This document shows positions 1 to 64,000 of a stretch of 64,000 bases of DNA, piece after piece (position 1 is the first letter of the stretch; each line of letters starts with the position of its first letter). The notes below the pieces were generated by a model, which did no database searches, was not told the origin of the DNA, and was given only the letters and a program-made list of their open reading frames with translations. The translations under genes and the position numbers were made by a program. Source of the DNA: Schizophyllum amplum (lineage: Eukaryota; Basidiomycota; Agaricomycetes; Agaricales; Schizophyllaceae); NCBI GenBank assembly GCA_007026445.1, contig VDMD01000036.1, positions 245,733-309,732 of the forward strand, read 5' to 3'.

Positions 1-145
1 GGTATCCATTGCACGTGTTTGGAAAGTGAACATCGTCACATGATCGTGGTACATCTGCCAGCGTTTTTTCGCCCTCGCGCCGCGACTGCTACCCCCATCA
101 ACTCTCACTGTAAACATTTGATGCTCTTCTCTACCTCTGTATAAC

Positions 146-2000
146 ATGAGTACTCGTCCGCCGCCAGGCTATGAAAGCATCGCCAAAATCAGGCAACATC
201 TGCGGAAACCTAACAGCTTCGCGTACCTGCGGCTCGACCCTTTCGCGCTGGAGACCGACCATTGGGAGCTGCGATCTTCCCAGGTTCTGGGAGCAATCAA
301 CAATCTAGACGGGCTGAACCATGGCCTAGAGAGCCGGTTCAAGGAGGGGCAGGACTTCACCAGGGAAATCCAGCGCTGCGTAAGCGAACTCTGGCCAACT
401 CTCGTGCTCTGGCTCGATTTTCTCCACCCCATGCACCATGCTGGCACAAGTCGGCACGAGCGAGTACCCATGCAGACTATCTGTCGCATGCTATTCTACC
501 TCTTTAACACCACCGGACTCATCGAGGAAATGCGTTCTCGAACGGCCCGCCTATACGATATGCTCTTCCTCATCTGGCTGCGATTCGACGAATATCAGAC
601 TACTTCTTGCATGGCATACCCATCCTTCACGGGTATAGCTGAGGCAGTCCGTCAGTCGATGTGGATCGCCGGCAAGGGCTTCGCAGACAACCTTAACGGG
701 GACATGCTGGCCAACTACCCAGCTATGGTAGCGCAGAACATGAGCCCGCACTGTCTACCCGCCGCGCTCGGCGCGGTACGGAACCGGCCACGCGCCTTCT
801 ACCGTCAGGCGCTCAGGCAGACACGCCATTTCATTGACATCACGAAGGCGACCCGCCCGAGCTCAATCAGCGGCGTTGAAGACCACGTCATCGCGGTGGC
901 CGAGTTCGCCAGCGAGCTCCTGCCCCTGGAAGTCCACGCGAAAGACGTCGTCGTCGGGTTCGTCGACGTCGTGCGCTCGATACGCTCTATCCCGAACCTT
1001 CGCAGCGTCGCGATCATGGTGTGCTCGGTGCTGCATGCCATGTGGCGCTCGAGCACCGATGGGCGTCCGCTCGTATGGTCGATTCGGCGGGGTATCATGG
1101 CGTCGATTCTGAAGCTGCATATGGAGGAGAACAGCAGTCAGCTCGTGGGATTGACGCGCCTTGTCTCGTTACAAGGCTCTCAAGTCAACGTGCTGCGCGC
1201 GCTGGACAAGGAGGAGGTCTCGCTTCGTAACCTCGGCGCAGGCGCTCCTGAAGAGCAGGACAGGCTTGATTACTGGATGAAGGAGCGTATACGAGCTTTG
1301 AGACAGTTTTATGGGACTAAATGTGCAAATGAAGAGGTGAGTAACGGTTTGCTGGCCTTCTACGACGTCGCTCACGAGCCCTGTAGTGTCCGTCACCAGA
1401 TCCAAGCTCGGCTAAATTTCGCTGTCCTTGCTTCAACGCGTGTTACTGCTCCAAGACATGTCAGAAGATCGACAGGCAGTCGCACAAATCGTACTGTGTT
1501 AACGGCACAAAAGGGCCAAGCTACAGAACCGTCGACGGTGCGTACTTAGCTCAGACCATATCTGGTCGTAGTATATCATCTGACATATTTGTACGACAGG
1601 CCCAGAAGTGTCACCCCGCGATGGTCACTTCGTCGCCTCGCTGACGTGGAAAATCATAAACGACCACGCACAGACCATCGTGGTAGCTATCCAGCGCGCA
1701 CAATTGCGCGACCCTCCCGTGGGGAAGGACTATCAGCTCCTCTTCAACGTAGCCGATATGATCCCACGGATCGCCGTCAACCCACTGAACAGGGCAGAGG
1801 AGAAGTGGAACAGTTCATGCGGTGGTATACCTATTTGCGCCTCCATCACCTTCGCCGGAAGCGCCACCCGCCTGTATATCATACACATAAAGATGACGGA
1901 ATTGGCAGACACAGCGAAGCAGCGTGTGGCTGAGGGATATCCTGAGGAGGGATTGGAGTACCTCATACACCTGCCTGTAACGCAGTACAAATATTACTGA
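146..2000 (+). CDS. MYND-type zinc-finger protein, copy 1
   Basis: Three exons by my reading: 146-1336, 1387-1537, 1600-2000, phases consistent, 580 aa. About 400 residues are alpha-helical with no catalytic motif I recognise. A C-terminal MYND-like finger follows, spread over the first splice junction (CANEEC, then RCPCFNACYCSKTC and a later H-x3-C), then about 130 residues of unknown function. MYND fingers usually bind proline-rich partners; no SET or other enzyme domain is visible, so the role is unknown. The same architecture recurs at 14206-16125 and 17634-19414, showing a local gene family. The second zinc-ligand pair is C-x-C, not the usual C-x2-C, in all three copies. The ATG at 146 is the first in the open frame. 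Function is not inferred. Confidence 0.75.
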
Positions 2001-2490
2001 ACACTTAGGCTGATCCGACACGCACTGTTTTGAAGGGTGTTTACATTGTCCATCTTGACAATACTGAACCAAGTAAGTAGAGAGGCAGATGGTGAAGTTT
2101 GAAGGGCGAAAGGCGCGCTGCGCGCATGTCGGCCTCTCCTTGCGACTTACGCGACAAGCAGCGCTGGAGTCGCATACTCTCTCAGCGTGCGCGTGCTGTT
2201 CAAAGACAAGTCTAGTGGTCACTTGTCAAGACTCCAGACCAGAAGCTATGAACTTGACTGCGCCAAGGAGAAAAACGGGAATAAAGGGAGATGGGGCCCA
2301 CGCTGTCTGTCCGTGTTGCTCTCTGGTTTGTACTGAATTGTTTGCTCTTCAACCAGTCGCTGTCACTGGCAAGGTAGCCAACTACTATGATACATATGAC
2401 ATTATATTGTTTCACTTATTGGTCCTTAGATGAGCGTCAAATTCCACTTCGTCCCGACAATCACCACCAACTACGATGCTCACGCGTTTG
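2001..2490. other. Intergenic spacer between convergent genes
   Basis: No convincing coding frame. It lies between the 3' ends of the plus-strand MYND gene and the minus-strand BCAS3-type gene and presumably holds both 3' UTRs. Confidence 0.5.
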
Positions 2491-5400
2491 CTATACAATG
2501 AAATCCCCCTCCTCCGCAGCGCGCCGCTGCTGCTTCTTCTTCTGCTTCTTCTTCCTCGGCTCGGTCGACAATCCTTCAGCACCGATAGTCATCTTCTCAA
2601 CCCGCTCGCGCATCGCCAGGTCGCTCTCCGGAGTGGCTTCAACGTCATCCACTCGCTCCTCGAACATATGCCCCGGCATCCGCCTGTTGATATCGTGGTC
2701 GTTGAACGGGACTGCAGCAGCGGCAATGCCGTCCAAGCGCTGCTCCGCAATTGTCGACGCGTCCTCAACATCCCAGCCCGCCCACGTCTCGTCGTTGGCG
2801 GCAACGGGGTAGTCGGTCGTACGTTGACGACTAGAATGCCGAGGTGCTGATGATGCACGCGAGGAGCCCGACGATGGATGGAAGAGCGAGAACGCAGCGT
2901 GACCAGAGACATCGGTAGTGCCCTTCGCGCGGAGTGTCCAGTCACCGGCTTCGGCGCCGCCTTGATCGAGGTCGGGGATGAGGACGTCGTCGTCCCTGCC
3001 CTCAGCGTGGCGAGCGCGTCGACCATCGCGAAGGATGTCGATGTTCTGTCGGCTGGCCTCCGGGAACTCCTCGAACTCTTCATCGTCATCGGCCTCCAGA
3101 CCTTCAAACACCCGCGGTGCAAAGTCCTCGTCCTCCTCGTCGAACTCGAGAGGCACGCTCTCGTCGACGCTGGCAGGTCCGAAGGAGGGCGATCGAATCT
3201 TGCTGTAGCCACGCCGTATGCCCTCGCTCACGCGATCCGTCACGGCAATGAACGATGTACGATTTCCACCACCGCCCGATGCGCGCCTCGAGGTATGGGT
3301 GGCAGGACGAGCGGATAGTGACGGGACCCGAATCGGAATAGGCGCACGAGCAGGCAAGCTGGGGATGCCGTTCATGAAGCTTCTCGGTCGACCGTTGGGT
3401 AGCATTGGCAGAACGGTTTGTACGGGGGCACCGACATCGGCGGCGAGAGCGTGCGCAAGGGGTGCGTCGAAGGAGGCGCTCTCAGGTTCCACGTCGTCCA
3501 TTCCACCCATGCCTTCGACAAAGCCGTCTACCGCGCCTGGCCTGGCGACAACCTCGTGTCGTACGTTGATGACTGGCCCATTAGCTGTGAAGCGGTATTG
3601 GCGCAGAAGCGCATGGTAGTCCTCGCCTGCGTGGAAGGTCAGACTATGTAAGGGATTGAATGACGGAGATCCCTACCTAACGCTCGGAAGGTGAATTGGT
3701 GCGCGAGGTAGATAGACCGAGGAAGCATAGCCGGAGCACGAGGGAACGTCGACAATTCCGCCAAAGCCAGAGCACTGTAATGTGGACAGATTAGTAGCTT
3801 GTTCAATGAGAAATCAGGCGACTGCTCACTCTTTGGCACCGACCACCCGCCGCTGATAAATCTGCGGAGTCTCCACTGGCACTCGTTCCCGCACCTCCGT
3901 CCAGTGAGTATCCCGCCTAACACGCCATGTCGCCACCACATCCTCAGTCGCAGACAGTACCATCTGGGCTTCCTCGCGTCCACCGCTCTGCGAGCTCGCC
4001 GGACTAATCCCTGGAGCTCCAGATTTGCTTGCTCCCATACTGGAAGTCCTTCCTAGACCGCCCAGGCCGGGTAAGGATATGCTCGCTCCAGCGATGGAGA
4101 CCGCCATTCCGCTCGCCTCCCGGGGCCGGAGCTCCGTCGTGATACGGCGTAGGCTGAGAGTCCCATCCGCCGGGTCAAAGACGAGTACGTCTTGGAAGTT
4201 CGTCGTGCGCTGGCCTGCGACCTGTCCACGCGGAGAGAGAGGTGCGTCTGAGCCTGTGGAGGTCGACAGAACGGACGTCGGACGTCCTAGAGCGCATCAG
4301 TACAAGATGGAGGATGCAAAGAAAGTTATTCACCTGCTGATGTCGAGGGCGTGAAGCGCCCTGCGCTCGTTGACGGTGTGAAGCGACCGAATGATCCCGA
4401 GGAGCGTCCAGCAGATACAGAAAGACGTCCAGCACTCGTGGATGGAGCGAAGCCAATCGACGGAGTTGCCGGTTGTAACGTAGGCGGTAGATTGCGTTGT
4501 TCACCTGCCCGCAGGAAGATGATCGCTAGCGGGGCGGCGTTCACATTCTCGCCATTCGCAGACGAGCTCATCGGGTGTCTGTCGGAGAGCGGTGCGAGTT
4601 GGCGGTGCTCCATGCGCGCAAAACGCAGGCGAACAATTGGATGTGCCTCGACCCCAAGAGGCTGAAGGCTCGCGGCGTTGCGAACCCGGCCCTCTACATG
4701 CGAGTAGCCGTCTGGCAGCCCGCCGTAAGGCATAGTGGCGAAGACGTGCACGGTACGTCGCTTGCTTCCTAGAGCCACCCAACGACCGTCCCATGCCCAG
4801 GCGCTGGCATCCAGAACAGCTGCCGTGCGGCCTCGGCGCAGAGTGTAGACCAGAGATGCAGTTTCCTTGTTATCGTCTTCTTTCTGCTCTGGTGCATGGA
4901 CTGTAGTAAAGACGTCAAAACAATGCGAGCAACGTATGCGTGATACACACATTGGACATCCGGGCTGATTGCCCACACCGCAGCGCTGGTACCATCTGCG
5001 CGAGCAGCGAGCAGTTGCGTCCCCTCCGCATTGAAGCAGATGCGCGAGATAGGTTGGGCCGGTGACGGCAGCGTAGCGGCAAGACGAGGAAGTGGGTGCT
5101 CCGTCTTGCCTTTCCTCCCAGCAGACTGGCTCTGTTGCAATCCATCAGCCTCATACAAAAGAGCAGAACAACGTAGGCCTCACCAACAGGGATCCCAGAT
5201 CAACGACGGTAACACCATATCCCTCAGTCTTAGCCCTCGGCATCGTCGTGGGCACCGTAGGTGGCGATCCAGATACGCGCTGTTGGCCGCTCTCCTTCAC
5301 ACCCTTCTCCTGCGCAGGCGCGACCGAAGCGCTGCCACCACGTGAGAAAAGTCTGCCCATCCCCCCGCGCCCACCCTCTTCCCCGAGCATCCCCCGCAGT

Positions 5401-8400
5401 CCGCTCAGCACGCTGCCTGCCACGCTCACGCCAGCTCCCGCCATGCTCGCACCCGCACGCGCCAGGTCGTCCCGCGTGCGGGCCAACTCTTCCCGCGTCG
5501 TCTCTCCGCGCGCTGCCCGCCCGACTAGGTGACTGAGGCCTGTCGCTGCGCTTCCTAGACCTGACGCCAGGCTGAGGTCAGCCGGAGCGGTTACTGCGCT
5601 GATGCTGGCGAAGGACGTAGTTGAAGCCGGAGCGATGTCCGGTGGCGCGGTCGCGTATGCGAGCAGTCGGCCGGATAGTGCGAAGACCGGTTCCAGAAGT
5701 TGAGGAGGTCCATGGTCGCCGTCCTCGTGCTTCTCCGCTCGCGAAGGTGGGATGGCATGCGACGGAAGAGTCAAGTGTAATCCAGCACCAGGAATGACAG
5801 TGATAATATCCAGCGTGGTGGCGGACAGCACCAGCAACTCTGCCTTGGGCGCCGCAATACCGACAACGATCCAGTCGCGCGAGGCCTCCAGATATGTCGC
5901 TCTGCCTGATAGCCTGGCTCGTTGCACGACCTCATGTGAGACGAGGGAGTAGACCACGAGAGTGCTTGCTTCGAGCTCAGTCAACCTATAAGGAATATGG
6001 TTAGCTAGCCACCTAACGATAGGTGGACATGCATAGACTCACAGGACACCAAACAACGGCTCCTGCTGACCAGGACGCAGCGGCAGCGGTGCCGCATAGG
6101 CGACATCCCCAGTCTCCGCCAATGCTCGGCCATCGATGCTCAGCACCTCCCTTACGCCAGCGAGGTCCGTGCAGTCCCAGATCTGCAGTCCACCACCACG
6201 GCTGACATCCTCGATCTCGTACTCGGCATATTCATCCACATCGTGAACGGAGCTTACGCCTTTGCCATAAACCAAGACCAGCATCCGCCTGGTAAGAACG
6301 TCAGCATCCTGATCTACCCCAGAAACAGCAAAAGATCTTACCTGGACCCAATCGTGCACCACTGCGCTGACCGTATGCTCTCCTGGTGCACGTCCTCGCG
6401 AGGAGACCGTATTCCGCGGTGAGGAGCGGCTTTCCCGCGGATCGTATCCCGCGACCTATCCAGAAGGGTATCGATATCCGGCACGGCGGACCTTGTGCTG
6501 CCCCGTCGATGTTGTGCAGAAGTCCGAGACGTGGGTACGGGGCGCTCGTTCGGGGACGAAGCCGTCCGGTAGTGAGCAGGCGCGGCGGGTGGCCTGACCG
6601 GAGGAGGTCGATCATACGCTGATGAGCGCCTAACATGCTGCGCAGGCGACCCGTCGCGCAACGATCTCGCGACACCGGACTGCTTGTACGCGCCGGGCGA
6701 CTGACCGTATTCGCCAGCCAACAGCACGTCTTCATCCTCTGGCTGGGTGAATCCGGCACCCGATAGCACGTACTCGTCGCTCGGCCGTGCCGACTGCATA
6801 CGCACATGACCCGACTGCAGATCTTCGACGTCGTCGTCCACTTCCCAACCGACGTAGTCTGCCCCGCTCACAGCCGGCCGCATCGTCTCCTCCATGCCCA
6901 AGGCTTCGCCCCGGAACGCATCCTCCATGCTCTCCTGCCACGACCGGTCCTTCGTATGACGACCGTGCGACGCAGGGTCCTTCATAGCCGACCGATCCTT
7001 CGCTCTGGGGTCCTTCACACCGGCCTCGGCGCGCGACGCCTGTCGAGCGTGTGCTGCAGGCGCCGGACGCATGACTGGGGGCATAGCAGGCGCGGCAGCC
7101 ACCCTCGCGGGCTGGACGGCAGTCGGTTTCACAGGCGGTGATCCAACCGGCGATGGCGGGTACTGCGACGACCCCGTCGAGCTTGACGAAGGCGCATCAC
7201 CGGACGTGTATGGCGACGACGAGGTGTATGACAGTGTCGAGGTGTATGAAGGCGACGACGTGTACGACGGCATCGGTGCGTGCTTCCCTGTATAGATAAA
7301 TCGGAGATCAACGTGTAGAGGTCGACGGGCGCGACGGGCGAGAGACAGTCGGGTCACAGGGGGGAGAACGGGTGTACATATAGTTGGTGGAATATCGTTC
7401 ATAGTTATTGGGAGAGAAGACGAGTTGCGGGAAGTGGAGGATATTGGCGGTGAGGTGGAGGATGACAACGGAGCGGAGGAGTTAACCAGGTTATGCACAG
7501 ATGATGATGACCGATCGGAGGAGGATACAGATCCATCGGGAGAGCAAGATATACGTTCGGATATCGACGAGACCATGGAGTCCGACGGCGACGTGAACAT
7601 TGACACCATTCAAGAAGGAGGACACCAACGAGCCACAGGAGCCACGGCAATGATACGACACGAATCACAACAGGCGATGTTAAAAGGTAGTGATGTGCCA
7701 AAGGTTGAAGGTGAAGACCAGGATAACGAAGATTCAAAAGCCAAGTACCACGCCGTGAATGCATGGTCGCGCAGCGCCGTCAGCACCGCCATATGAAAGT
7801 GAGTAAGGGCCACGGATACCAGGCGGAAACCGTGAATGAAGGGGCAGGTAACCAATAGAAGGAAGCAGCCAAGTGTGTGATGGGGTAGGTTAGACAAGGG
7901 GGGGATAGAAGGGTCACCAGATCGCAGGGCAAGAGTAGCATGGTCAGGGCGAGTCAGAAGTCATCGGACAGCATAACAGTGACGATAAGAACACCCGCGA
8001 AGGCATGATAGGCGAATGAACGGGGTATCCCATGACCGGGCAGAGGATCAACCATGCATGATACACAATGCGTGCAAGACGCGAGGCGTGAGGAACGAGC
8101 GATACCACGTCATGAAGGGAAACAAGCGATATACGAGGGTACCGTCAGTATGAGATCGAGAACGTTAGAGGGATCACGCACCTGAGGACGAGGAGCGCTT
8201 CGTAGCCATGGCGGGTGCGACGATGGTGCCGGGTGGCCTATACTGCATCTCGCCGTCGGCGCTGGGAATGTGCGATAGGGCTGGCGCCTGAGAGCTAGGC
8301 TGCTTGTACGCCACGAGAGGCGCGGGTTGCACATATGGCTTGAAGCCCGGGTACTGGCCACTACATAGTGCATGTCAGTTATGACTCGGTAGCGATCGCA

Positions 8401-8899
8401 TGAGCACGCACAGAGAGGTCAAGATCGGCGACCGTGCGCCCTCCTCCGCCTCGGCCCCAGGCCACGCCTCCTCGGCACCCTCGCCAGCTTCAGGATGTGC
8501 GCCCAGTAAGCCGTTTCGGCGCAGCTCGTCGAGCACGCCGCCTGCATCCTTCTTGCCCTTCCCGCGCTTCTTCCCGCGTCCCGTCCGCGGTTCCTCCGGC
8601 GGCGGGCTCTGCGGCGCGACCGCGGGTGGCGCAACGTCGGCGTGTTCGGGCCAGGTGGCCTCCGCTCCCGAGTCCTCCTCCATCGCGATGGGCGCTTCCT
8701 CCTCGCCCAACGCCTCATACTCCTGCGTCCTGCCCGCGTCCAGAGGCTCCGTATCGGTGTCGTTTATCTCCCAAGGGTGCATCGCGGGCGAGCCGGATAA
8801 GCTTGGCGGGTCGGGCGTGTACGTGCCCGTTCCCGGTCCATCGTGACGATGCTGGTCCTTGCGCTGCTGCCGTGCATTCTTGGACGCGCGTGAGGGCAT
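2491..8899 (-). CDS. BCAS3-type WD40 repeat protein
   Basis: Ten exons on the minus strand: 8899-8412, 8360-8182, 7287-6342, 6288-6043, 5985-5184, 5131-4951, 4900-4334, 4286-3830, 3774-3677, 3626-2491, all phases agreeing, 1699 aa. Recognised from the first propeller blade (GGGLQIWDCTDL), the segment STLVVYSLVSHEVVQ, the PROPPIN/BCAS3-like blade RGRTAAVLDASAWAWDGRWV ending TVHVFATMPYGG, and QDVLVFDPADGTLSLRRI near the start of the BCAS3 C-terminal domain. N- and C-termini are long, charged and low complexity. BCAS3 in animals works with PHAF1 at the forming autophagosome; that role is family knowledge, not shown here. The third coding exon follows an 894-nt intron. An alternative is an internal start near 7609, since that frame stays open through the intron 3' part. 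Confidence 0.75.
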
Positions 8900-9468
8900 G
8901 GAACGAGTGATATGCGACGGTGAATACGGATGACGGCGTCAACAAAGGCGACGTCAATGGCGTGGGTGATATGATAGCTGTCCTGTCTTGCTTGTCCTTT
9001 CGTTCTAGGTATTCGGCGAGTCGTAAATATTGATACAAGAAGGGGGAGATGTTTATGCGATTATGAGGGGGATATCGTTTGCTTTATTGCACTTGAATAT
9101 ATGGCGAATCTGTTCAGAGGTCTCAGCAGTGATATGGAGGGAGAGAGAGAAAGGCGACGCACCTGTCCCGAGCTGAGACCACTCTAACAACAATGACTCG
9201 ATAGATAAAGCACGTTCGGCGCCTGCAAGTAAATGCGGCTCCTTTGGATAAATAGAAGTGAAGCAAGATACCGTTCTTGTGGAGAAGAATACGAGAAAGA
9301 GATGCTGGAGTTATGCTAGATGCTAGATGGACGCAAGACACAAGAGGCGCCCGACCCCGGCGGACCGCATTGGGCTAATCACGTTGTCACTACCACGTGC
9401 AAAATGCCATCACATAGATCACACTGCCGACCGTCACGAATGCGGGCTCGCCATTGTTCCTTTCTCCG
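8900..9468. other. Divergent promoter region
   Basis: Non-coding space between the start of the minus-strand BCAS3-type gene and the start of the plus-strand F-box gene. It should contain both promoters. I see no distinct motif. Confidence 0.5.
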
Positions 9469-10821
9469 ATGTTCAGCATCGCATCTTTTCCCGTGGAAAT
9501 TATTCAAGGAATCGTAGAAGAGGCAGATACTCGGGATCAGCTTTCTCTGGCGCGATGCTCTCGAACATTCAACCGTCTCGCTACGATGTCCCTGTACCGC
9601 AACGTTATGCTCGAATCTATGCATAACACAGTCCGCTACTGCAAAAGCGTCCTCTCAGCGCCAGCCAAAGCAAAGCTCCTTCGGGTCTTGGGCATGTGCG
9701 TTTGAACTACCCTCTCTTTTAGTTCCTTGACATATTCTTTTTAGAATTCATTCACCGACGTCGTCTTCTAATGACCATCTGATATCCTACTTGGACCTCA
9801 TCGCACGGGTACTGCAGACTACAACAAATCTGCGCTCTCTTTCCATAGTCTCTCTCCCCGCAATCATGCCCCTCCTCGCCGCATGCCCCTTGCCGAATCT
9901 TCAGGACGCCAACGTGCCCGCCCATAACGGTCTCTTCGCCTTTCTCACCTCTTACCCTCGCGACAACCTACGATCCCTCACAGCAACGGCCCATGACTTG
10001 GCATCTTCGGCCATTACGCTACCCGGACGTGTCGTTCTACCCCACTTGCGTTGCTTCCGCGGCCAGGCCTCCCTCGCCGCCGACATTCTCCCCGGAAGCC
10101 AGGTGGAGGATGTCGCGCTGCTCTGGCCCTATGATGCACACATATCAGACAGTCTTCGCATGCCACCTTTTTCTTCTCTCGCCGCCTCATGCGTGCCGGT
10201 CAAATGGCTTACGTGCGTCTTCGCCCGCGCTGAGCAAGGGCTTCTGGACGCGTGCGCTGCATCCGGCGCTGCACGCAACATTCAACGCCTGGTCATCACG
10301 ACGCGGGTTAAGTCTGAGGACTCGACTCCGGTCAGTAGCTTATATGACCGCCGCCCGAACTTCCGGCGAAGGTCCTCACAAACTCATGAATGAGTGTTGC
10401 TAACTTCGCCACAGGTGCTGTATAACGTCATCTCGTCGACTCTGGACAGTTTCTCCGTCCTTGCGCACCTCTTTCTTCACAGCATCGTGCTCGACGGGAT
10501 TATGCCTGCACAGATCGAGCAGCAGGGGCAGATGATTCGCGAATGGGGCCAGCGACAGCCGACGCTGAAGATTGTTTTTCTGGGAGGTCAGTGGTGTCAT
10601 ATGTATCCGCCCTCAAGATCGGTACTGACGCTTCCGCAGAGTACCTTACGTGGGCATGGACACCTCCGGATGTTTGGTTTCCAACGCATCAGGGACAACG
10701 ACAAGACATCGAGGACGCGATCGTTGAGTGGTCGGAGTGTGCTTACAGGGAGGGAAAAATCAGCAAGAGTCATTATAACTTCGCTCAGAAGGACCGTCGC
10801 CCTAAGCTGTCCTCCGACTAG
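9469..10821 (+). CDS. F-box protein (LRR-like body)
   Basis: Four exons: 9469-9695, 9745-10330, 10415-10586, 10640-10821, 388 aa. The N-terminus has an F-box: FPVEIIQGIVEEADTRDQLS, then ARCSRTFNRLATMSLYRNV. The remainder has leucine-spaced segments such as TTTNLRSLSIVSLP, typical of the expanded basidiomycete F-box/LRR-like family. F-box proteins act as substrate receptors of SCF ubiquitin ligases; no substrate can be inferred. The start is the ATG at 9469, 13 codons before the F-box core. The last exon and 3' flank are duplicated as a broken fragment at 13081-13300. Confidence 0.75.
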
Positions 10822-10944
10822 CTTTCGAGACCAAATGGACTGCTGTCGGGACTCCCGCTCTTTCTCTGTCCTCTATTCTCTACTACGCACAGTCAAGTAC
10901 TACATGAGAAGAAAGACAGGTCACAAAGACTAAGTACCTCGTTC

Positions 10945-11110
10945 GGGCAGTAATTTGCAAGCACGTCGAAAGAACGCAAAAATGAACAGGGAGGCGGCCG
11001 AGGGGCGAGCTGGCGTCCGGGATCGAACGCGCAGCCATCGGATTCCCTGTACAGCAGACCTTGATCAGAGAAAGTGTACTAAAACCCTTACGCCACCCCG
11101 ACACAAGATA
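10945..11110 (-). repeat. tRNA-like spacer repeat, copy 1 (MITE-free)
   Basis: On the minus strand there is an A-box-like TGGCGTAAGGG (11085-11095) and a B-box-like GTTCGATCC (11020-11028), about 70 nt apart from A-box start to B-box start. Stem pairing around the B box is poor, so this is more likely a tRNA-derived (SINE-like) repeat than a working tRNA. A second copy at 13385-13950 is split by a MITE. The rest of 10822-11388 shows nothing else. Confidence 0.35.
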
Positions 11111-11388
11111 AGAACGGCTCATGCATGGACTTGTGCGCGCCTCATAGTGTACCGTGTCACGTGTACTGTTACATTCACTGTTACTGTGACCCGCCAGGTT
11201 CTCTCGACACTGCGAGCCCGAGCTGGCAGCTAGTGTACGGTCGGATACCGAATTATCATTACGCAAATCTGAACCAAGACACGAGCTTGACAAGTCACCC
11301 TTGTACATCTTCTCTTCGTCGGTCAGGTCACTCAGCAGATGCATGTCCCTGCCATTTCTTCCTTTCCTGCACTACAAAGCGTGATTAT

Positions 11389-12532
11389 TCAGTTCTGCAT
11401 GTCTACGTTCATCATCCCGTTCCTGAAGCCCTCCTTGGGCTTCTCAAACCTATCGTAGGTAGCAGTGGCCCAGCCCGCCGTGATGGCAATCTTGCCCTCC
11501 TTCAAACCGTCCATAACGGTGCTGGTGAACTCGGCCAGTGGCATCCAGTATTTGGAGACCGTCTCCGTCCTGCCCTCCGCTACAAAACATGTCAGGCAGA
11601 TCCCCCAATTTGTAGGAGATTTCTCCAACTCACCGTCGTGCAGCTCAGACTCGACGAGGCTGACGTAGAACGCTAGCATCAGCGCGTGAAGGAAACTTGT
11701 AGAACAGTAGGGCGCTTACGGAGGAATTATCTCCAGAACGTGGACGTTCGTCTTCGCATTCTCCATCTGGATGCGGAGCGAGAAGATCAGGCTATGAAGT
11801 GCGGCCTGATTGCAAGCAGACACCCGTCAGTGCGTTGCGCTGCTTTCAAACGCGCCGTACGCACCTTCGTCGCCGAGTAGTTGCAGACGGGGGCCAATGG
11901 GATCATAGAGAGGTCGGAGGTCACTGGGATAAGCAGAGCAGGGCGCTCATTCTGCAATGAATCCTCAGCAACCGACCAAGTTCGCGAGAGCGCCTAATGA
12001 CTTACACCAATCTTGATGAGGTGCGGCAAGAAAGCAGTCATCATGCTAACAACCGCGAGGTAGTTGATGTTGAATTCCCTGCTGATCTCTGTGAAACAGC
12101 AATCATGATCGCACCGTCAACGGAGGAGAAGCGCCAAAATCGCTTACTAGACAGATCCACCTTCTCTGGCTCCGCGAAGTTGACCATGTTCTGGATCGCC
12201 GCATTCAGAATAATCGCGTCGAGCTGCAAGATGCCGTCAATGATCTGATCGCCCTCCAGAGGCGTCTAGGATTCGTCGAATCTTACCTTCGGGTACTTGC
12301 CAACCACTTCGTCTGCGAACGCCTTGATCTTATCGGGCGTCGTGTCCATGTCGAATTTCACGGTCTCGAAGCCCTCCTTCGCGAGCTCGTCGAGGCGCGC
12401 CTGACGCCGGCCCGTAACGATGACCGTTGGGTGCGTGGGGAGGTCGCGAATTTCGCGCGCAAGGGCGCGCCCGATGCCCGCAGTGGCACCGGTGACGAGA
12501 ACACACTTGCTAGTGAGGATATTGGCGGACAT
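11389..12532 (-). CDS. Short-chain dehydrogenase/reductase, paralog A
   Basis: Seven exons, minus strand: 12532-12287, 12223-12148, 12088-12006, 11951-11865, 11805-11720, 11659-11634, 11579-11389, 264 aa, no stops. Classical SDR features: cofactor loop TGATAGIG at the N-terminus, GRRQARLDEL after the second strand, the structural NAG-type motif here read as LNAAIQ, and the catalytic pair in NYSATK (Y-x3-K). It should be a cytosolic NAD(P)(H) oxidoreductase; the substrate is unknown. It is near-identical in exon lengths (246, 76, 83, 87, 86, 26, 191) to the paralog at 16260-17396. The NAG-to-NAA change in this copy may weaken activity. Confidence 0.85.
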
Positions 12533-12720
12533 ACTACTGAGTTTGGACGTGAAGGATGTGAGTCACGTACAGTGCAGATGGAGATCTAGTAACGTCAGAG
12601 ACTGGGCTTTTATAGGTTTCGCTAAGTGTCATTTAGCGCTGGGACCGGATATCGAAGACACGGCGGGCAGTATGCGTTTCTTATCTCACAAGAAGAAAGC
12701 GTTTGCGGAAGGTCACGCAC
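12533..12720. promoter_or_regulatory. Duplicated SDR upstream region, copy A
   Basis: The sequence upstream of the SDR start, including a stretch reading gcttttataggt (TATA-like), is recognisably the same as the region upstream of paralog B (about 17397-17570). The duplication therefore carried the promoter with it. From 12720 to 13080 I see no supported gene. Confidence 0.5.
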
Positions 12721-13080
12721 CGGACGACATCATCTCCGCTCCGTCTCTCCCACCATATCAACACCGATCATCCTGGAGGCTGGCAACCACTCAGGTCTCG
12801 ATGCCCTCGCCAAGTTCGTTAGCGCCTCCAAAGCCTTCGCAAAGGCCGCCTCCGAGTCCGTCAATGAGCGTTGAGCGTGAGCGCGACTACGTGCCCCGAA
12901 CTGTGACGCCCCGATCCTCGGACTTTGCCGGCGTTACCGGTAAGTGCCGCTCCCATGCTGTCTGCTCAATCCTAGTCAGCACTTACTCAGCCTTCCACTA
13001 TCTCCGTGGTCTTCTCAGCAAGCAGATCATGTATATGTATATATGTATTCATACGAGGATCGAAGTACATACTTTCCTAG

Positions 13081-13300
13081 CTCAAGATCGGTACTGACGT
13101 CTCCGCAGACCGCATTGCGTGGGCATGGACACCTTCGGATGTTTGTTTTCCAACGCATCAAGGACAACGACAACACACGAGGGACACATTTGCTGAGTGG
13201 TCGGAGTGTGCCTACAGGGAAGGGAACATCGGCAAGAGCCACCATAATTTCGCTCAGAGGTCGTAAGTTGTCATTCGACTACTAGCTTTCGAGACTACTC
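13081..13300 (+). pseudogene. Broken copy of F-box gene 3' exon
   Basis: This segment aligns by eye with 10611-10840: the intron end, the terminal exon and its 3' flank of the F-box gene at 9469-10821. Differences include small indels that break the frame and alter the stop. No F-box or upstream exons are present. It is a duplication remnant, not a gene. Confidence 0.7.
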
Positions 13301-13384
13301 AAATGGACCCGGGTCGTGCCCTCGCGGCCCCCGCTCTATCTCTGTTCTCTATTCCTTAACGAAGGGCCGTCCCTTCTTTCCGTG

Positions 13385-13950
13385 TCGAGGTGGCGTAAGG
13401 GTTCTACTGTACCATTTCGACCGGTTGTTCACCGGGTGTGACCTGTGACAGGTTTTGTCGGGTTGTTCATCAGTTCACGGGCCAGATGGGCTCGTGACAA
13501 CTGTTCAATGGGTTCACTAACACTTATTATTATTTTACTAATCTCAGAGCTTGTGCATTGATTTTAGAGGCATTTTGGGGTGTATTTCAGCCCAACTATG
13601 CATTAGAAACTTCGATAACTCCCCTTGAATACCCATATACCACCCGGCTAAAAACAATTGGGCAAAATTTGAATAAAAACTCATTATTTTCTTACCTGTT
13701 GCACCGTTCACGGACCCACATGACATGTGACAGAACCTGGATTTGTTCAGTTCAAGGCTGAGCATGACGCGTGACATGAACAAGCGGTCGAAATGGTACA
13801 GTAGTATGTATACTCTGATCAAGGGCTGCGTGCAGGGGAGTCCGATGGCTGCGCGCTCGATCCCGGAAGCCAGCTCGCCCCTCGGCCGCCCTCCCTTTTG
13901 TTCTTGTGGCCCTTTCGACGTTCGTGACTTAGACTACTGCCCGACAGAAG
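13385..13950 (+). repeat. tRNA-like spacer repeat, copy 2 (split by MITE)
   Basis: Same spacer as copy 1 but on the other strand. The A-box-like TGGCGTAAGGG is at 13391-13401 and the degenerate B-box-like GCTCGATCC at 13855-13863. The element at 13407-13801 sits between them, exactly where copy 1 is uninterrupted. Confidence 0.4.
13407..13801. mobile_element. MITE, Tc1/mariner-type (TA target)
   Basis: 395 bp with 25-bp terminal inverted repeats differing at one base. Both ends begin CTGTACCATTTCGACCG. TA flanks each side (13405-13406 and 13802-13803). The paralogous spacer near 11080 is the empty site. No coding capacity and AT-rich inside. TA duplication and short TIRs fit a non-autonomous Tc1/mariner-class element. 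Confidence 0.8.
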
Positions 13951-14205
13951 TACTCTCTGTGACCCGTCTCTGCTCAGATGTATTGAGCTATATGAACGTC
14001 GGCCGTGGGAGACTAGGTATATGCACATGGATGAATTTATCGACTTGCCAGTGTGTGCGCCACAATATGCAAGCCTTCAGTCACGTGTACTGTTCAGAAG
14101 CCACGCACCGTCACCACACTGTGACCTGATTCTCCCAACACGGCCGCCGTCACGCCGTCGTCGGCTCGCTGACGCGCGTCGTCAACAATCGAACGTATTT
14201 GCACC

Positions 14206-16125
14206 ATGGCAGCCCCAAAGTACCAGGAGCTGAAGCTTATGTACGATCGCTTGGAGAAGACTGTCAGTGCACCCGCTCGACGGGTTCTGTCGAATCAGAT
14301 CAAGGCCCTGATCGTCGAGCCCGAAAGTCTTGCCTTGCTATCCAAGGTTCCTTTCATGCTTCCCGAAGGAGTGCAACAATCTGGGCTCGACGTGTCCGAG
14401 GTCATCAACGATTTCTCCTTCGTTATCGTACTCCTCGACTTCACGGAGCACGATGATCGAGGTGACCTCAGGCTAGCCGACTCTGCCTTGCAGCGCATCC
14501 GGCAGATCTGGTATAAACTGGTGGCATGGATCGAATACATTTATACCCCGACCTTGGCGACCTACAATCGAATGTGGATACCCCCGTACATCCTGGGCGG
14601 CCTCCTCTGCGCAATATTCCGCACCAAAGCGCGCTTGGCCGACCTACTGGCGCAAACATCGCAGGTGTACCGCATCTTCATCGATTTATGGCTCCAATCG
14701 TTCACATACGCAGGTGAACCTGTTTTGAGCAAGACCACGCTCACTGCATTCGATAATCTCGCCAACGCTGTCTCTTTCGTATTCTCCATCGAGGGGCAGC
14801 CGCCCTCGTGCGTAGACCCCTTCGCGAAGGAAGAAGCCCTGACGCTCGTCCGGCATCGCATCGGCGACTTGTACAAACTTGCCACCTCGTGTCTACAGCA
14901 GTGCGTGCGCTGCAACGATCCTGCCTCGAAGCAAAGCACATTCGATCAAATATCCGCCATGCGATATCTCGTCGTCCGTGTTCTCCCCATGACTTGCTTT
15001 CCTCGCGCCGTCGTTCGCACCATCGTCTACATGGCCCGCGTATTGAGCACCAGGCCCGACGAGCTGGACAGCGCGAACTCCGCCTGTCGGCTCGTGGAAG
15101 ACATCTGGGAGAAAGCAACCGACGATCGGTCAGTTGTTTGGGCCCTTCGCGATGGCATCCTGCCTGTCATCGTAGCCCTCAACCGCAACGACGAACTCAC
15201 CCCGACGATCAAGATTGTGGTGAAGCGCGCGATATACCTTCCGGTCGCACGCGCTCTCGCCGCGCTCCCCGAACGTGTAGACCTCAGGAATGCTGGCATC
15301 AACCCGGAGATGACGAACAGTGCGCACGAGGAACTCATCGACCGCATTAGCTTTGCGATATGGCTTGATCGGAAGATCTGCGCCAACTCAGCAGTGCGTT
15401 TGTTCTCTTTTTTTCCTGGGTTGGGGACGGTCACCGATGCAGCGCCGCGCTAGTGTCCTGACAGGCACTCTGATGTTGAACAGAGGTACCGACGCTGTGC
15501 TTGCTTTCAAGTGCACTACTGCTCGAAAAGCTGCCAAGTTGCGGACTGGCCCGTGCACAAGGCGTTATGCAACCGCGGCACCCTCTTCGAGATAGTCGGT
15601 GCGTAGTTCAAACAGCTCTCAGATACTTCGAGACTCATGAGCACGCAGAGGTTGAAGAAAAGCCCGACATTCGACCGCTCCACGCCTTCTTCACTTGCCT
15701 CGCAATAGATTCGTATTTCTATCGCGTCGGCCAAGGAATAATGGCCGAAATGGAGGATATGTTGCGAGAAGTATCTTGTCCCGTGACATTCAGTGTGGGA
15801 TTGGACTTCTCCCTCTTCTCTCCCCCTCTTCATCCAGGAAAGATCCGTGCCCACAGGTACGTGGAACTACTGGCACCAATCAACTGAAAGCATGACTCAA
15901 CGCAACTGCTCTTACAGGTATAGGTCGGAAGGCGATGAAGCCGAAAGTTTTGAGGCTACCGTTACCGCCATAGCACACCTAGGACGGCTTCGCGGCGTCA
16001 TGGTGGCGGTAAAGACCAAGAGGTGGTCACTGTCTCAATTCAGGCAAATCACGGAGACGCTGCCGACGTATAGATGGCGTGGTCATCACTTCAGGGAGAT
16101 GGTGGACTCATGGTTGGCGGGTTGA
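14206..16125 (+). CDS. MYND-type zinc-finger protein, copy 2
   Basis: Four exons: 14206-15393, 15484-15598, 15649-15856, 15918-16125, 572 aa. Same plan as the 146-2000 gene: about 400-residue helical region, finger across the first junction (RCACFQVHYCSKSC, then DWPVHKALC), and a short C-terminal domain. The first ligand pair looks incomplete: CANSA joins directly to RYRRC, without the second cysteine seen in the other copies. The finger may be degenerate or the splice site misplaced. Start ATG 14206 is preceded by GCACC and begins the open frame. Confidence 0.75.
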
Positions 16126-16259
16126 ACGAAAATGCGCGCCATGCTTTTCGAGGATTGCACGGTGCTACAAGTGTATACTAGGGCCATCGATTTCGGTATT
16201 GATTTGTCTCGACATCAAACCTGTCATTCCTACATTTCCTGTACCGACTACGTAATTAT

Positions 16260-17396
16260 TCACTTCTGGATGTCTACGTTCATCATCCCGTTCTTGAAGC
16301 TCTCCTTGGGCTTGTCAAACCTTTCATAGGTGGCAGTGGCCGAGCCCGCCGTGATGGCGATCTTGCCCTCCTTCAAACCGTCCATAACGGTGCTGGTGAA
16401 CTCGGACAGTGGCATCCAGAACTTGACGAGCGAATCCGTCGTACCCTCCGCTACGAAACATGTCAGTCAGATCCCTCAATTTGCAGGAGATCTCCCGACT
16501 CACCATCGTGCAGCTCAGACTCGACGAGGCTGATGGAGAACGCTAGCGTTAGCGCGTAAAAGAAACATGTCAGACAGTAGGGCGCTTACGGAGGAATAAT
16601 CTCCAGAACGTGGACGTTCGTCTTCGCATTCTCCATCTGGATGCGAAGCGAGAAGATCAGGCTATGAATTGCGGCCTGATTGCAACCAGAGACTCGTCAG
16701 TGCGTTGTGCTGCCTTCGCACGCGCCGTACGCACCTTCGTCGCCGAGTAGTTGCAGATGGGGGCCAACGGGATTATAGCCAGGCCAGCGGTCACTGGGAC
16801 AAGCAGTGTAGGGCGCTCCTTCTGCGATGAATCCTCAGCAAACCCGACCAATTGCGCAAGAGTGCCTAATGACTTACACCAATCTTGATGAGGTGCGGCA
16901 TGAAAGCAGTGATCATGCTAACGACCGCGAGGTAGTTGATGTTGAACTCGCTGCTAATCTCTGTGAAAGCGCAATTATATTCGCATCGTCAACGGAGGAC
17001 AAGCGCCACAATTGCTTACTAGAGAAATCCACCTTCTCTGGCTCCGCGAAGTTGACCATGTACTGAATCCCCGCATTCAGGATAATCGCGTCGAGCTGCA
17101 GAATGCCTTCAATGATCTGATCGCCCTCCAGGGGGATTGTCAAGTCTTACCTCCGGGTACTTGCCAACCACTTCGTCTGCGAACGCCTTGATCTTGTCGT
17201 GCGTCGTGTCCATGTCGAACTTCACGGTCTCGAAGCCCTCCTTCGCGAGCTCGTCGAGGCGCGCCTGACGCCGGCCCGTAACGATGACCGTCGGGTGCGT
17301 GGGGAGGTCGCGGATCGCGCGCGCAAGGGCGCGCCCGATGCCCGCGGTGGCACCGGTGACGAGAACACACTTGCTAGTGAGTATATTGGCGGCCAT
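16260..17396 (-). CDS. Short-chain dehydrogenase/reductase, paralog B
   Basis: Seven exons, minus strand: 17396-17151, 17095-17020, 16960-16878, 16821-16735, 16675-16590, 16529-16504, 16450-16260, 264 aa. Motifs: TGATAGIG cofactor loop, LNAGIQ (intact NAG motif) and NYSATK catalytic Y-x3-K. All exon lengths equal those of paralog A, so the duplication is recent relative to intron turnover. Amino-acid changes cluster in the C-terminal exon (FWMPLSEF against YWMPLAEF). The C-terminus ends DIQK against DMQN. Substrate unknown. By its motifs this copy is the better candidate for the active enzyme. Confidence 0.87.
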
Positions 17397-17633
17397 GGTA
17401 CTGAGTTTAGACGTGAAGGATGTGAGTTGTCAAGTACAGTGAGCGAACAGGGCTTTTATAGGTCTCGCGATTATACAGCGCTGGGACCAAAAAATCAAAG
17501 ACATGGCGGGTAGCATCCGTGTCTTATCCCGCAAGGGGAAAGCGTCCGCGAACGGAGGTCACGCGCTTGGACCCATTGCGTTGCATCCATGAGCCAATTG
17601 TGGTTGGTTTCCGTACGCTCGTAATACAGTCTT

Positions 17634-19414
17634 TCAATGCCCTTGCCTATAATCCTCGAGAACCAACTCCCTCAGCTGCGTCAAGGTATACGTGAAAGAA
17701 ACCACAGACACGTCGGACCTCAGCCTCGCAACAGCGACGACCTCGTGCTCGTCTAGGTCGTGGAGGAATGGGTACAGCTCATCCGACTCCGGATCCGCAA
17801 CAAATACGGTGTGGCTAGGCGAAGGAAGCTGCTCGAAGTCGATTGTGATTTGGAACACGCACACCAACGACGAGTCCGGCGGGATGAATTGGTCGATCTC
17901 TGCGAGAATATCAAGGCCGTGGTGACGCGTATACTGTACGCCATTACACCTCATAAATTGCACCTGCGACAGCCCAATAGGGTGGGCGCGAATTTTGTCT
18001 TGCAAAAGAGAGCATTGCCATGTGAAAAGACGTCGTAGGCAAAAAAATCTGGAACTTACCTAAAATCTGATGGATTCGTAAGAGAGGATCTATGTGACAG
18101 ATGCGCTGGTGCGCCGGTCGATGGGCTTTCTGACATTCCACAGAACAATAGTAAGTCATGGCAAGGCAAGGGCAACGGGAGAGCCTGGTTCCGTCGCCGG
18201 CTGTTTTGCCACACTATAGGTTTTACTTGAGCGACCGTAGCCATATGTATGACAAAATATCGCACCTGCGGATTCGAGCATTGTTCACCGTCCAGAAGGG
18301 GCACGAAGAGTAATCGTTCCTTTATCGTGTCGTTGAGAATGGTATTGGCCTGCGGATCGGCCCAAATCTCGAAGTTCGTCTCGCACGAGGCGAGCGCGCG
18401 CGCCACAGGGACGAAGATGGACCTCCGCATCATCAGTTCCAAGCCGCGGCTGAGCTCATAGTTCAGGTGCTGGTTGGCGGCCATCATGAGCGGCATTATC
18501 CCGTCACGAAGGGCCCAGACGAGGGGACGATCGTCCTGCGCAGAAAGCCACATGCACTCTACGACGCGGTAGGCTAACGTCAAGTCCTTTCCCTGCGGGC
18601 CCTTCTTGAGGTCTGTCGCCCAGCGAACGAGCGACCGAATGACGTGGCGTGGGTAGGAGGCGAGAGGAAGAAGGTCGTTGGCGAGGGTGAAGATGATCGT
18701 GAGCTGACTCGATACTATTTGCGCGCTGTAGGGGGGCGGCTGTGCCGCGACCATGAGACACGCCATCGCCCGCTTGTAAATGCGCTTCGGGCGATGGTTC
18801 GTCGCCTCGAGGATTCCCTCCAACATCGGCGGGGCCGTGCCAGGAGGACCGCGGTCGCCAGTGAGCGCCTGCATCACTACTTTCACGATACGACCATACA
18901 GCTCCAGTGGGTTGCGGTCAAATAAGGCAGTCTTGTGAGAGTACCATCGCTTGTCCCCATGAAGCCACGAATCAGCGAGAAGGCGGTAGACCCGGGGCGT
19001 CTGCGCAAGGAGATTGGAAAGCTGGGATCTATGCGCAACGAGTTCGCCGAGGATAATCGCGGCTATCGCGTCGGACGAGTGACTAGGGTTGTCAATATAT
19101 TTGTTGGCTGGGTGGATGAACTCGGTCCATGCGACCAGCTGGAACCACACGCGACGGGTGAAGGGGATGGCCACCGCTGCGAGGTCCGATGTCTCCCAGA
19201 CGGCCAACAGCAGATGGTACAGGCTGAGAATGCTACCTGTCGCGTTGCGAACAGGCTGAGATGACTCCTTCCACTGATATTGTGGCAGAGTGAAGGGATC
19301 GACTTGGAGGGCGGGGAGTGCATCGTTGAGTAAGGCTTCCGTTCGAGAGACATATCTTGTCCGCGCTTGAGAAGATAGATTTTGTTGGCTGAGCCGATCG
19401 ACAAGATTTTCCAT
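17634..19414 (-). CDS. MYND-type zinc-finger protein, copy 3
   Basis: Three exons, minus strand: 19414-18266, 18213-18060, 17998-17634, 555 aa. The finger spans the first junction: QCSNPQ plus CGKTAG, then SRCPCLAMTYYCSVECQ and HRPAHQRIC, giving a full set of ligands. The N-terminal 380 residues follow the same pattern as copies 1 and 2, for example WALRDGIMP, present in copy 2 as WALRDGILP. The C-terminal 120 residues include an acidic strand-rich segment. It is divergently placed from the plus-strand paralog and separated from SDR-B by a short spacer. Function unknown. Confidence 0.75.
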
Positions 19415-20228
19415 CTCAAAGGAGTCAGAGGGGGCTGGCGAGCGAGAATAGGGGCCCAGTTAAAAAAGGTACGGAGATTTGGTCCGATAGTGAGGATCAC
19501 GTGCCTAATGTTCATTTTCACTGTGACACTGACACTGCCAGACAGTGCGGTCAAGTGCGGTCACGTTCGTACCCTGTCGTCGGATGAGCAGCGCTCCAGC
19601 CTCGGCGCTCGCGGCTCATAGACCACAGCACATCAGCAGAATGATACGTTGCAGTACTCACCTCGAGTAAATGTCCCGACGACCCCAGGCGCCTCCACCC
19701 ATCTGTCGAGCAAAGCATGCACGCGATCCGAGGCTGGGAACCAAGTCGCGCTGGATATCGGGAGAGACACAAATAAGGGTATGTATGTCGGCGGTGTACA
19801 CTCTATGGACGTAGTTCCTATTGATACATATTTTACTAGTAATTCGTGTCTGGCATCAGGGAAATCATGGGGGAGGGGACCAGATCGTGGGGGAGGGGAC
19901 CAGATCGTGGGGGAGGGGACCAGACCCGGGAGAGGAGCCCTAATCATGGGGGAGGAAACCAGATCATGGAGGAGGGGACCAGACCATGGAGGAGGAGAAA
20001 GGGCCACGGGGGAGGAGAGTGGATAAAGCGACCGCGCAATAATGAGTGTGGAAGTCGCCGCGAAGATACAACGGGGACGGGGAACACAGGGAGCGCAGGC
20101 ATGCACACGACCAAGCCCATGACGGGTATACACGCACTCGGGAGCAGCGAGGGTACGCACTCCGACCATCGAGTAACACGTACTCCGACCGTCGAGTAAC
20201 ACGTACTCCGACCATCGGGGGTACGTAC
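19415..20228. repeat. Minisatellite spacer between two genes
   Basis: Two short tandem arrays: about 19860-20025 (purine-rich 19-20-bp unit around gggggaggggaccagatc) and about 20150-20235 (unit around cgtactccgaccatcg). No coding frame is supported. It lies between the MYND copy 3 start and the bHLH gene 3' end. Confidence 0.6.
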
Positions 20229-21448
20229 TCACATCATCGAGTACAGGGAGGAGCCTTCCGGAGGCGCCTGCCGGGTCGCCATTCCGCCCAGGCCGCCGTC
20301 ATGGATGCTGCTCATCCCGTTGGAACCCTGGCTCATGTAGGAGCCCCTGCGCTCGAAGCCGGGCATACCGCCGCCCATGCCGCTTCCGCTGCGCGGCCGC
20401 CCACCCTCAAACCCATTGCTGCGCCCATCGAAGCTGCCCCGGACATCGAATCCGTCAAAGCCAGCCGGGAGCTCCGTGCGCGCGGACGCCGACCCCGACC
20501 GCGACCGCTGCATGAGCGAAGGGTTGCTGCCGAAGAACTGGCGGTCGAAACCGCTGTTCATGTCGAAGCCGCGGAGGCGCTGCTGCGGGGGCAGAGGGCG
20601 CGTGAGCGGAGTGACGGAGGGCAGGGTCTAAGCGATCTCACCTCGTGCGCGAGCTGCTGCTGCTGCAGTGGGGTCAGATCGAAGCCGTTGGTCTGCTGGC
20701 CGCCGTACATGCTGCGGGAGGAAGGGTCAGATGACTGACGCGAAAGAAGTAAGACGTATACGACGCACCCGCCCTCGTTGCCGTTGAGCATGCCTGCCTT
20801 GAGCATCGCGAGGCGTCGCGCGTGCTCAATCTGCTGCTGCTGCTGGATGTACCGCGGATCCGCCGCCGACATGCGTCCCTGCTGCTGCTCGTACTCTTCC
20901 TCAGGCACCTCGTCCGCATCGGGCTGGACCTCGGGTAAGACCTCCATCTCCCCCGCGAGGACCATGGAGAAGGTATCCGAGCGCGGCGGCTCGTCGACAA
21001 GGCTGATCCCCTTGCGCACACGCCATTCGTTCAGCTCGCGCCGGAGCGCATCCGTCTCGAGCTTGAGCAGGCGAAGCTCCCGCGCGGCCGCAGCTCGGTG
21101 CCGCTGAGCAGCCTGGACGTGGGCGATCGAGCCGTTGACGATCGCGGACTTGGACGGGCGACGGATTGGGGAGAGGTTGGGAAGGAGGGCAGCGAGGTCG
21201 AGGAAACGCCCGTTCAATGTCTCGCGGCGGGCTTTCTCAACTGCGTTGTGTGATGCGCGCTTCTCCGCAGTCGTGTTGCGTCTCGCCGCGCGCCGGCGAT
21301 CATTGGCGGCCGCTGAGTGGGATGTTGAGGGTCCCGTGGAGGGTGCAGTGCCGGAGTTGGCGTCGTTGGTACCTTGCCCATCGAGCATGGGGGTGTGAGG
21401 GCCGGAGGACTCGCCGGACGAGCTGACGGGGGATTGACGACCGGACAT
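20229..21448 (-). CDS. bHLH transcription factor
   Basis: Three exons, minus strand: 21448-20769, 20711-20642, 20582-20229, 367 aa. The basic region and helix 1 read RASHNAVEKARRETLNGRF, with the H-x3-E-x3-R DNA-contact pattern of E-box binders. Helix 2 follows (SKSAIVNGSIAHVQ). A leucine-rich helix (RELRLLKLETDALRREL) could extend dimerisation. The C-terminal half is Q-, G- and S-rich, like an activation region. Expected to be nuclear. It resembles fungal bHLH regulators in general; I cannot assign it to a named subfamily. The start ATG 21448 is the first in frame. Confidence 0.85.
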
Positions 21449-24239
21449 GATAGTGGGGGTGATTGGTTATGGAGGTGATGGTTGGTTGGACGCCTGCGGA
21501 GGTCGGTTCGCGAGCAGTGCTCAAGCGTTTGTTTGCGGGTGAAAAGGGATTGGCAAGGGTCGCGAGCTCTGTGGACGGCCGCGTCAGCACAAAGGGCAAA
21601 ACTCATGGTATAATTCGCGCAGGAGGCAGTAAGATGAACGAGGCTGTACCCATCGTCAAGACGATGAGTTTGCTCCTCACTCGTTGTGCTGCCAGGTGCG
21701 CCATGCGTCCCCGGCCTCCCCGCTCCCTGTCGAAGGCCCCGCATGGTCCCCTCCCCGCCCCACGCGCACGAAAAAGGCAAGATCAGATGTACGCACTCCA
21801 AGCGGTATCCTTGACCAACAGGTATTGGCGGGAGTAAGGAGAAGGGGGGTGGCAGGCGTCGCGGTCGTCGGGGCTTTGTGCTCGACTCTAGCACATAAAA
21901 ATCAGGGAGCGACGATGGCAAGATGCAAAAGGGCCGTCACCAGATTTCCCGGGGCCGCTTCCTATTTGATACCGGTCCGGGCGACAAGCGATCGGCACGT
22001 CGGCTGGACAACCGTCGGCGATATCCGACGTGCGGGCATCGCCGCACTATGAGCGGCCGCTGGCGGGCGTTCGTCCGAAGCCTCTCGACGATCTTTGTGC
22101 GCAGTCTTAGCGTCGTCGCTAGAGTTCTGAACGTGTATCGGAGAGGATAGCGGCCTCGGGAGACAAAGGGAGGGGGGCAGGAGGACAAAGAAACAAGTCG
22201 GACGACGCAAGCTCATCACCGGGATCATCGCGCCTCTGCGCTTCCTGTCTCAGTCTGACTTTCCAGGCGCGCCCCAGCGCATCTGACCCGCTTACGATGG
22301 ACATGATACGTCTCTGTACGTTGAGGCGTAAGATGGTGAGGGTGCCTTATGGGGCGACATGCTAATAGAATTCTGGAGGTTGCCGCCGGTCCCATTGCTA
22401 GCAAGCGGCGCCGTCATGGGCCCATGGGGTTCACCAAAGCGGAGATTTCGAACGACTCACGCGCTCCGAGTGTATTGTCCCAAAGTCCGGCAATTATACC
22501 AGGAACGTCGCGGTGTCGGCCCTGAGCGGTGCGCAGCTCGTGCGAGTGGGGCAGCGAAGTTGGGATCGTGCATACTCTCGAAATGACTGCAAGAACAGGC
22601 AGCATTCGTCTTGCCGCGTATCCGATCTGATGCATCCAGCAAGAACAATGGCACGCACGATTTCTATTTGCTTTTCAAGGATCACGTCGGGGATCATCGG
22701 AGTCCAATGCCTCCGGATAGCGGCGCAAGCAGGTAGGCCGGTGCTCTCGCTTTCGTATCTTCGCACCAAATCGATGTGGTGAAGATCGGAAGGGTTCCAG
22801 GATGAGGGTCAGAGCCGTCCCAAAGAAGAGGGTTCCGATTCCTCTCAAAGAAGAGGGTTCGGATTCCTCTCGACGAAGAGGGTTCGGATTCCTCTCGACG
22901 AAGAGGGTTCGGATTCCTCTCGACGAAGACGGTGCCAACTCCTCTCAACAAAGACGGTTTCGACTCGCCCCATGCAAAACGATCCTGCACGAGCGCAGAT
23001 CAGGTCCATCATGACAGAAGTATCGCGCGCCTTGGCCCAGAAAGGTATAAGAAAGGAGTGAGGCCTTGAGGGTGCAATCGCCAGAGATCGTGCGCGTTCG
23101 CCAGAGATGGTGCTTGATCGCCAGAGACGGTGCTTGATCGCCAGAAATCGTGCGCAATCGACGGATGGGGGAAGTAGATAGCAGACAGCTCGGTGTCGTG
23201 ACGTCGCACCAATGGTAAGTCTGCAGGATTGGTCATGCGCGGATGGCAAGCTTGCAGGATTGTCAGGCGCAAATGGTAAGTCTGCAGGAATGTCATGCGC
23301 GAATAGCAGGCCTGCAGGAATTGCCATGCGCGAACGGCAGGTCTGCAGGATTGTCAGCGAATCGGATAATCAGAGTTGAATGGTGAGGAGGAGAGACGAG
23401 ACGAGGTGACAGAGACGGCAGAAGAGAGGACAGTGGAAGAGTACGATGAGGGAGATGATTGGTAAGGACAAAAGAGGCATATATGCGCACCATCATGGGA
23501 CGGGAACACACGGATGACGGACGAGAACGCACGGCCGTACCTGGGTCGTATATGCATGCATATACAGTAGCCCTGCATTGTCCTAAAGAAGGTAATATAG
23601 CCGGTCGCGGTGTGATAAGCACGTCGTGTAAGGGACACGGCGGAGCAGTTGGATGACCTGCGATACCTTCGTCCATTGTGAAGTTCGTCGGAGGTATGGT
23701 CAGAGGGCGGTGCAAGAAAGGAGAATAGGCGCAAGCGAGGGCAGTAGGCGCAAGCGAGGGCAGTAGGCGCAAGCAAAGACGATAGGCGCCCAATCAAAGC
23801 CATAGATCTTGCCTAGGAGACGTTTGTTCCTCTTCCCCGTTGGCGTCCAATTAAAGGCAGAGCAGCGTCAAGTAGCATCACGGCGTTGACGAAGATATAG
23901 CAGCAGAAAACGAGAGGCGCGTGTTGGCAACTCAGACGTGACGGTCGGGACGAAGAGTGGACGCGATCACGTGCGTTATATCCGTCCGCCCATGGTCCCG
24001 CCGGCGAATGATCGCGACCACGTCCATAGGCCCCCAGAGGCCAACATATATCGGCCCACCCAAAGAGGAAGCGAGGCTCAGGGATTTCCTGCGCTCATAA
24101 ATCCAGCAACAGTCCACTCCTTGCCCCAATGCAGGTTCACAAAGTTGTCTTGCAGGACGGTGATATACAGTTACAATGATTCAACGCGTGCCAATAAAGG
24201 AGGACTAGTATGTTCAATATGAACCAGGGCACCAGTTCA
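21449..24239. other. Gene-poor region with several minisatellites
   Basis: About 2.8 kb without a supported gene. It starts with the bHLH promoter. Tandem arrays occur at about 22800-22945 (24-bp unit around gaagagggttcggattcctc), 23080-23165 (unit around gatcgccagaga), 23205-23360 (unit around aatggtaagtctgcagga) and 23725-23785 (19-bp unit around ggcgcaagcgagggcagta). Confidence 0.65.
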
Positions 24240-24370
24240 GGTGGACTGGGACCTCCACGCTTCGGATGGACTTGGGGCTCCACGCTCAGGATGGACCCGA
24301 GCTCGACGCTCAGGATGGACTCGAGCTTAACGCTCAGGATGGACTTGGGCTCCACGCTCAGAGTACACCC
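24240..24370. repeat. Tandem repeat downstream of the AT-hook gene
   Basis: Roughly 24-27-bp units containing cacgctcaggatggact, about four copies, in the probable 3' UTR of the AT-hook gene. Confidence 0.6.
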
Positions 24371-24405
24371 CAGCTCATCGCTCATAACGGCCCCGAGCTC
24401 AACTC

Positions 24406-25410
24406 TCATTGCTCCGCATTCTTCCGAGGCCGTCCGCGTCGCCGTTTCGGTGGCGGAGGGTCCGTGTCTGCGTCTCCGGATGCGCCCTCGCCCTTGTATG
24501 CGTCTCCGGATGCGCCCTCGCCCTTGTCCTCGTCCTCGGAAGGCGGCGGCTTGGCTTTGGGCTGCGGGGGTGGATGATGGTGAGCACAGTGCTGCGCGGC
24601 CGCGACAAGAGTGTTGGGAATGCGGCAGAGGTGTTGGGAATGCGGCAGAGGTGCTGGGAATGCGGCAGAGTCGTTGGGAATGCGGCAGAGTTGCGGAGGA
24701 CCGTGAAAGAAATGGGGGTGACGGACGACAAGCATAAGGGTATGGAGGCGTCGGATAAGGAGGCGGTAGGATACGGAGGCGGTAGGATACGGAGGCGGTA
24801 GGATATGAGTGGGAAAATGTAGGCGATGGCAATGGCACGGAGAAGACAAAAACATAGAACATAAACAAGCCACGTACCGGACGACCCCGCTTCTTCGGTA
24901 CCTTCACCGGCGGGTCCAAGGCGAGGTCCTTCGGCTTGTTCTTGCTGCCCTTAGGCCTCCCTCTCCCGCGCTTGACTGGGACGGCGGGCTCCCCCTCCGG
25001 TGCGGGTGCGGCGCTCGTCGTCGCATCTGGCAACGTATAAGAATCAACGAGCAAGATTCCACGAAGCAAAGCCTGAGCTTGTCAAGCTCCGCCTCGCGCG
25101 CAGGACATACCTAGGAGTTTCTGTTCTGCCGCTATGAAAGGGGGCCGCGTAAGCCCACCGCACACCAATAAACCTGCTGACTCACCCGCTTTCTCCGACG
25201 ATTTGGCCATATGGGAAAATTCGCTGGTCGCGCCCCTTTGGGTCTCTGATTCTGCCTTGGCGAGCAAAGTCTTGAAATAATCGAGCCTGGGGATACAACC
25301 CGTCAGTGAGCCGCAGCGCCAGCAACCGCCAATACTTACCACCTACGAGGCAGCAAGATGAGTGCCGAAATCAAGAACGCCTTGGGCGCAGACGCACCCT
25401 TTATCGTGCG
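24406..25410 (-). CDS. AT-hook DNA-binding protein (5' end unresolved)
   Basis: Minus-strand exons 25410-25340, 25286-25186, 25131-25111 (21-nt microexon), 25026-24878, 24561-24406, phases consistent. Three AT-hooks are visible: KRGRGRPKGSKNK, KKRGRP and KRRRGRPRKN. AT-hooks bind the minor groove of AT-rich DNA, so a nuclear, chromatin-associated protein is likely. A helical segment (LDYFKTLLAKAESETQ) precedes the hooks. Between hooks 2 and 3 is an acidic repeat (DKGEGASGDA twice). No ATG lies in the first exon I can define, so at least one more 5' exon is missing. The 316-nt intron 24562-24877 holds tandem repeats. Confidence 0.65.
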
Positions 25411-26030
25411 CTATCTGTCAAGTGATTGTGTGACGGCGCTTCCATCTTCCCAGGTTACTGAACGAATACACTCAGCTGCGCCGCCGTTGCGCCGCGCGCG
25501 CAGTCTCCCGCCGGTAAAGTACGGAATTTGTGCGCGTGTGGCGTCCGAGGGGCAAACGCGCGTGCAAGCTCATATCGTCACCTCGCTTGGGAAAGCTGCC
25601 GCAGGCAGGGTGACTGTGCGCGCGAGCCGTGTGAGAGCGCGACGCCGCGGCAGGGACGGCGGTGGTGCATTCAATGGGCGCGCCGGAGCGCGGCCTGAGC
25701 GGGGAAGAATTGTGGTACTGGTGTATTCGGTGTTGCTGTGATGCTATACCGAGCTGTGGCCATCGGAGGGTGGATTGCAGCGCCTGGTAGGCGTCTCGGC
25801 GATGCGGTTCATGGTAAACCGGCCTGTAGCGCGGAAGCTACTGAGGGGACGCGTCAGCAATGCGCACGAAGACCGGGCCTGGCTTACAATGACATTGACG
25901 GATGCGGAGAAGGACGGTGTGACGCGGGCGTTACCTTCATATTGTCAGTACCCAGGGCGCGGTGGGAAGAGATCAATAGCAGGGGAAGAATTGCGGCAGT
26001 GATTTCGTCACTCGACATAGATTGAGCGTA

Positions 26031-26285
26031 CCTCTTGACGAGAACTTCGACAGGGACTCCAAAGTGCGCATGAGTAGCAGTAGCGAGAGTGTATTATCGT
26101 CATCTGGAAGGAGCAGGGCATTTGGTGGCCCACCGCCGTCGCCAATGCGGCCTCAGCCTTCCGCAGACCTCCTTGTAACATGTTAGCTGTTCGTTGACTG
26201 TTCGCTGCAGTGGCACAAGTACTCCATAATATTGCTATATCGCAATGCGAGCTCGTCGACGAGATATGAGGCAGTCTGGACCTGG
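26031..26285 (-). CDS. Candidate exons of an unknown gene
   Basis: Two protein-like open segments on the minus strand: about 26285-26183 (VQTASYLVDELALRYSNIM, then EYLCHCSEQSTNS) and about 26153-26031 (GGPPNALLLPDDDNTLSLLL, then MRTLESLSKFSSR, before a GTACGC donor). I could not join them with clean splice phases or find a start. I recognise no family. The flanks 25411-26030 and 26286-26624 show nothing firm. Confidence 0.25.
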
Positions 26286-26624
26286 TCATTGTAGATCCAT
26301 GTGGTGTTAGGCCAAGGTTACCTTGCTTGCAAGGTCTCTCCACACCCTTAATTCCGGGTACTTTTCCGTACATAAGACCAAACAGTGACTCTTGTCGGTC
26401 CAAAAGTCCGAAAAATCAACGTCCAAGGCAAGCAAGGTCAAGGCCGAGCGCAGCCGGCACTTCCTCTAGTTCAAGTTGAGAACGACAAAATAACACGTGC
26501 GACCACGGTCACCTGATGTACCACATGGCGCAATGTTGTCGATCGCCTCTGCCTTCCGCGTCTTCCATCCGCGCCGGCTTACACCCAGCCCCGTCAGCGC
26601 TCAGGCGTCAGCCAGCAGACAGCT

Positions 26625-28416
26625 ATGCCGCACCGGTGTTTAGAGATTCAAGAAATACTTCTCATCATCGGTCGCGAGCTTCGCGAAATATCGCTCCGGT
26701 CTCTCGCGAATTTCGCGCTGACGAGCTCGGTCGTATGCGAGGCCGCATTGGACGCGCTCTGGGAGGAGCAGTATTCGTTGGTGCCTATCTTGAAGCTATT
26801 CCCTGAATGCCACGTGCGGGCGCGCACTATGGCCCCCCGTCTTAGCTTCAGCGACGACGACGACGACGACGAGGGGGAGGGGGACGAGGAGCAGGAGGGG
26901 GAGGAGGAGGATGAGGAGGAGGGTGAGGAGGAAGAGGAGGAGGAGGAGGAGATGATGGAACAAGTTGAATTGGTGAGTGAACCGTCGACCGATACGAGCT
27001 TTATTGATCTTTGGAACTGGCCAGGCGCTGGAAGGAGTTGTGGCTCGCAAATCCTGGGTGCATGCGCAAACCTACGCTCGTCGTGTCAAATATCTCGAGT
27101 TTGAAGGATGCGATGGCGGGCAGCTCTCATATGTATACGGACGACCTCGAAGGACAGGCTACACCATCGCTATGGACAGCCTTGGAGGCCTCCTTGCCTC
27201 TGCTCAAGGAGAGCCTCTATTCCCTCGCCTGCGAGAGCTGGACTGCATACAGCCGGCAGAGCTATACCCCGAACTCCTGTTGAATATGCCGACAGTCTTC
27301 GTACCAACCTTGCGCGAGTTGTGCATAGCGATAGGGAACTCCGAGGAGCACATAGCCCTCGTAAGAAGTCTCCCTGGCCTATGCCCAGATCTCACCCACC
27401 TCGTCCTCAACTGCGCAGAGGGGCTCCAAGCGGAGTGGTCGGACACACTGCAGGATGTTATCCTTGGCTGGAGCTCCTTGGTCACTATCAGGTTTCCCGA
27501 CTCGCGGGCCGCCAGTCTTGCCCACCTGGGACAGTGTACGACACTGGAGCGCATGACCATCACCTTAAACGACAACATACTAGCGGATGATACTGTGTCT
27601 CCCGTCGCCTTCGAGACTATTCTCGAATACTTCGCTGTAGAGGCCAGCGACCCCACCCTCGTCGAGCGGTTCTTGCAGTTGATCTCCGTCGTCCCTCTCA
27701 GACTGCGCGCCTTCGATATCCAATGCGACGAGGACGCCAGAATGGGAGCATACGACGTGCGGCAGCGTAACCTTGCCCGCATTGCGTCTGCCCTGGACCC
27801 CTCCATCGTCGAGGAGATCGTCTACTATCAAGAAGGCGGTCTGAATGAGAGCTGGGGCGCCGTACCCCCATCCGCTCTCCTCCAGTTCACCGCCTTCCCG
27901 CGCCTCACGCATCTTGCCCTCGACTGCTGGATAGACGTCACCGACAACGATCTGGCTACCATCGCCGGCGCGCTTCCGGAGCTGGAGTCTTTCTCTCTAG
28001 ACGTACACGCCGAGTACGATGAAGATCTGCCGAGGGAGACGCGCACGACGCTCGCCGGGCTCGTGCCCTTTGCGCATCACTGCCAGTCTCTCATGCGCCT
28101 GTGTGTTCGTCTGGACGCAACAGAGATCCCTGCGGTATCGGACGCGCCGGAGGCCGAGCCAAAAATCCACCATCCGGTGCGCATGTACTTCGCAGACTCC
28201 GATCTCGAAGACCCAGTCGCCGTCGCAGCCTACCTCTTGCGCATCTTTCCGAATGGGTGCAGCGTCGCCCGCCGCCCGCCGTCAGGTGGAACATTCTCAC
28301 CCTATCGCGACACCTTCGACGATGACGAGCAGTACAATGTGAACACCGTTGGAAACTGGCCGGCGGGGCGATGGTCGGAGGTGTACAATGAGCTGCTCAG
28401 GCTGCAGCAGCTATGA
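26625..28416 (+). CDS. F-box-like protein with long acidic tract
   Basis: Two exons, 26625-26972 and 27025-28416, 579 aa. The N-terminal segment CLEIQEILLIIGRELREISL resembles a degenerate F-box. It is followed by an almost pure Asp/Glu run of about 40 residues (26847-26952), then a leucine-rich body with repeated strands such as FPRLTHLALDCW and LPELESFSLDVH. This fits the expanded basidiomycete F-box/LRR-like family: probable SCF ligase receptor, target unknown. The acidic tract is encoded by a GAG/GAC microsatellite and is probably length-variable. It is followed by 270 bp of AT-rich spacer and then the retrotransposon. Confidence 0.7.
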
Positions 28417-28687
28417 TGGAAGGGGTGGAGCCTGAGGCGGTATAATCCTAGTGTCGCATAATGCGCGTTCGCGTATTATGTACTTATTTACGGTAAGTCT
28501 AACTCCCTTTATATTCGACTAATGAAACTGGCAGTCTATCGGCAGGCTATCCACCGCAAATTGGACCGAAATTTCTTCCGGCGATATTGAGACGATATGT
28601 GGCATTTGAGTCGAAATTTGGCCGGTTTTTACGTCGATCACATATTGTCCATATTCATTCCTGAAGAACTTGCCGTCCTGTGTGATG

Positions 28688-29607
28688 TGTGAGGGGACGT
28701 TATGTGTGACCGTGACCCCGGTAAGGCTCCAACCGTATTGTATACATACTGTTTTTATACAGTGTAAACTAATTATTTATACCGTCTATATACACCCCCC
28801 CACCCTATACTGTAGTCAGTCAGTATACTATATGGTATATACAGTTGAGGTAATTAACACCTTTGCACTAGTGTGCGGGGCAGAATTATTTGGGGCCCAT
28901 TCAGCTAATTTAGCCAGCCAACCCGGCTTTTGGTGAAATGGCAAGAGACTCACCGGGTGTGAGATGTGATGGTGTGATTTCCCAGTGCACGTGCCTGGCC
29001 CGGGTGTAACAAACTCAGTAAATGTACATTTTCAGACTCTAAAACAACTTTTTAGGGATATTCAATTAGTAAAATGACCACAGAAGAGCCATATGCACAC
29101 ATTTTAGTGGTCAGAAAAAATTGGTGAAATAAAGTTCGAAATCTGAATATTTTTCCGAGTTCCCCGCCAGTCATAACGTGTGATGGTTACCAGTTTAGTT
29201 CAGCTCGAGGGGCTCTGTGATGCATGATGCGAACCTGTTGTCCAGTGGGCTGCAGTGATGTGCTAAGCACTGGCATTGATTTTGTGTACCGTATATACTG
29301 TCTAATTACTAACTAATTACAATCTTTCACTGTATACTGTCTATCTACGGCCCAACCTGTATACGTAAACTATATGGTTGGAGCCTTAGACCCCGGTCGA
29401 CCGGGCCCGGCCGACCGGGGTGTGACGTGACGCGTCGAGAGATTTTCGTGATCGCCTGCAGAGGATCCTTAGACTTGTTTTCTTTGGATCCCTCTGCAGG
29501 TGCGTGGCTATCCTTTGTACCAGTACATAGTCTTATTCATTCTTTGGATCCCTCTGCAGATCTGTGACCGTTGCTGGTGCACGTCACTCCTGAGAGTTGC
29601 CCTTACA
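28688..29607 (+). repeat. 5' LTR with nested insertion
   Basis: Starts TGTGAGGGGACG and ends GAGTTGCCCTTACA. Length is 920 bp: 245 bp of LTR, a 667-bp inserted element and its 8-bp target duplication. Outside the insertion it appears identical to the 3' LTR by eye. It contains two 20-bp direct repeats (29480-29499, 29540-29559). Confidence 0.9.
28722..29388. mobile_element. Nested hAT-like non-autonomous element
   Basis: 667 bp. Both ends begin TAAGGCTCCAACC as an inverted repeat. An 8-bp target duplication GACCCCGG lies at 28714-28721 and 29389-29396. The 3' LTR carries the uninterrupted site. 8-bp duplications are typical of hAT elements. No coding capacity. Confidence 0.85.
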
Positions 29608-29609
29608 GC

Positions 29610-29620
29610 AAAACAAGTCT
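29610..29620 (+). promoter_or_regulatory. Self-complementary primer-binding site
   Basis: AAAACAAGTCT, two bases after the 5' LTR, is perfectly complementary to AGACTTGTTTT at 29471-29481 inside the LTR. An 11-nt match between PBS and the presumed transcript 5' end is the self-priming arrangement known from Tf1. This predicts transcription starting at about 29471. Confidence 0.7.
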
Positions 29621-29800
29621 ACCCCCAAGGCCGAGCTCTGATCGCCCACCATTCCGTCCTACGCTGCACCCTCGGACAGCCAGTCTTCTGCATCCGACTC
29701 AGCATCATCGGAAACCTCCCCGATCAGCGCTCCCCCTCTTGATATTCCATTATCTCTGCCATTGCCCGCTCCCCTTGCTTCTGCCCCCCCTCCTGAAATC

Positions 29801-31002
29801 ATGAACGACCCAGAGCAGGAGGAAGGCCCCACTGGTCCCCCTGCTGGCTTCGAGCAGTACGTTGCGCAGCAGATGGCCCTCATGCAGGAGCAGATCGCGT
29901 CCTCCAACGCGCTTCAGCAGACGATGGCCACCCTCGTCTCCCACCTCATCACGCAGCCCGCACACGCTCCCGCTCCTGCTCCCCAGGCTACAACTGCCCC
30001 CACCTCCAACACCACGCGCGCGAAGGCGTCACCTCCTGACACCTACGACGGTGACCGCGCGAAGGGCCAGACGTTCTTGGATCAGGTCGAGCTCTACGTC
30101 TCGGCGAACACCTGGAGGGACGACCAGGAGAAGATCACCAACATCCTGACGTACTTCACGTCGGACCGCGCCCTGCGCTGGGCGAAGCGCACGGTAGCAG
30201 CCGGAGCCGCGACTGGCCAGCCTCGCTACGCCGACTGGGCCGCCTTTGTCGATGGATTCAAGCTTGAGTTCACGGACGAGGACGAGCCCGAACGCTGTCG
30301 CCTTGTGCTCGAGGACACCGACACGTGGCACCAGGGCAGCCGCAACGTCGATTCGTACACGTCGGAGTTCCTCGACCTCGCCCATCGCGCCGGACTCGTC
30401 GACCTCAACGACGTCCCCCTCACCAACCTCGAGCGCACGGTCGTCAAGATGTATCGCCGCGGACTGGACCCCAAGATCGAAGGCTCCCTCTCCAAAGCGT
30501 ACCGGGGTCCAGCCGCTGACGATCTCAACGCCTGGAAGGTGGCTGCGCGTAAGACCGAGCTCGCCGACGACACTCACCGCATCTTCCGGAAGCAGCACTC
30601 CGGCAAGTCGAGCTCGACGACCCCCTCCGCGCCGCGCGCGTCTGCCCCCGCCAAACCGCCTTCCAGTATGTCGCGCCGCGCGCTCCAGTCGCCGCCCCCA
30701 GACCTGCTGCTGCTCCCGTCGCCGAGCGCCCTCTCCCTCCCGGCGTCCCCATGGACATCGACGCGACTCGTCGCCGTCGCGCCACCGCATTGGCCACCGT
30801 CACCTGTCGCCGCTGCGGCCGGACTGGGCACTTGTCGTACGCCTGCCCGGACCGCACCGATGTTCGCGCCATGGACGTCGAGGAGCTGTACTCGGACGAG
30901 CACGCCGACGAGCTGGCTGCGTATCGCGCCGCTCTGTCTGACCTGGTGGAGCAGGAGATCCGTGCCGCCACGATGGAGGATTTCGGCAACGGTCGCGAGT
31001 GA
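29801..31002 (+). pseudogene. gag: gag (capsid plus zinc knuckle, frame break)
   Basis: The first methionine in frame is at 29801. The capsid-type region runs to about 30650 with retrotransposon-gag features (a DTYDGDRAKGQTFLDQVELY-like core, later WHQGSRNVDSYTSEFLDLA). The frame then steps by -1 within about 30640-30665. The remainder reads in the new frame through VPMDIDATRRR to a CCHC zinc knuckle (CRRCGRTGHLSYAC) and a stop at 31000-31002. The break lies inside gag and not at its end, so a 1-nt deletion is more likely than programmed recoding. Nucleocapsid function would be lost without correction. Confidence 0.75.
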
Positions 31003-31066
31003 GCGGTACGCCCTCCCGACCGTTCAGTAACTACTTCGCGCCTCTCATGTACGTAAATGACGATGA

Positions 31067-34000
31067 TGTTATGCATGCCCCCCCCCTGCACATCGTCCGA
31101 GCGCCGAAGTAGTTTCCGAAGCCGTACCCCCATCGTCGCCGCCGCCGACCGCGCCAACCGCCTTGCCGAAGACGCCTTTCGTCAAGCTCTCTCGCCTAGA
31201 GCGTCGTCTTCCCAAGCGCCTGGTTGTCAACGCCGTCGAGCTCTCCTCCACCTCGCTCCGCATCAGCGTAGAGCTTCAGTCGGTTGTCGACCAGCGCAAG
31301 GTCTCCACCTCTGCGCTCATCGACTCCGGCGCCACCAGTATTGGCTATGCCGACACGGACTTTGTCGCCCAGAATGGCATCCCCACCACCCGTCTCCAAC
31401 GTCCTATCCCGGTCTTCAACGTTGATGGCACGCCCAACGAAGCCGGATGTATAGACGCGGTGGTTGATGTTGTTCTCGGTTACAACGGTCATTCGGAGCG
31501 GGTTGTGCTTGCTGTCACCAAGCTAGGAAAGCAGTCGCTCATCCTTGGTCATGGCTGGTTGAAGCACCACAACCCCGAGATTGACTGGCAGTCCGGCAGG
31601 CTCAAGCTCTCTCGCTGCCCTTCGCAATGTGGGACGTGCAAGAACGAGGCTAGGAGTGAAATCCAGGCCCTCCGTTCTCGGCACCAGCGAGAGGCTCGCG
31701 AACGACGGTCTTGCCAAGAAGGCCCGAACCCGCGAGTCGTAGAGCTTGAGGAGGAAGTTGAGGACGAAGACCCCTCTTCGGAGGAGATCTTTGGCTGCGA
31801 CTCGCCCGATGATTTTCCTGACAACAACGAGGTTGAGGATGGCGACCGTGTTTACATGACGCACATCTGGCCTCAAGAGGAATTCATCCGCGCCACGTCC
31901 ACAACTTCCCAACGCCTCGCAGAAGCGGCAGCCAAGAACGCGCCTCGCAGCGTCAAGGACTCTCTTCCCGAGCACTTCTACGACTTCATGAATGTGTTCT
32001 CAAAGGAGTCCTTTGACGTCCTTCCCGAGCGGAAGCCGTGGGATCACGCGATTGAACTCGTCCCAGACGCCAAGCCAGTTAACTGCAAGGTCTATCCAGT
32101 CTCACCGACCGAGCAGAAGCCACTGGACGAGTTCATCGAGGAGAACCTGCGCACCGGTCGCATCCGCCCGTCCAAATCGCCAATGGCGTCGCCCGTCTTC
32201 TTTGTCAAGAAGAAGGACGGCAGCTTGAGGTTGGTTCAGGACTACCGCGCGCTCAACAACATGACGGTGAAAAACCGTTATCCTCTGCCGTTGATCAACG
32301 ACCTGGTCAACCGGCTGAAGGACGCGCGGTACTTCACGAAGTTAGACGTGCGTTGGGGTTTCAACAACGTGCGCATTCGTGAGGGCGATGAATGGAAGGC
32401 GGCTTTCCGCACGAACCGCGGCCTGTTCGAACCGATGGTCATGTTCTTCGGCCTGACGAACAGCCCGGCGACGTTCCAGACGATGATGAACGACATTCTT
32501 CATGACCTCATCATGGAGGGTGTTGTCTCCGTCTACCTCGACGACATCCTCATCTACACCAAGACCGTCGAGGAGCACCGACGTGTCACGAGGATTGTCT
32601 TGGAGCGTCTCCGGGAATACCGCCTCTACCTTCGTGCGGACAAGTGCGAGTTTGAGAAGACACGGATCGAGTACCTTGGGGTGATTATCTCTCACAACCA
32701 AGTCGAGATGGACCCGGTGAAGGTTGCCGGCGTTGCCGAGTGGCCGGAACCGAAGGACAAGAAGGAGGTGTCGTCCTTTTTAGGATTCACCAATTTCTAT
32801 CGTCGGTTCATCGAGGGGTTCTCACACCTGGCTCGCCCGTTGTTCGATCTCACGCGCAAGGATGTCACTTTCAGGTGGACGCCCGAGGCTCAGGAAGCGT
32901 TCGACGCCCTGAAGCATCGTGTCACGTCGTCCCCTGTCCTCGTCCTCCCCGACGATCTTCGTCCTTTCCGGGTTGAGGCTGACAGCTCAGACTACGCCAC
33001 GGGAGCGGTGTTGTCTCAGCTGTCTGACGAGGATTCCAAGTGGCATCCGGTGGCATTTTATTCCAAGTCTCTGTCCTCTGTGGAACGGAACTACGAGGTC
33101 TACGACAAGGAGTTGCTGGCAATCATCCGCTCTCTCGAGGAATGGCGCCATTTCCTCGAGGGCGCCCAGCATCCTGTCGAGATTTGGTCCGACCACAAGA
33201 ACTTGGAATACTTCCGTGTCGCGCACAAGCTCAACCGCCGTCAGGCGCGTTGGTCGCTCTACCTGTCGAGGTTCGACTACACCCTGCACCACCGTCCAGG
33301 CAAGTCCATGGGCAAGCCGGACGCGCTCTCCCGTCGTGCGGATCACGACGACGGGACCGGCGATAACGACAACGTCATCCTGCTGAAGCCAGAGACCTTC
33401 GTGGTGGCGGCTCTCAGCGGTTTGGCAGTCGCCGGTGGTGAAGTCGACATCGTTGAGGACATCAAATCCTCCCTCGCCAAGGATGAGCTTGACGAGCCTG
33501 CGATGCGCGCGGCACAGGAGCTGCGGAAGTCAAGCACCCGTTCGGTACGCAGCGCTGAGTGGGACCAGCGCGACGGGCTGCTGTACTTCAGAGGGAAGGT
33601 CTATGTTCCCCCAACACAGGACCTTCGCCGCCGTATTGTCGAGCAACACCATGATGGCCAAGTCACAGGCCACAAGGGACGGTTCAAGACCTTGGAACTT
33701 GTTGCTCGCAACTACTGGTGGCCGCAGATGTCTCGGTACATTGGGCAGTACACGAAGACCTGTGACCTCTGCAACCGCACCAAGACCCGCCGTCGTCAGC
33801 CGGTCGGAGAGCTGAAGCCGACAGAGACCCCTACCGAGCGCTGGCAAGGTATCTCTGTCGACTTCATTGCGGAGCTCCCCGATGCGCACGGGTACGACGC
33901 CATCATGGTTGTTGTCTGTCGGCTGGGGAAGCGTGCTCACTTCATCCCCTGCCACACAACCATTGATGCTGCAGGCGCCGCCCGCCTCTTCCTCAGAGAG

Positions 34001-35032
34001 GTGTGGAAGCATCACGGTCTTCCCGAGGACGTCATATCAGACCGCGGACCACAGTTCGTCGCCGAGTTCACGCGCGAACTGTACCGCCTCCTCGGTATCA
34101 AGATCAGCGCCTCCACGTCGTACCACCCACAGACGGATGGTCAGACCGAGCGGGTCAACCAGGAGCTGGAGGGCTACCTCCGCCTGTTCATCAGCGAGCG
34201 GCAGGACGACTGGGACGAGCTCATCCCCATGGCCGAGTTCGCCTACAACAATGCGGTACACTCCTCCACCCAGACCACGCCGTTCCTCCTCGACACCGGA
34301 CGACACCCACGCATGGGCTTTGAGCCCCGTCGTCCGCGCTCCAACATCGAGGCCGTTAACGACCTGGTCGACCGCATGAAGGCTGCTGATGAGGAGGCCC
34401 GCGCTGCACTCTCCAAGGCCAAGGATGAGTATGCCCGCTACTACAACCAGCGCCGCGCACCCGTCCCAGTCTTCCAGCCGGGTGACAAGGTCTGGTTGGA
34501 CAGCTCCGACATTCGCACCAAGGTGTCCAAGAAGCTCAGCCACCTGTGGTGGGGGCCGTTTGAGGTCGAACGCGCCGTGGGGACGCACGCCTACCGTCTC
34601 AAACTTCCTCCATTCATGCGACGCCTTCACAATGTCTTCCCAGTGGTCAAGCTCGATCCAGCGCCTCCGGACCCCATCCCAGGCCGCATACCTCCGCCGC
34701 CGCCCGAGCCTGAGCTCATTGACGATGAACAGGAATGGGAGGTGGAACAGATCGTGGACAGTCGCTTCTTTGGCAGGGGCAAGAAGTTACAGTACAAGAT
34801 CTGGTATAAGGGGTATCCGCGACACGAAGCCGCATGGGAGCCAGCGGAATACGCTGACAACGCTCTTGACAAGGTCACCGAGTTCTACCGCCGCCATCCC
34901 GCCGCCGTTGGCAACCCCCACCCGTCCGTTCGTCGTCTTTCCTCCTCCTCCTTTGCCACCCTGTTTCATCCCGTCTCATCGGCCGATTCCGCCCAGTCCT
35001 GGCGTTCGCAGCGTCGGGGCGCCGCTGCCTAG
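31067..35032 (+). CDS. pol: pol: PR-RT-RNase H-IN-chromodomain polyprotein
   Basis: The open frame runs from 31067 (after a stop) to 35032, with no ATG before the protease, so entry must be by frameshift. Order seen: aspartic protease (LIDSGATS), reverse transcriptase ([12 protein letters not shown], catalytic YLDD near 32534), RNase H ([20 protein letters not shown]), integrase zinc domain (H-H-C-C ending TCDLC), integrase core with D, D and E ([23 protein letters not shown]), a GPY/F module (WWGPFEV), and a C-terminal chromodomain ([18 protein letters not shown]). About 1290 residues are uninterrupted. The upstream piece [13 protein letters not shown] lies in another frame, separated by a run of nine C at 31078-31086. 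Confidence 0.9.
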
Positions 35033-35043
35033 AGGGGGGGTGA
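35031..35043 (+). promoter_or_regulatory. Polypurine tract
   Basis: AGAGGGGGGG just before the 3' LTR start: the expected plus-strand primer site. It directly follows the pol stop codon. Confidence 0.75.
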
Positions 35044-35288
35044 TGTGAGGGGACGTTATGTGTGACCGTGACCCCGGTCGACCGGGCCCGGCCGACCGGG
35101 GTGTGACGTGACGCGTCGAGAGATTTTCGTGATCGCCTGCAGAGGATCCTTAGACTTGTTTTCTTTGGATCCCTCTGCAGGTGCGTGGCTATCCTTTGTA
35201 CCAGTACATAGTCTTATTCATTCTTTGGATCCCTCTGCAGATCTGTGACCGTTGCTGGTGCACGTCACTCCTGAGAGTTGCCCTTACA
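35044..35288 (+). repeat. 3' LTR
   Basis: 245 bp, TG...CA ends, no insertion. It serves as the empty-site reference for the element nested in the 5' LTR and is followed by the target copy TGATG. Confidence 0.93.
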
Positions 35289-35394
35289 TGATGCTTCGTG
35301 TTTCTTCTGGCCAAAATGACTGACTATGGACTTGTAGTAATTTTGTCGAACGTGATGTTGTGTTCTTGCTTCTCTCTCTCACACCATCGTCAAT

Positions 35395-36660
35395 CATGTG
35401 TCCCTCCAACGCCAGCATCGTCGATCTTCAGTCTGCCGCCAGCGTATTCCATTCAAGCACGGCTGCCGACAACGGAGAGGACGGTGCCCACGCACTACGA
35501 CAGGGATGACGTGCGATTTGGGTGGTCGTCGGGCCAGTGGTCAAGGAGTGACCCCGGAGCCGCGTACGGCGCTCCCGTGCCACAGCACGCACAGAGCATG
35601 ATTAACCGAGGTCCCCACAGCCCACGTATGAGACGACTCGGAGGACGATAGCAACAACTTGTGGATAGCAATAGGCGGGAGCGACGGGGAAGTCGAGGTG
35701 CGTCGACAGTTGTGGGGACACGGCCCCGGACACCGACCAGCAGCTGACATCTCATGCAGAATATGAACCCTCGCAGCAGAGCGTTCTAGTGTCCCAGTCC
35801 GTGCCGGAGAACTGCGCTTGACAGGTGCTCGTCGTTCAGCTCTGACGATGGAGATGATACCTTCAAGCACACCGATTTGTTTCTGATCGACGAAGCTCCC
35901 GATGCGACGCCTCCTCCCTCGCATGTTACCTCGTCCGAGCCCGGCGGCGGCGAGGCTTACTCGCGGCCGACGACTGCCTTTTTGATCATGCGTTCGGCGC
36001 GCCGCGCGTGCTCACACCTGAGCTTGAAACACGCTGCAGTGCATGTCCAGTAGGAAATCGCGTTGCTGACGGTGTCATGAAGTCGCCACAAACGCGTCGG
36101 TGTGCAGGAGGTAAGCAAATCATGCATATATGCGCGCATATACTCACATCTCTAGGTTATAGGTCGTCCCCGCACTCATACCACGCACCACGCGTGCCCT
36201 GCATGTCAGCCATTCCTCGATAAGTCGTCGTCGACGGCGACACGGATGGGCGGCGCCCCCCGACTTTTCCTTGTGACGCGCATTCGGTACACCGTCTGGC
36301 AGACGCGAGGCGGGGCGGGGCTGGTGCGATGGGTGGCATATCGGTACAGGTGTGTGTTGCGTTGTAGAGCGGAAGCGGTATCTGACCAAGAGGGGCAGGA
36401 GTCTGGGAACGAACATGGTCGAGAAGCGGGGCTGAGATCTCCGGCTGTGCAGGTCCGTCCGTGTTCAAGAGCTGCGAGTTCATGTAGCTGAGATCGGGCG
36501 ACTCGGTCCTAGTTGGTCGCCACAGTCGGCATTCGGAGGTTCGGCGGCTTCAGGGAGGGCAGGCGGGAGGAGGATGTGGTCTCCGTCAATGGCGAGGCGA
36601 ATGGGTCTTGGAGTTCGTCGGTACGGGACCGCGGCTTTCTAGACATCAAGCTCCCTGATG
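35395..36660. other. Region with coding signal on both strands, unresolved
   Basis: Plus strand: a short ATG frame at 35395 and an acidic open stretch at 35824-36050 (SSFSSDDGDDTFKHTDLF), with cysteine pairs nearby (RCSACPVGNR; HHACPACQPF). Minus strand: an open segment starting near 36659 (MSRKPRSRTDELQDPFASPL) joinable to another at about 36475, with a later exon about 36098-35957 ending AERMIKKAVVGRE. Both sets look partly protein-like and overlap, so only one can be right. I recognise no family. Confidence 0.25.
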
Positions 36661-38406
36661 TTGCTTTCAGCCGCCGCCTTGTGCACTTCGGAGATTCTGA
36701 GTGGGACGAGGGAGCGATGATTCGTGTTGCCAGAACGCGCGCGAGCCTGCGCTACCGCGTCGTTCGCAGTGAGCAAGGGCGTCGGAGGCGCTGTAGATGG
36801 GTTGGTGACGTATTTGCCCATGCCGGTACAGGGTCTCCCTGCGAGGGGGAGGCCATATCATGCTCGGTGTAGGGTGAACAGCGACAGCGCGGCGCCGAGC
36901 AGGAGAGCCGCCTTTCTAGAATCGAATGTATTTAGCATAGATGTGACATATACATGGCATTTACATGGCTAATACACGTCCGAAACGGACCATTTACTAC
37001 AAATCTCTGCCAGCATAAATGTGGCTTAAACTTCGCTTGTATTCATCATAAACGGCCCATTTTCGCCGGATCTATTCAGAAAGAATTTTGGGCCAATTTG
37101 CGGTGATCAATATATCACCAAGCTTACAACTGTTCCGGAATGTAATGGCAAACGCGAGTTTTTTTGACGGAAATTCCCTGTCGCCCAAAAAGGCAATCTG
37201 GATTTTATGGATCACGTGTTGAACGATTGCTGGCTCGTTGCAGCTCGTCGTCTTCGTCTGCGAGACGAGAAATATTTCTTAGTGGCTGAGCATGTCTATC
37301 ACCATGTTCTGTCATTGTTTTTATGATACGTACTTGTTGAAAAGCGGGCAGATACGTCGTCAAAGATCCTGGGCATGGGGTACCCTCGGTTGAGAGCATC
37401 TTGCAGAAAAAAAAGCTTTGAGAAGCCTTGGAGTATTCAGGTCATCACTTACATGGTACTAGCATTTTCCCAAGTGCCCTCTCCCCTCAGGCGACTGCAG
37501 CGACGAGCCGTCTGCGCCAGGGAAACTTGTGGTTAGAGGGCCAACGACTTCGCGTGGCATGAGGTGAGTTAGGAAATTCCGGCCCGGTCCTGTTTGACCG
37601 GATGATGTGCACCACGTGTACCACAATCTCTTTAGGGTTAGGGTTAGCCATTTAATCGATGATTTGTAGATCAGTTTGTGATGTATTGGTTACACGTTTG
37701 GGACGTATGCGTTTTGTCCGTATAGGCGATCAGTGCACGACATGCAAGGTGAACAATACACGACACAATGTTGCCTGTTTCGGTAATAATGAGAGCAGGA
37801 GAATTTTACCCGAAAAGGCAAGATTGTTTTGCACACGTGCAATGAGCGGAAACTGTGTAAGCGAGTCCCAGGCTACTTTGGTAGTGGCAACGCTGCGGCG
37901 GCATTTGTTGGAACTGGATCTCCAGCGCGCGTCTCGTCGGGGTGCCGCACAGTTCCGCTTTTTGTTTCTTGGCAACCTCGACTTCAACCTCTCATCACGC
38001 GCCACATATCTCGAGTCATGCGGCCTGTCGAGGGCGCAAGCCGTGTTTATCCTCACTTAACCTACCTATTATAGCTCAACTTACGATTTTATTCAGACTG
38101 CTTTGGTTTCTCAACCGACTGTATATTGCGCTCCTACACGGGACTTTCTAGCGTCAGTTGCACATGACCTATCCTCTGAGGCATCTGATCTGACGGCGGC
38201 AGGATTTGAAGGGATGGGTGGGTTTATTTTGGTGTCTTGCTGGGAGAAGGATGACTTTTACGTTATGTTCAAGGAGGCTGTACCAACCCTGAGTGTGGTT
38301 CGACGCTATGTATTGGTAATCGGCATAAAGGGAATCAAGGCAGCGAGGAAATCTGTGTGCGCTTAGTGCCAGCAAGCAACATACATCGACCGTGACCACC
38401 TTCATC
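36661..38406. other. No supported gene
   Basis: AT-rich from about 36900 to 37450 with no coding frame. 37460-38400 shows only short, poor-quality frames. A short TTAGGG-like run at 37632-37647 is noted under rejected items. Confidence 0.45.
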
Positions 38407-38826
38407 TCATTGCTTTTCCTGGCTATCAACGTCCACTGTGGTTGTCTTAACATTCCCTCGACCTGCATCCAGCCGAAGCGTTTTCATAGACTCCGAGGGG
38501 CTCGTCTAGTGAAGCAAATCAGGTATGATCCAAAATACGCTTTATATCGGACGGGTTACCTCTGCTTTCAGCGCGCCGATTTGTTCTTCTTCATCTGATA
38601 CCAAGTCAATAACTTCTGCTCCAGGAGGCGGTCCATCTTTAGGGCGCTGCAGAGCCTTTCTAGCTGCCGCATCCGTACGACTTTTCTCCACGAACAAGTA
38701 CGGTCGCACATCCAGAGGTCTATGCAGCTGAAAGCGATCGGCACTCTTTGGCTTAGCATTACCAGCGAGGGGAGAAGGCAAAGAGGACGATTTGGCATCG
38801 TCTTTGGTGTTGGGTTTTGCAGCCAT
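38407..38826 (-). CDS. Small protein with SUMO-interacting motif
   Basis: Two exons, minus strand: 38826-38560 and 38505-38407, phase 0 junction, 121 aa. The most telling feature is EVIDLVSDEEEQ, a textbook SUMO-interacting motif: hydrophobic V-I-D-L-V core followed by acidic residues. The rest is basic and proline/serine-rich (PRPKDGPPPG-type composition), without a known fold. Such motifs bind SUMO non-covalently and are common in nuclear, DNA-repair and ubiquitin-ligase proteins. No partner can be inferred. The start ATG 38826 opens the frame. It may be part of a longer transcript, but both ends look complete. 38827-39325 contains nothing I can support. Confidence 0.55.
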
Positions 38827-39325
38827 GAGCGTCTTGTGCAAGCGAGTGCACGCTAGCAGTCTTCTTCTTACACGGTCATGTGACAGTTGAATTCGTGACA
38901 TGCCATATACCCAATTTGAGTCTTGGTCCGCACAGCGTTGTGCGCGTATGGGACAGTGAGTCGACCCGTGCTGTATATGGACCTCAATGGTGCACTTCTA
39001 CTACTATGGCAAATGTTACTAACACCTTTCACAACAGCGGTATATTTACTCCACACAGGCCCTTTTTGTGTGATTCGTGGCATCTTTCTACTGTCTAGAG
39101 ACTCTTGACTGCGAAGTGGGAAGATTTTTTTTCACTAAAATTTACTGAGATGCAGCGTCGACTCACGCCGTACGTCACTCTTCAATTACTTTGACACCTG
39201 GTGATCGACGGCTCCTTTCCCCATCTCCGTTTTCGTTTGTTTGTCAGGCGAGAGAGGCGTCTCTGCCGCCCAGTTTGAGAGGCGTTCCATTTCTCCTGGG
39301 GCTGGCTATACAACCTGTCATGTAT

Positions 39326-40516
39326 TCACATTCCGTGTGTTTTAGGTAAGATAGTAACAGTACAACGATCCTCTGCGATGGATGTCAACGCGATGGTGAT
39401 TGCTGCCCGGAGTACCCAAATACTGCGTGAATCCTTTTCGTATGGACTGTAGACAACGAGGTTCAGGCTCAACTTTTGAGCGAGTACGCACAAAAGCCAT
39501 CTACGCCACACCAGAGAGCATTTACCATCCGGATTGAGAGGGAAGAGAGCCCATTCCCGGTGTCCATCCAGGTAACCTTCTAACGCTTCCTGTCCGTGTA
39601 CGAAGATCCGAATGCAGCGCAAGGACGGTAGCCGCCGTGTGTGCGCAAGAGCAAACACCACGTGCGAAATTGCCGCCCATTCTTGACGTTTGTTGTCGTT
39701 CACATGCCTGACATCGAACACGATGTCGGTCAAGTGAGGCAAGGCTTGACGGGTAAGCAGATCTTTTTAAATGAACAAATCAGTGTCGAGCCCATTACAA
39801 TAAGGGGCAGGCTCACCGCACGATCCGTCAAGTTCCTCCAGACCTTCCACCTCTAGTATGCGTATAGAATCCGCCACGGCGTCTAGGGTAGTGCACATTG
39901 CGACCCAGTCGCAGTATCGCGGTAGGCGGACGAACTCCAGTAACGGTGCTACTCCTGTCGGACGCACGGGATTACTAGGTAAGCGCCGCCAAGTAGACAT
40001 AAGCTGATGCAGGGCGGGATACACGGAGGACATGGAGTGCATGAGATGGACCGGAGTTTGCGAAGGGAATCGTAATTCGAGTGTGCGCAGAGATGAAGCG
40101 ACCGTCTTTATGGCTATCATGAGCTGGAACACGAGGCGGCTGTCGACGCAGATGTCCGCGTGACGTAGACGAGGGAGTCGACGCAGGAGCGCTATCATAT
40201 CGGCTAGAGATGGGGCGAGAATGTCTTCGCCGGCCGGGTAGTTCCATCGCAGCGTACGGACTCGTGGCATTGTTGGCAGGTTTCGTATTGTGTACGCGAT
40301 GCGGATGTCCAACGTCTGTACAACATCCGCTATGTGGGGGAAGCTGTTTAAGAACTCCGCGTCGCGGGTTGACGATAGTGTGACGGTTTTGAAAAGGAAC
40401 GGTAAGGCAACCTCTCTCGTCTTCTTTGCCACGGCGGAGAGTGCCCAACACGTATCGCTGTCGCATTCCTGCATAATATATAGCAGAACCTCCGAGGGCA
40501 GGTGCTTTCGGGGCAC
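39326..40516 (-). CDS. F-box protein (start unresolved)
   Basis: Minus-strand exons about 40516-39817 and 39744-39326. F-box core: HLPSEVLLYIMQECDSDTCW, then ALSAVAKKTREVALPFLFKTV. A leucine-rich body follows (LRRLPRLRHADICV; SLRTLELRFP), and the second exon begins ALPHLTDIVFDV. The family is the basidiomycete F-box/LRR-like group, probable SCF substrate receptor. No ATG precedes the F-box in the open frame: the frame runs upstream through GTG to about 40570 without a methionine. A small 5' exon, a lost start or a mis-spliced model are all possible. Confidence 0.6.
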
Positions 40517-40693
40517 TAAATGTCTTTGAGGACGACGTACGCTGCATATTACAGGACCACTTACTTGTCGGGCGAGACAGATGACGGTTAAGGTAAGAGA
40601 TGGAATGCTGTGCAGAATACCCCTATCTTTTGCCTCATATCATAACAACCGTGGGATAATAACGGCAACAACTTAATACAGAGTTCAGTTGAC

Positions 40694-41017
40694 ATGTATT
40701 TGTTTTGTGGACAGGCAGTGCCCCTAAACTTGTATCCGCCCTCCATGTCCAAAGTCCAGCCCAAAGTAGCAGGAGCAGTAATGGCGACACCTCTTGCTGT
40801 GGATTTACCCAACGCCCCCGATGTACGTTCAGTGGCTATCGTTCTAGTCCGATGCTCATGCATGCTGTGGGCACAGATTACGCTGTGCGAGGAGTATGAA
40901 CGCTTCGTACTCGCCGCAGAAAAGTCCGAGGTGGCTGTAGATGCTGGTATGTTATCTTCAACCCGACAACATGAACTTAATCAGTGTTGGATTTCGAGCT
41001 GTATAGGTAAGATTAAA
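40694..41017 (+). pseudogene. SET-domain histone methyltransferase gene, 5' half
   Basis: Exons 40694-40946 and 41007-41017; the second is cut by the KDZ element after 11 bp. The possible start is 40694 or the ATG at 40745. Protein sequence here is not diagnostic (EEYERFVLAAEKSEVAVD), but its phase and frame continue exactly into the right-hand half beginning at 59594 when one TTAAA copy is removed. The gene was therefore interrupted in the coding region before its pre-SET domain, and this half alone would give only about 85-90 residues of unknown fold. Confidence 0.7.
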
Positions 41018-41460
41018 TAGTTGTCTCTCAGTATTTACTGAGGTGCTTGTTCTATTGACCATCAGTGGCTACTGACTCAGTAAGTTGGCCCTGCAACTAG
41101 TTGTCCTCCCCCTCTATAAGTTGAGGGCACATCTAGTTGTGTCTTCCAGTGGGATTGGCTGTACATCTAGTTAACCTGCTTTCAGTGAATTTGGCGGGAC
41201 ATCTAGTTGACCTCCTTTCAGTGAATTTGGCGGGACATCTAGTTGACCTCCTTTCAGTAAATTTGGCGGGACATCTAGTTGACCTCCTTTCAGTAAGTTT
41301 GGCGGGACATCTAGTTGACCTCCTTTCAGTAAATTTGGCGGGACATCTAGTTGACCTCCTTTCAGTAAATTTGGCGGGACATCTAGTTGACCTCCTTTCA
41401 GTAAATTTGGCGGGACATCTAGTTGACCTTCTTTCAGTAAATTTGAGCCTTGATTTAGTT
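41018..41460 (+). repeat. Left terminal inverted repeat with 36-bp units
   Basis: The outer 150 bp matches the right end in inverse. It is followed by eight 36-bp tandem units of the form tttggcgggacatctagttg. The core ACATCTAGTTG also recurs outside the array. Such subterminal repeats are usual transposase-binding sites. A 130-codon open frame through the array is an artefact of the 36-bp period. Confidence 0.9.
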
Positions 41461-41711
41461 CTTTCTCTCAATAGAGTGGGCAGGCAACTAGATGCGACAG
41501 GTGATATGCCATTGTCAGAACAGCAGTGATGCCTGGCATATAAATATTAGTAGATTAGCAATCCAGGGGCAAATAGTCCAGTCAGTAAGGTATGCGTAGC
41601 AACTAGATGTGGTGTGGTGTCTATAATAGAGATGAGCTGCAAATAGTGCGTTTATCAGTAAAATGGTGGGGGAATTAGATGCGGAATGTCTGCAGCTATA
41701 AGAGAAGTGTC

Positions 41712-44563
41712 CTAACGCCTGCCTTTGCCTTTGCCTTTACCGGTGTCCTTGTTCTTCTTCGCCGTGTTGCCCGCTCTCGGCCCCTGGGACTGAGCCAAGT
41801 TGCGGACGACCTTAAGGCTAGAAGCAGCTGCCTTAGATGTAGGCATGCGAGACCTTGTGCTGGCTCGTTGTTCAATGTGAGGGCGTTTCGCGGGAGGCCT
41901 GTCGTCGTCGGAGCCAGAGTCGGATTCAGGATCGGCCAGTTGAGAAGAAGGCACAGGGGCATGGGGTGCTATAGATGAGTTGGATGGGCCTGCATGGTCT
42001 TGCGGGTTGTCTCCACGCTTCCGCTTCTGGCTAGGTAAGGTCAGTAGAACTCAAACCTGGCAAAGACAATAGGAATCTCACCTCACAATTGGCCTATCAG
42101 CCGGCGAAGCTGGATCGGATTGTCCCTCCAGTAAGTGGCGGAACACCATCAAGACGTCGGCTACTGCATCATCCCACACTTTGCGCTCAACATCGCTAGT
42201 GACAACCTGCCCCCACCAAAAGAGCAAGAGCAAGACAAGAAGCAGGCCCTTAGGGCCTACTCTCTTAGTCATGGTGCTCATAGAGGGAGGGAGCGGGGTA
42301 GAGTGAAAGGCTCCTCGCTTCTCGTCCCATGCCCGGTCGGAAGGATGAATGCGGTGCCAGTAGTTGCGGAACAGGTTGGGCATAGACGAGATGTCGGCGC
42401 TGTCATGGCCTGTAGTCCAGTCACTGCCTGCCTTAATCCACTTGCCGATGATGGGCGGGGGCGCAGGCTTGATGGCCTTCGCCCTATCCGGATAACCAGC
42501 TGCCTGCTCGAGATCGAAGAGCACTGAGCAGCAGTCATGATAGACTGCGCCCCACTGACGTCCACCACGCAGGCCTAGGAATGCAGAACGCATATAGGCA
42601 GGCAAGGCAGCATGATTCGTAGTGTCCCAGAATGGGCCCGCAGTACGTCCCGGTGCCGAGGTGAATGTGAAGGCGGTTGTTGGGGGGGCTGTTACTGCCG
42701 CAGTAGAAGGGGAGGCTGAAGGCTCTTCATCACTATCGTAAAGAGCGACACGGTTGATAGGAGTACGCTTGGCCGTTGGCCTAGGGGTCGGCTTAGGCAC
42801 GGTCTTGACTGTTGCGTCGACCTTGCTCGGTGTAGAAATCATCACCTCCACTGTCTTCTTCGGCTGAGGGTGGCGGCGTGGAGTCGTATCAGCCATGCTC
42901 AGAGCAGGGTTGTCGACCTCCATGCTGTCCTGCTGTTGACGGCGGCGACGCGGAAGAGGAGTGGTGGGTGGTGAGGGTGTACGCCGATCCCGGACCATTG
43001 GTGCGGGCTGAGAGGCAAGGATAGCGTCCATATCTTCATCATCCGTAGGTTTGGGGATTGATGTAGGTGCGTCTTCCATACCGGGCAGCTCATCCTCATC
43101 CACTCCTGCACCCTGTACATCGGAATCGGAATCACGCCCTTCGTCGCATGAAGACTCGGCAGGTAGGGGCTCTGATGTATAGCACCTAGAACGAGGGATA
43201 TGCTTGTCACGATAAGATGTTGACGATGTTGAGGGGGCAGGAAAGTCTTCGTCATTCACCACGGCACGCGCCTCACATTCTTCTGCAGCTGAAGGAGGTC
43301 AGAAATAGGCCGCAAGGTTGATAACGGTAGGCTCACTGAAGCAGCGACGGGCGAATTTGACAATAACATCCTCAATCTGAGATGTACCTAGGACATCAGC
43401 TTCACAGAGACGCAGTTGGGCCATGTCCTTTGTAAAGCCCGAGTGAGCGCTAGAAAACATGTATCAGCATAGTGGAAATAGTCTTCAGGCAACAGTCTCA
43501 CCTGCGACACTCAATCTGGCCACCTTTGTTAGGCACCGGCCCTGCCATCCATATGGAAACCACCATTCCGAAGCGCCTGGCCAGATAATCCACTAGTGGA
43601 AGAAGAACTGTTCCAGCTTCTTGCAAATGCCTTGTATGTTGTCAGTGTCTGAAAGGCAAGGCAAGCAGGTGAGGACGTACTGCGCATATGTAGATGCATT
43701 CTTCTCCTGCTCCCCTCTCAGCTTTTCATCCAGATTACGCTCAAACGCCGCAAGCTCGCTTTCGTATGCCTCATCCAGTGCTCGCTTAACAGAGGTCTTG
43801 ACGGTGTCGTCTTGCTTGTCGTACCATTCACGGCAATACGCATTCCGCTGCTTCAGCTCCTCCTTCTTCTTCTCCTCCCGGGACATGCTTGCTGACCGCT
43901 TCGTCCACTCCACATCCCAGTGCTTGCGTATCTTGCTCTCGAAGAAGTTGCGTTGGATGAAGAAGTCGAGCCGCTGGCGGCGAGGACGGGTGATGGTATT
44001 TGTGGCACCTATCGCTTCTTCAATGACGGCCATAACACCTTGCTTGCCCATCGGTTTTAGAGTGTTCCGGAACCATGAACTGATCTTCTGCAATGATGAA
44101 ATAAGTAAAAGAAGTGGACCTGGAGGATAGAACGCACTGTATGCAAGACCTTTGCTTTGGCTGCACGAGCCTCCTTGTCCTTCGGCGACTTGAAAACCAT
44201 CTTGCGCTCCCAAGCTTCCAGGGTCTTGAGGTCTGGATCTTCGCCAACATCATCGTCATCTTCAGCAAGTGCGTCGGTGTCCTTGACGGCCGCGTTGTCC
44301 GAGTAGTCTATGGCGGGGTCGTCCACGTCCGGGCCGTCCACAAAATGCCAGAAGTAGAGCTTGCACATATTGCCGTAGAATTTATTGACAGCAGCATACC
44401 CGTTGTTGGAGGCCGTATGCCAGGCGTCATAGTGTCGGCGGAAGACCTTCTCCACAGACGGGATGACCCAGCCCACGGGACCGTGCTTCTTCTTCTTGCC
44501 GTCCGCCTTCGGCTTCTTGGTGGTCTTCTTGTTACGGCGGCTGGAAGAAGACTTGGAGGACAT
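41712..44563 (-). CDS. KDZ-element cargo protein of unknown function (866 aa)
   Basis: Six exons, minus strand: 44563-44138, 44087-43681, 43630-43502, 43449-43337, 43288-42082, 42030-41712, all phases consistent, no stops. The N-terminus is lysine-rich. Then comes a helical region with aromatic residues (HGPVGWVIPSVEKVF; MCKLYFWHFVDGP), a coiled-coil-like segment (MSREEKKKEELKQRNAYCRE), a compact block (LARRFGMVVSIWMAGPVPN), a long acidic, proline/serine-rich middle, and a basic tail (KNKDTGKGKGKGRR) suggesting nuclear location. I recognise no catalytic motif. It is the leftmost gene inside the transposon, next to the TET/JBP gene. The intact frame implies recent selection or recent arrival. 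Confidence 0.75.
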
Positions 44564-44795
44564 GCTTGATAGCGGGCTGTTTGTCGTGGATGCAAAGAGG
44601 GAAAGGAAGGAGGAAGAATTAAAAATGGAAATATATTCAAAATGATGGTCCAGTGTAAACAGGGGCACTGGCAAGTCCCGATCAGGTAATTTGGTACGTG
44701 TCGAGGCATCACGTGAGCGTGGCGGCTGCATTATGGACTGCAGAATTGAAAGCATCAAGCCAGGGTACACGGTATGTCTATAATACTGTCTATCT

Positions 44796-45984
44796 CTACC
44801 GCGCTGAATACAGATTTCCATCCCATCCATTCTGGCTATGCATCCATGCCGTGTTCTGCTTGTCTGAGTGGCATACCAAAGATGCGCGCTCCCCCGTATA
44901 GACAAGGTTGAAGTGTGTAATGCGGCCAGAGGGGAAGACAAGCAAGTCGCCCTCCCGCAACGGCAACACAAGACCCGGCTCATACAGACAAAGCTCACCA
45001 CCTTCGTGGTCCCCGATAATGATGAGTGCACACCCAATATAATCCTTAAGGTCACGATGAGCCTTGGTGGCGACGTTGATGTTGAGGACAAAGCCAGTGA
45101 ATGGATAGGCGGGGTTGGTGGTAGCATGATGTCAGCCATTAGGACGAGCTCCTCGTGGACGTCTGGAAGGCGCTCATGAATCTATGGCGGAATTAGATAC
45201 AAAGTAGATACAGACAGGGGGAAAACTAACCTTGTCTGCCATCCACTGGAAAAGTTCCTGCATGGACTCGGAGAGCGCTGCAAACACAGGTCGGTTCTCC
45301 TTGAGCTCCTTGGCCACGTACGGAACAAACTGGTGGGAATTTGTACGACCACCCTCAGTGCGCAACAAAAGGGGGTGCACATCAGGTGGGGCACTGTCTC
45401 CCTGTACAATGCGTGTTAGGCGTGATGGAAAAGGTTAGATGCAGACATACCTTTGTGGCACATCGATTTGTAGGTTGAGAAGTGCATGGCGATAAACGGC
45501 TTGAGGCACTCCAAAGCCTGCTATAATATCTTTCAGCTTGAATAATGCACAAATCAAAACAAACAAATACCTGATAATTATCCAGGTTTGAAAGCCTGTA
45601 ACTTCCAAGGCGGCCTTGAGATTGTCACGCAAGGAAATGCGTATGTGGGCTGGCATGTTGGAGCACAGATATGCCACCAGGGACTGATCGATACCCCCGA
45701 AGCAAGACCTCTGTACTAAAAGGAACATCAGCCCAGCATAAAACAGATGGTACAGGAAACACTTACTCATCGAAGGCCGCACGATCAACCTCAACATAGG
45801 AGGAGTCCTTCATCCGGACACCCTTCTTGAAATTCTTGTTCATCTGTATGATGGATGTCAATATGGAACACTCCTTTGGGAGGAGTAGAAGACGCACCAG
45901 ATCAACCAACTCCTCCACCGATGGAACAGTTATCCGGTGCTCAGCCGCGGTCCGCTGATCGTTTGACCATATCTGACGGGGCAT
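44796..45984 (-). pseudogene. TET/JBP-family 2-oxoglutarate/Fe(II) dioxygenase, frameshifted
   Basis: Six exons, minus strand: 45984-45898, 45843-45767, 45708-45571, 45529-45451, 45401-45231, 45181-44796. The double-stranded beta-helix core shows the H-x-D iron ligands in ATKAHRDLKD, GGELCLYEPGL, the distal histidine in RITHFNLVY, and the 2-oxoglutarate-binding arginine in GERASLV. TET/JBP enzymes oxidise methylated bases in DNA. Upstream homology-like text is HERLPDVHEELVLMADIM. That segment and the catalytic core are in different frames; the last exon is 386 nt, one short of a whole codon number, with the shift at about 45126-45140. No splice signals explain it. Either a 1-nt deletion killed the gene or the assembly has an error. 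Confidence 0.85.
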
Positions 45985-46106
45985 CTTTATCCCGTGTGGG
46001 ATAAGGTGCCCGACGATTACCGGGGGCGCCTAGGTCAATAGGAAGGGTATGGACGTGGACGCCATCAAGATTCGCCTTGTCGGGTACATGATCTGCTACT
46101 TGACGA

Positions 46107-48404
46107 TCACGTTTCTTCTTCCGGCGTGAGGGGTGGTGGGAGTAAAGGATCCGAGGTGGATAGAACAGAGGCTGACGTTGTTGATGTAGCGCCCTTGTTG
46201 AGAAGGCCAGATTGGGTGATGAAGTCCATGTTGATGACTGGAACGTCGGTGGGCACTGCCTCTCGCATGATACCCCAGACTGTTAGGTTGCGCGGAACAC
46301 CCTTCAGCATTCTGCAGAATGTAATGTCAGTGCGGTAATATTTCATGCAGGAGCACGTACAATGTGGGAATGCTATCGAAGTACTTGTCAGACAACAGCA
46401 AATCATCAGAACGTATCTGGGCTGGAAGGCCATAGTGCTGTTGGTACGCGGGTGCAACCATAGCGCCGAATTCCATGGGCAGCTTGCGGCGGATGTAATT
46501 GAGTGACGGGATGATGCCCTGGCGTATGCGGTGGACTGTATCCAGATACACCTCATTCTCTAGAGCTGGCATCAGTCCCAGTGTAGCGCATAGATATCAA
46601 GGTCAACTCACTGCAAGTCTTGTCGTCGTAAGGGCGGCGGAGGAGGTTAGCAAGCCAGAAACTTCCGAGATGCATGTCTGGTCTTGTAATCGGGTCTTGA
46701 GGTCCTTGATGGCGATGAGGAGTAGAAGGTAGATGGTTCCTTCCAGAGGCTTAAGTATCTGTCACCGACAAGCTTAATACATCAACATACCTCCAGATGC
46801 AAGGTAAGCATAGCGACGCCCGTTGGCGATCATTCTCTGCAGACGATCCCTACGTTTGACGAGAATAGCCTTGCGTGTCTTGGCGTCGGCTTCCGAGAGC
46901 TTGACACCCATGTCGGTCTCCGGATCATCGTAGTCCAGATAGGCCTGCACAGCCTGCATCTGTACAAAATCAGAATCGGGGTGTTGCGCCTTGTACTCGT
47001 ACTCAAGGCTAGGCAGTGAGTTAGCGAAATAAACAACAGGTGCGAGGATCCCAGACTTACCTAGAGTAGCGAGCAACCAGCTGGATGAGGTTGATCATTT
47101 CTAGGAAGAGGAGGCCAAATTGCTTCTTGCCAATCTGCCGACAGCGAAGAAAGAGCTGCTGGAACGTAGCACGCCCCCAGTCGGCCCCAGCAGAAATCCC
47201 TCGGAACTCATCGCCTCTGAAGAACTCGAGTACGCCGTCCAGGTTGGCATCGACTGCATCAGATATGGGTACTGAGAGGCTCTTGATGATGGCATGAATG
47301 TACGCTTCATCGCCTGGTGGAAGATGAGGGAGGTCTTCGGAAAAGACATATCGGCGGTCGCGCGCCCGAGAAGGCTTGGGCGCACAACCATTTCGGTTGT
47401 GCTCCGGCGTCCATTGGATATTCGGGTCTGCCGCTGAGTCCCCGCCATCGTCGTTCACCACCGAGTTCCCGCTGCTGTTGTTGGTCGCAGAGACTGCCCT
47501 CTGAATCTGCTCTCGCGAGATACGGATGAACAGGCGCTCCTCGTGCGGTGGGGGAGAGGGTAAAGCCGCAGCGGCGGGCAGCACCCCGTCATCGTCATCA
47601 ACATCGTAGATCTTGTGCGCCACGACAGGAACGGGTGATGGGCGATGAGGTTGAATTACAAGAACCGGATCATGAGCAGGGAATGTCTGGCACGCTGGAG
47701 TAGCAGGTGATGAGCATGACGGGGTGGGAGAGGGCGAAGAGATGCTGGCAGTTATGGAAAGGGACGGCCGTACGCGAGATGTCCGGTAGCTCTACAGACA
47801 TCGGTAAGACAAAAGTAGCATGATATAATGATAGCGCACGTACCTCCGGTCCCGCATCACCCTCTCTCGTAGAGGCAATAGTATCACGGCCTGACGACGA
47901 AGCCTCGCAGCTACGCGCGCGTGCCACAAATGTACGCTGACGCCGCATGCGCTCGAGAATGGGGGCGAGCTCGTCATTGTCTGCCGATGCTTGTGTGACG
48001 TGCTTTGCCAGCAGCGCCTCCACTGCCGCCGCATCCTCCTCTGAGAGCAAAAACATGGGCTGAATATCATCGTCAGCAGCACCCCAGTCAACATCTGAGC
48101 AGACATACCTCCGGCTGACGCGGTGGTGCAGCAGGCGGTGGTGCAGCAGGCGGCGGTGCAGCAGGGTGTGGTGCAGAAGGCCGTCCTTCAAGCCCGGGTT
48201 ACCTGAGCGGGTGGGCAGGGACACGGTACGCGGACGGCAGGACCAGCCGGGTGCGAGGGTCAAGAGAAATGCGATTTGGGCGGACAGTGGGTATGGTGGC
48301 CAGACAAAGTTGTGATGTCCAAGCAGGAAGGGAAGGGATCACGGCGGTCGTTGGGACGGGTTGTGGGGGCCGAACGCGCGGGGTCGGAATATTTTTTGGG
48401 GAAA
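46107..48404 (-). CDS. KDZ-element cargo protein of unknown function (start unresolved)
   Basis: Minus-strand exons: about 48404-48203, 48114-47844, 47791-47061, 47008-46791, 46749-46612, 46559-46361, 46311-46107, phases consistent. Protein-like blocks: RISLDPRTRLVLPSAY, SEEDAAAVEALLAKHV, a long helical part (DEAYIHAIIKSLSVPISD; KQFGLLFLEMINLIQLVARY), DMHLGSFWLANLLRRPYDD, and LPMEFGAMVAPAYQQHYGLP near the end. No zinc cluster or enzyme motif is visible. The frame is open 5' to about 48404 but contains no ATG, so a 5' exon or the start is missing. It may be silent, or start within the G+C-rich leader. It is transcribed toward the TET/JBP gene with a 122-bp gap, so the two may be co-regulated. 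Confidence 0.6.
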
Positions 48405-48446
48405 ATCACGCCACGTCAAAAATAATCACGGGCGCCTCGCGGGCCT

Positions 48447-48460
48447 CCCCGGGCCCGGGG
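48447..48460. promoter_or_regulatory. Palindromic 14-mer, copy 1
   Basis: CCCCGGGCCCGGGG, perfect palindrome, just upstream of the open 5' part of the minus-strand cargo gene ending at 46107. Two identical copies sit upstream of RING genes 1 and 3. Confidence 0.5.
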
Positions 48461-49429
48461 AGGCTGCCCAAGCTGAACTCAAGGGAAAGCGGAAGGGGGC
48501 AAGGCCGTGTTATTCATTGTCTAACTGGTATGATATGGCGCTTGTATATGTAGCTGATGTTGTGGGCCGAAAGGGAGCGTGTTCGTGGGGGTCGTAAACC
48601 CGTCAGATGTGCATACCCGCCCAACCGCGCCGCGAATTCCCGGTGCAATGAGGACTCAAGCGGTACGCGCTCGGGCGGGGTGCACATGTGACGTGGTGGA
48701 GGAGATGGGGTTGGGACAGATCACGGAAGGCATAGCCGACGCCAGCGCAACGGCGTGTGGCGGACGCTGGCGGACGCTGGCGGACGGTGGCGGACGGTGG
48801 CGCTTGCGAGCCGGCTGCCATTCACCCCCCTATGCACTATTCATCTAACTGCTGTGCATCTGGATCAGCTGTGAAAGGAGTGTGGTGTGCAGTCGCGCAC
48901 CTGGCGCGCGTCCGCGTCCGCGCACCTGGCGCGCGTCCGCGTCCGCGCACATACGCCTTTGAACTCCTTTGTTGATGTAGTTCTCGCACATTTCCATGAA
49001 TTATTATGTCGTTGCCCTCTGAAGTCACGTAGAGGAGAATGAAAGGAATGGGGGGAGGTCCGCGCAGCCAGAAACGCTGATGTGGTTGTGGCCGAGGAGA
49101 GGCGTCAGCGACAATGCCGCGGCAGTCCGGACCGGTTGCCGAACCCCGTCGCCGACATGCTAAGTATTGCCGGTGAGCCCCGCCGCATGCATTTCGTGGC
49201 CGAGCGTAAAGCAGCGTTGTTCACTTATGTACTGTAGCTAGCTCAACTCAGTCACACTTGGAACTATGCTAGTAGATAAAGTGGGGGGGGGGGACGAAAG
49301 GGACGAGGCACAATGGGTGCACACAGCGGTGAGGGGGAGTACAGCGGCATGTGTCGTGGTGGGGGCGGCGTGACAAGGGGGAGGATGATATCCAGGAAAA
49401 GAGAGGCGCTGTGGAGAGGGAAGCGTGCT

Positions 49430-50540
49430 AAGACGCGTCAGGCGGCGAGGGAGCACGGAAAGACGGCGAGAGGGATTGTGGCGAGGGTGAGGGCGATGGT
49501 GATGACGAAGGGCGAGGCGGCAGATGTGTTGAGAGGGAGCAGGGGGCAATAGCGAAGTGCGAGGCGACGAGGGAACGATGTGGCGAGGCAGCGGACGTGT
49601 CTGGCGAGGCGGCGGACGTGTTGATGGGGGCGGCGGGAGATCGGTGAGCGGAGCGGCGAGGGGACAATGGCGAAATGGCGGTGATGGCGAGGGACGGCGA
49701 GGGTGAGGGGACGATAAGGGTGAGGGGGCGGGCAAGGGTGAGGGGGCGAGGGCGAGGGGACGATAAGGGTGAGGGGGCGGGCACGGGTGAGGGGGAGGGG
49801 ACGATGAGGGTGAGGGGGCGGGCAAGGGCGAGGCGGCGGTGAGTGCGAGGGGACGGCGATGGTGAGGGGGCGGGCAAGGGCGAGGCGGCGGTGAGTGCGA
49901 GGGGACGGCGATGGTGAGGGGGCGGCGAGGGGGAGGGGACGATGAGGGTGAGGGGGCGGGCAAGGGTTAAGGGGGCGAGGGCGAGGCGGCGGCGAGGGGG
50001 AGGAGACGGCGAGGGGGAGGGGACGATGAGGGTGAGGGGGCGGGTAAGGGTAAGGGGGCGAGGCGGCAGTGAGTGCGAGGCGGCGGCGAGGGTGAGGGGA
50101 CGGCAAGGGCGAGGCGGCGGCGAGGGGGAGGAGACGGCGAGGGGGAGGGGACGATGAGGGTGAGGGGGCGGGCAAGGGCGAGGCGGCGGTGAGTGCGAGG
50201 GGACGGCGATGGTGAGGGGGCGGCGCGAGGGTGAGCGGCGGCGAGGGTGAGAAATCAGCGAGGCGGAGAGCGTCGATCACCAGTCACTACTCACCGCTTT
50301 CACCCCTCGCCCTCGCCACCACCTCGCCATTGCCCCCTCGCCCTCGCCGCCGCCTCGCCCTCGCGCCGCCCCCTCACCATCGCCGTCCCCTCGCACTCAC
50401 CGCCGCCTCGCCCTTGCCCGCCCCCTCACCCTCATCGTCCCCTCCCCCTCGCCGTCTCCTCCCCCTCGCCGCCGCCTCGCCCTTGCCGTCCCCTCACCCT
50501 CGCCGCCGCCTCGCACTCACTGCCGCCTCGCCCTCGTCGC
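49430..50540. repeat. Purine-rich minisatellite with 176-bp inverted arms
   Basis: The plus strand is almost pure purine (gagggtgaggggacgat-type units) to about 50250, then switches to pyrimidine. Arms 50056-50231 and 50358-50533 are near-perfect inverted copies of 176 bp separated by 126 bp. The mirror and inverted symmetry could form cruciform or triplex DNA. Apparent proline/arginine-rich frames here are by-products. Confidence 0.85.
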
Positions 50541-50876
50541 CCTTGCCCTTCAACGCTAGTGCACTTCCGGCTTCCGCTATAGGTCCATCTTGCCGCTCCA
50601 CGGCGCCACGTACCTGCCGCTCCCTCTCGCCACCTTCCCCCCTTGCCGCTCCATCTCAACATGCTCACCGCCTCGGTGCCTCGCCCATCCCTCACCCTCG
50701 CCGCGTCGCCCTGCACCAGCACCTCGCGCAGCGGTGACTCCCTTATGCGCGTCGAATTCCACGCACACGCTGTTAATTAGATATTGAAATGTATATCATG
50801 TGCACTACAATAATGACATGAATTATCTACATGGACGCGCTGCTTCCCCTCTGCAGGCTGCTGGGCTCCTTGGGTC

Positions 50877-50890
50877 CCCCGGGCCCGGGG
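50877..50890. promoter_or_regulatory. Palindromic 14-mer, copy 2
   Basis: CCCCGGGCCCGGGG, 115 bp upstream of the RING gene 1 start, followed by CAAGCTG as in copy 1. Confidence 0.5.
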
Positions 50891-51004
50891 AACCCGCAAG
50901 CTGGGAGCACATGGCATCCAATTTGTTCCGGGTGCCGCGCGATCGCTGCGAGAACCGCGCTCGCACAACCTGCCCTCTGCCCTGTACCTCAGCGCTGTCG
51001 CGAG

Positions 51005-51928
51005 ATGCCCCCGTCCCGCACCGACAAGTCAAACGCGCATCCTTCAGCGGCAGCAACAGCGCCGCGGCGTCGCCCGCGCCAGCCGCCATCTGACACCGCC
51101 GCCGACGCTCAGGCGGCCATTCCGCCTGACACCGGTATTGACGCGGCGGGAGACGCGGAGAACACCACATTCTCCGCGGACACTGCAGACGCTATGCATA
51201 TGGTGAAGCAAGAGCCCGAGGACGAGTGGAAGGGCCCGCTGTTTCTCTTTTACGAAACGAGCAGGCTCCGGGGAGGCATCAAGAAGGCGATCAGGGGCTG
51301 GGAGGAGTGCGAGAAGGACTGGGTCAAGTGCGCGAAGGGCTGGGACAAGTGCGAGAAGGTGCGTGATCTATCTGCATACGTGAACAGCTGCTCATTGGCC
51401 CTGCAGGCGTTGGACAGTACAACGGCGGACTACGTAGCTGTCAGCAAGGGACTTTTGATCACCGAAAAGCGGCTGGAGGAAGCCAGGGCTCGCCACCGGG
51501 AGCTTGTCGGTTCCTCCATTGCTTGTCAAAAGGACTTGCTCAAGGTATCCACCTCTAACTTGGAACTGCGTGAGGAGATGGTGCGTTCCCTGCTGTCACT
51601 GCACTTGCCCCTCTCACTTTGACACAGAAAAACCTGAAGGCCCTCTTTCATTGTTTGCTCTGCGACGGACGGATCACCGAGGCCTATCAGTTAGTCACCT
51701 ATAGCCACTGTCGCCCTGATTACTGACTTTATGTTCAGAGCTGATCGCTGCGGGCATTCCTTTTGCCGTGCATGCCTGGACGCCTACCATCACATTCATG
51801 ATGGCTGTCCGTCGTGCAAGTCCATCCCCCTGGCAGGCGCGGGATGGCCAGCGCCGAACGTCGCCGTAGATCTACTCATTCGCCAGATGACCGAGATCGA
51901 AGAGAAAAGTCGGCAAGCCCGCGCTTAA
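51005..51928 (+). CDS. RING-finger protein 1 (KDZ cargo)
   Basis: Four exons: 51005-51358, 51407-51580, 51628-51689, 51739-51928, 259 aa. The N-terminus is disordered, with an acidic stretch holding VKQEPEDEW. The middle is coiled-coil (WEECEKDWVKCAKGWDKCEK; EKRLEEARARHREL). The C-terminal C3HC4 RING is CLLCDGRI, then CGHSFCRACLDAY, then CPSC. RING fingers recruit E2 enzymes, so this is a probable E3 ubiquitin ligase; dimerisation through the coiled coil is likely. The 62-nt third exon encoding the first ligand pair has the same length and phase in all three tandem RING genes. The ATG at 51005 precedes MPPSRTDKSN; frames further upstream cross the palindromic 14-mer and are unlikely to be coding. 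Confidence 0.8.
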
Positions 51929-52175
51929 GCAGCGGTGGGGAGTACACTCATTACTTCTAACTGGCCATTAAGGCCCACTCCCTTAACATACCCTTCACCA
52001 ACTACATTACTAGAACATCGATTAATCTAAGCATCCTTGGTTTTTTTTGGTGTTTTGTTGCCTGGTTTTAACTTACATAAGTGGTGCATGAAGGTGTTCT
52101 GCATCACAAAGGCCACGCGCCCGCGCATCTTGCTTCTTGCCATCATACTGGGCAAGTTGCTTCGCATCCTCAACC

Positions 52176-52781
52176 ATGCCAGGGCCCAACAAATGTCGGA
52201 GTCATGCAGCTCTTGTTCAGAACCTACTGTGGTTGCGACGTGGAATCAGGCTTGAGCGGGAGGTGCTGACCAGCCTACCTCATTCGTCGCAAGTGGCTGA
52301 ACAGCAATTGCAGACATGTGCTGTCATGCGCGAAGAGCTTTCAGTCCTACAAGAAGAGGTCCGCGTATTGCAAGAGCAACTGCAACAGAACACCGTTACT
52401 ATGCAGAGAGACATTGACGCGGCTGAAGCGCGGGTGGTACACCGTCATCACTCATCTCCGCAACCCTATTGCTCACCATTTGTGGCAGGCAGATATTGCC
52501 GCCTTGTTTGAATGTGGAGTCTGTTTCAAGCGTATCAGGGACCCATATCAGTAAGCACGTCCTTCTTGGCAGAAATATTCACTGATGCTGTCAAAAGAGG
52601 TTGCGCATTTGGGCATGTTTTCTGCCGCTCCTGTATTGACGATTGGTTTGCGACTTCGCCATCCGGGCCTACCTGTCCAGACTGCCCTGAAAAAGATCAA
52701 GATGACTCTGATGCATGGCCAGTGGCTAATCCTTGGGTGCGATATGTGCTCGCTCAACTGAACAACATTATTCCCACGTAG
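52176..52781 (+). CDS. RING-finger protein 2 (KDZ cargo)
   Basis: Three exons: 52176-52433, 52489-52550 (62 nt), 52598-52781, 167 aa. A coiled coil (REELSVLQEEVRVLQEQLQQ) is followed by a RING: CGVCFKRI, FGHVFCRSCIDDW, then CPDC. It lacks the disordered acidic leader of the neighbours, so it may be a 5'-shortened paralog; no 14-mer lies upstream. Probable E3 ligase by family. The C-terminal tail VRYVLAQLNNIIPT resembles the end of RING 3 (KYFIHQLNAIAPP), supporting common origin. Confidence 0.75.
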
Positions 52782-52982
52782 AGCAGCAGTTCTCACTAAC
52801 GCCTATCTATCTGTCCTTACGTGCTTATTATCCGCTAATGTTGATCGACTAATAACTACACTACGTGGTCAATCTAACGGTATAACGGGTGGCTGGCGCG
52901 ATATGTGACACGTTAGTCGTCGGTGACTGGTGTGACACAAGCCACCACTTGTTTCTCTCCTTCATGCCGCCTGGCTGAGGTT

Positions 52983-52996
52983 CCCCGGGCCCGGGG
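52983..52996. promoter_or_regulatory. Palindromic 14-mer, copy 3
   Basis: CCCCGGGCCCGGGG, 140 bp upstream of the RING gene 3 start: similar distance and context to copy 2. Confidence 0.5.
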
Positions 52997-53135
52997 AGGG
53001 CACGAGGTAGCTTGATTATTTATGTTTGCATAACATTCCTTTGCCTTCTCCTCACGTCTTCCTCATGGTCGCCCCGGCCTCCTGCTATCGTCTCACTTCC
53101 TTCTCGTCCAACCCCCCTTGCTCGGAGCGTCAAGA

Positions 53136-53946
53136 ATGCCTGCAGCACGCCCCACCCGCAGTCACCCCGCCATCTCCTATAATGGCAATCCGTTTGCGGG
53201 GCGTCTTGCACCAAAGGTCTCCAGCAAGGTGGTGGTCAAGAAGGCTGCCGTCGACGACCAGCACGTCTACGAGATCAACGACGACGATGAAGACGTCTCA
53301 CTAGTCTCCCCGGTTCATCAAGGAGCCCCCGAGTCTCGTGAGGCCATGATCGTGGAGAGGAGCAAGCTCCGCGGTGAGCTGCGTCGTGCACAAAAGGTGT
53401 GTAGCCAGCTGTAACACCTTTTGCACTGTTGACCGGTACCACAGTCTACGACGACACTAGAGCTGGAGTTGATCCGGCTCAAGGCGGAGTCCCAGATTTT
53501 GAAGGCGCAAGTTTTGGAGGGCGCAACCACGGCGGTGGCTGATGCTGCCATCACCGTGCAGTTGCGTCGGGACCTACAGGCCTCCCAATCACAGTTGGTG
53601 TGTTATACGTGGCATTGCTAAAGGTGTTACGCTGACGTGTCCCTCAGGCTGAAGTGGTCTCCATCTTCGAATGCGGCATCTGCATGGAGAGGATAGATAA
53701 TCCGTATGAGTGCGTTGCTCAACCATAGTCGCCGACTGCTTGACTGACATTCTTTTCAGGGCTAACGTCTGTGGTCATGTCTTTTGCAAGGCTTGCATCC
53801 TTGAATGGGCTGAGGCTTCGACGTCTGCGGTACCTTCCTGCCCCACCTGTCGTCTAGGTGATGAAGAAGACTTTGTTCTTGAGCCAATTAGCAACCTTTC
53901 TGCCAAGTACTTCATCCATCAGCTCAACGCCATTGCACCCCCGTAA
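53136..53946 (+). CDS. RING-finger protein 3 (KDZ cargo)
   Basis: Four exons: 53136-53396, 53445-53597, 53648-53709 (62 nt), 53760-53946, 220 aa. The leader has an acidic patch (YEINDDDEDVSLV) that could act as a SUMO-interacting motif. A coiled coil follows (ELELIRLKAESQILKAQVLE), then a RING: CGICMERI, CGHVFCKACILEW, CPTC. Same plan and exon phases as RING 1. Probable E3 ubiquitin ligase. It is separated from the KDZ transposase gene by 370 bp and on the same strand. Confidence 0.8.
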
Positions 53947-54316
53947 GACTTCACACTTGTCCGAGCACACCGTTATCTGCCCTTCATTAAATACCATACC
54001 TTATCCTACAACATACTGTCCTTCCCTCCCTAACTTACACTGGCACTACGCCTTGAGGTGCTCAAATATTTTACTTCTTTCGATACCTACACGGACACCA
54101 TACTTGCTCCTATGACCCAACATTACCTCGTTTTAATCTTTTATACCATATGTTTAGTGCCATAATAGAACAGAACTTCTGTTCCGGAAACTGAGAGCGA
54201 GAGAATAGGTTGACCAGCTAGCCTGCCCGCCTTGCCGCCGCCTGCCCAATATTCCAAATTAGGCAACTTCTAAGTTGATCCTGTCTCCCACCCTACAGCC
54301 GCCCGCTCTTGCCGTC

Positions 54317-57300
54317 ATGTCCAACTCTCCACGCAAGGAAAGACACAAGCAGTCCGCTTCCTCCTCCTCCAACACCGTCCAGAATCAGCTCTATACCCAC
54401 CATCAATACCATTCTCAGACGTTTACCGGATCCGACAACCGTATTCGCGCTCAGCACAAAACCCGGGTGCTCTCACCTGATGAGCTGCCTTTGCAGAACT
54501 CTGGCTTGCTGGATTTGCCAACCTTGAAAGACAATCCGTTCAATGAGGAGAGCCTGGCCTCGGAAACGTCTCCAAACGACCCATTGCTGGAGGAAGATCC
54601 TGAGCTGCCAGTACCGGAGGCGTCACCGAGAAAGAGGATGCGCTACGATACCTCGGTGCGTACTCTTCACATCTTTTATTTTCTTGATATCTGACAAAGC
54701 CATGCAGGACTACCCAATGCAGGTGTGGCTTCCGCACCGAGACGAATATCTGGACGAGATGGTGCGATTGGAAGGCCGCGGCTCCGACACGTATCACCTT
54801 CAATGTGGCGAATGCAATACCAGTCAGAATGTCTTCTATCGATGTCGTGGGCAGGAATGCGGGGGTGGCCAGATGTTTTGCAAGACCTGCATTGTGGTTG
54901 ATCATCAACATTGCCCTCTACACTGGATTGAGGTGCGTCATCTGACCCAAGGCTGCAAGCACGTACTGATCTACACATTTAGGAGTGGAAGAACGGCTGC
55001 AGATTTGAACGTGTTTCCTTGAAGGAGCTAGGGCTTCGTGTTCAACTTGGTCATGCGCCAGGCTCCTCATGTAACATTCCTATCGCGGCAAACAAAGACT
55101 TCATGGTCATCCATTCCAACGGCCTTCATTCTGTAGCTGTCGACTTCTGTGGATGTGATTCATTTCTCGAGCGCCGACAACAAACTCTGCGCGCAGGATG
55201 GTGGCCTGCAACAACTGTCGATCCTCAAACATGCGCAACCATCAATTGTCTACGCCAGTTTGTGCTGCTCAATGCTCTTGGCAGCGTATCCGCATATGAT
55301 TATTACCGCACGCTGGCCGCCCTTTCCAATAATGATGGCTGTGTGAAGATAATGGTAAGTGGCCTTTTCCGTGGCGTGCCGTACTGTTTGGGCTAATTGA
55401 ATTCCAGGATCGGCGACACACCTTCGGCATAATCTTGAAGCAGTACCGACACATATCTATGCTCAAGCGTGGTGGCCGTGCTCACGATAATAGCGGTGTA
55501 GAGGGGACAAAAGGAGGCGAGCTGGCCTTGGCATGTCCCGCCTGTCCCCACCCGTCTATCAATCTTCCTCCCAATTGGGAGAAGACAGATGTATCTGAAG
55601 CGTGAGTACTCACCTGCTCATTCGTTTTGTGGTGCTCAACTTGTTTTCTAGGTTTAAATACTGGTTGTATGTTGCGGAGGATGCCAATTTCCGCCTGCGC
55701 AATCGGCTTGTTTCCAACGACAGCAGTGATCCAGTACTGGGTGATGGCTGGGCATATATGGTGAAGAAGGACGTGTATTCCGAGTACCTGAAGAAGTCTG
55801 TGGATGCAGATGAGGTATGTTCATATCCTGGGCTGTATCCACAATATGTCTGATCGTCAGTGCAGATCAGTAGCTGTGCCGCATTTGCGGCACTTTTCTT
55901 GGCGAATATGAAGAAGAACAAGGGGCTTCGGTCGACAGGAATCGGGGGAGTTTGCTGTGCGCGACATAACATGTGGCGGCCGCAAGGCCTGGGGGAGCTT
56001 CAGAAGGGTGAACGGTAAGCTTGCTGATCGCGATTGAGGCTGGGCCTATTGACTGACGCTGGTTGACAGGTATTCAAACATGACGTTCATACTATTCAGT
56101 GCTCTTCTGGCGGTCAACATCCTCACCGTGGTCTTGTCTTACGATATCGCCTGCCAGTTTTGCAAGAATGTCGGCTCACGCATGAAGCAGCTACCTTCTG
56201 ATCTCTGGCTGGATAGAAAGGTTGACCTCATCATGGTCGTCCCTAATTTCCATCTGCTTGCTCATCGGGACGAGTGTCATTCTCGGTTCTCCTATCACTT
56301 CCTTACCGGCGGCGCAAACGGTAACGGAGAGAGCATAGAGCAGAACTGGTCCGGAATGAACGGCATAGCGTATCAGGCCCGTCATATGGGGCCTGGCGGC
56401 TTTCGTCTTCTCATAGATGATACTAGAGGCCATTGGAACTGGATGAAGACCATTGTCCTTCGTGCGTCTTCCTTATGCTCTTCTACTTAGCCATACTGAC
56501 CTGCTGCCATAGCTGTCGTCCAACGCCGGCGTCTTTGGGAAGCTATACAAGAAGCAGCATCTCACGGCAGCGGGTTTAAAGCCTTCCGGGATGCACTGTT
56601 GGAGCGGCGACCAGACGATGTTGTCCAGTGGGATGAGAGCATGGATCGGTGGCAGACGGATAACGACCAACCCTCTCCCTTTCAGGTGTCTAGACAGAGT
56701 AAGTTCTATGACAGTTATGAGTAAGCCATGACTCACCGTAAAACATAGCACAAACCTTGAAAGACGTCAAGCTACAGCTCGCTCAAGAAGAACGTGTAGA
56801 GACCGCAAGCGGGTCAGAAACTCCGCACGACAAATCACCAAGCTCTCTAGTACTGCTAGCGGTCCAGATTGAGGATATGCAGTATGTACCAAGCGCTTTT
56901 ACTAGCTATCTAGCTCACATCAACCGTTCTAGACTGAAGCTGCGCTCCAAACTGAAGACTACCGATACTGCAACACCAACGCAAGCAGTCGAGTTCGAAC
57001 ACCAGCGTACAGCCATTGTGCGCTTGATAAATCAGCTGCGCGCAGTGCAAGATATTCATATGCCTCTTCTGGAGAGCAAGTTATCGGATGCCACCCTCCA
57101 GTCTATGAGCGTCAATGGGTCTCTACAGCCAGAAGACATCAAGGTTATGCTCCCATCACAGATATCCCCACCAGCACTTCGCGACGCCATCTGCACCCCT
57201 GGCTTGGTGGATATAGAACAACGGGTTGTCTATGCGGCTGCTCTGGATGCCCTTGACGACGTCCGGCATGGCCTTCGTGCGCGCTCGGCGACATACGATT

Positions 57301-58130
57301 TCAAAACCAAGAACTCTGTTGGAAACAAGGCCAACACCCGCGCTCAGTCTGTTCTACGCGAGATCGACCTGAAGGTTCATCAGGGAGCTCAACGATACCG
57401 GCGGCATAGGAGGGCGTATCTGGCCCTGAAGGGAGGAGGTGCTTGGGAGGAAGAGCTCAAGGAACTCAAGGACGCTGATGTACGCTTTCTCAACGAACGG
57501 TCTCTAACAAACGCAGAAAGGGATCAGGAAGATCAACTGCGTCGACAGGGCCTTCTACTCACCTTGGCTCCTGCTTCAGTACCCCTTCATGGTGCAGTGG
57601 CTGCAGGAGAAGGCCGTAGAACTCTGTCCTGGATCTGGTTTCATTCCAATCCTGACTCAGAGACCTCTAGCGATACCGTGGTGGAAGGTGAGTGGTTTGC
57701 GCGTCCATTCTAACAGAAAAACTGACTGTTGTTAGCGCTTGGTGTGGAATATTGTCGTGCCAAGGCTCGGGCAAGACGATGGCATGAGGAGATCATCTTG
57801 CTAGAAGAGGAGATGCGTCGGGCCTTGGTCTACTGCTCATGGATGTCGACATTGTGGGAGGTGCGCAGCTCACAGCGCACAACCACTATGACTCCAGCAT
57901 TAGCTGAGGGAACATCTGCATATGCCTTTGATCAGAGTCATATGTGGAAGAAGATGGAGGAGAGGATGAACAGAATGTGGGGTCAGTCTAGGAAGGTCGC
58001 TGCTGCTCACCTGCGTACCATGAATGGGGAAGGAGAAGTGATTGGAGAACTTACGCTAGAGGAAGCGCATGCACGGGACATAGGGCAGGACATTGGGGAA
58101 ACTGAGGAGACATGGATGTATGATGTATAG
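54317..58130 (+). CDS. KDZ transposase with CxC cysteine clusters
   Basis: Ten exons: 54317-54655, 54708-54932, 54983-55354, 55408-55601, 55652-55814, 55866-56014, 56070-56461, 56513-56698, 56749-57687, 57736-58130, 1117 aa without a stop. N-terminal cysteine clusters of the CxC type (CGECN, CRGQEC, CKTC; later CPACPHPSINLPPNW). KDZ core: DANFRLRNRL, AANxK-type ANMKKNKGLRSTGI, LQKGERYSNM, SYDIACQFCKN, NFHLLAHRDECHSRFSYHF, GNGESIEQNWSGMN, HMGPGGFRLLIDD and NWMK. The acidic residues in DANF, YDIACQ and GESIEQ are the likely RNase H-fold catalytic set. The C-terminal coiled region ends with ARARRWHEEIILLEEEMRRA. It cuts and pastes elements carrying the cognate TIRs. The gene looks fully intact, so this copy may be autonomous. 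Confidence 0.93.
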
Positions 58131-59240
58131 CATTGGGTTGTATAGCTGGTATCTATTTGTGCAGGAGCCACAGTATCTTCTTGTGGTCAGCAGGCCTCTA
58201 CGATCTCACTCAGATGAATTAGCGCCACCGGGGAATGCCGAAATAATTGATCAGGTGGCGTTCCGACCAGATCCGGCTGCAACCTCGCTTGTCTTCTCCC
58301 ACCACCACCACCACCACCACCATGCTTCCGCTGCCCGGTGAGTGGTCGGCGCCTGTTGTGCTGGCACACAGGCGCCGTCCTCTCTAAGGGCCCTCTACAG
58401 CCGCCATGCGCGTCGCCCTCGACGACGCGCGTCTTCGGGTGCGATCGGGCACGTAGCGCGCAAGACCGGGTCCGGAGCGCCCGCCTTTCCCAGCGCGCCG
58501 CCGTCACGGCCATCACCCTGCACGCAAGCCAGTGCCTTCGCCACTCCACGCCCGTCCTGCGCACATCCACGCTCGCGTCGGAGCTCTCGACGGTGGCTCT
58601 GCCGCGCGTCCGCCACCGCCGTGCACCCTGCACAACTGGCCCCCTACCCTGTCCACTAGCCCCTCCCCCACCGTGTGCTCGACGCCAGTGCCTTCGTCGC
58701 CATTGGTGCTGCTCGTTGCTATGGTGACGAGTGCTGCCGCGGCGCTGTGTGGGCGGGCGGGCTGGAGCGAGCGCAGGGGAAGGTGGATGGGCGGTGCCGG
58801 TGCGTGAGCGGATGTGGGAGCCTTTGGCGCAGGCTGGGTGTGCGCACGCGCCCAGCTGCGCGAGCAGGCAGAGCTGAGCGAGCGAGCGGTGAGACGGCCG
58901 GAGGTGTGGCAGCAGGGACCAGCTGGCGCGGGAGCACACGCCAGTTGGTAGGTGCAAGCGCGAGCAAGCTGAGTGCTGGAGCCGGTGCGGTGGCACCCGA
59001 TGTGCGTATGCATTTCGAGGACAGGCGTGAGCGGCATGGCGTGAGCGGACAGCTCGAGCCAGGGTGGCGTGGACAGTGGCGCGGGCGGGCAGCAAGGAAA
59101 CTAGTTGTAGGCTTGATTTTGTGGGATGGACATCTAGTTGTACAGCTTGATTTTGTGAGGAGGACATCTAGTTGAGGCTCAGTAGCTACTGTAGGCAGAC
59201 ATTTAGATAGCCCCCCCCCCCCCCAATATGATTGATTCTC
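58131..59240. other. GC-rich 3' flank inside the KDZ element
   Basis: Contains a (CAC)n run at about 58299-58322 and a GC-rich stretch with no believable gene, then ACATCTAGTTG cores from about 59120 leading into the right terminal repeat. A run of about fourteen C lies near 59211. Confidence 0.6.
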
Positions 59241-59588
59241 CACAACAAAATGTCCAGCCAGATTTACTGAGGCACCCTATTTGGACCACAACTAGATGTC
59301 CCGCCAAATTCACTGAAAGGAGTTAACTAGATGTCCCACCAAATTTACTGAAAGAAGGCCAACTAGATGTCCCGCCAAACTCACTGAAAGAAGGCCAACT
59401 AGATGTCCCGCCAAACTCACTGAAAGAAGGTCAACTAGATGTACAGCCAATCCCACTGGAAGACGCAACTAGATGTGCCCTCAACTTATAGAGGGGGAGG
59501 ACAACTAGTTGCAGGGCCAACTTACTGAGTCAGTAGCCACTGATGGTCAATAGAACAAGCACCTCAGTAAATACTGAGAGACAACTAG
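59241..59588 (-). repeat. Right terminal inverted repeat with 36-bp units
   Basis: The inverse of the left end: the outer 150 bp matches with very few changes (for example one T/C difference in the gacgcaac/gacacaac stretch). About four or five 36-bp units follow, fewer than the eight at the left. It ends CAACTAG before the target copy TTAAA. Confidence 0.9.
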
Positions 59589-60798
59589 TTAAAGCTACTT
59601 ACACTAGTGGGATTTCAGATCACGCGAATCTCGCGAAAGTGCACGTCCGTAACTCGATCGACGGCGATGGTCGCCCCCCCGCTAGTTTTGTATACTCGAA
59701 CAGAATTTGGTACGGGAATAATGTCGCCGTGCCGTCTTCTAGTCCCAGACACTGCAGGTAACCCTTATGCGCTGTTGTTCGCTTCTAATTTAACGTCAAT
59801 AAATCAGGTGTACCGGACCTTGTCGTCCCAGTGGACGTTGCGCTTGTCTTAAATATCAACGGCAGTGGACCAAGATATACGGCATACAAGGATTCGGATA
59901 CGACTCGACCAAGCGTGTCTTGAGGTTCGACGTTCCCATATTCGAGTGCAATTCTCGCTGCGGATGCGACGCGTCCTGCGTCAACAGGGCGAGTGGTTAA
60001 TTCGGTATTAAACGTATTGCAATTGACCGACAGTGATACGGCAGGTCGCGCAGCAAGGCCGCACTGTAGACATGTCTGTCGAAAAAACAGTTGACAAAGG
60101 CTGGGCGGTGCGCAATAGTGACAGCCCTATAGCAGCGGGCCAATTTGTAGGGATATTCGCTGGCGAGCTTATCACGGCAGCCGAGAGCGAACTTCGTACC
60201 CTGTACGTATTTCGAAAGCCCGTGGTCGCTCGCTGTATAACGATCCTGCCAGACTGTATTCCAGCCAGCCAATGCAATCTATATTCGACCTCGATTTCTG
60301 GCATATAAGGTAGACCGGTGCTATCCGTGTTACGGCTATCCCTATCGACATCGCTCCTAATGCTTTTGCGTGAGCAGGGGACACCAACCTTTTTTCTCGG
60401 TTGACAGCCATCGTGTAGGCAATGTGCGTAATCATATTCGCATGTCCGACCGTGTATATTCAACTGTCGTTTACAGTTTACACGCTTCCTCAATCATTCT
60501 TGCGAGCCAAATATACGGCCTGTCGCGGTCTACGTCGATGCTGTGAGTGGACTATCACAATCCGAGACCACCTCCTTACAGAATCAACTCGCAGCAACGC
60601 ATATCAACGCCCCTTATAGCCTTTTTTGCCCTCCGAGATATACAACCAGGAGAGGAACTGTGTATATCTTACAGCGGCTCATACAAGCCCATTCTCGTAT
60701 CCCAATCGACAGCCGATGAAACCGCAGGGAATGACCACTTCACTACTGCGTTTGTTTGTCTGTGCGGAGCTGAGACGTGTAGGTCTCGCAGGTTATAA
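59589..60798 (+). pseudogene. SET-domain histone methyltransferase gene (SUV39/Clr4-like), 3' part
   Basis: Exons 59594-59757 (after target copy 59589-59593), 59808-59988, 60045-60202, 60265-60309, 60408-60423 (16-nt microexon), 60477-60542, 60595-60798. Pre-SET cysteines: CTGPCRPSGRCAC and PIFECNSRCGCDASCVNR. SET motifs: GWAVRNSD, FAGELITAAE, FDLDFWHI, RFLNHSCEPN (cofactor-binding NHSC), FFALRDIQPGEELCISYSG. Post-SET: CLCGAETCRSRRL. This family writes H3K9 methylation for heterochromatin. The intron after 59988 is GC-AG. All frames are intact, but the gene has lost its 5' end to the KDZ insertion and probably makes no full protein. Confidence 0.88.
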
Positions 60799-61203
60799 TG
60801 GTAGTGCTTATTCGTATACGCGACGTACCAGATTATATAGCGCTGTGTGCCTTTGAGAAAGTTCCCAATGGCTACGATCATCAATCATGCGATGTACTAG
60901 TCGTAGACGTACCTGCCATTGTTCGTTGTAATGGGGAAGGAGGGTAGCTCGACGCATCATATCGCTTTCCAAGAAAATGTACTTGCTATTTCTTACGTGT
61001 CAACCCAGCATTGTCTCACCAGACCAGTTATACACCAAAGATACGTTTTCCTGCATGACGATGCGTCTAATCTCCTCATCAGAAATACGACCTTCGGCAT
61101 CCAATCGTGCGCGGATGGTACTCTCTGGTTCTTTTCCTTTCTCAACGCCGATGTACCGCTCTGTACCAATCGCATATTAGTACGGCTACACCGAAGTCAC
61201 TGA

Positions 61204-62659
61204 TCACGTACTGCATGAAAATGATACATCCGGATCTATCCCCGCATCTCGCAGGCAAGCCTTGATATTATCCCGAACTGCTTTGCGCCAAGGAACGGGT
61301 TGTACCTGGGCTGGCAAAGTCAAATGCGTGTCGTCCGCCACAGCGTTGCCGGTCTCGTCCCAAGTGCTGACGTGCACACGCATGCGACACCCGCCATACA
61401 TTGCCACATCCGAGAAGGACACCCAGTCTGCCGATTTTACGAACCCTCCGAATGCACCCGTCGGATCTGCGTACTTGATGCCCGACGCTCCACGTTGGCC
61501 ATACTCGCGGACGAGAATCGTGTGGACGTAGAAGTCTAGTGTGAGGACTCGTAAGGCATCCGGTGAGCCGTGCCTCGCGCAGACTAGGAAGGCCTTCACG
61601 AGATCGAGTTCTCGACGTCTACGTCCCACACGAGCATCAAAATGAACGTGGACTTCTTCCAGGCGGGGAAGTGTGAGGTTGAACACAGGAGGCTCATCTG
61701 GTTAATAATGTTAACGACGTGAGAAGATAGCAAAATGGGAATAGCTCACGGAAGCCACGAGTCTGCAAGTTAGTTGACGATATATAGAGAACTCGCAACG
61801 AGGCGTGCGACAGTTCCAAGAAATCGCGAAGAACCCGGAATCGTAAGACGCTGCTTTTGCCCACATCAAGATGTGTTAGCTTCCTGAGAGACGTCCGAGA
61901 GAACACAGCTTTCAAGAGTGCGATATCGTGGTTGGCGATGACCAGTCTAGTCAAGTTAGGCCATTCGAAAGGCGCACCCCACTTGTTTTCTTTGTCCTGT
62001 TGGCAAGAACCCGGAAACAATCCCAGGTTGCGAATAACGAGGACGCAAAGACCCTGCGTGTTCGAGAATACGCGGATTGCGTGTCGCTTTCGTAAGACAA
62101 CGTCGATCTCTAAGTGCTCCAAGTTCACGGCAGCGAGAGTCCACCGTTGTAGATGGCGATAAGTGACACTCTCGATCGTGGACTCGACAGCGTCCCCGCG
62201 CCAGGTCGCGATGTAGGACGGAGGTGCGTACACGAGAACCTTCAATGATGGCAGGTAGTGGCCGTCCATGATCACGGCTCTCCTCCCTCCCATGCTGTCA
62301 TCAACCGTGATGGTTTTTGGAATGATTCCCTTCGTCGCCGCGCCGTCGAATATTTCCAGACGTTGAACTAGTCGACGTAGGTGGCCAAGGAATGCAATAG
62401 GATCGCGGTAGTGAAGAACGCGGCCGATGACTGGGTCTTGGTGTAGAGGAGCGCCATAGATGGATACAGTCTTGAATAGATAGACGGCGGCAATACGGTT
62501 AATGGCGCTGCAGGTGTGCGCGAGAAGGTATTGTGATCTGGGTTCCGCACAGGCAACAATCATGGAGACGACTTCTTCCGGTATATCTATGCCGCATACT
62601 AAAATGTACTGTCAAATGCACCCGACCACAGACACAATAATTCACGTACAGAGAACCAT
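61204..62659 (-). CDS. F-box protein (LRR-like body)
   Basis: Three exons, minus strand: 62659-62650 (10-nt first exon, ATG plus 7 nt), 62598-61750, 61697-61204, 450 aa. F-box: DIPEEVVSMIVACAEPRS, then LLAHTCSAINRIAAVYLFKTV. The body has leucine-spaced strands (FEWPNLTRLVIANHD; LTHLDVGKSSVLRF; RLEEVHVHFD). Same general family as the F-box genes at 9469 and 39326. Probable SCF receptor, target unknown. The tiny first exon rests on a good GTACGT donor, a TTTTAG acceptor and correct phase. It ends just after the split SET gene, transcribed convergently. Confidence 0.75.
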
Positions 62660-63091
62660 GATGCGGACGTGTCGTTCGGTGTACGGTGAGCGCTTAAAAC
62701 ACGAAGAGTTCACACGAGCCGACCACGTGTCAAGTAAGTAGGTAACATGATTTCCCAATGTAGACAAAATGTGTAAACGGTGTACAACTTTGTTACCCGA
62801 AATGGCAATAATGTATCTATGGGCAGCCGGTATTGTTTTACGTTAAATTGCTGCGTTCATGAGTAGTGATTGTTGGTTGCAATGTTGTCCACGTATGGCT
62901 CTACTCAGACCGAGCATTTGGTTGTCTGTCTTGGATTGGGAACGAGCAGTTGTGGTCTCTGACCAATCGGGAGTTACCGAATCTAGTGATGCCGAGCTCG
63001 CGTTTGCCGATGTAGTTGATGTAGTGGGTGTTAGGTGCCCATTTTGGACACGCGCCGACCTAAACGGCCATTGCAAGGCCGGACGTATACA

Positions 63092-64000
63092 TTAAATAGG
63101 ACGATACATGTCCTCGTGCTCTGACATGTACCGTTCTGCTAAAAGACAACCCCCTCGATGCATTCTACCCGCTTTCGACGCGAAGCGCAACGCACTTTTC
63201 CACTCCGACGCAGTACGACCTGTGAAGGTGAAAGATCGAATTTCAGCGAAGTGCTTCTGGTACCAGCACTCATTGTCGTGCGTCCATATTCCGTTAAACC
63301 ACCCACTGTCCAGCAGCATCTCATGCGATGGCCAGAGCGACAAGTGTTTGAACGTGTTACTGTTATTTTCCGCTGCATTTTTTGAATGCCATGTCAGCCT
63401 CAGACGTCGCATGACAGCCAGTTCGGAGCTACTTACCATTGGGTACAAAGAAGAACCCGCATAGCAGGCGCTCCTCTTGCAGCGTCAAGCAGTCGTCGGA
63501 GAAGACCCGTCCGTCCTTTAACGTACACACGACTCTTTCATCGTCATCGTGTTGTTGCCTTCGCCCGGTGTCGAGGGATGGTTCCTCATCCGCATCGAAT
63601 TCTCTTGCAATACGAGCAATGAGACCACCCTTCAGTATCGCCGTCCGTCCCCTGAGTCCAGTAAGGAACTGTCGCACGCGCCGTACGTACAGACCGTAAT
63701 CGAGTTGGTTGAACGAGTACCCATGAGGGCGGTACCCCATTCCTATTGCCAACTGACGGTTGTTCTCCGAGGCGCGAGGTATTATCGGTGTGGCCGGGTA
63801 GAGCATATGGAATGTGATGCCGGTTTGTGCGAGGAAGATAAAGAGAGAGGTGGTGTCTGCGAATCCAGCACTAAGACGTTCCACCATCAGTGCCATGCAG
63901 GGATCGTACAAGCAGATCATGGAAGGTCCGGACTCAGTTGCCGCCAAGAACTGCACGATGTACGCTGTAGTACAACGGAGACGTTGACCGTGCAATACGT
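63092..64000 (-). CDS. Unknown protein, 3' part (runs off right edge)
   Basis: Last two exons visible, minus strand: at least 63985-63437 and 63372-63092, junction phase consistent; the 5' part lies beyond the window. Text includes SMICLYDPCMALMVERLSAG, LQEERLLCGFFFVPNG, ENNSNTFKHLSLWPSHEML and GRTASEWKSALRFASKAG near the end. Aromatic, compact composition suggests a globular domain. I do not recognise it. 62660-63091 upstream of the F-box gene start shows no gene. Confidence 0.5.

Follow-up and report, generated by a model that had tools for sequence, protein, structure and literature searches.

A large TET/JBP-bearing KDZ transposon, most like Kyakuja, very probably inserted in an intron of an extra SUV39/Clr4-like gene of Schizophyllum amplum

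TET+ Kyakuja transposons are KDZ-superfamily elements of Agaricomycetes that are reported to make 7-bp duplications, to end in CA..TG and to lack TIRs (Kojima 2025, PMC12730594), the CA..TG termini being reported for two Laccaria bicolor Kyakuja families. Zisupton and Dileera are KDZ elements with a related transposase, some of them with TET/JBP. The duplications reported for Zisupton, and within Dileera for Zisupton-1_PGr, are 8 bp long, versus 7 bp in the element described below (PMC12730594). That element lies in a window of 64,000 nucleotides (the whole stretch of DNA analysed) from Schizophyllum amplum, at positions 245733-309732 of contig VDMD01000036.1 (G000:C240:245733-309732), and the assembly searched comprises 49.65 Mb in 309 contigs. 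We are highly confident that a divergent extra SUV39/Clr4-like gene received, in a ~51-nt intron, a KDZ cut-and-paste transposon that carries TET/JBP, makes 7-bp duplications and stands nearest to Kyakuja; the target, GGATTTC, lies close to the 3' end of the intron. Boundaries, duplication, transposase domains and TET-like gene are read directly from the letters, and the intronic position is deduced from the paralog together with the empty site as reconstructed.

The element occupies 40996-59609 (+; 18,614 bp), with ends GAGCTGTATAGGTAAG...CTTACACTAGTG, and is flanked by GGATTTC at 40989-40995, the first seven flanking bases on the left, and again at 59610-59616 on the right, a perfect 7/7 match. 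Its inverted arms, 283 nt each and 94% complementary, lie at 41001-41283 (+) and 59322-59604 (-), and 36-nt repeats extend from within the left arm past its inner edge, from 41107 to 41502. The outermost 22 nt of the two ends are identical at 12 of 22 positions, ungapped. In a genome-wide pattern search permitting two mismatches, the left-end motif GAGCTGTATAGGTAAGATTA and the right-end motif CACYAGTGTAAGTAGCTTTA each occurred six times with no mismatch used, Y being T in three of the right ends and C in three; the reversed patterns, run as a control, gave no occurrence. We take 40996-59609 as the element because these motifs recur at the sister copies, the flanks outside them differ between copies, and the 7-bp duplications sit outside the motifs. 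The first-pass annotation had already described a transposon splitting a SUV39/Clr4-like gene, and this much is upheld by the arms, by the Pre-SET and SET domains and by the solved structures matched, but the boundaries it gave (41018-59588) do not stand. Nor does its choice of TTAAA as the duplication: TTAAA at 41013-41017 and 59589-59593 is element sequence, the position reading ATTAAA at three, ATTAAC at one and ATTATC at two of the six left ends, and in the sister copies the same letters extend outward past TTAA, with ~20 nt recurring at all six left and all six right ends.

From these six left and six right ends, the family numbers up to six copies. Four copies could be simply paired, three of which, namely those in the window, at C255:316-322 kb (GCAATGC) and on C271 (GGCAGAC), show a 7/7 duplication, while the flanks of the fourth, on C168, match at only 5 of 7 bases. 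The C255:316-322 kb copy is a 5.9-kb derivative of the element; that on C271 is a second large copy, 83-88% identical in the pieces compared, which has CxC2. Another part of the same contig (G000:C255:283532-299070) holds four family ends with no simple pairing; one left and one right end there, not facing each other, are both bordered by GTGCAAG (7/7), which suggests an inversion, and the leftover two ends match at 2/7. The 31 remaining left-right pairings, this leftover pair included, give at most 4/7 matching bases. Two flanks were also scanned: the right flank of the C271 copy (L042, G000:C271:49000-52000; one strand) encodes a Copia-type reverse transcriptase (RVT_2, 4.9e-59), and the left flank of the C255b copy gave no Pfam match in six frames.

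The KDZ transposase domain (PF18758) is encoded in a single frame at 56053-56439 (+) and covers profile positions 93-217 of 217 (8.2e-28; 98 bits, cut-off 26.6). Upstream, at 55019-55336 (+), lies the CxC2 cysteine cluster associated with KDZ transposases (PF18803; 6.6e-39), for which at least 39 matches were counted genome-wide among 45 candidates scored. A TET/JBP-like 2OG-Fe(II) dioxygenase gene at 44799-45404 (-) is recognised through its protein relatives, 116 of 219 candidates at E <= 0.001, many of them without a precomputed domain; the best is a Schizophyllum commune protein with PF12851 (1.8e-92, 72% identity, 95% of the query). Its Pfam Tet_JBP score is weak (17 bits, below the cut-off of 34.9), and the fragment matched none of the solved structures in the PDB up to E 1. 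Neighbouring conserved stretches lie in different frames when compared with the S. commune protein, and the window gene would be either broken or carry an unrecognised splice. Three RING-like patches, all (+) and all below the Pfam cut-off, are found at 51740-51820, 52611-52685 and 53767-53853 (the last with 24.5 bits against 27.3), and ten open frames of the element matched no Pfam family above cut-off. GC-rich repeats with a ~17-nt period at 49650-50545, inside the element, form a large inverted repeat with 180-nt arms at 50056-50235 and 50354-50533 (99% complementary). Elsewhere in the window, a 1289-aa open frame at 31163-35032 (+) belongs to a Gypsy-type retrotransposon and encodes a reverse transcriptase, an RNase H, an integrase and a chromodomain.

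Set beside TET+ Kyakuja (PMC12730594), the element agrees in its KDZ transposase with CxC2, its TET/JBP-like gene and its 7-bp duplication. As to TIRs, its outermost ends, at 12/22, form no clear inverted repeat, but the arms just inside them are 94% complementary. It differs in its GA..TG termini (+ strand), where the left GA replaces CA and the right TG is as reported, in the 283-nt inverted arms and 36-nt repeats just inside the ends, in its length of 18.6 kb and in its three sub-cut-off RING-like patches. By these features it is a KDZ transposon bearing TET/JBP that most resembles Kyakuja.

The interrupted gene begins with the 5' exon(s) at 40694-40946 (+), ending GATGCTG in phase 1, with a tentative start codon; a possible 54-nt intron inside exon 1 was spotted by eye. 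Its 3' part, encoding the pre-SET, SET and post-SET regions, spans 59619-60798 (+), with exons at 59619-59757, 59808-59988, 60045-60206, 60269-60309, 60378-60423, 60477-60542 and 60595-60798. The model with the element in an intron thus has eight exons, 1092 nt and 363 aa, its start and first exon being tentative, and a GC donor for the intron at 59989; the nine exons totalling 1098 nt proposed in the first pass were not reproduced, a nine-exon model with the exonic join coming to 1128 nt with stop, or 375 aa. The joined intron model matches Pre-SET (2.9e-16) and SET (2.7e-18) in Pfam, and all nine pre-SET cysteines are present and invariant over 12 aligned sequences. Its best matches among solved structures are H3K9 methyltransferases, including Cryptic loci regulator 4 (Clr4) and SUV39H2, and its best named homologs come from mushroom-forming fungi, first of all Schizophyllum commune; we take their genera to be Agaricomycetes. 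The gene resembles SUV39H/Clr4 H3K9 methyltransferases in its pre-SET, SET and post-SET cysteines and differs from them in that the model, whose N-terminus is tentative, has no chromodomain match. By its domains and homologs it is a member of the SUV39/Clr4 family, with putative H3K9 methylation activity.

Once the element and one of the two GGATTTC copies are taken out, a GT-AG intron of 51 nt remains, GTATGT...TTTCAG (GTATGTTATCTTCAACCCGACAACATGAACTTAATCAGTGTTGGATTTCAG), whose 5' part with the GTATGT donor lies at 40947-40988 (+) and whose acceptor AG lies at 59617-59618 (+), a length in line with the 50-68 nt of the gene's six other modelled introns. The restored acceptor is in phase 1, within an Asp codon (G|AT), and lies eleven residues upstream of a conserved Asn. 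In the C17 paralog, too, an acceptor falls at this residue and in this phase (G|AC), with a sequence that C253 shares; the donor of the C17 paralog is uncertain, being either GC or a GT 12 nt further on with the phase kept. We place the element in the intron because of the ends of the sister copies, the duplications and this intron position in the paralog. The empty site is a reconstruction, a search of the assembly having turned up no uninterrupted allele of the gene and none that differs from the first-pass join. It predicts an empty allele reading ...GTGTTGGATTTCAGATCACG... between the exons rather than GTAAGATTAAAGCTACTTAC, and thus differing from that join.

Pre-SET matches at E 0.001 number three, in an exon-by-exon search that intron-split ones may escape: the window locus, C17 and C253. 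These last two contigs, 98% identical over 4.9 kb, look like haplotypes and both carry the second SUV39/Clr4-like paralog that the first pass had suggested looking for. Identity to seven basidiomycete homologs (seven of 96 proteins) is 40-48% for the window gene and 42-63% for the paralog, and since the paralog is nearer to six of the seven and equal at the seventh, the window gene is a divergent extra copy. There may be further SET genes elsewhere in the genome: the weaker matches to the SET protein include C283:51216-51368 and C239:108427-108579, on contigs 95% identical, at 45% over 52 residues with one stop, and others on C299, C235, C29 and C2.

As regards alleles, the upstream flank (38500-41017) matches C179, C293 and C10 over its first ~785 bases only, and the downstream flank matches C152 by overlap and C293 weakly (73% over 231 bases, 76% over 95). 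The window ends where its contig stops, and 60384-64000 is identical to the end of C152 over 3,617 bases (100%), an unmerged contig overlap; on this identity C152 is the overlapping continuation of C240 and no second allele. C46, which matches the window at 18000-26665 (94%, 87%, 95%) and 28108-28555 (97% and 96%), probably represents the other haplotype for that part of it; of the 27 listed matches to the SET protein, none falls on C46. The region of the first match includes an open frame with a helix-loop-helix domain at 20558-21448 (-), within a stretch that C46 carries as a 94% identical copy, and two points of match that lie ~1.4 kb apart in the window (26665-28108) are separated by ~60 kb of additional DNA on C46 (C46:121060-182801). 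The suggestion that the region is heterozygous thus found no heterozygous allele behind it, while the alternative view of a young insertion is consistent with the perfect duplication and the open frames, which point to a fairly recent event.

The reading proposed in the first pass, in which an element at 41018-59588 duplicated TTAAA within an exon and its loss would restore an exact 365-aa protein, draws on a join that is indeed open and in frame. In local alignments to 12 homologs the exonic model scores higher for six, by 1-4 points, with the extra residues aligned, against three for the intronic model and three ties, a split that does not decide between the two. The sister copies tell against it: the TTAA-region letters and ~20 nt beyond recur there and so are not host exon, the 7-bp duplications fall outside these letters, and the differing outer flanks argue against one ~40-nt target common to all sites. 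The codons AAG ATT AAA / GCT ACT TAC come from the transposon ends and the intron: of the join's 36 extra nucleotides, 11 stem from the left end, 16 from the right end and 9 from duplication and intron. A 60-nt pseudo-intron ending at TATAG in the left end preserves the frame just as the 51-nt intron does. The in-frame join would thus be a coincidence, best explained by the transposon's own end sequences, and we consider an exonic empty site extremely unlikely. We attach hardly any probability either to a mis-join having put the element in the gene; C240 does end with the window, whose last 3,617 bases recur on C152, yet an artefact is not expected to place the same 7 bp, without a mismatch, on both sides of the element, as seen at sister copies. 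The first pass also proposed that loss of a silencing enzyme could favour the element. The gene is of the SUV39/Clr4 family, and the element's TET/JBP-like gene is of a kind proposed to counter silencing (PMC12730594), but the insertion is a single one in a family of up to six copies, it lies in the intron of an extra copy, the paralog nearer to homologs remains on two haplotype-like contigs, and the TET-like gene has a frame break or an unrecognised splice. That the element gained from breaking an H3K9 methyltransferase and the hit was selected receives no support from these data, and we give it next to no weight.

A last alternative is a tolerated insertion, in which splice-like letters at the element ends would let the whole 18.7-kb intron be spliced and the enzyme be made. 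The letters in question, a donor-like GTAAG at one end and a branch-like CTTAC followed by AG at the other, lie in the ends at 40996-41012 and 59598-59609, where GTAAG and CTTAC are unchanged in six copies. The termini of the window copy read GAGCTGTATAG|GTAAG...CTTACACTAGTG, those of the minus strand CACTAGT|GTAAGTAG...CTTACCTATACAGCTC, and GTAAG falls within the motifs at six of six left and six of six right ends; the host donor and acceptor are intact and the frames open. On the minus strand the letters are present at 6/6 ends of each kind, while on the plus strand the right-end AG (CTTACACTAG) follows CTTAC in three of six copies only, being GG in the other three (CTTACACTGG). Moreover, GTAAG and CTTAC are reverse complements, so that one common end motif yields both, open frames fit a young insertion equally well, an intron of ~18.7 kb stands against 50-68 nt for the six others, and one scanned flank each of two other copies revealed no intron location. 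The element recalls introners, intron-making elements that are likewise mobile and end in splice-like letters, but differs from them in having hit a pre-existing intron, in its 18.6 kb and in its own transposase (PMC9860276). We therefore judge a tolerated insertion very unlikely, and the broader notion that the conserved termini are portable splice signals, by which a giant KDZ intron would be removable from messages and insertions partly silent, highly improbable as well.

Returning to a KDZ transposon inserted in the intron of the extra copy, the host intron would have grown to ~18.7 kb, compared with 50-68 nt for the six others, and its correct splicing seems unlikely. Transcription entering the element would encounter, in the left end, the acceptor-like TATAG followed by GGT AAG ATT AAA TAG, that is, an in-frame stop after four codons, and splicing into TATAG would yield a protein truncated upstream of the pre-SET domain. 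Because the long intron is unlikely to be spliced and use of TATAG meets this early stop, the interrupted copy is probably inactive, through ordinary insertional mutagenesis. The TET-like enzyme, if working anywhere in the family, would have modified cytosine as its target, not the host gene.

Only the element's size and cargo set the case apart from the ordinary. It illustrates that joining two halves in frame across a supposed duplication does not prove an empty site, and that sister copies in the genome must first fix the ends. For the family itself, the anatomy, with ends, 7-bp duplication and subterminal arrays, is now documented for a KDZ transposon that is very large and TET-bearing, and for a 5.9-kb derivative.
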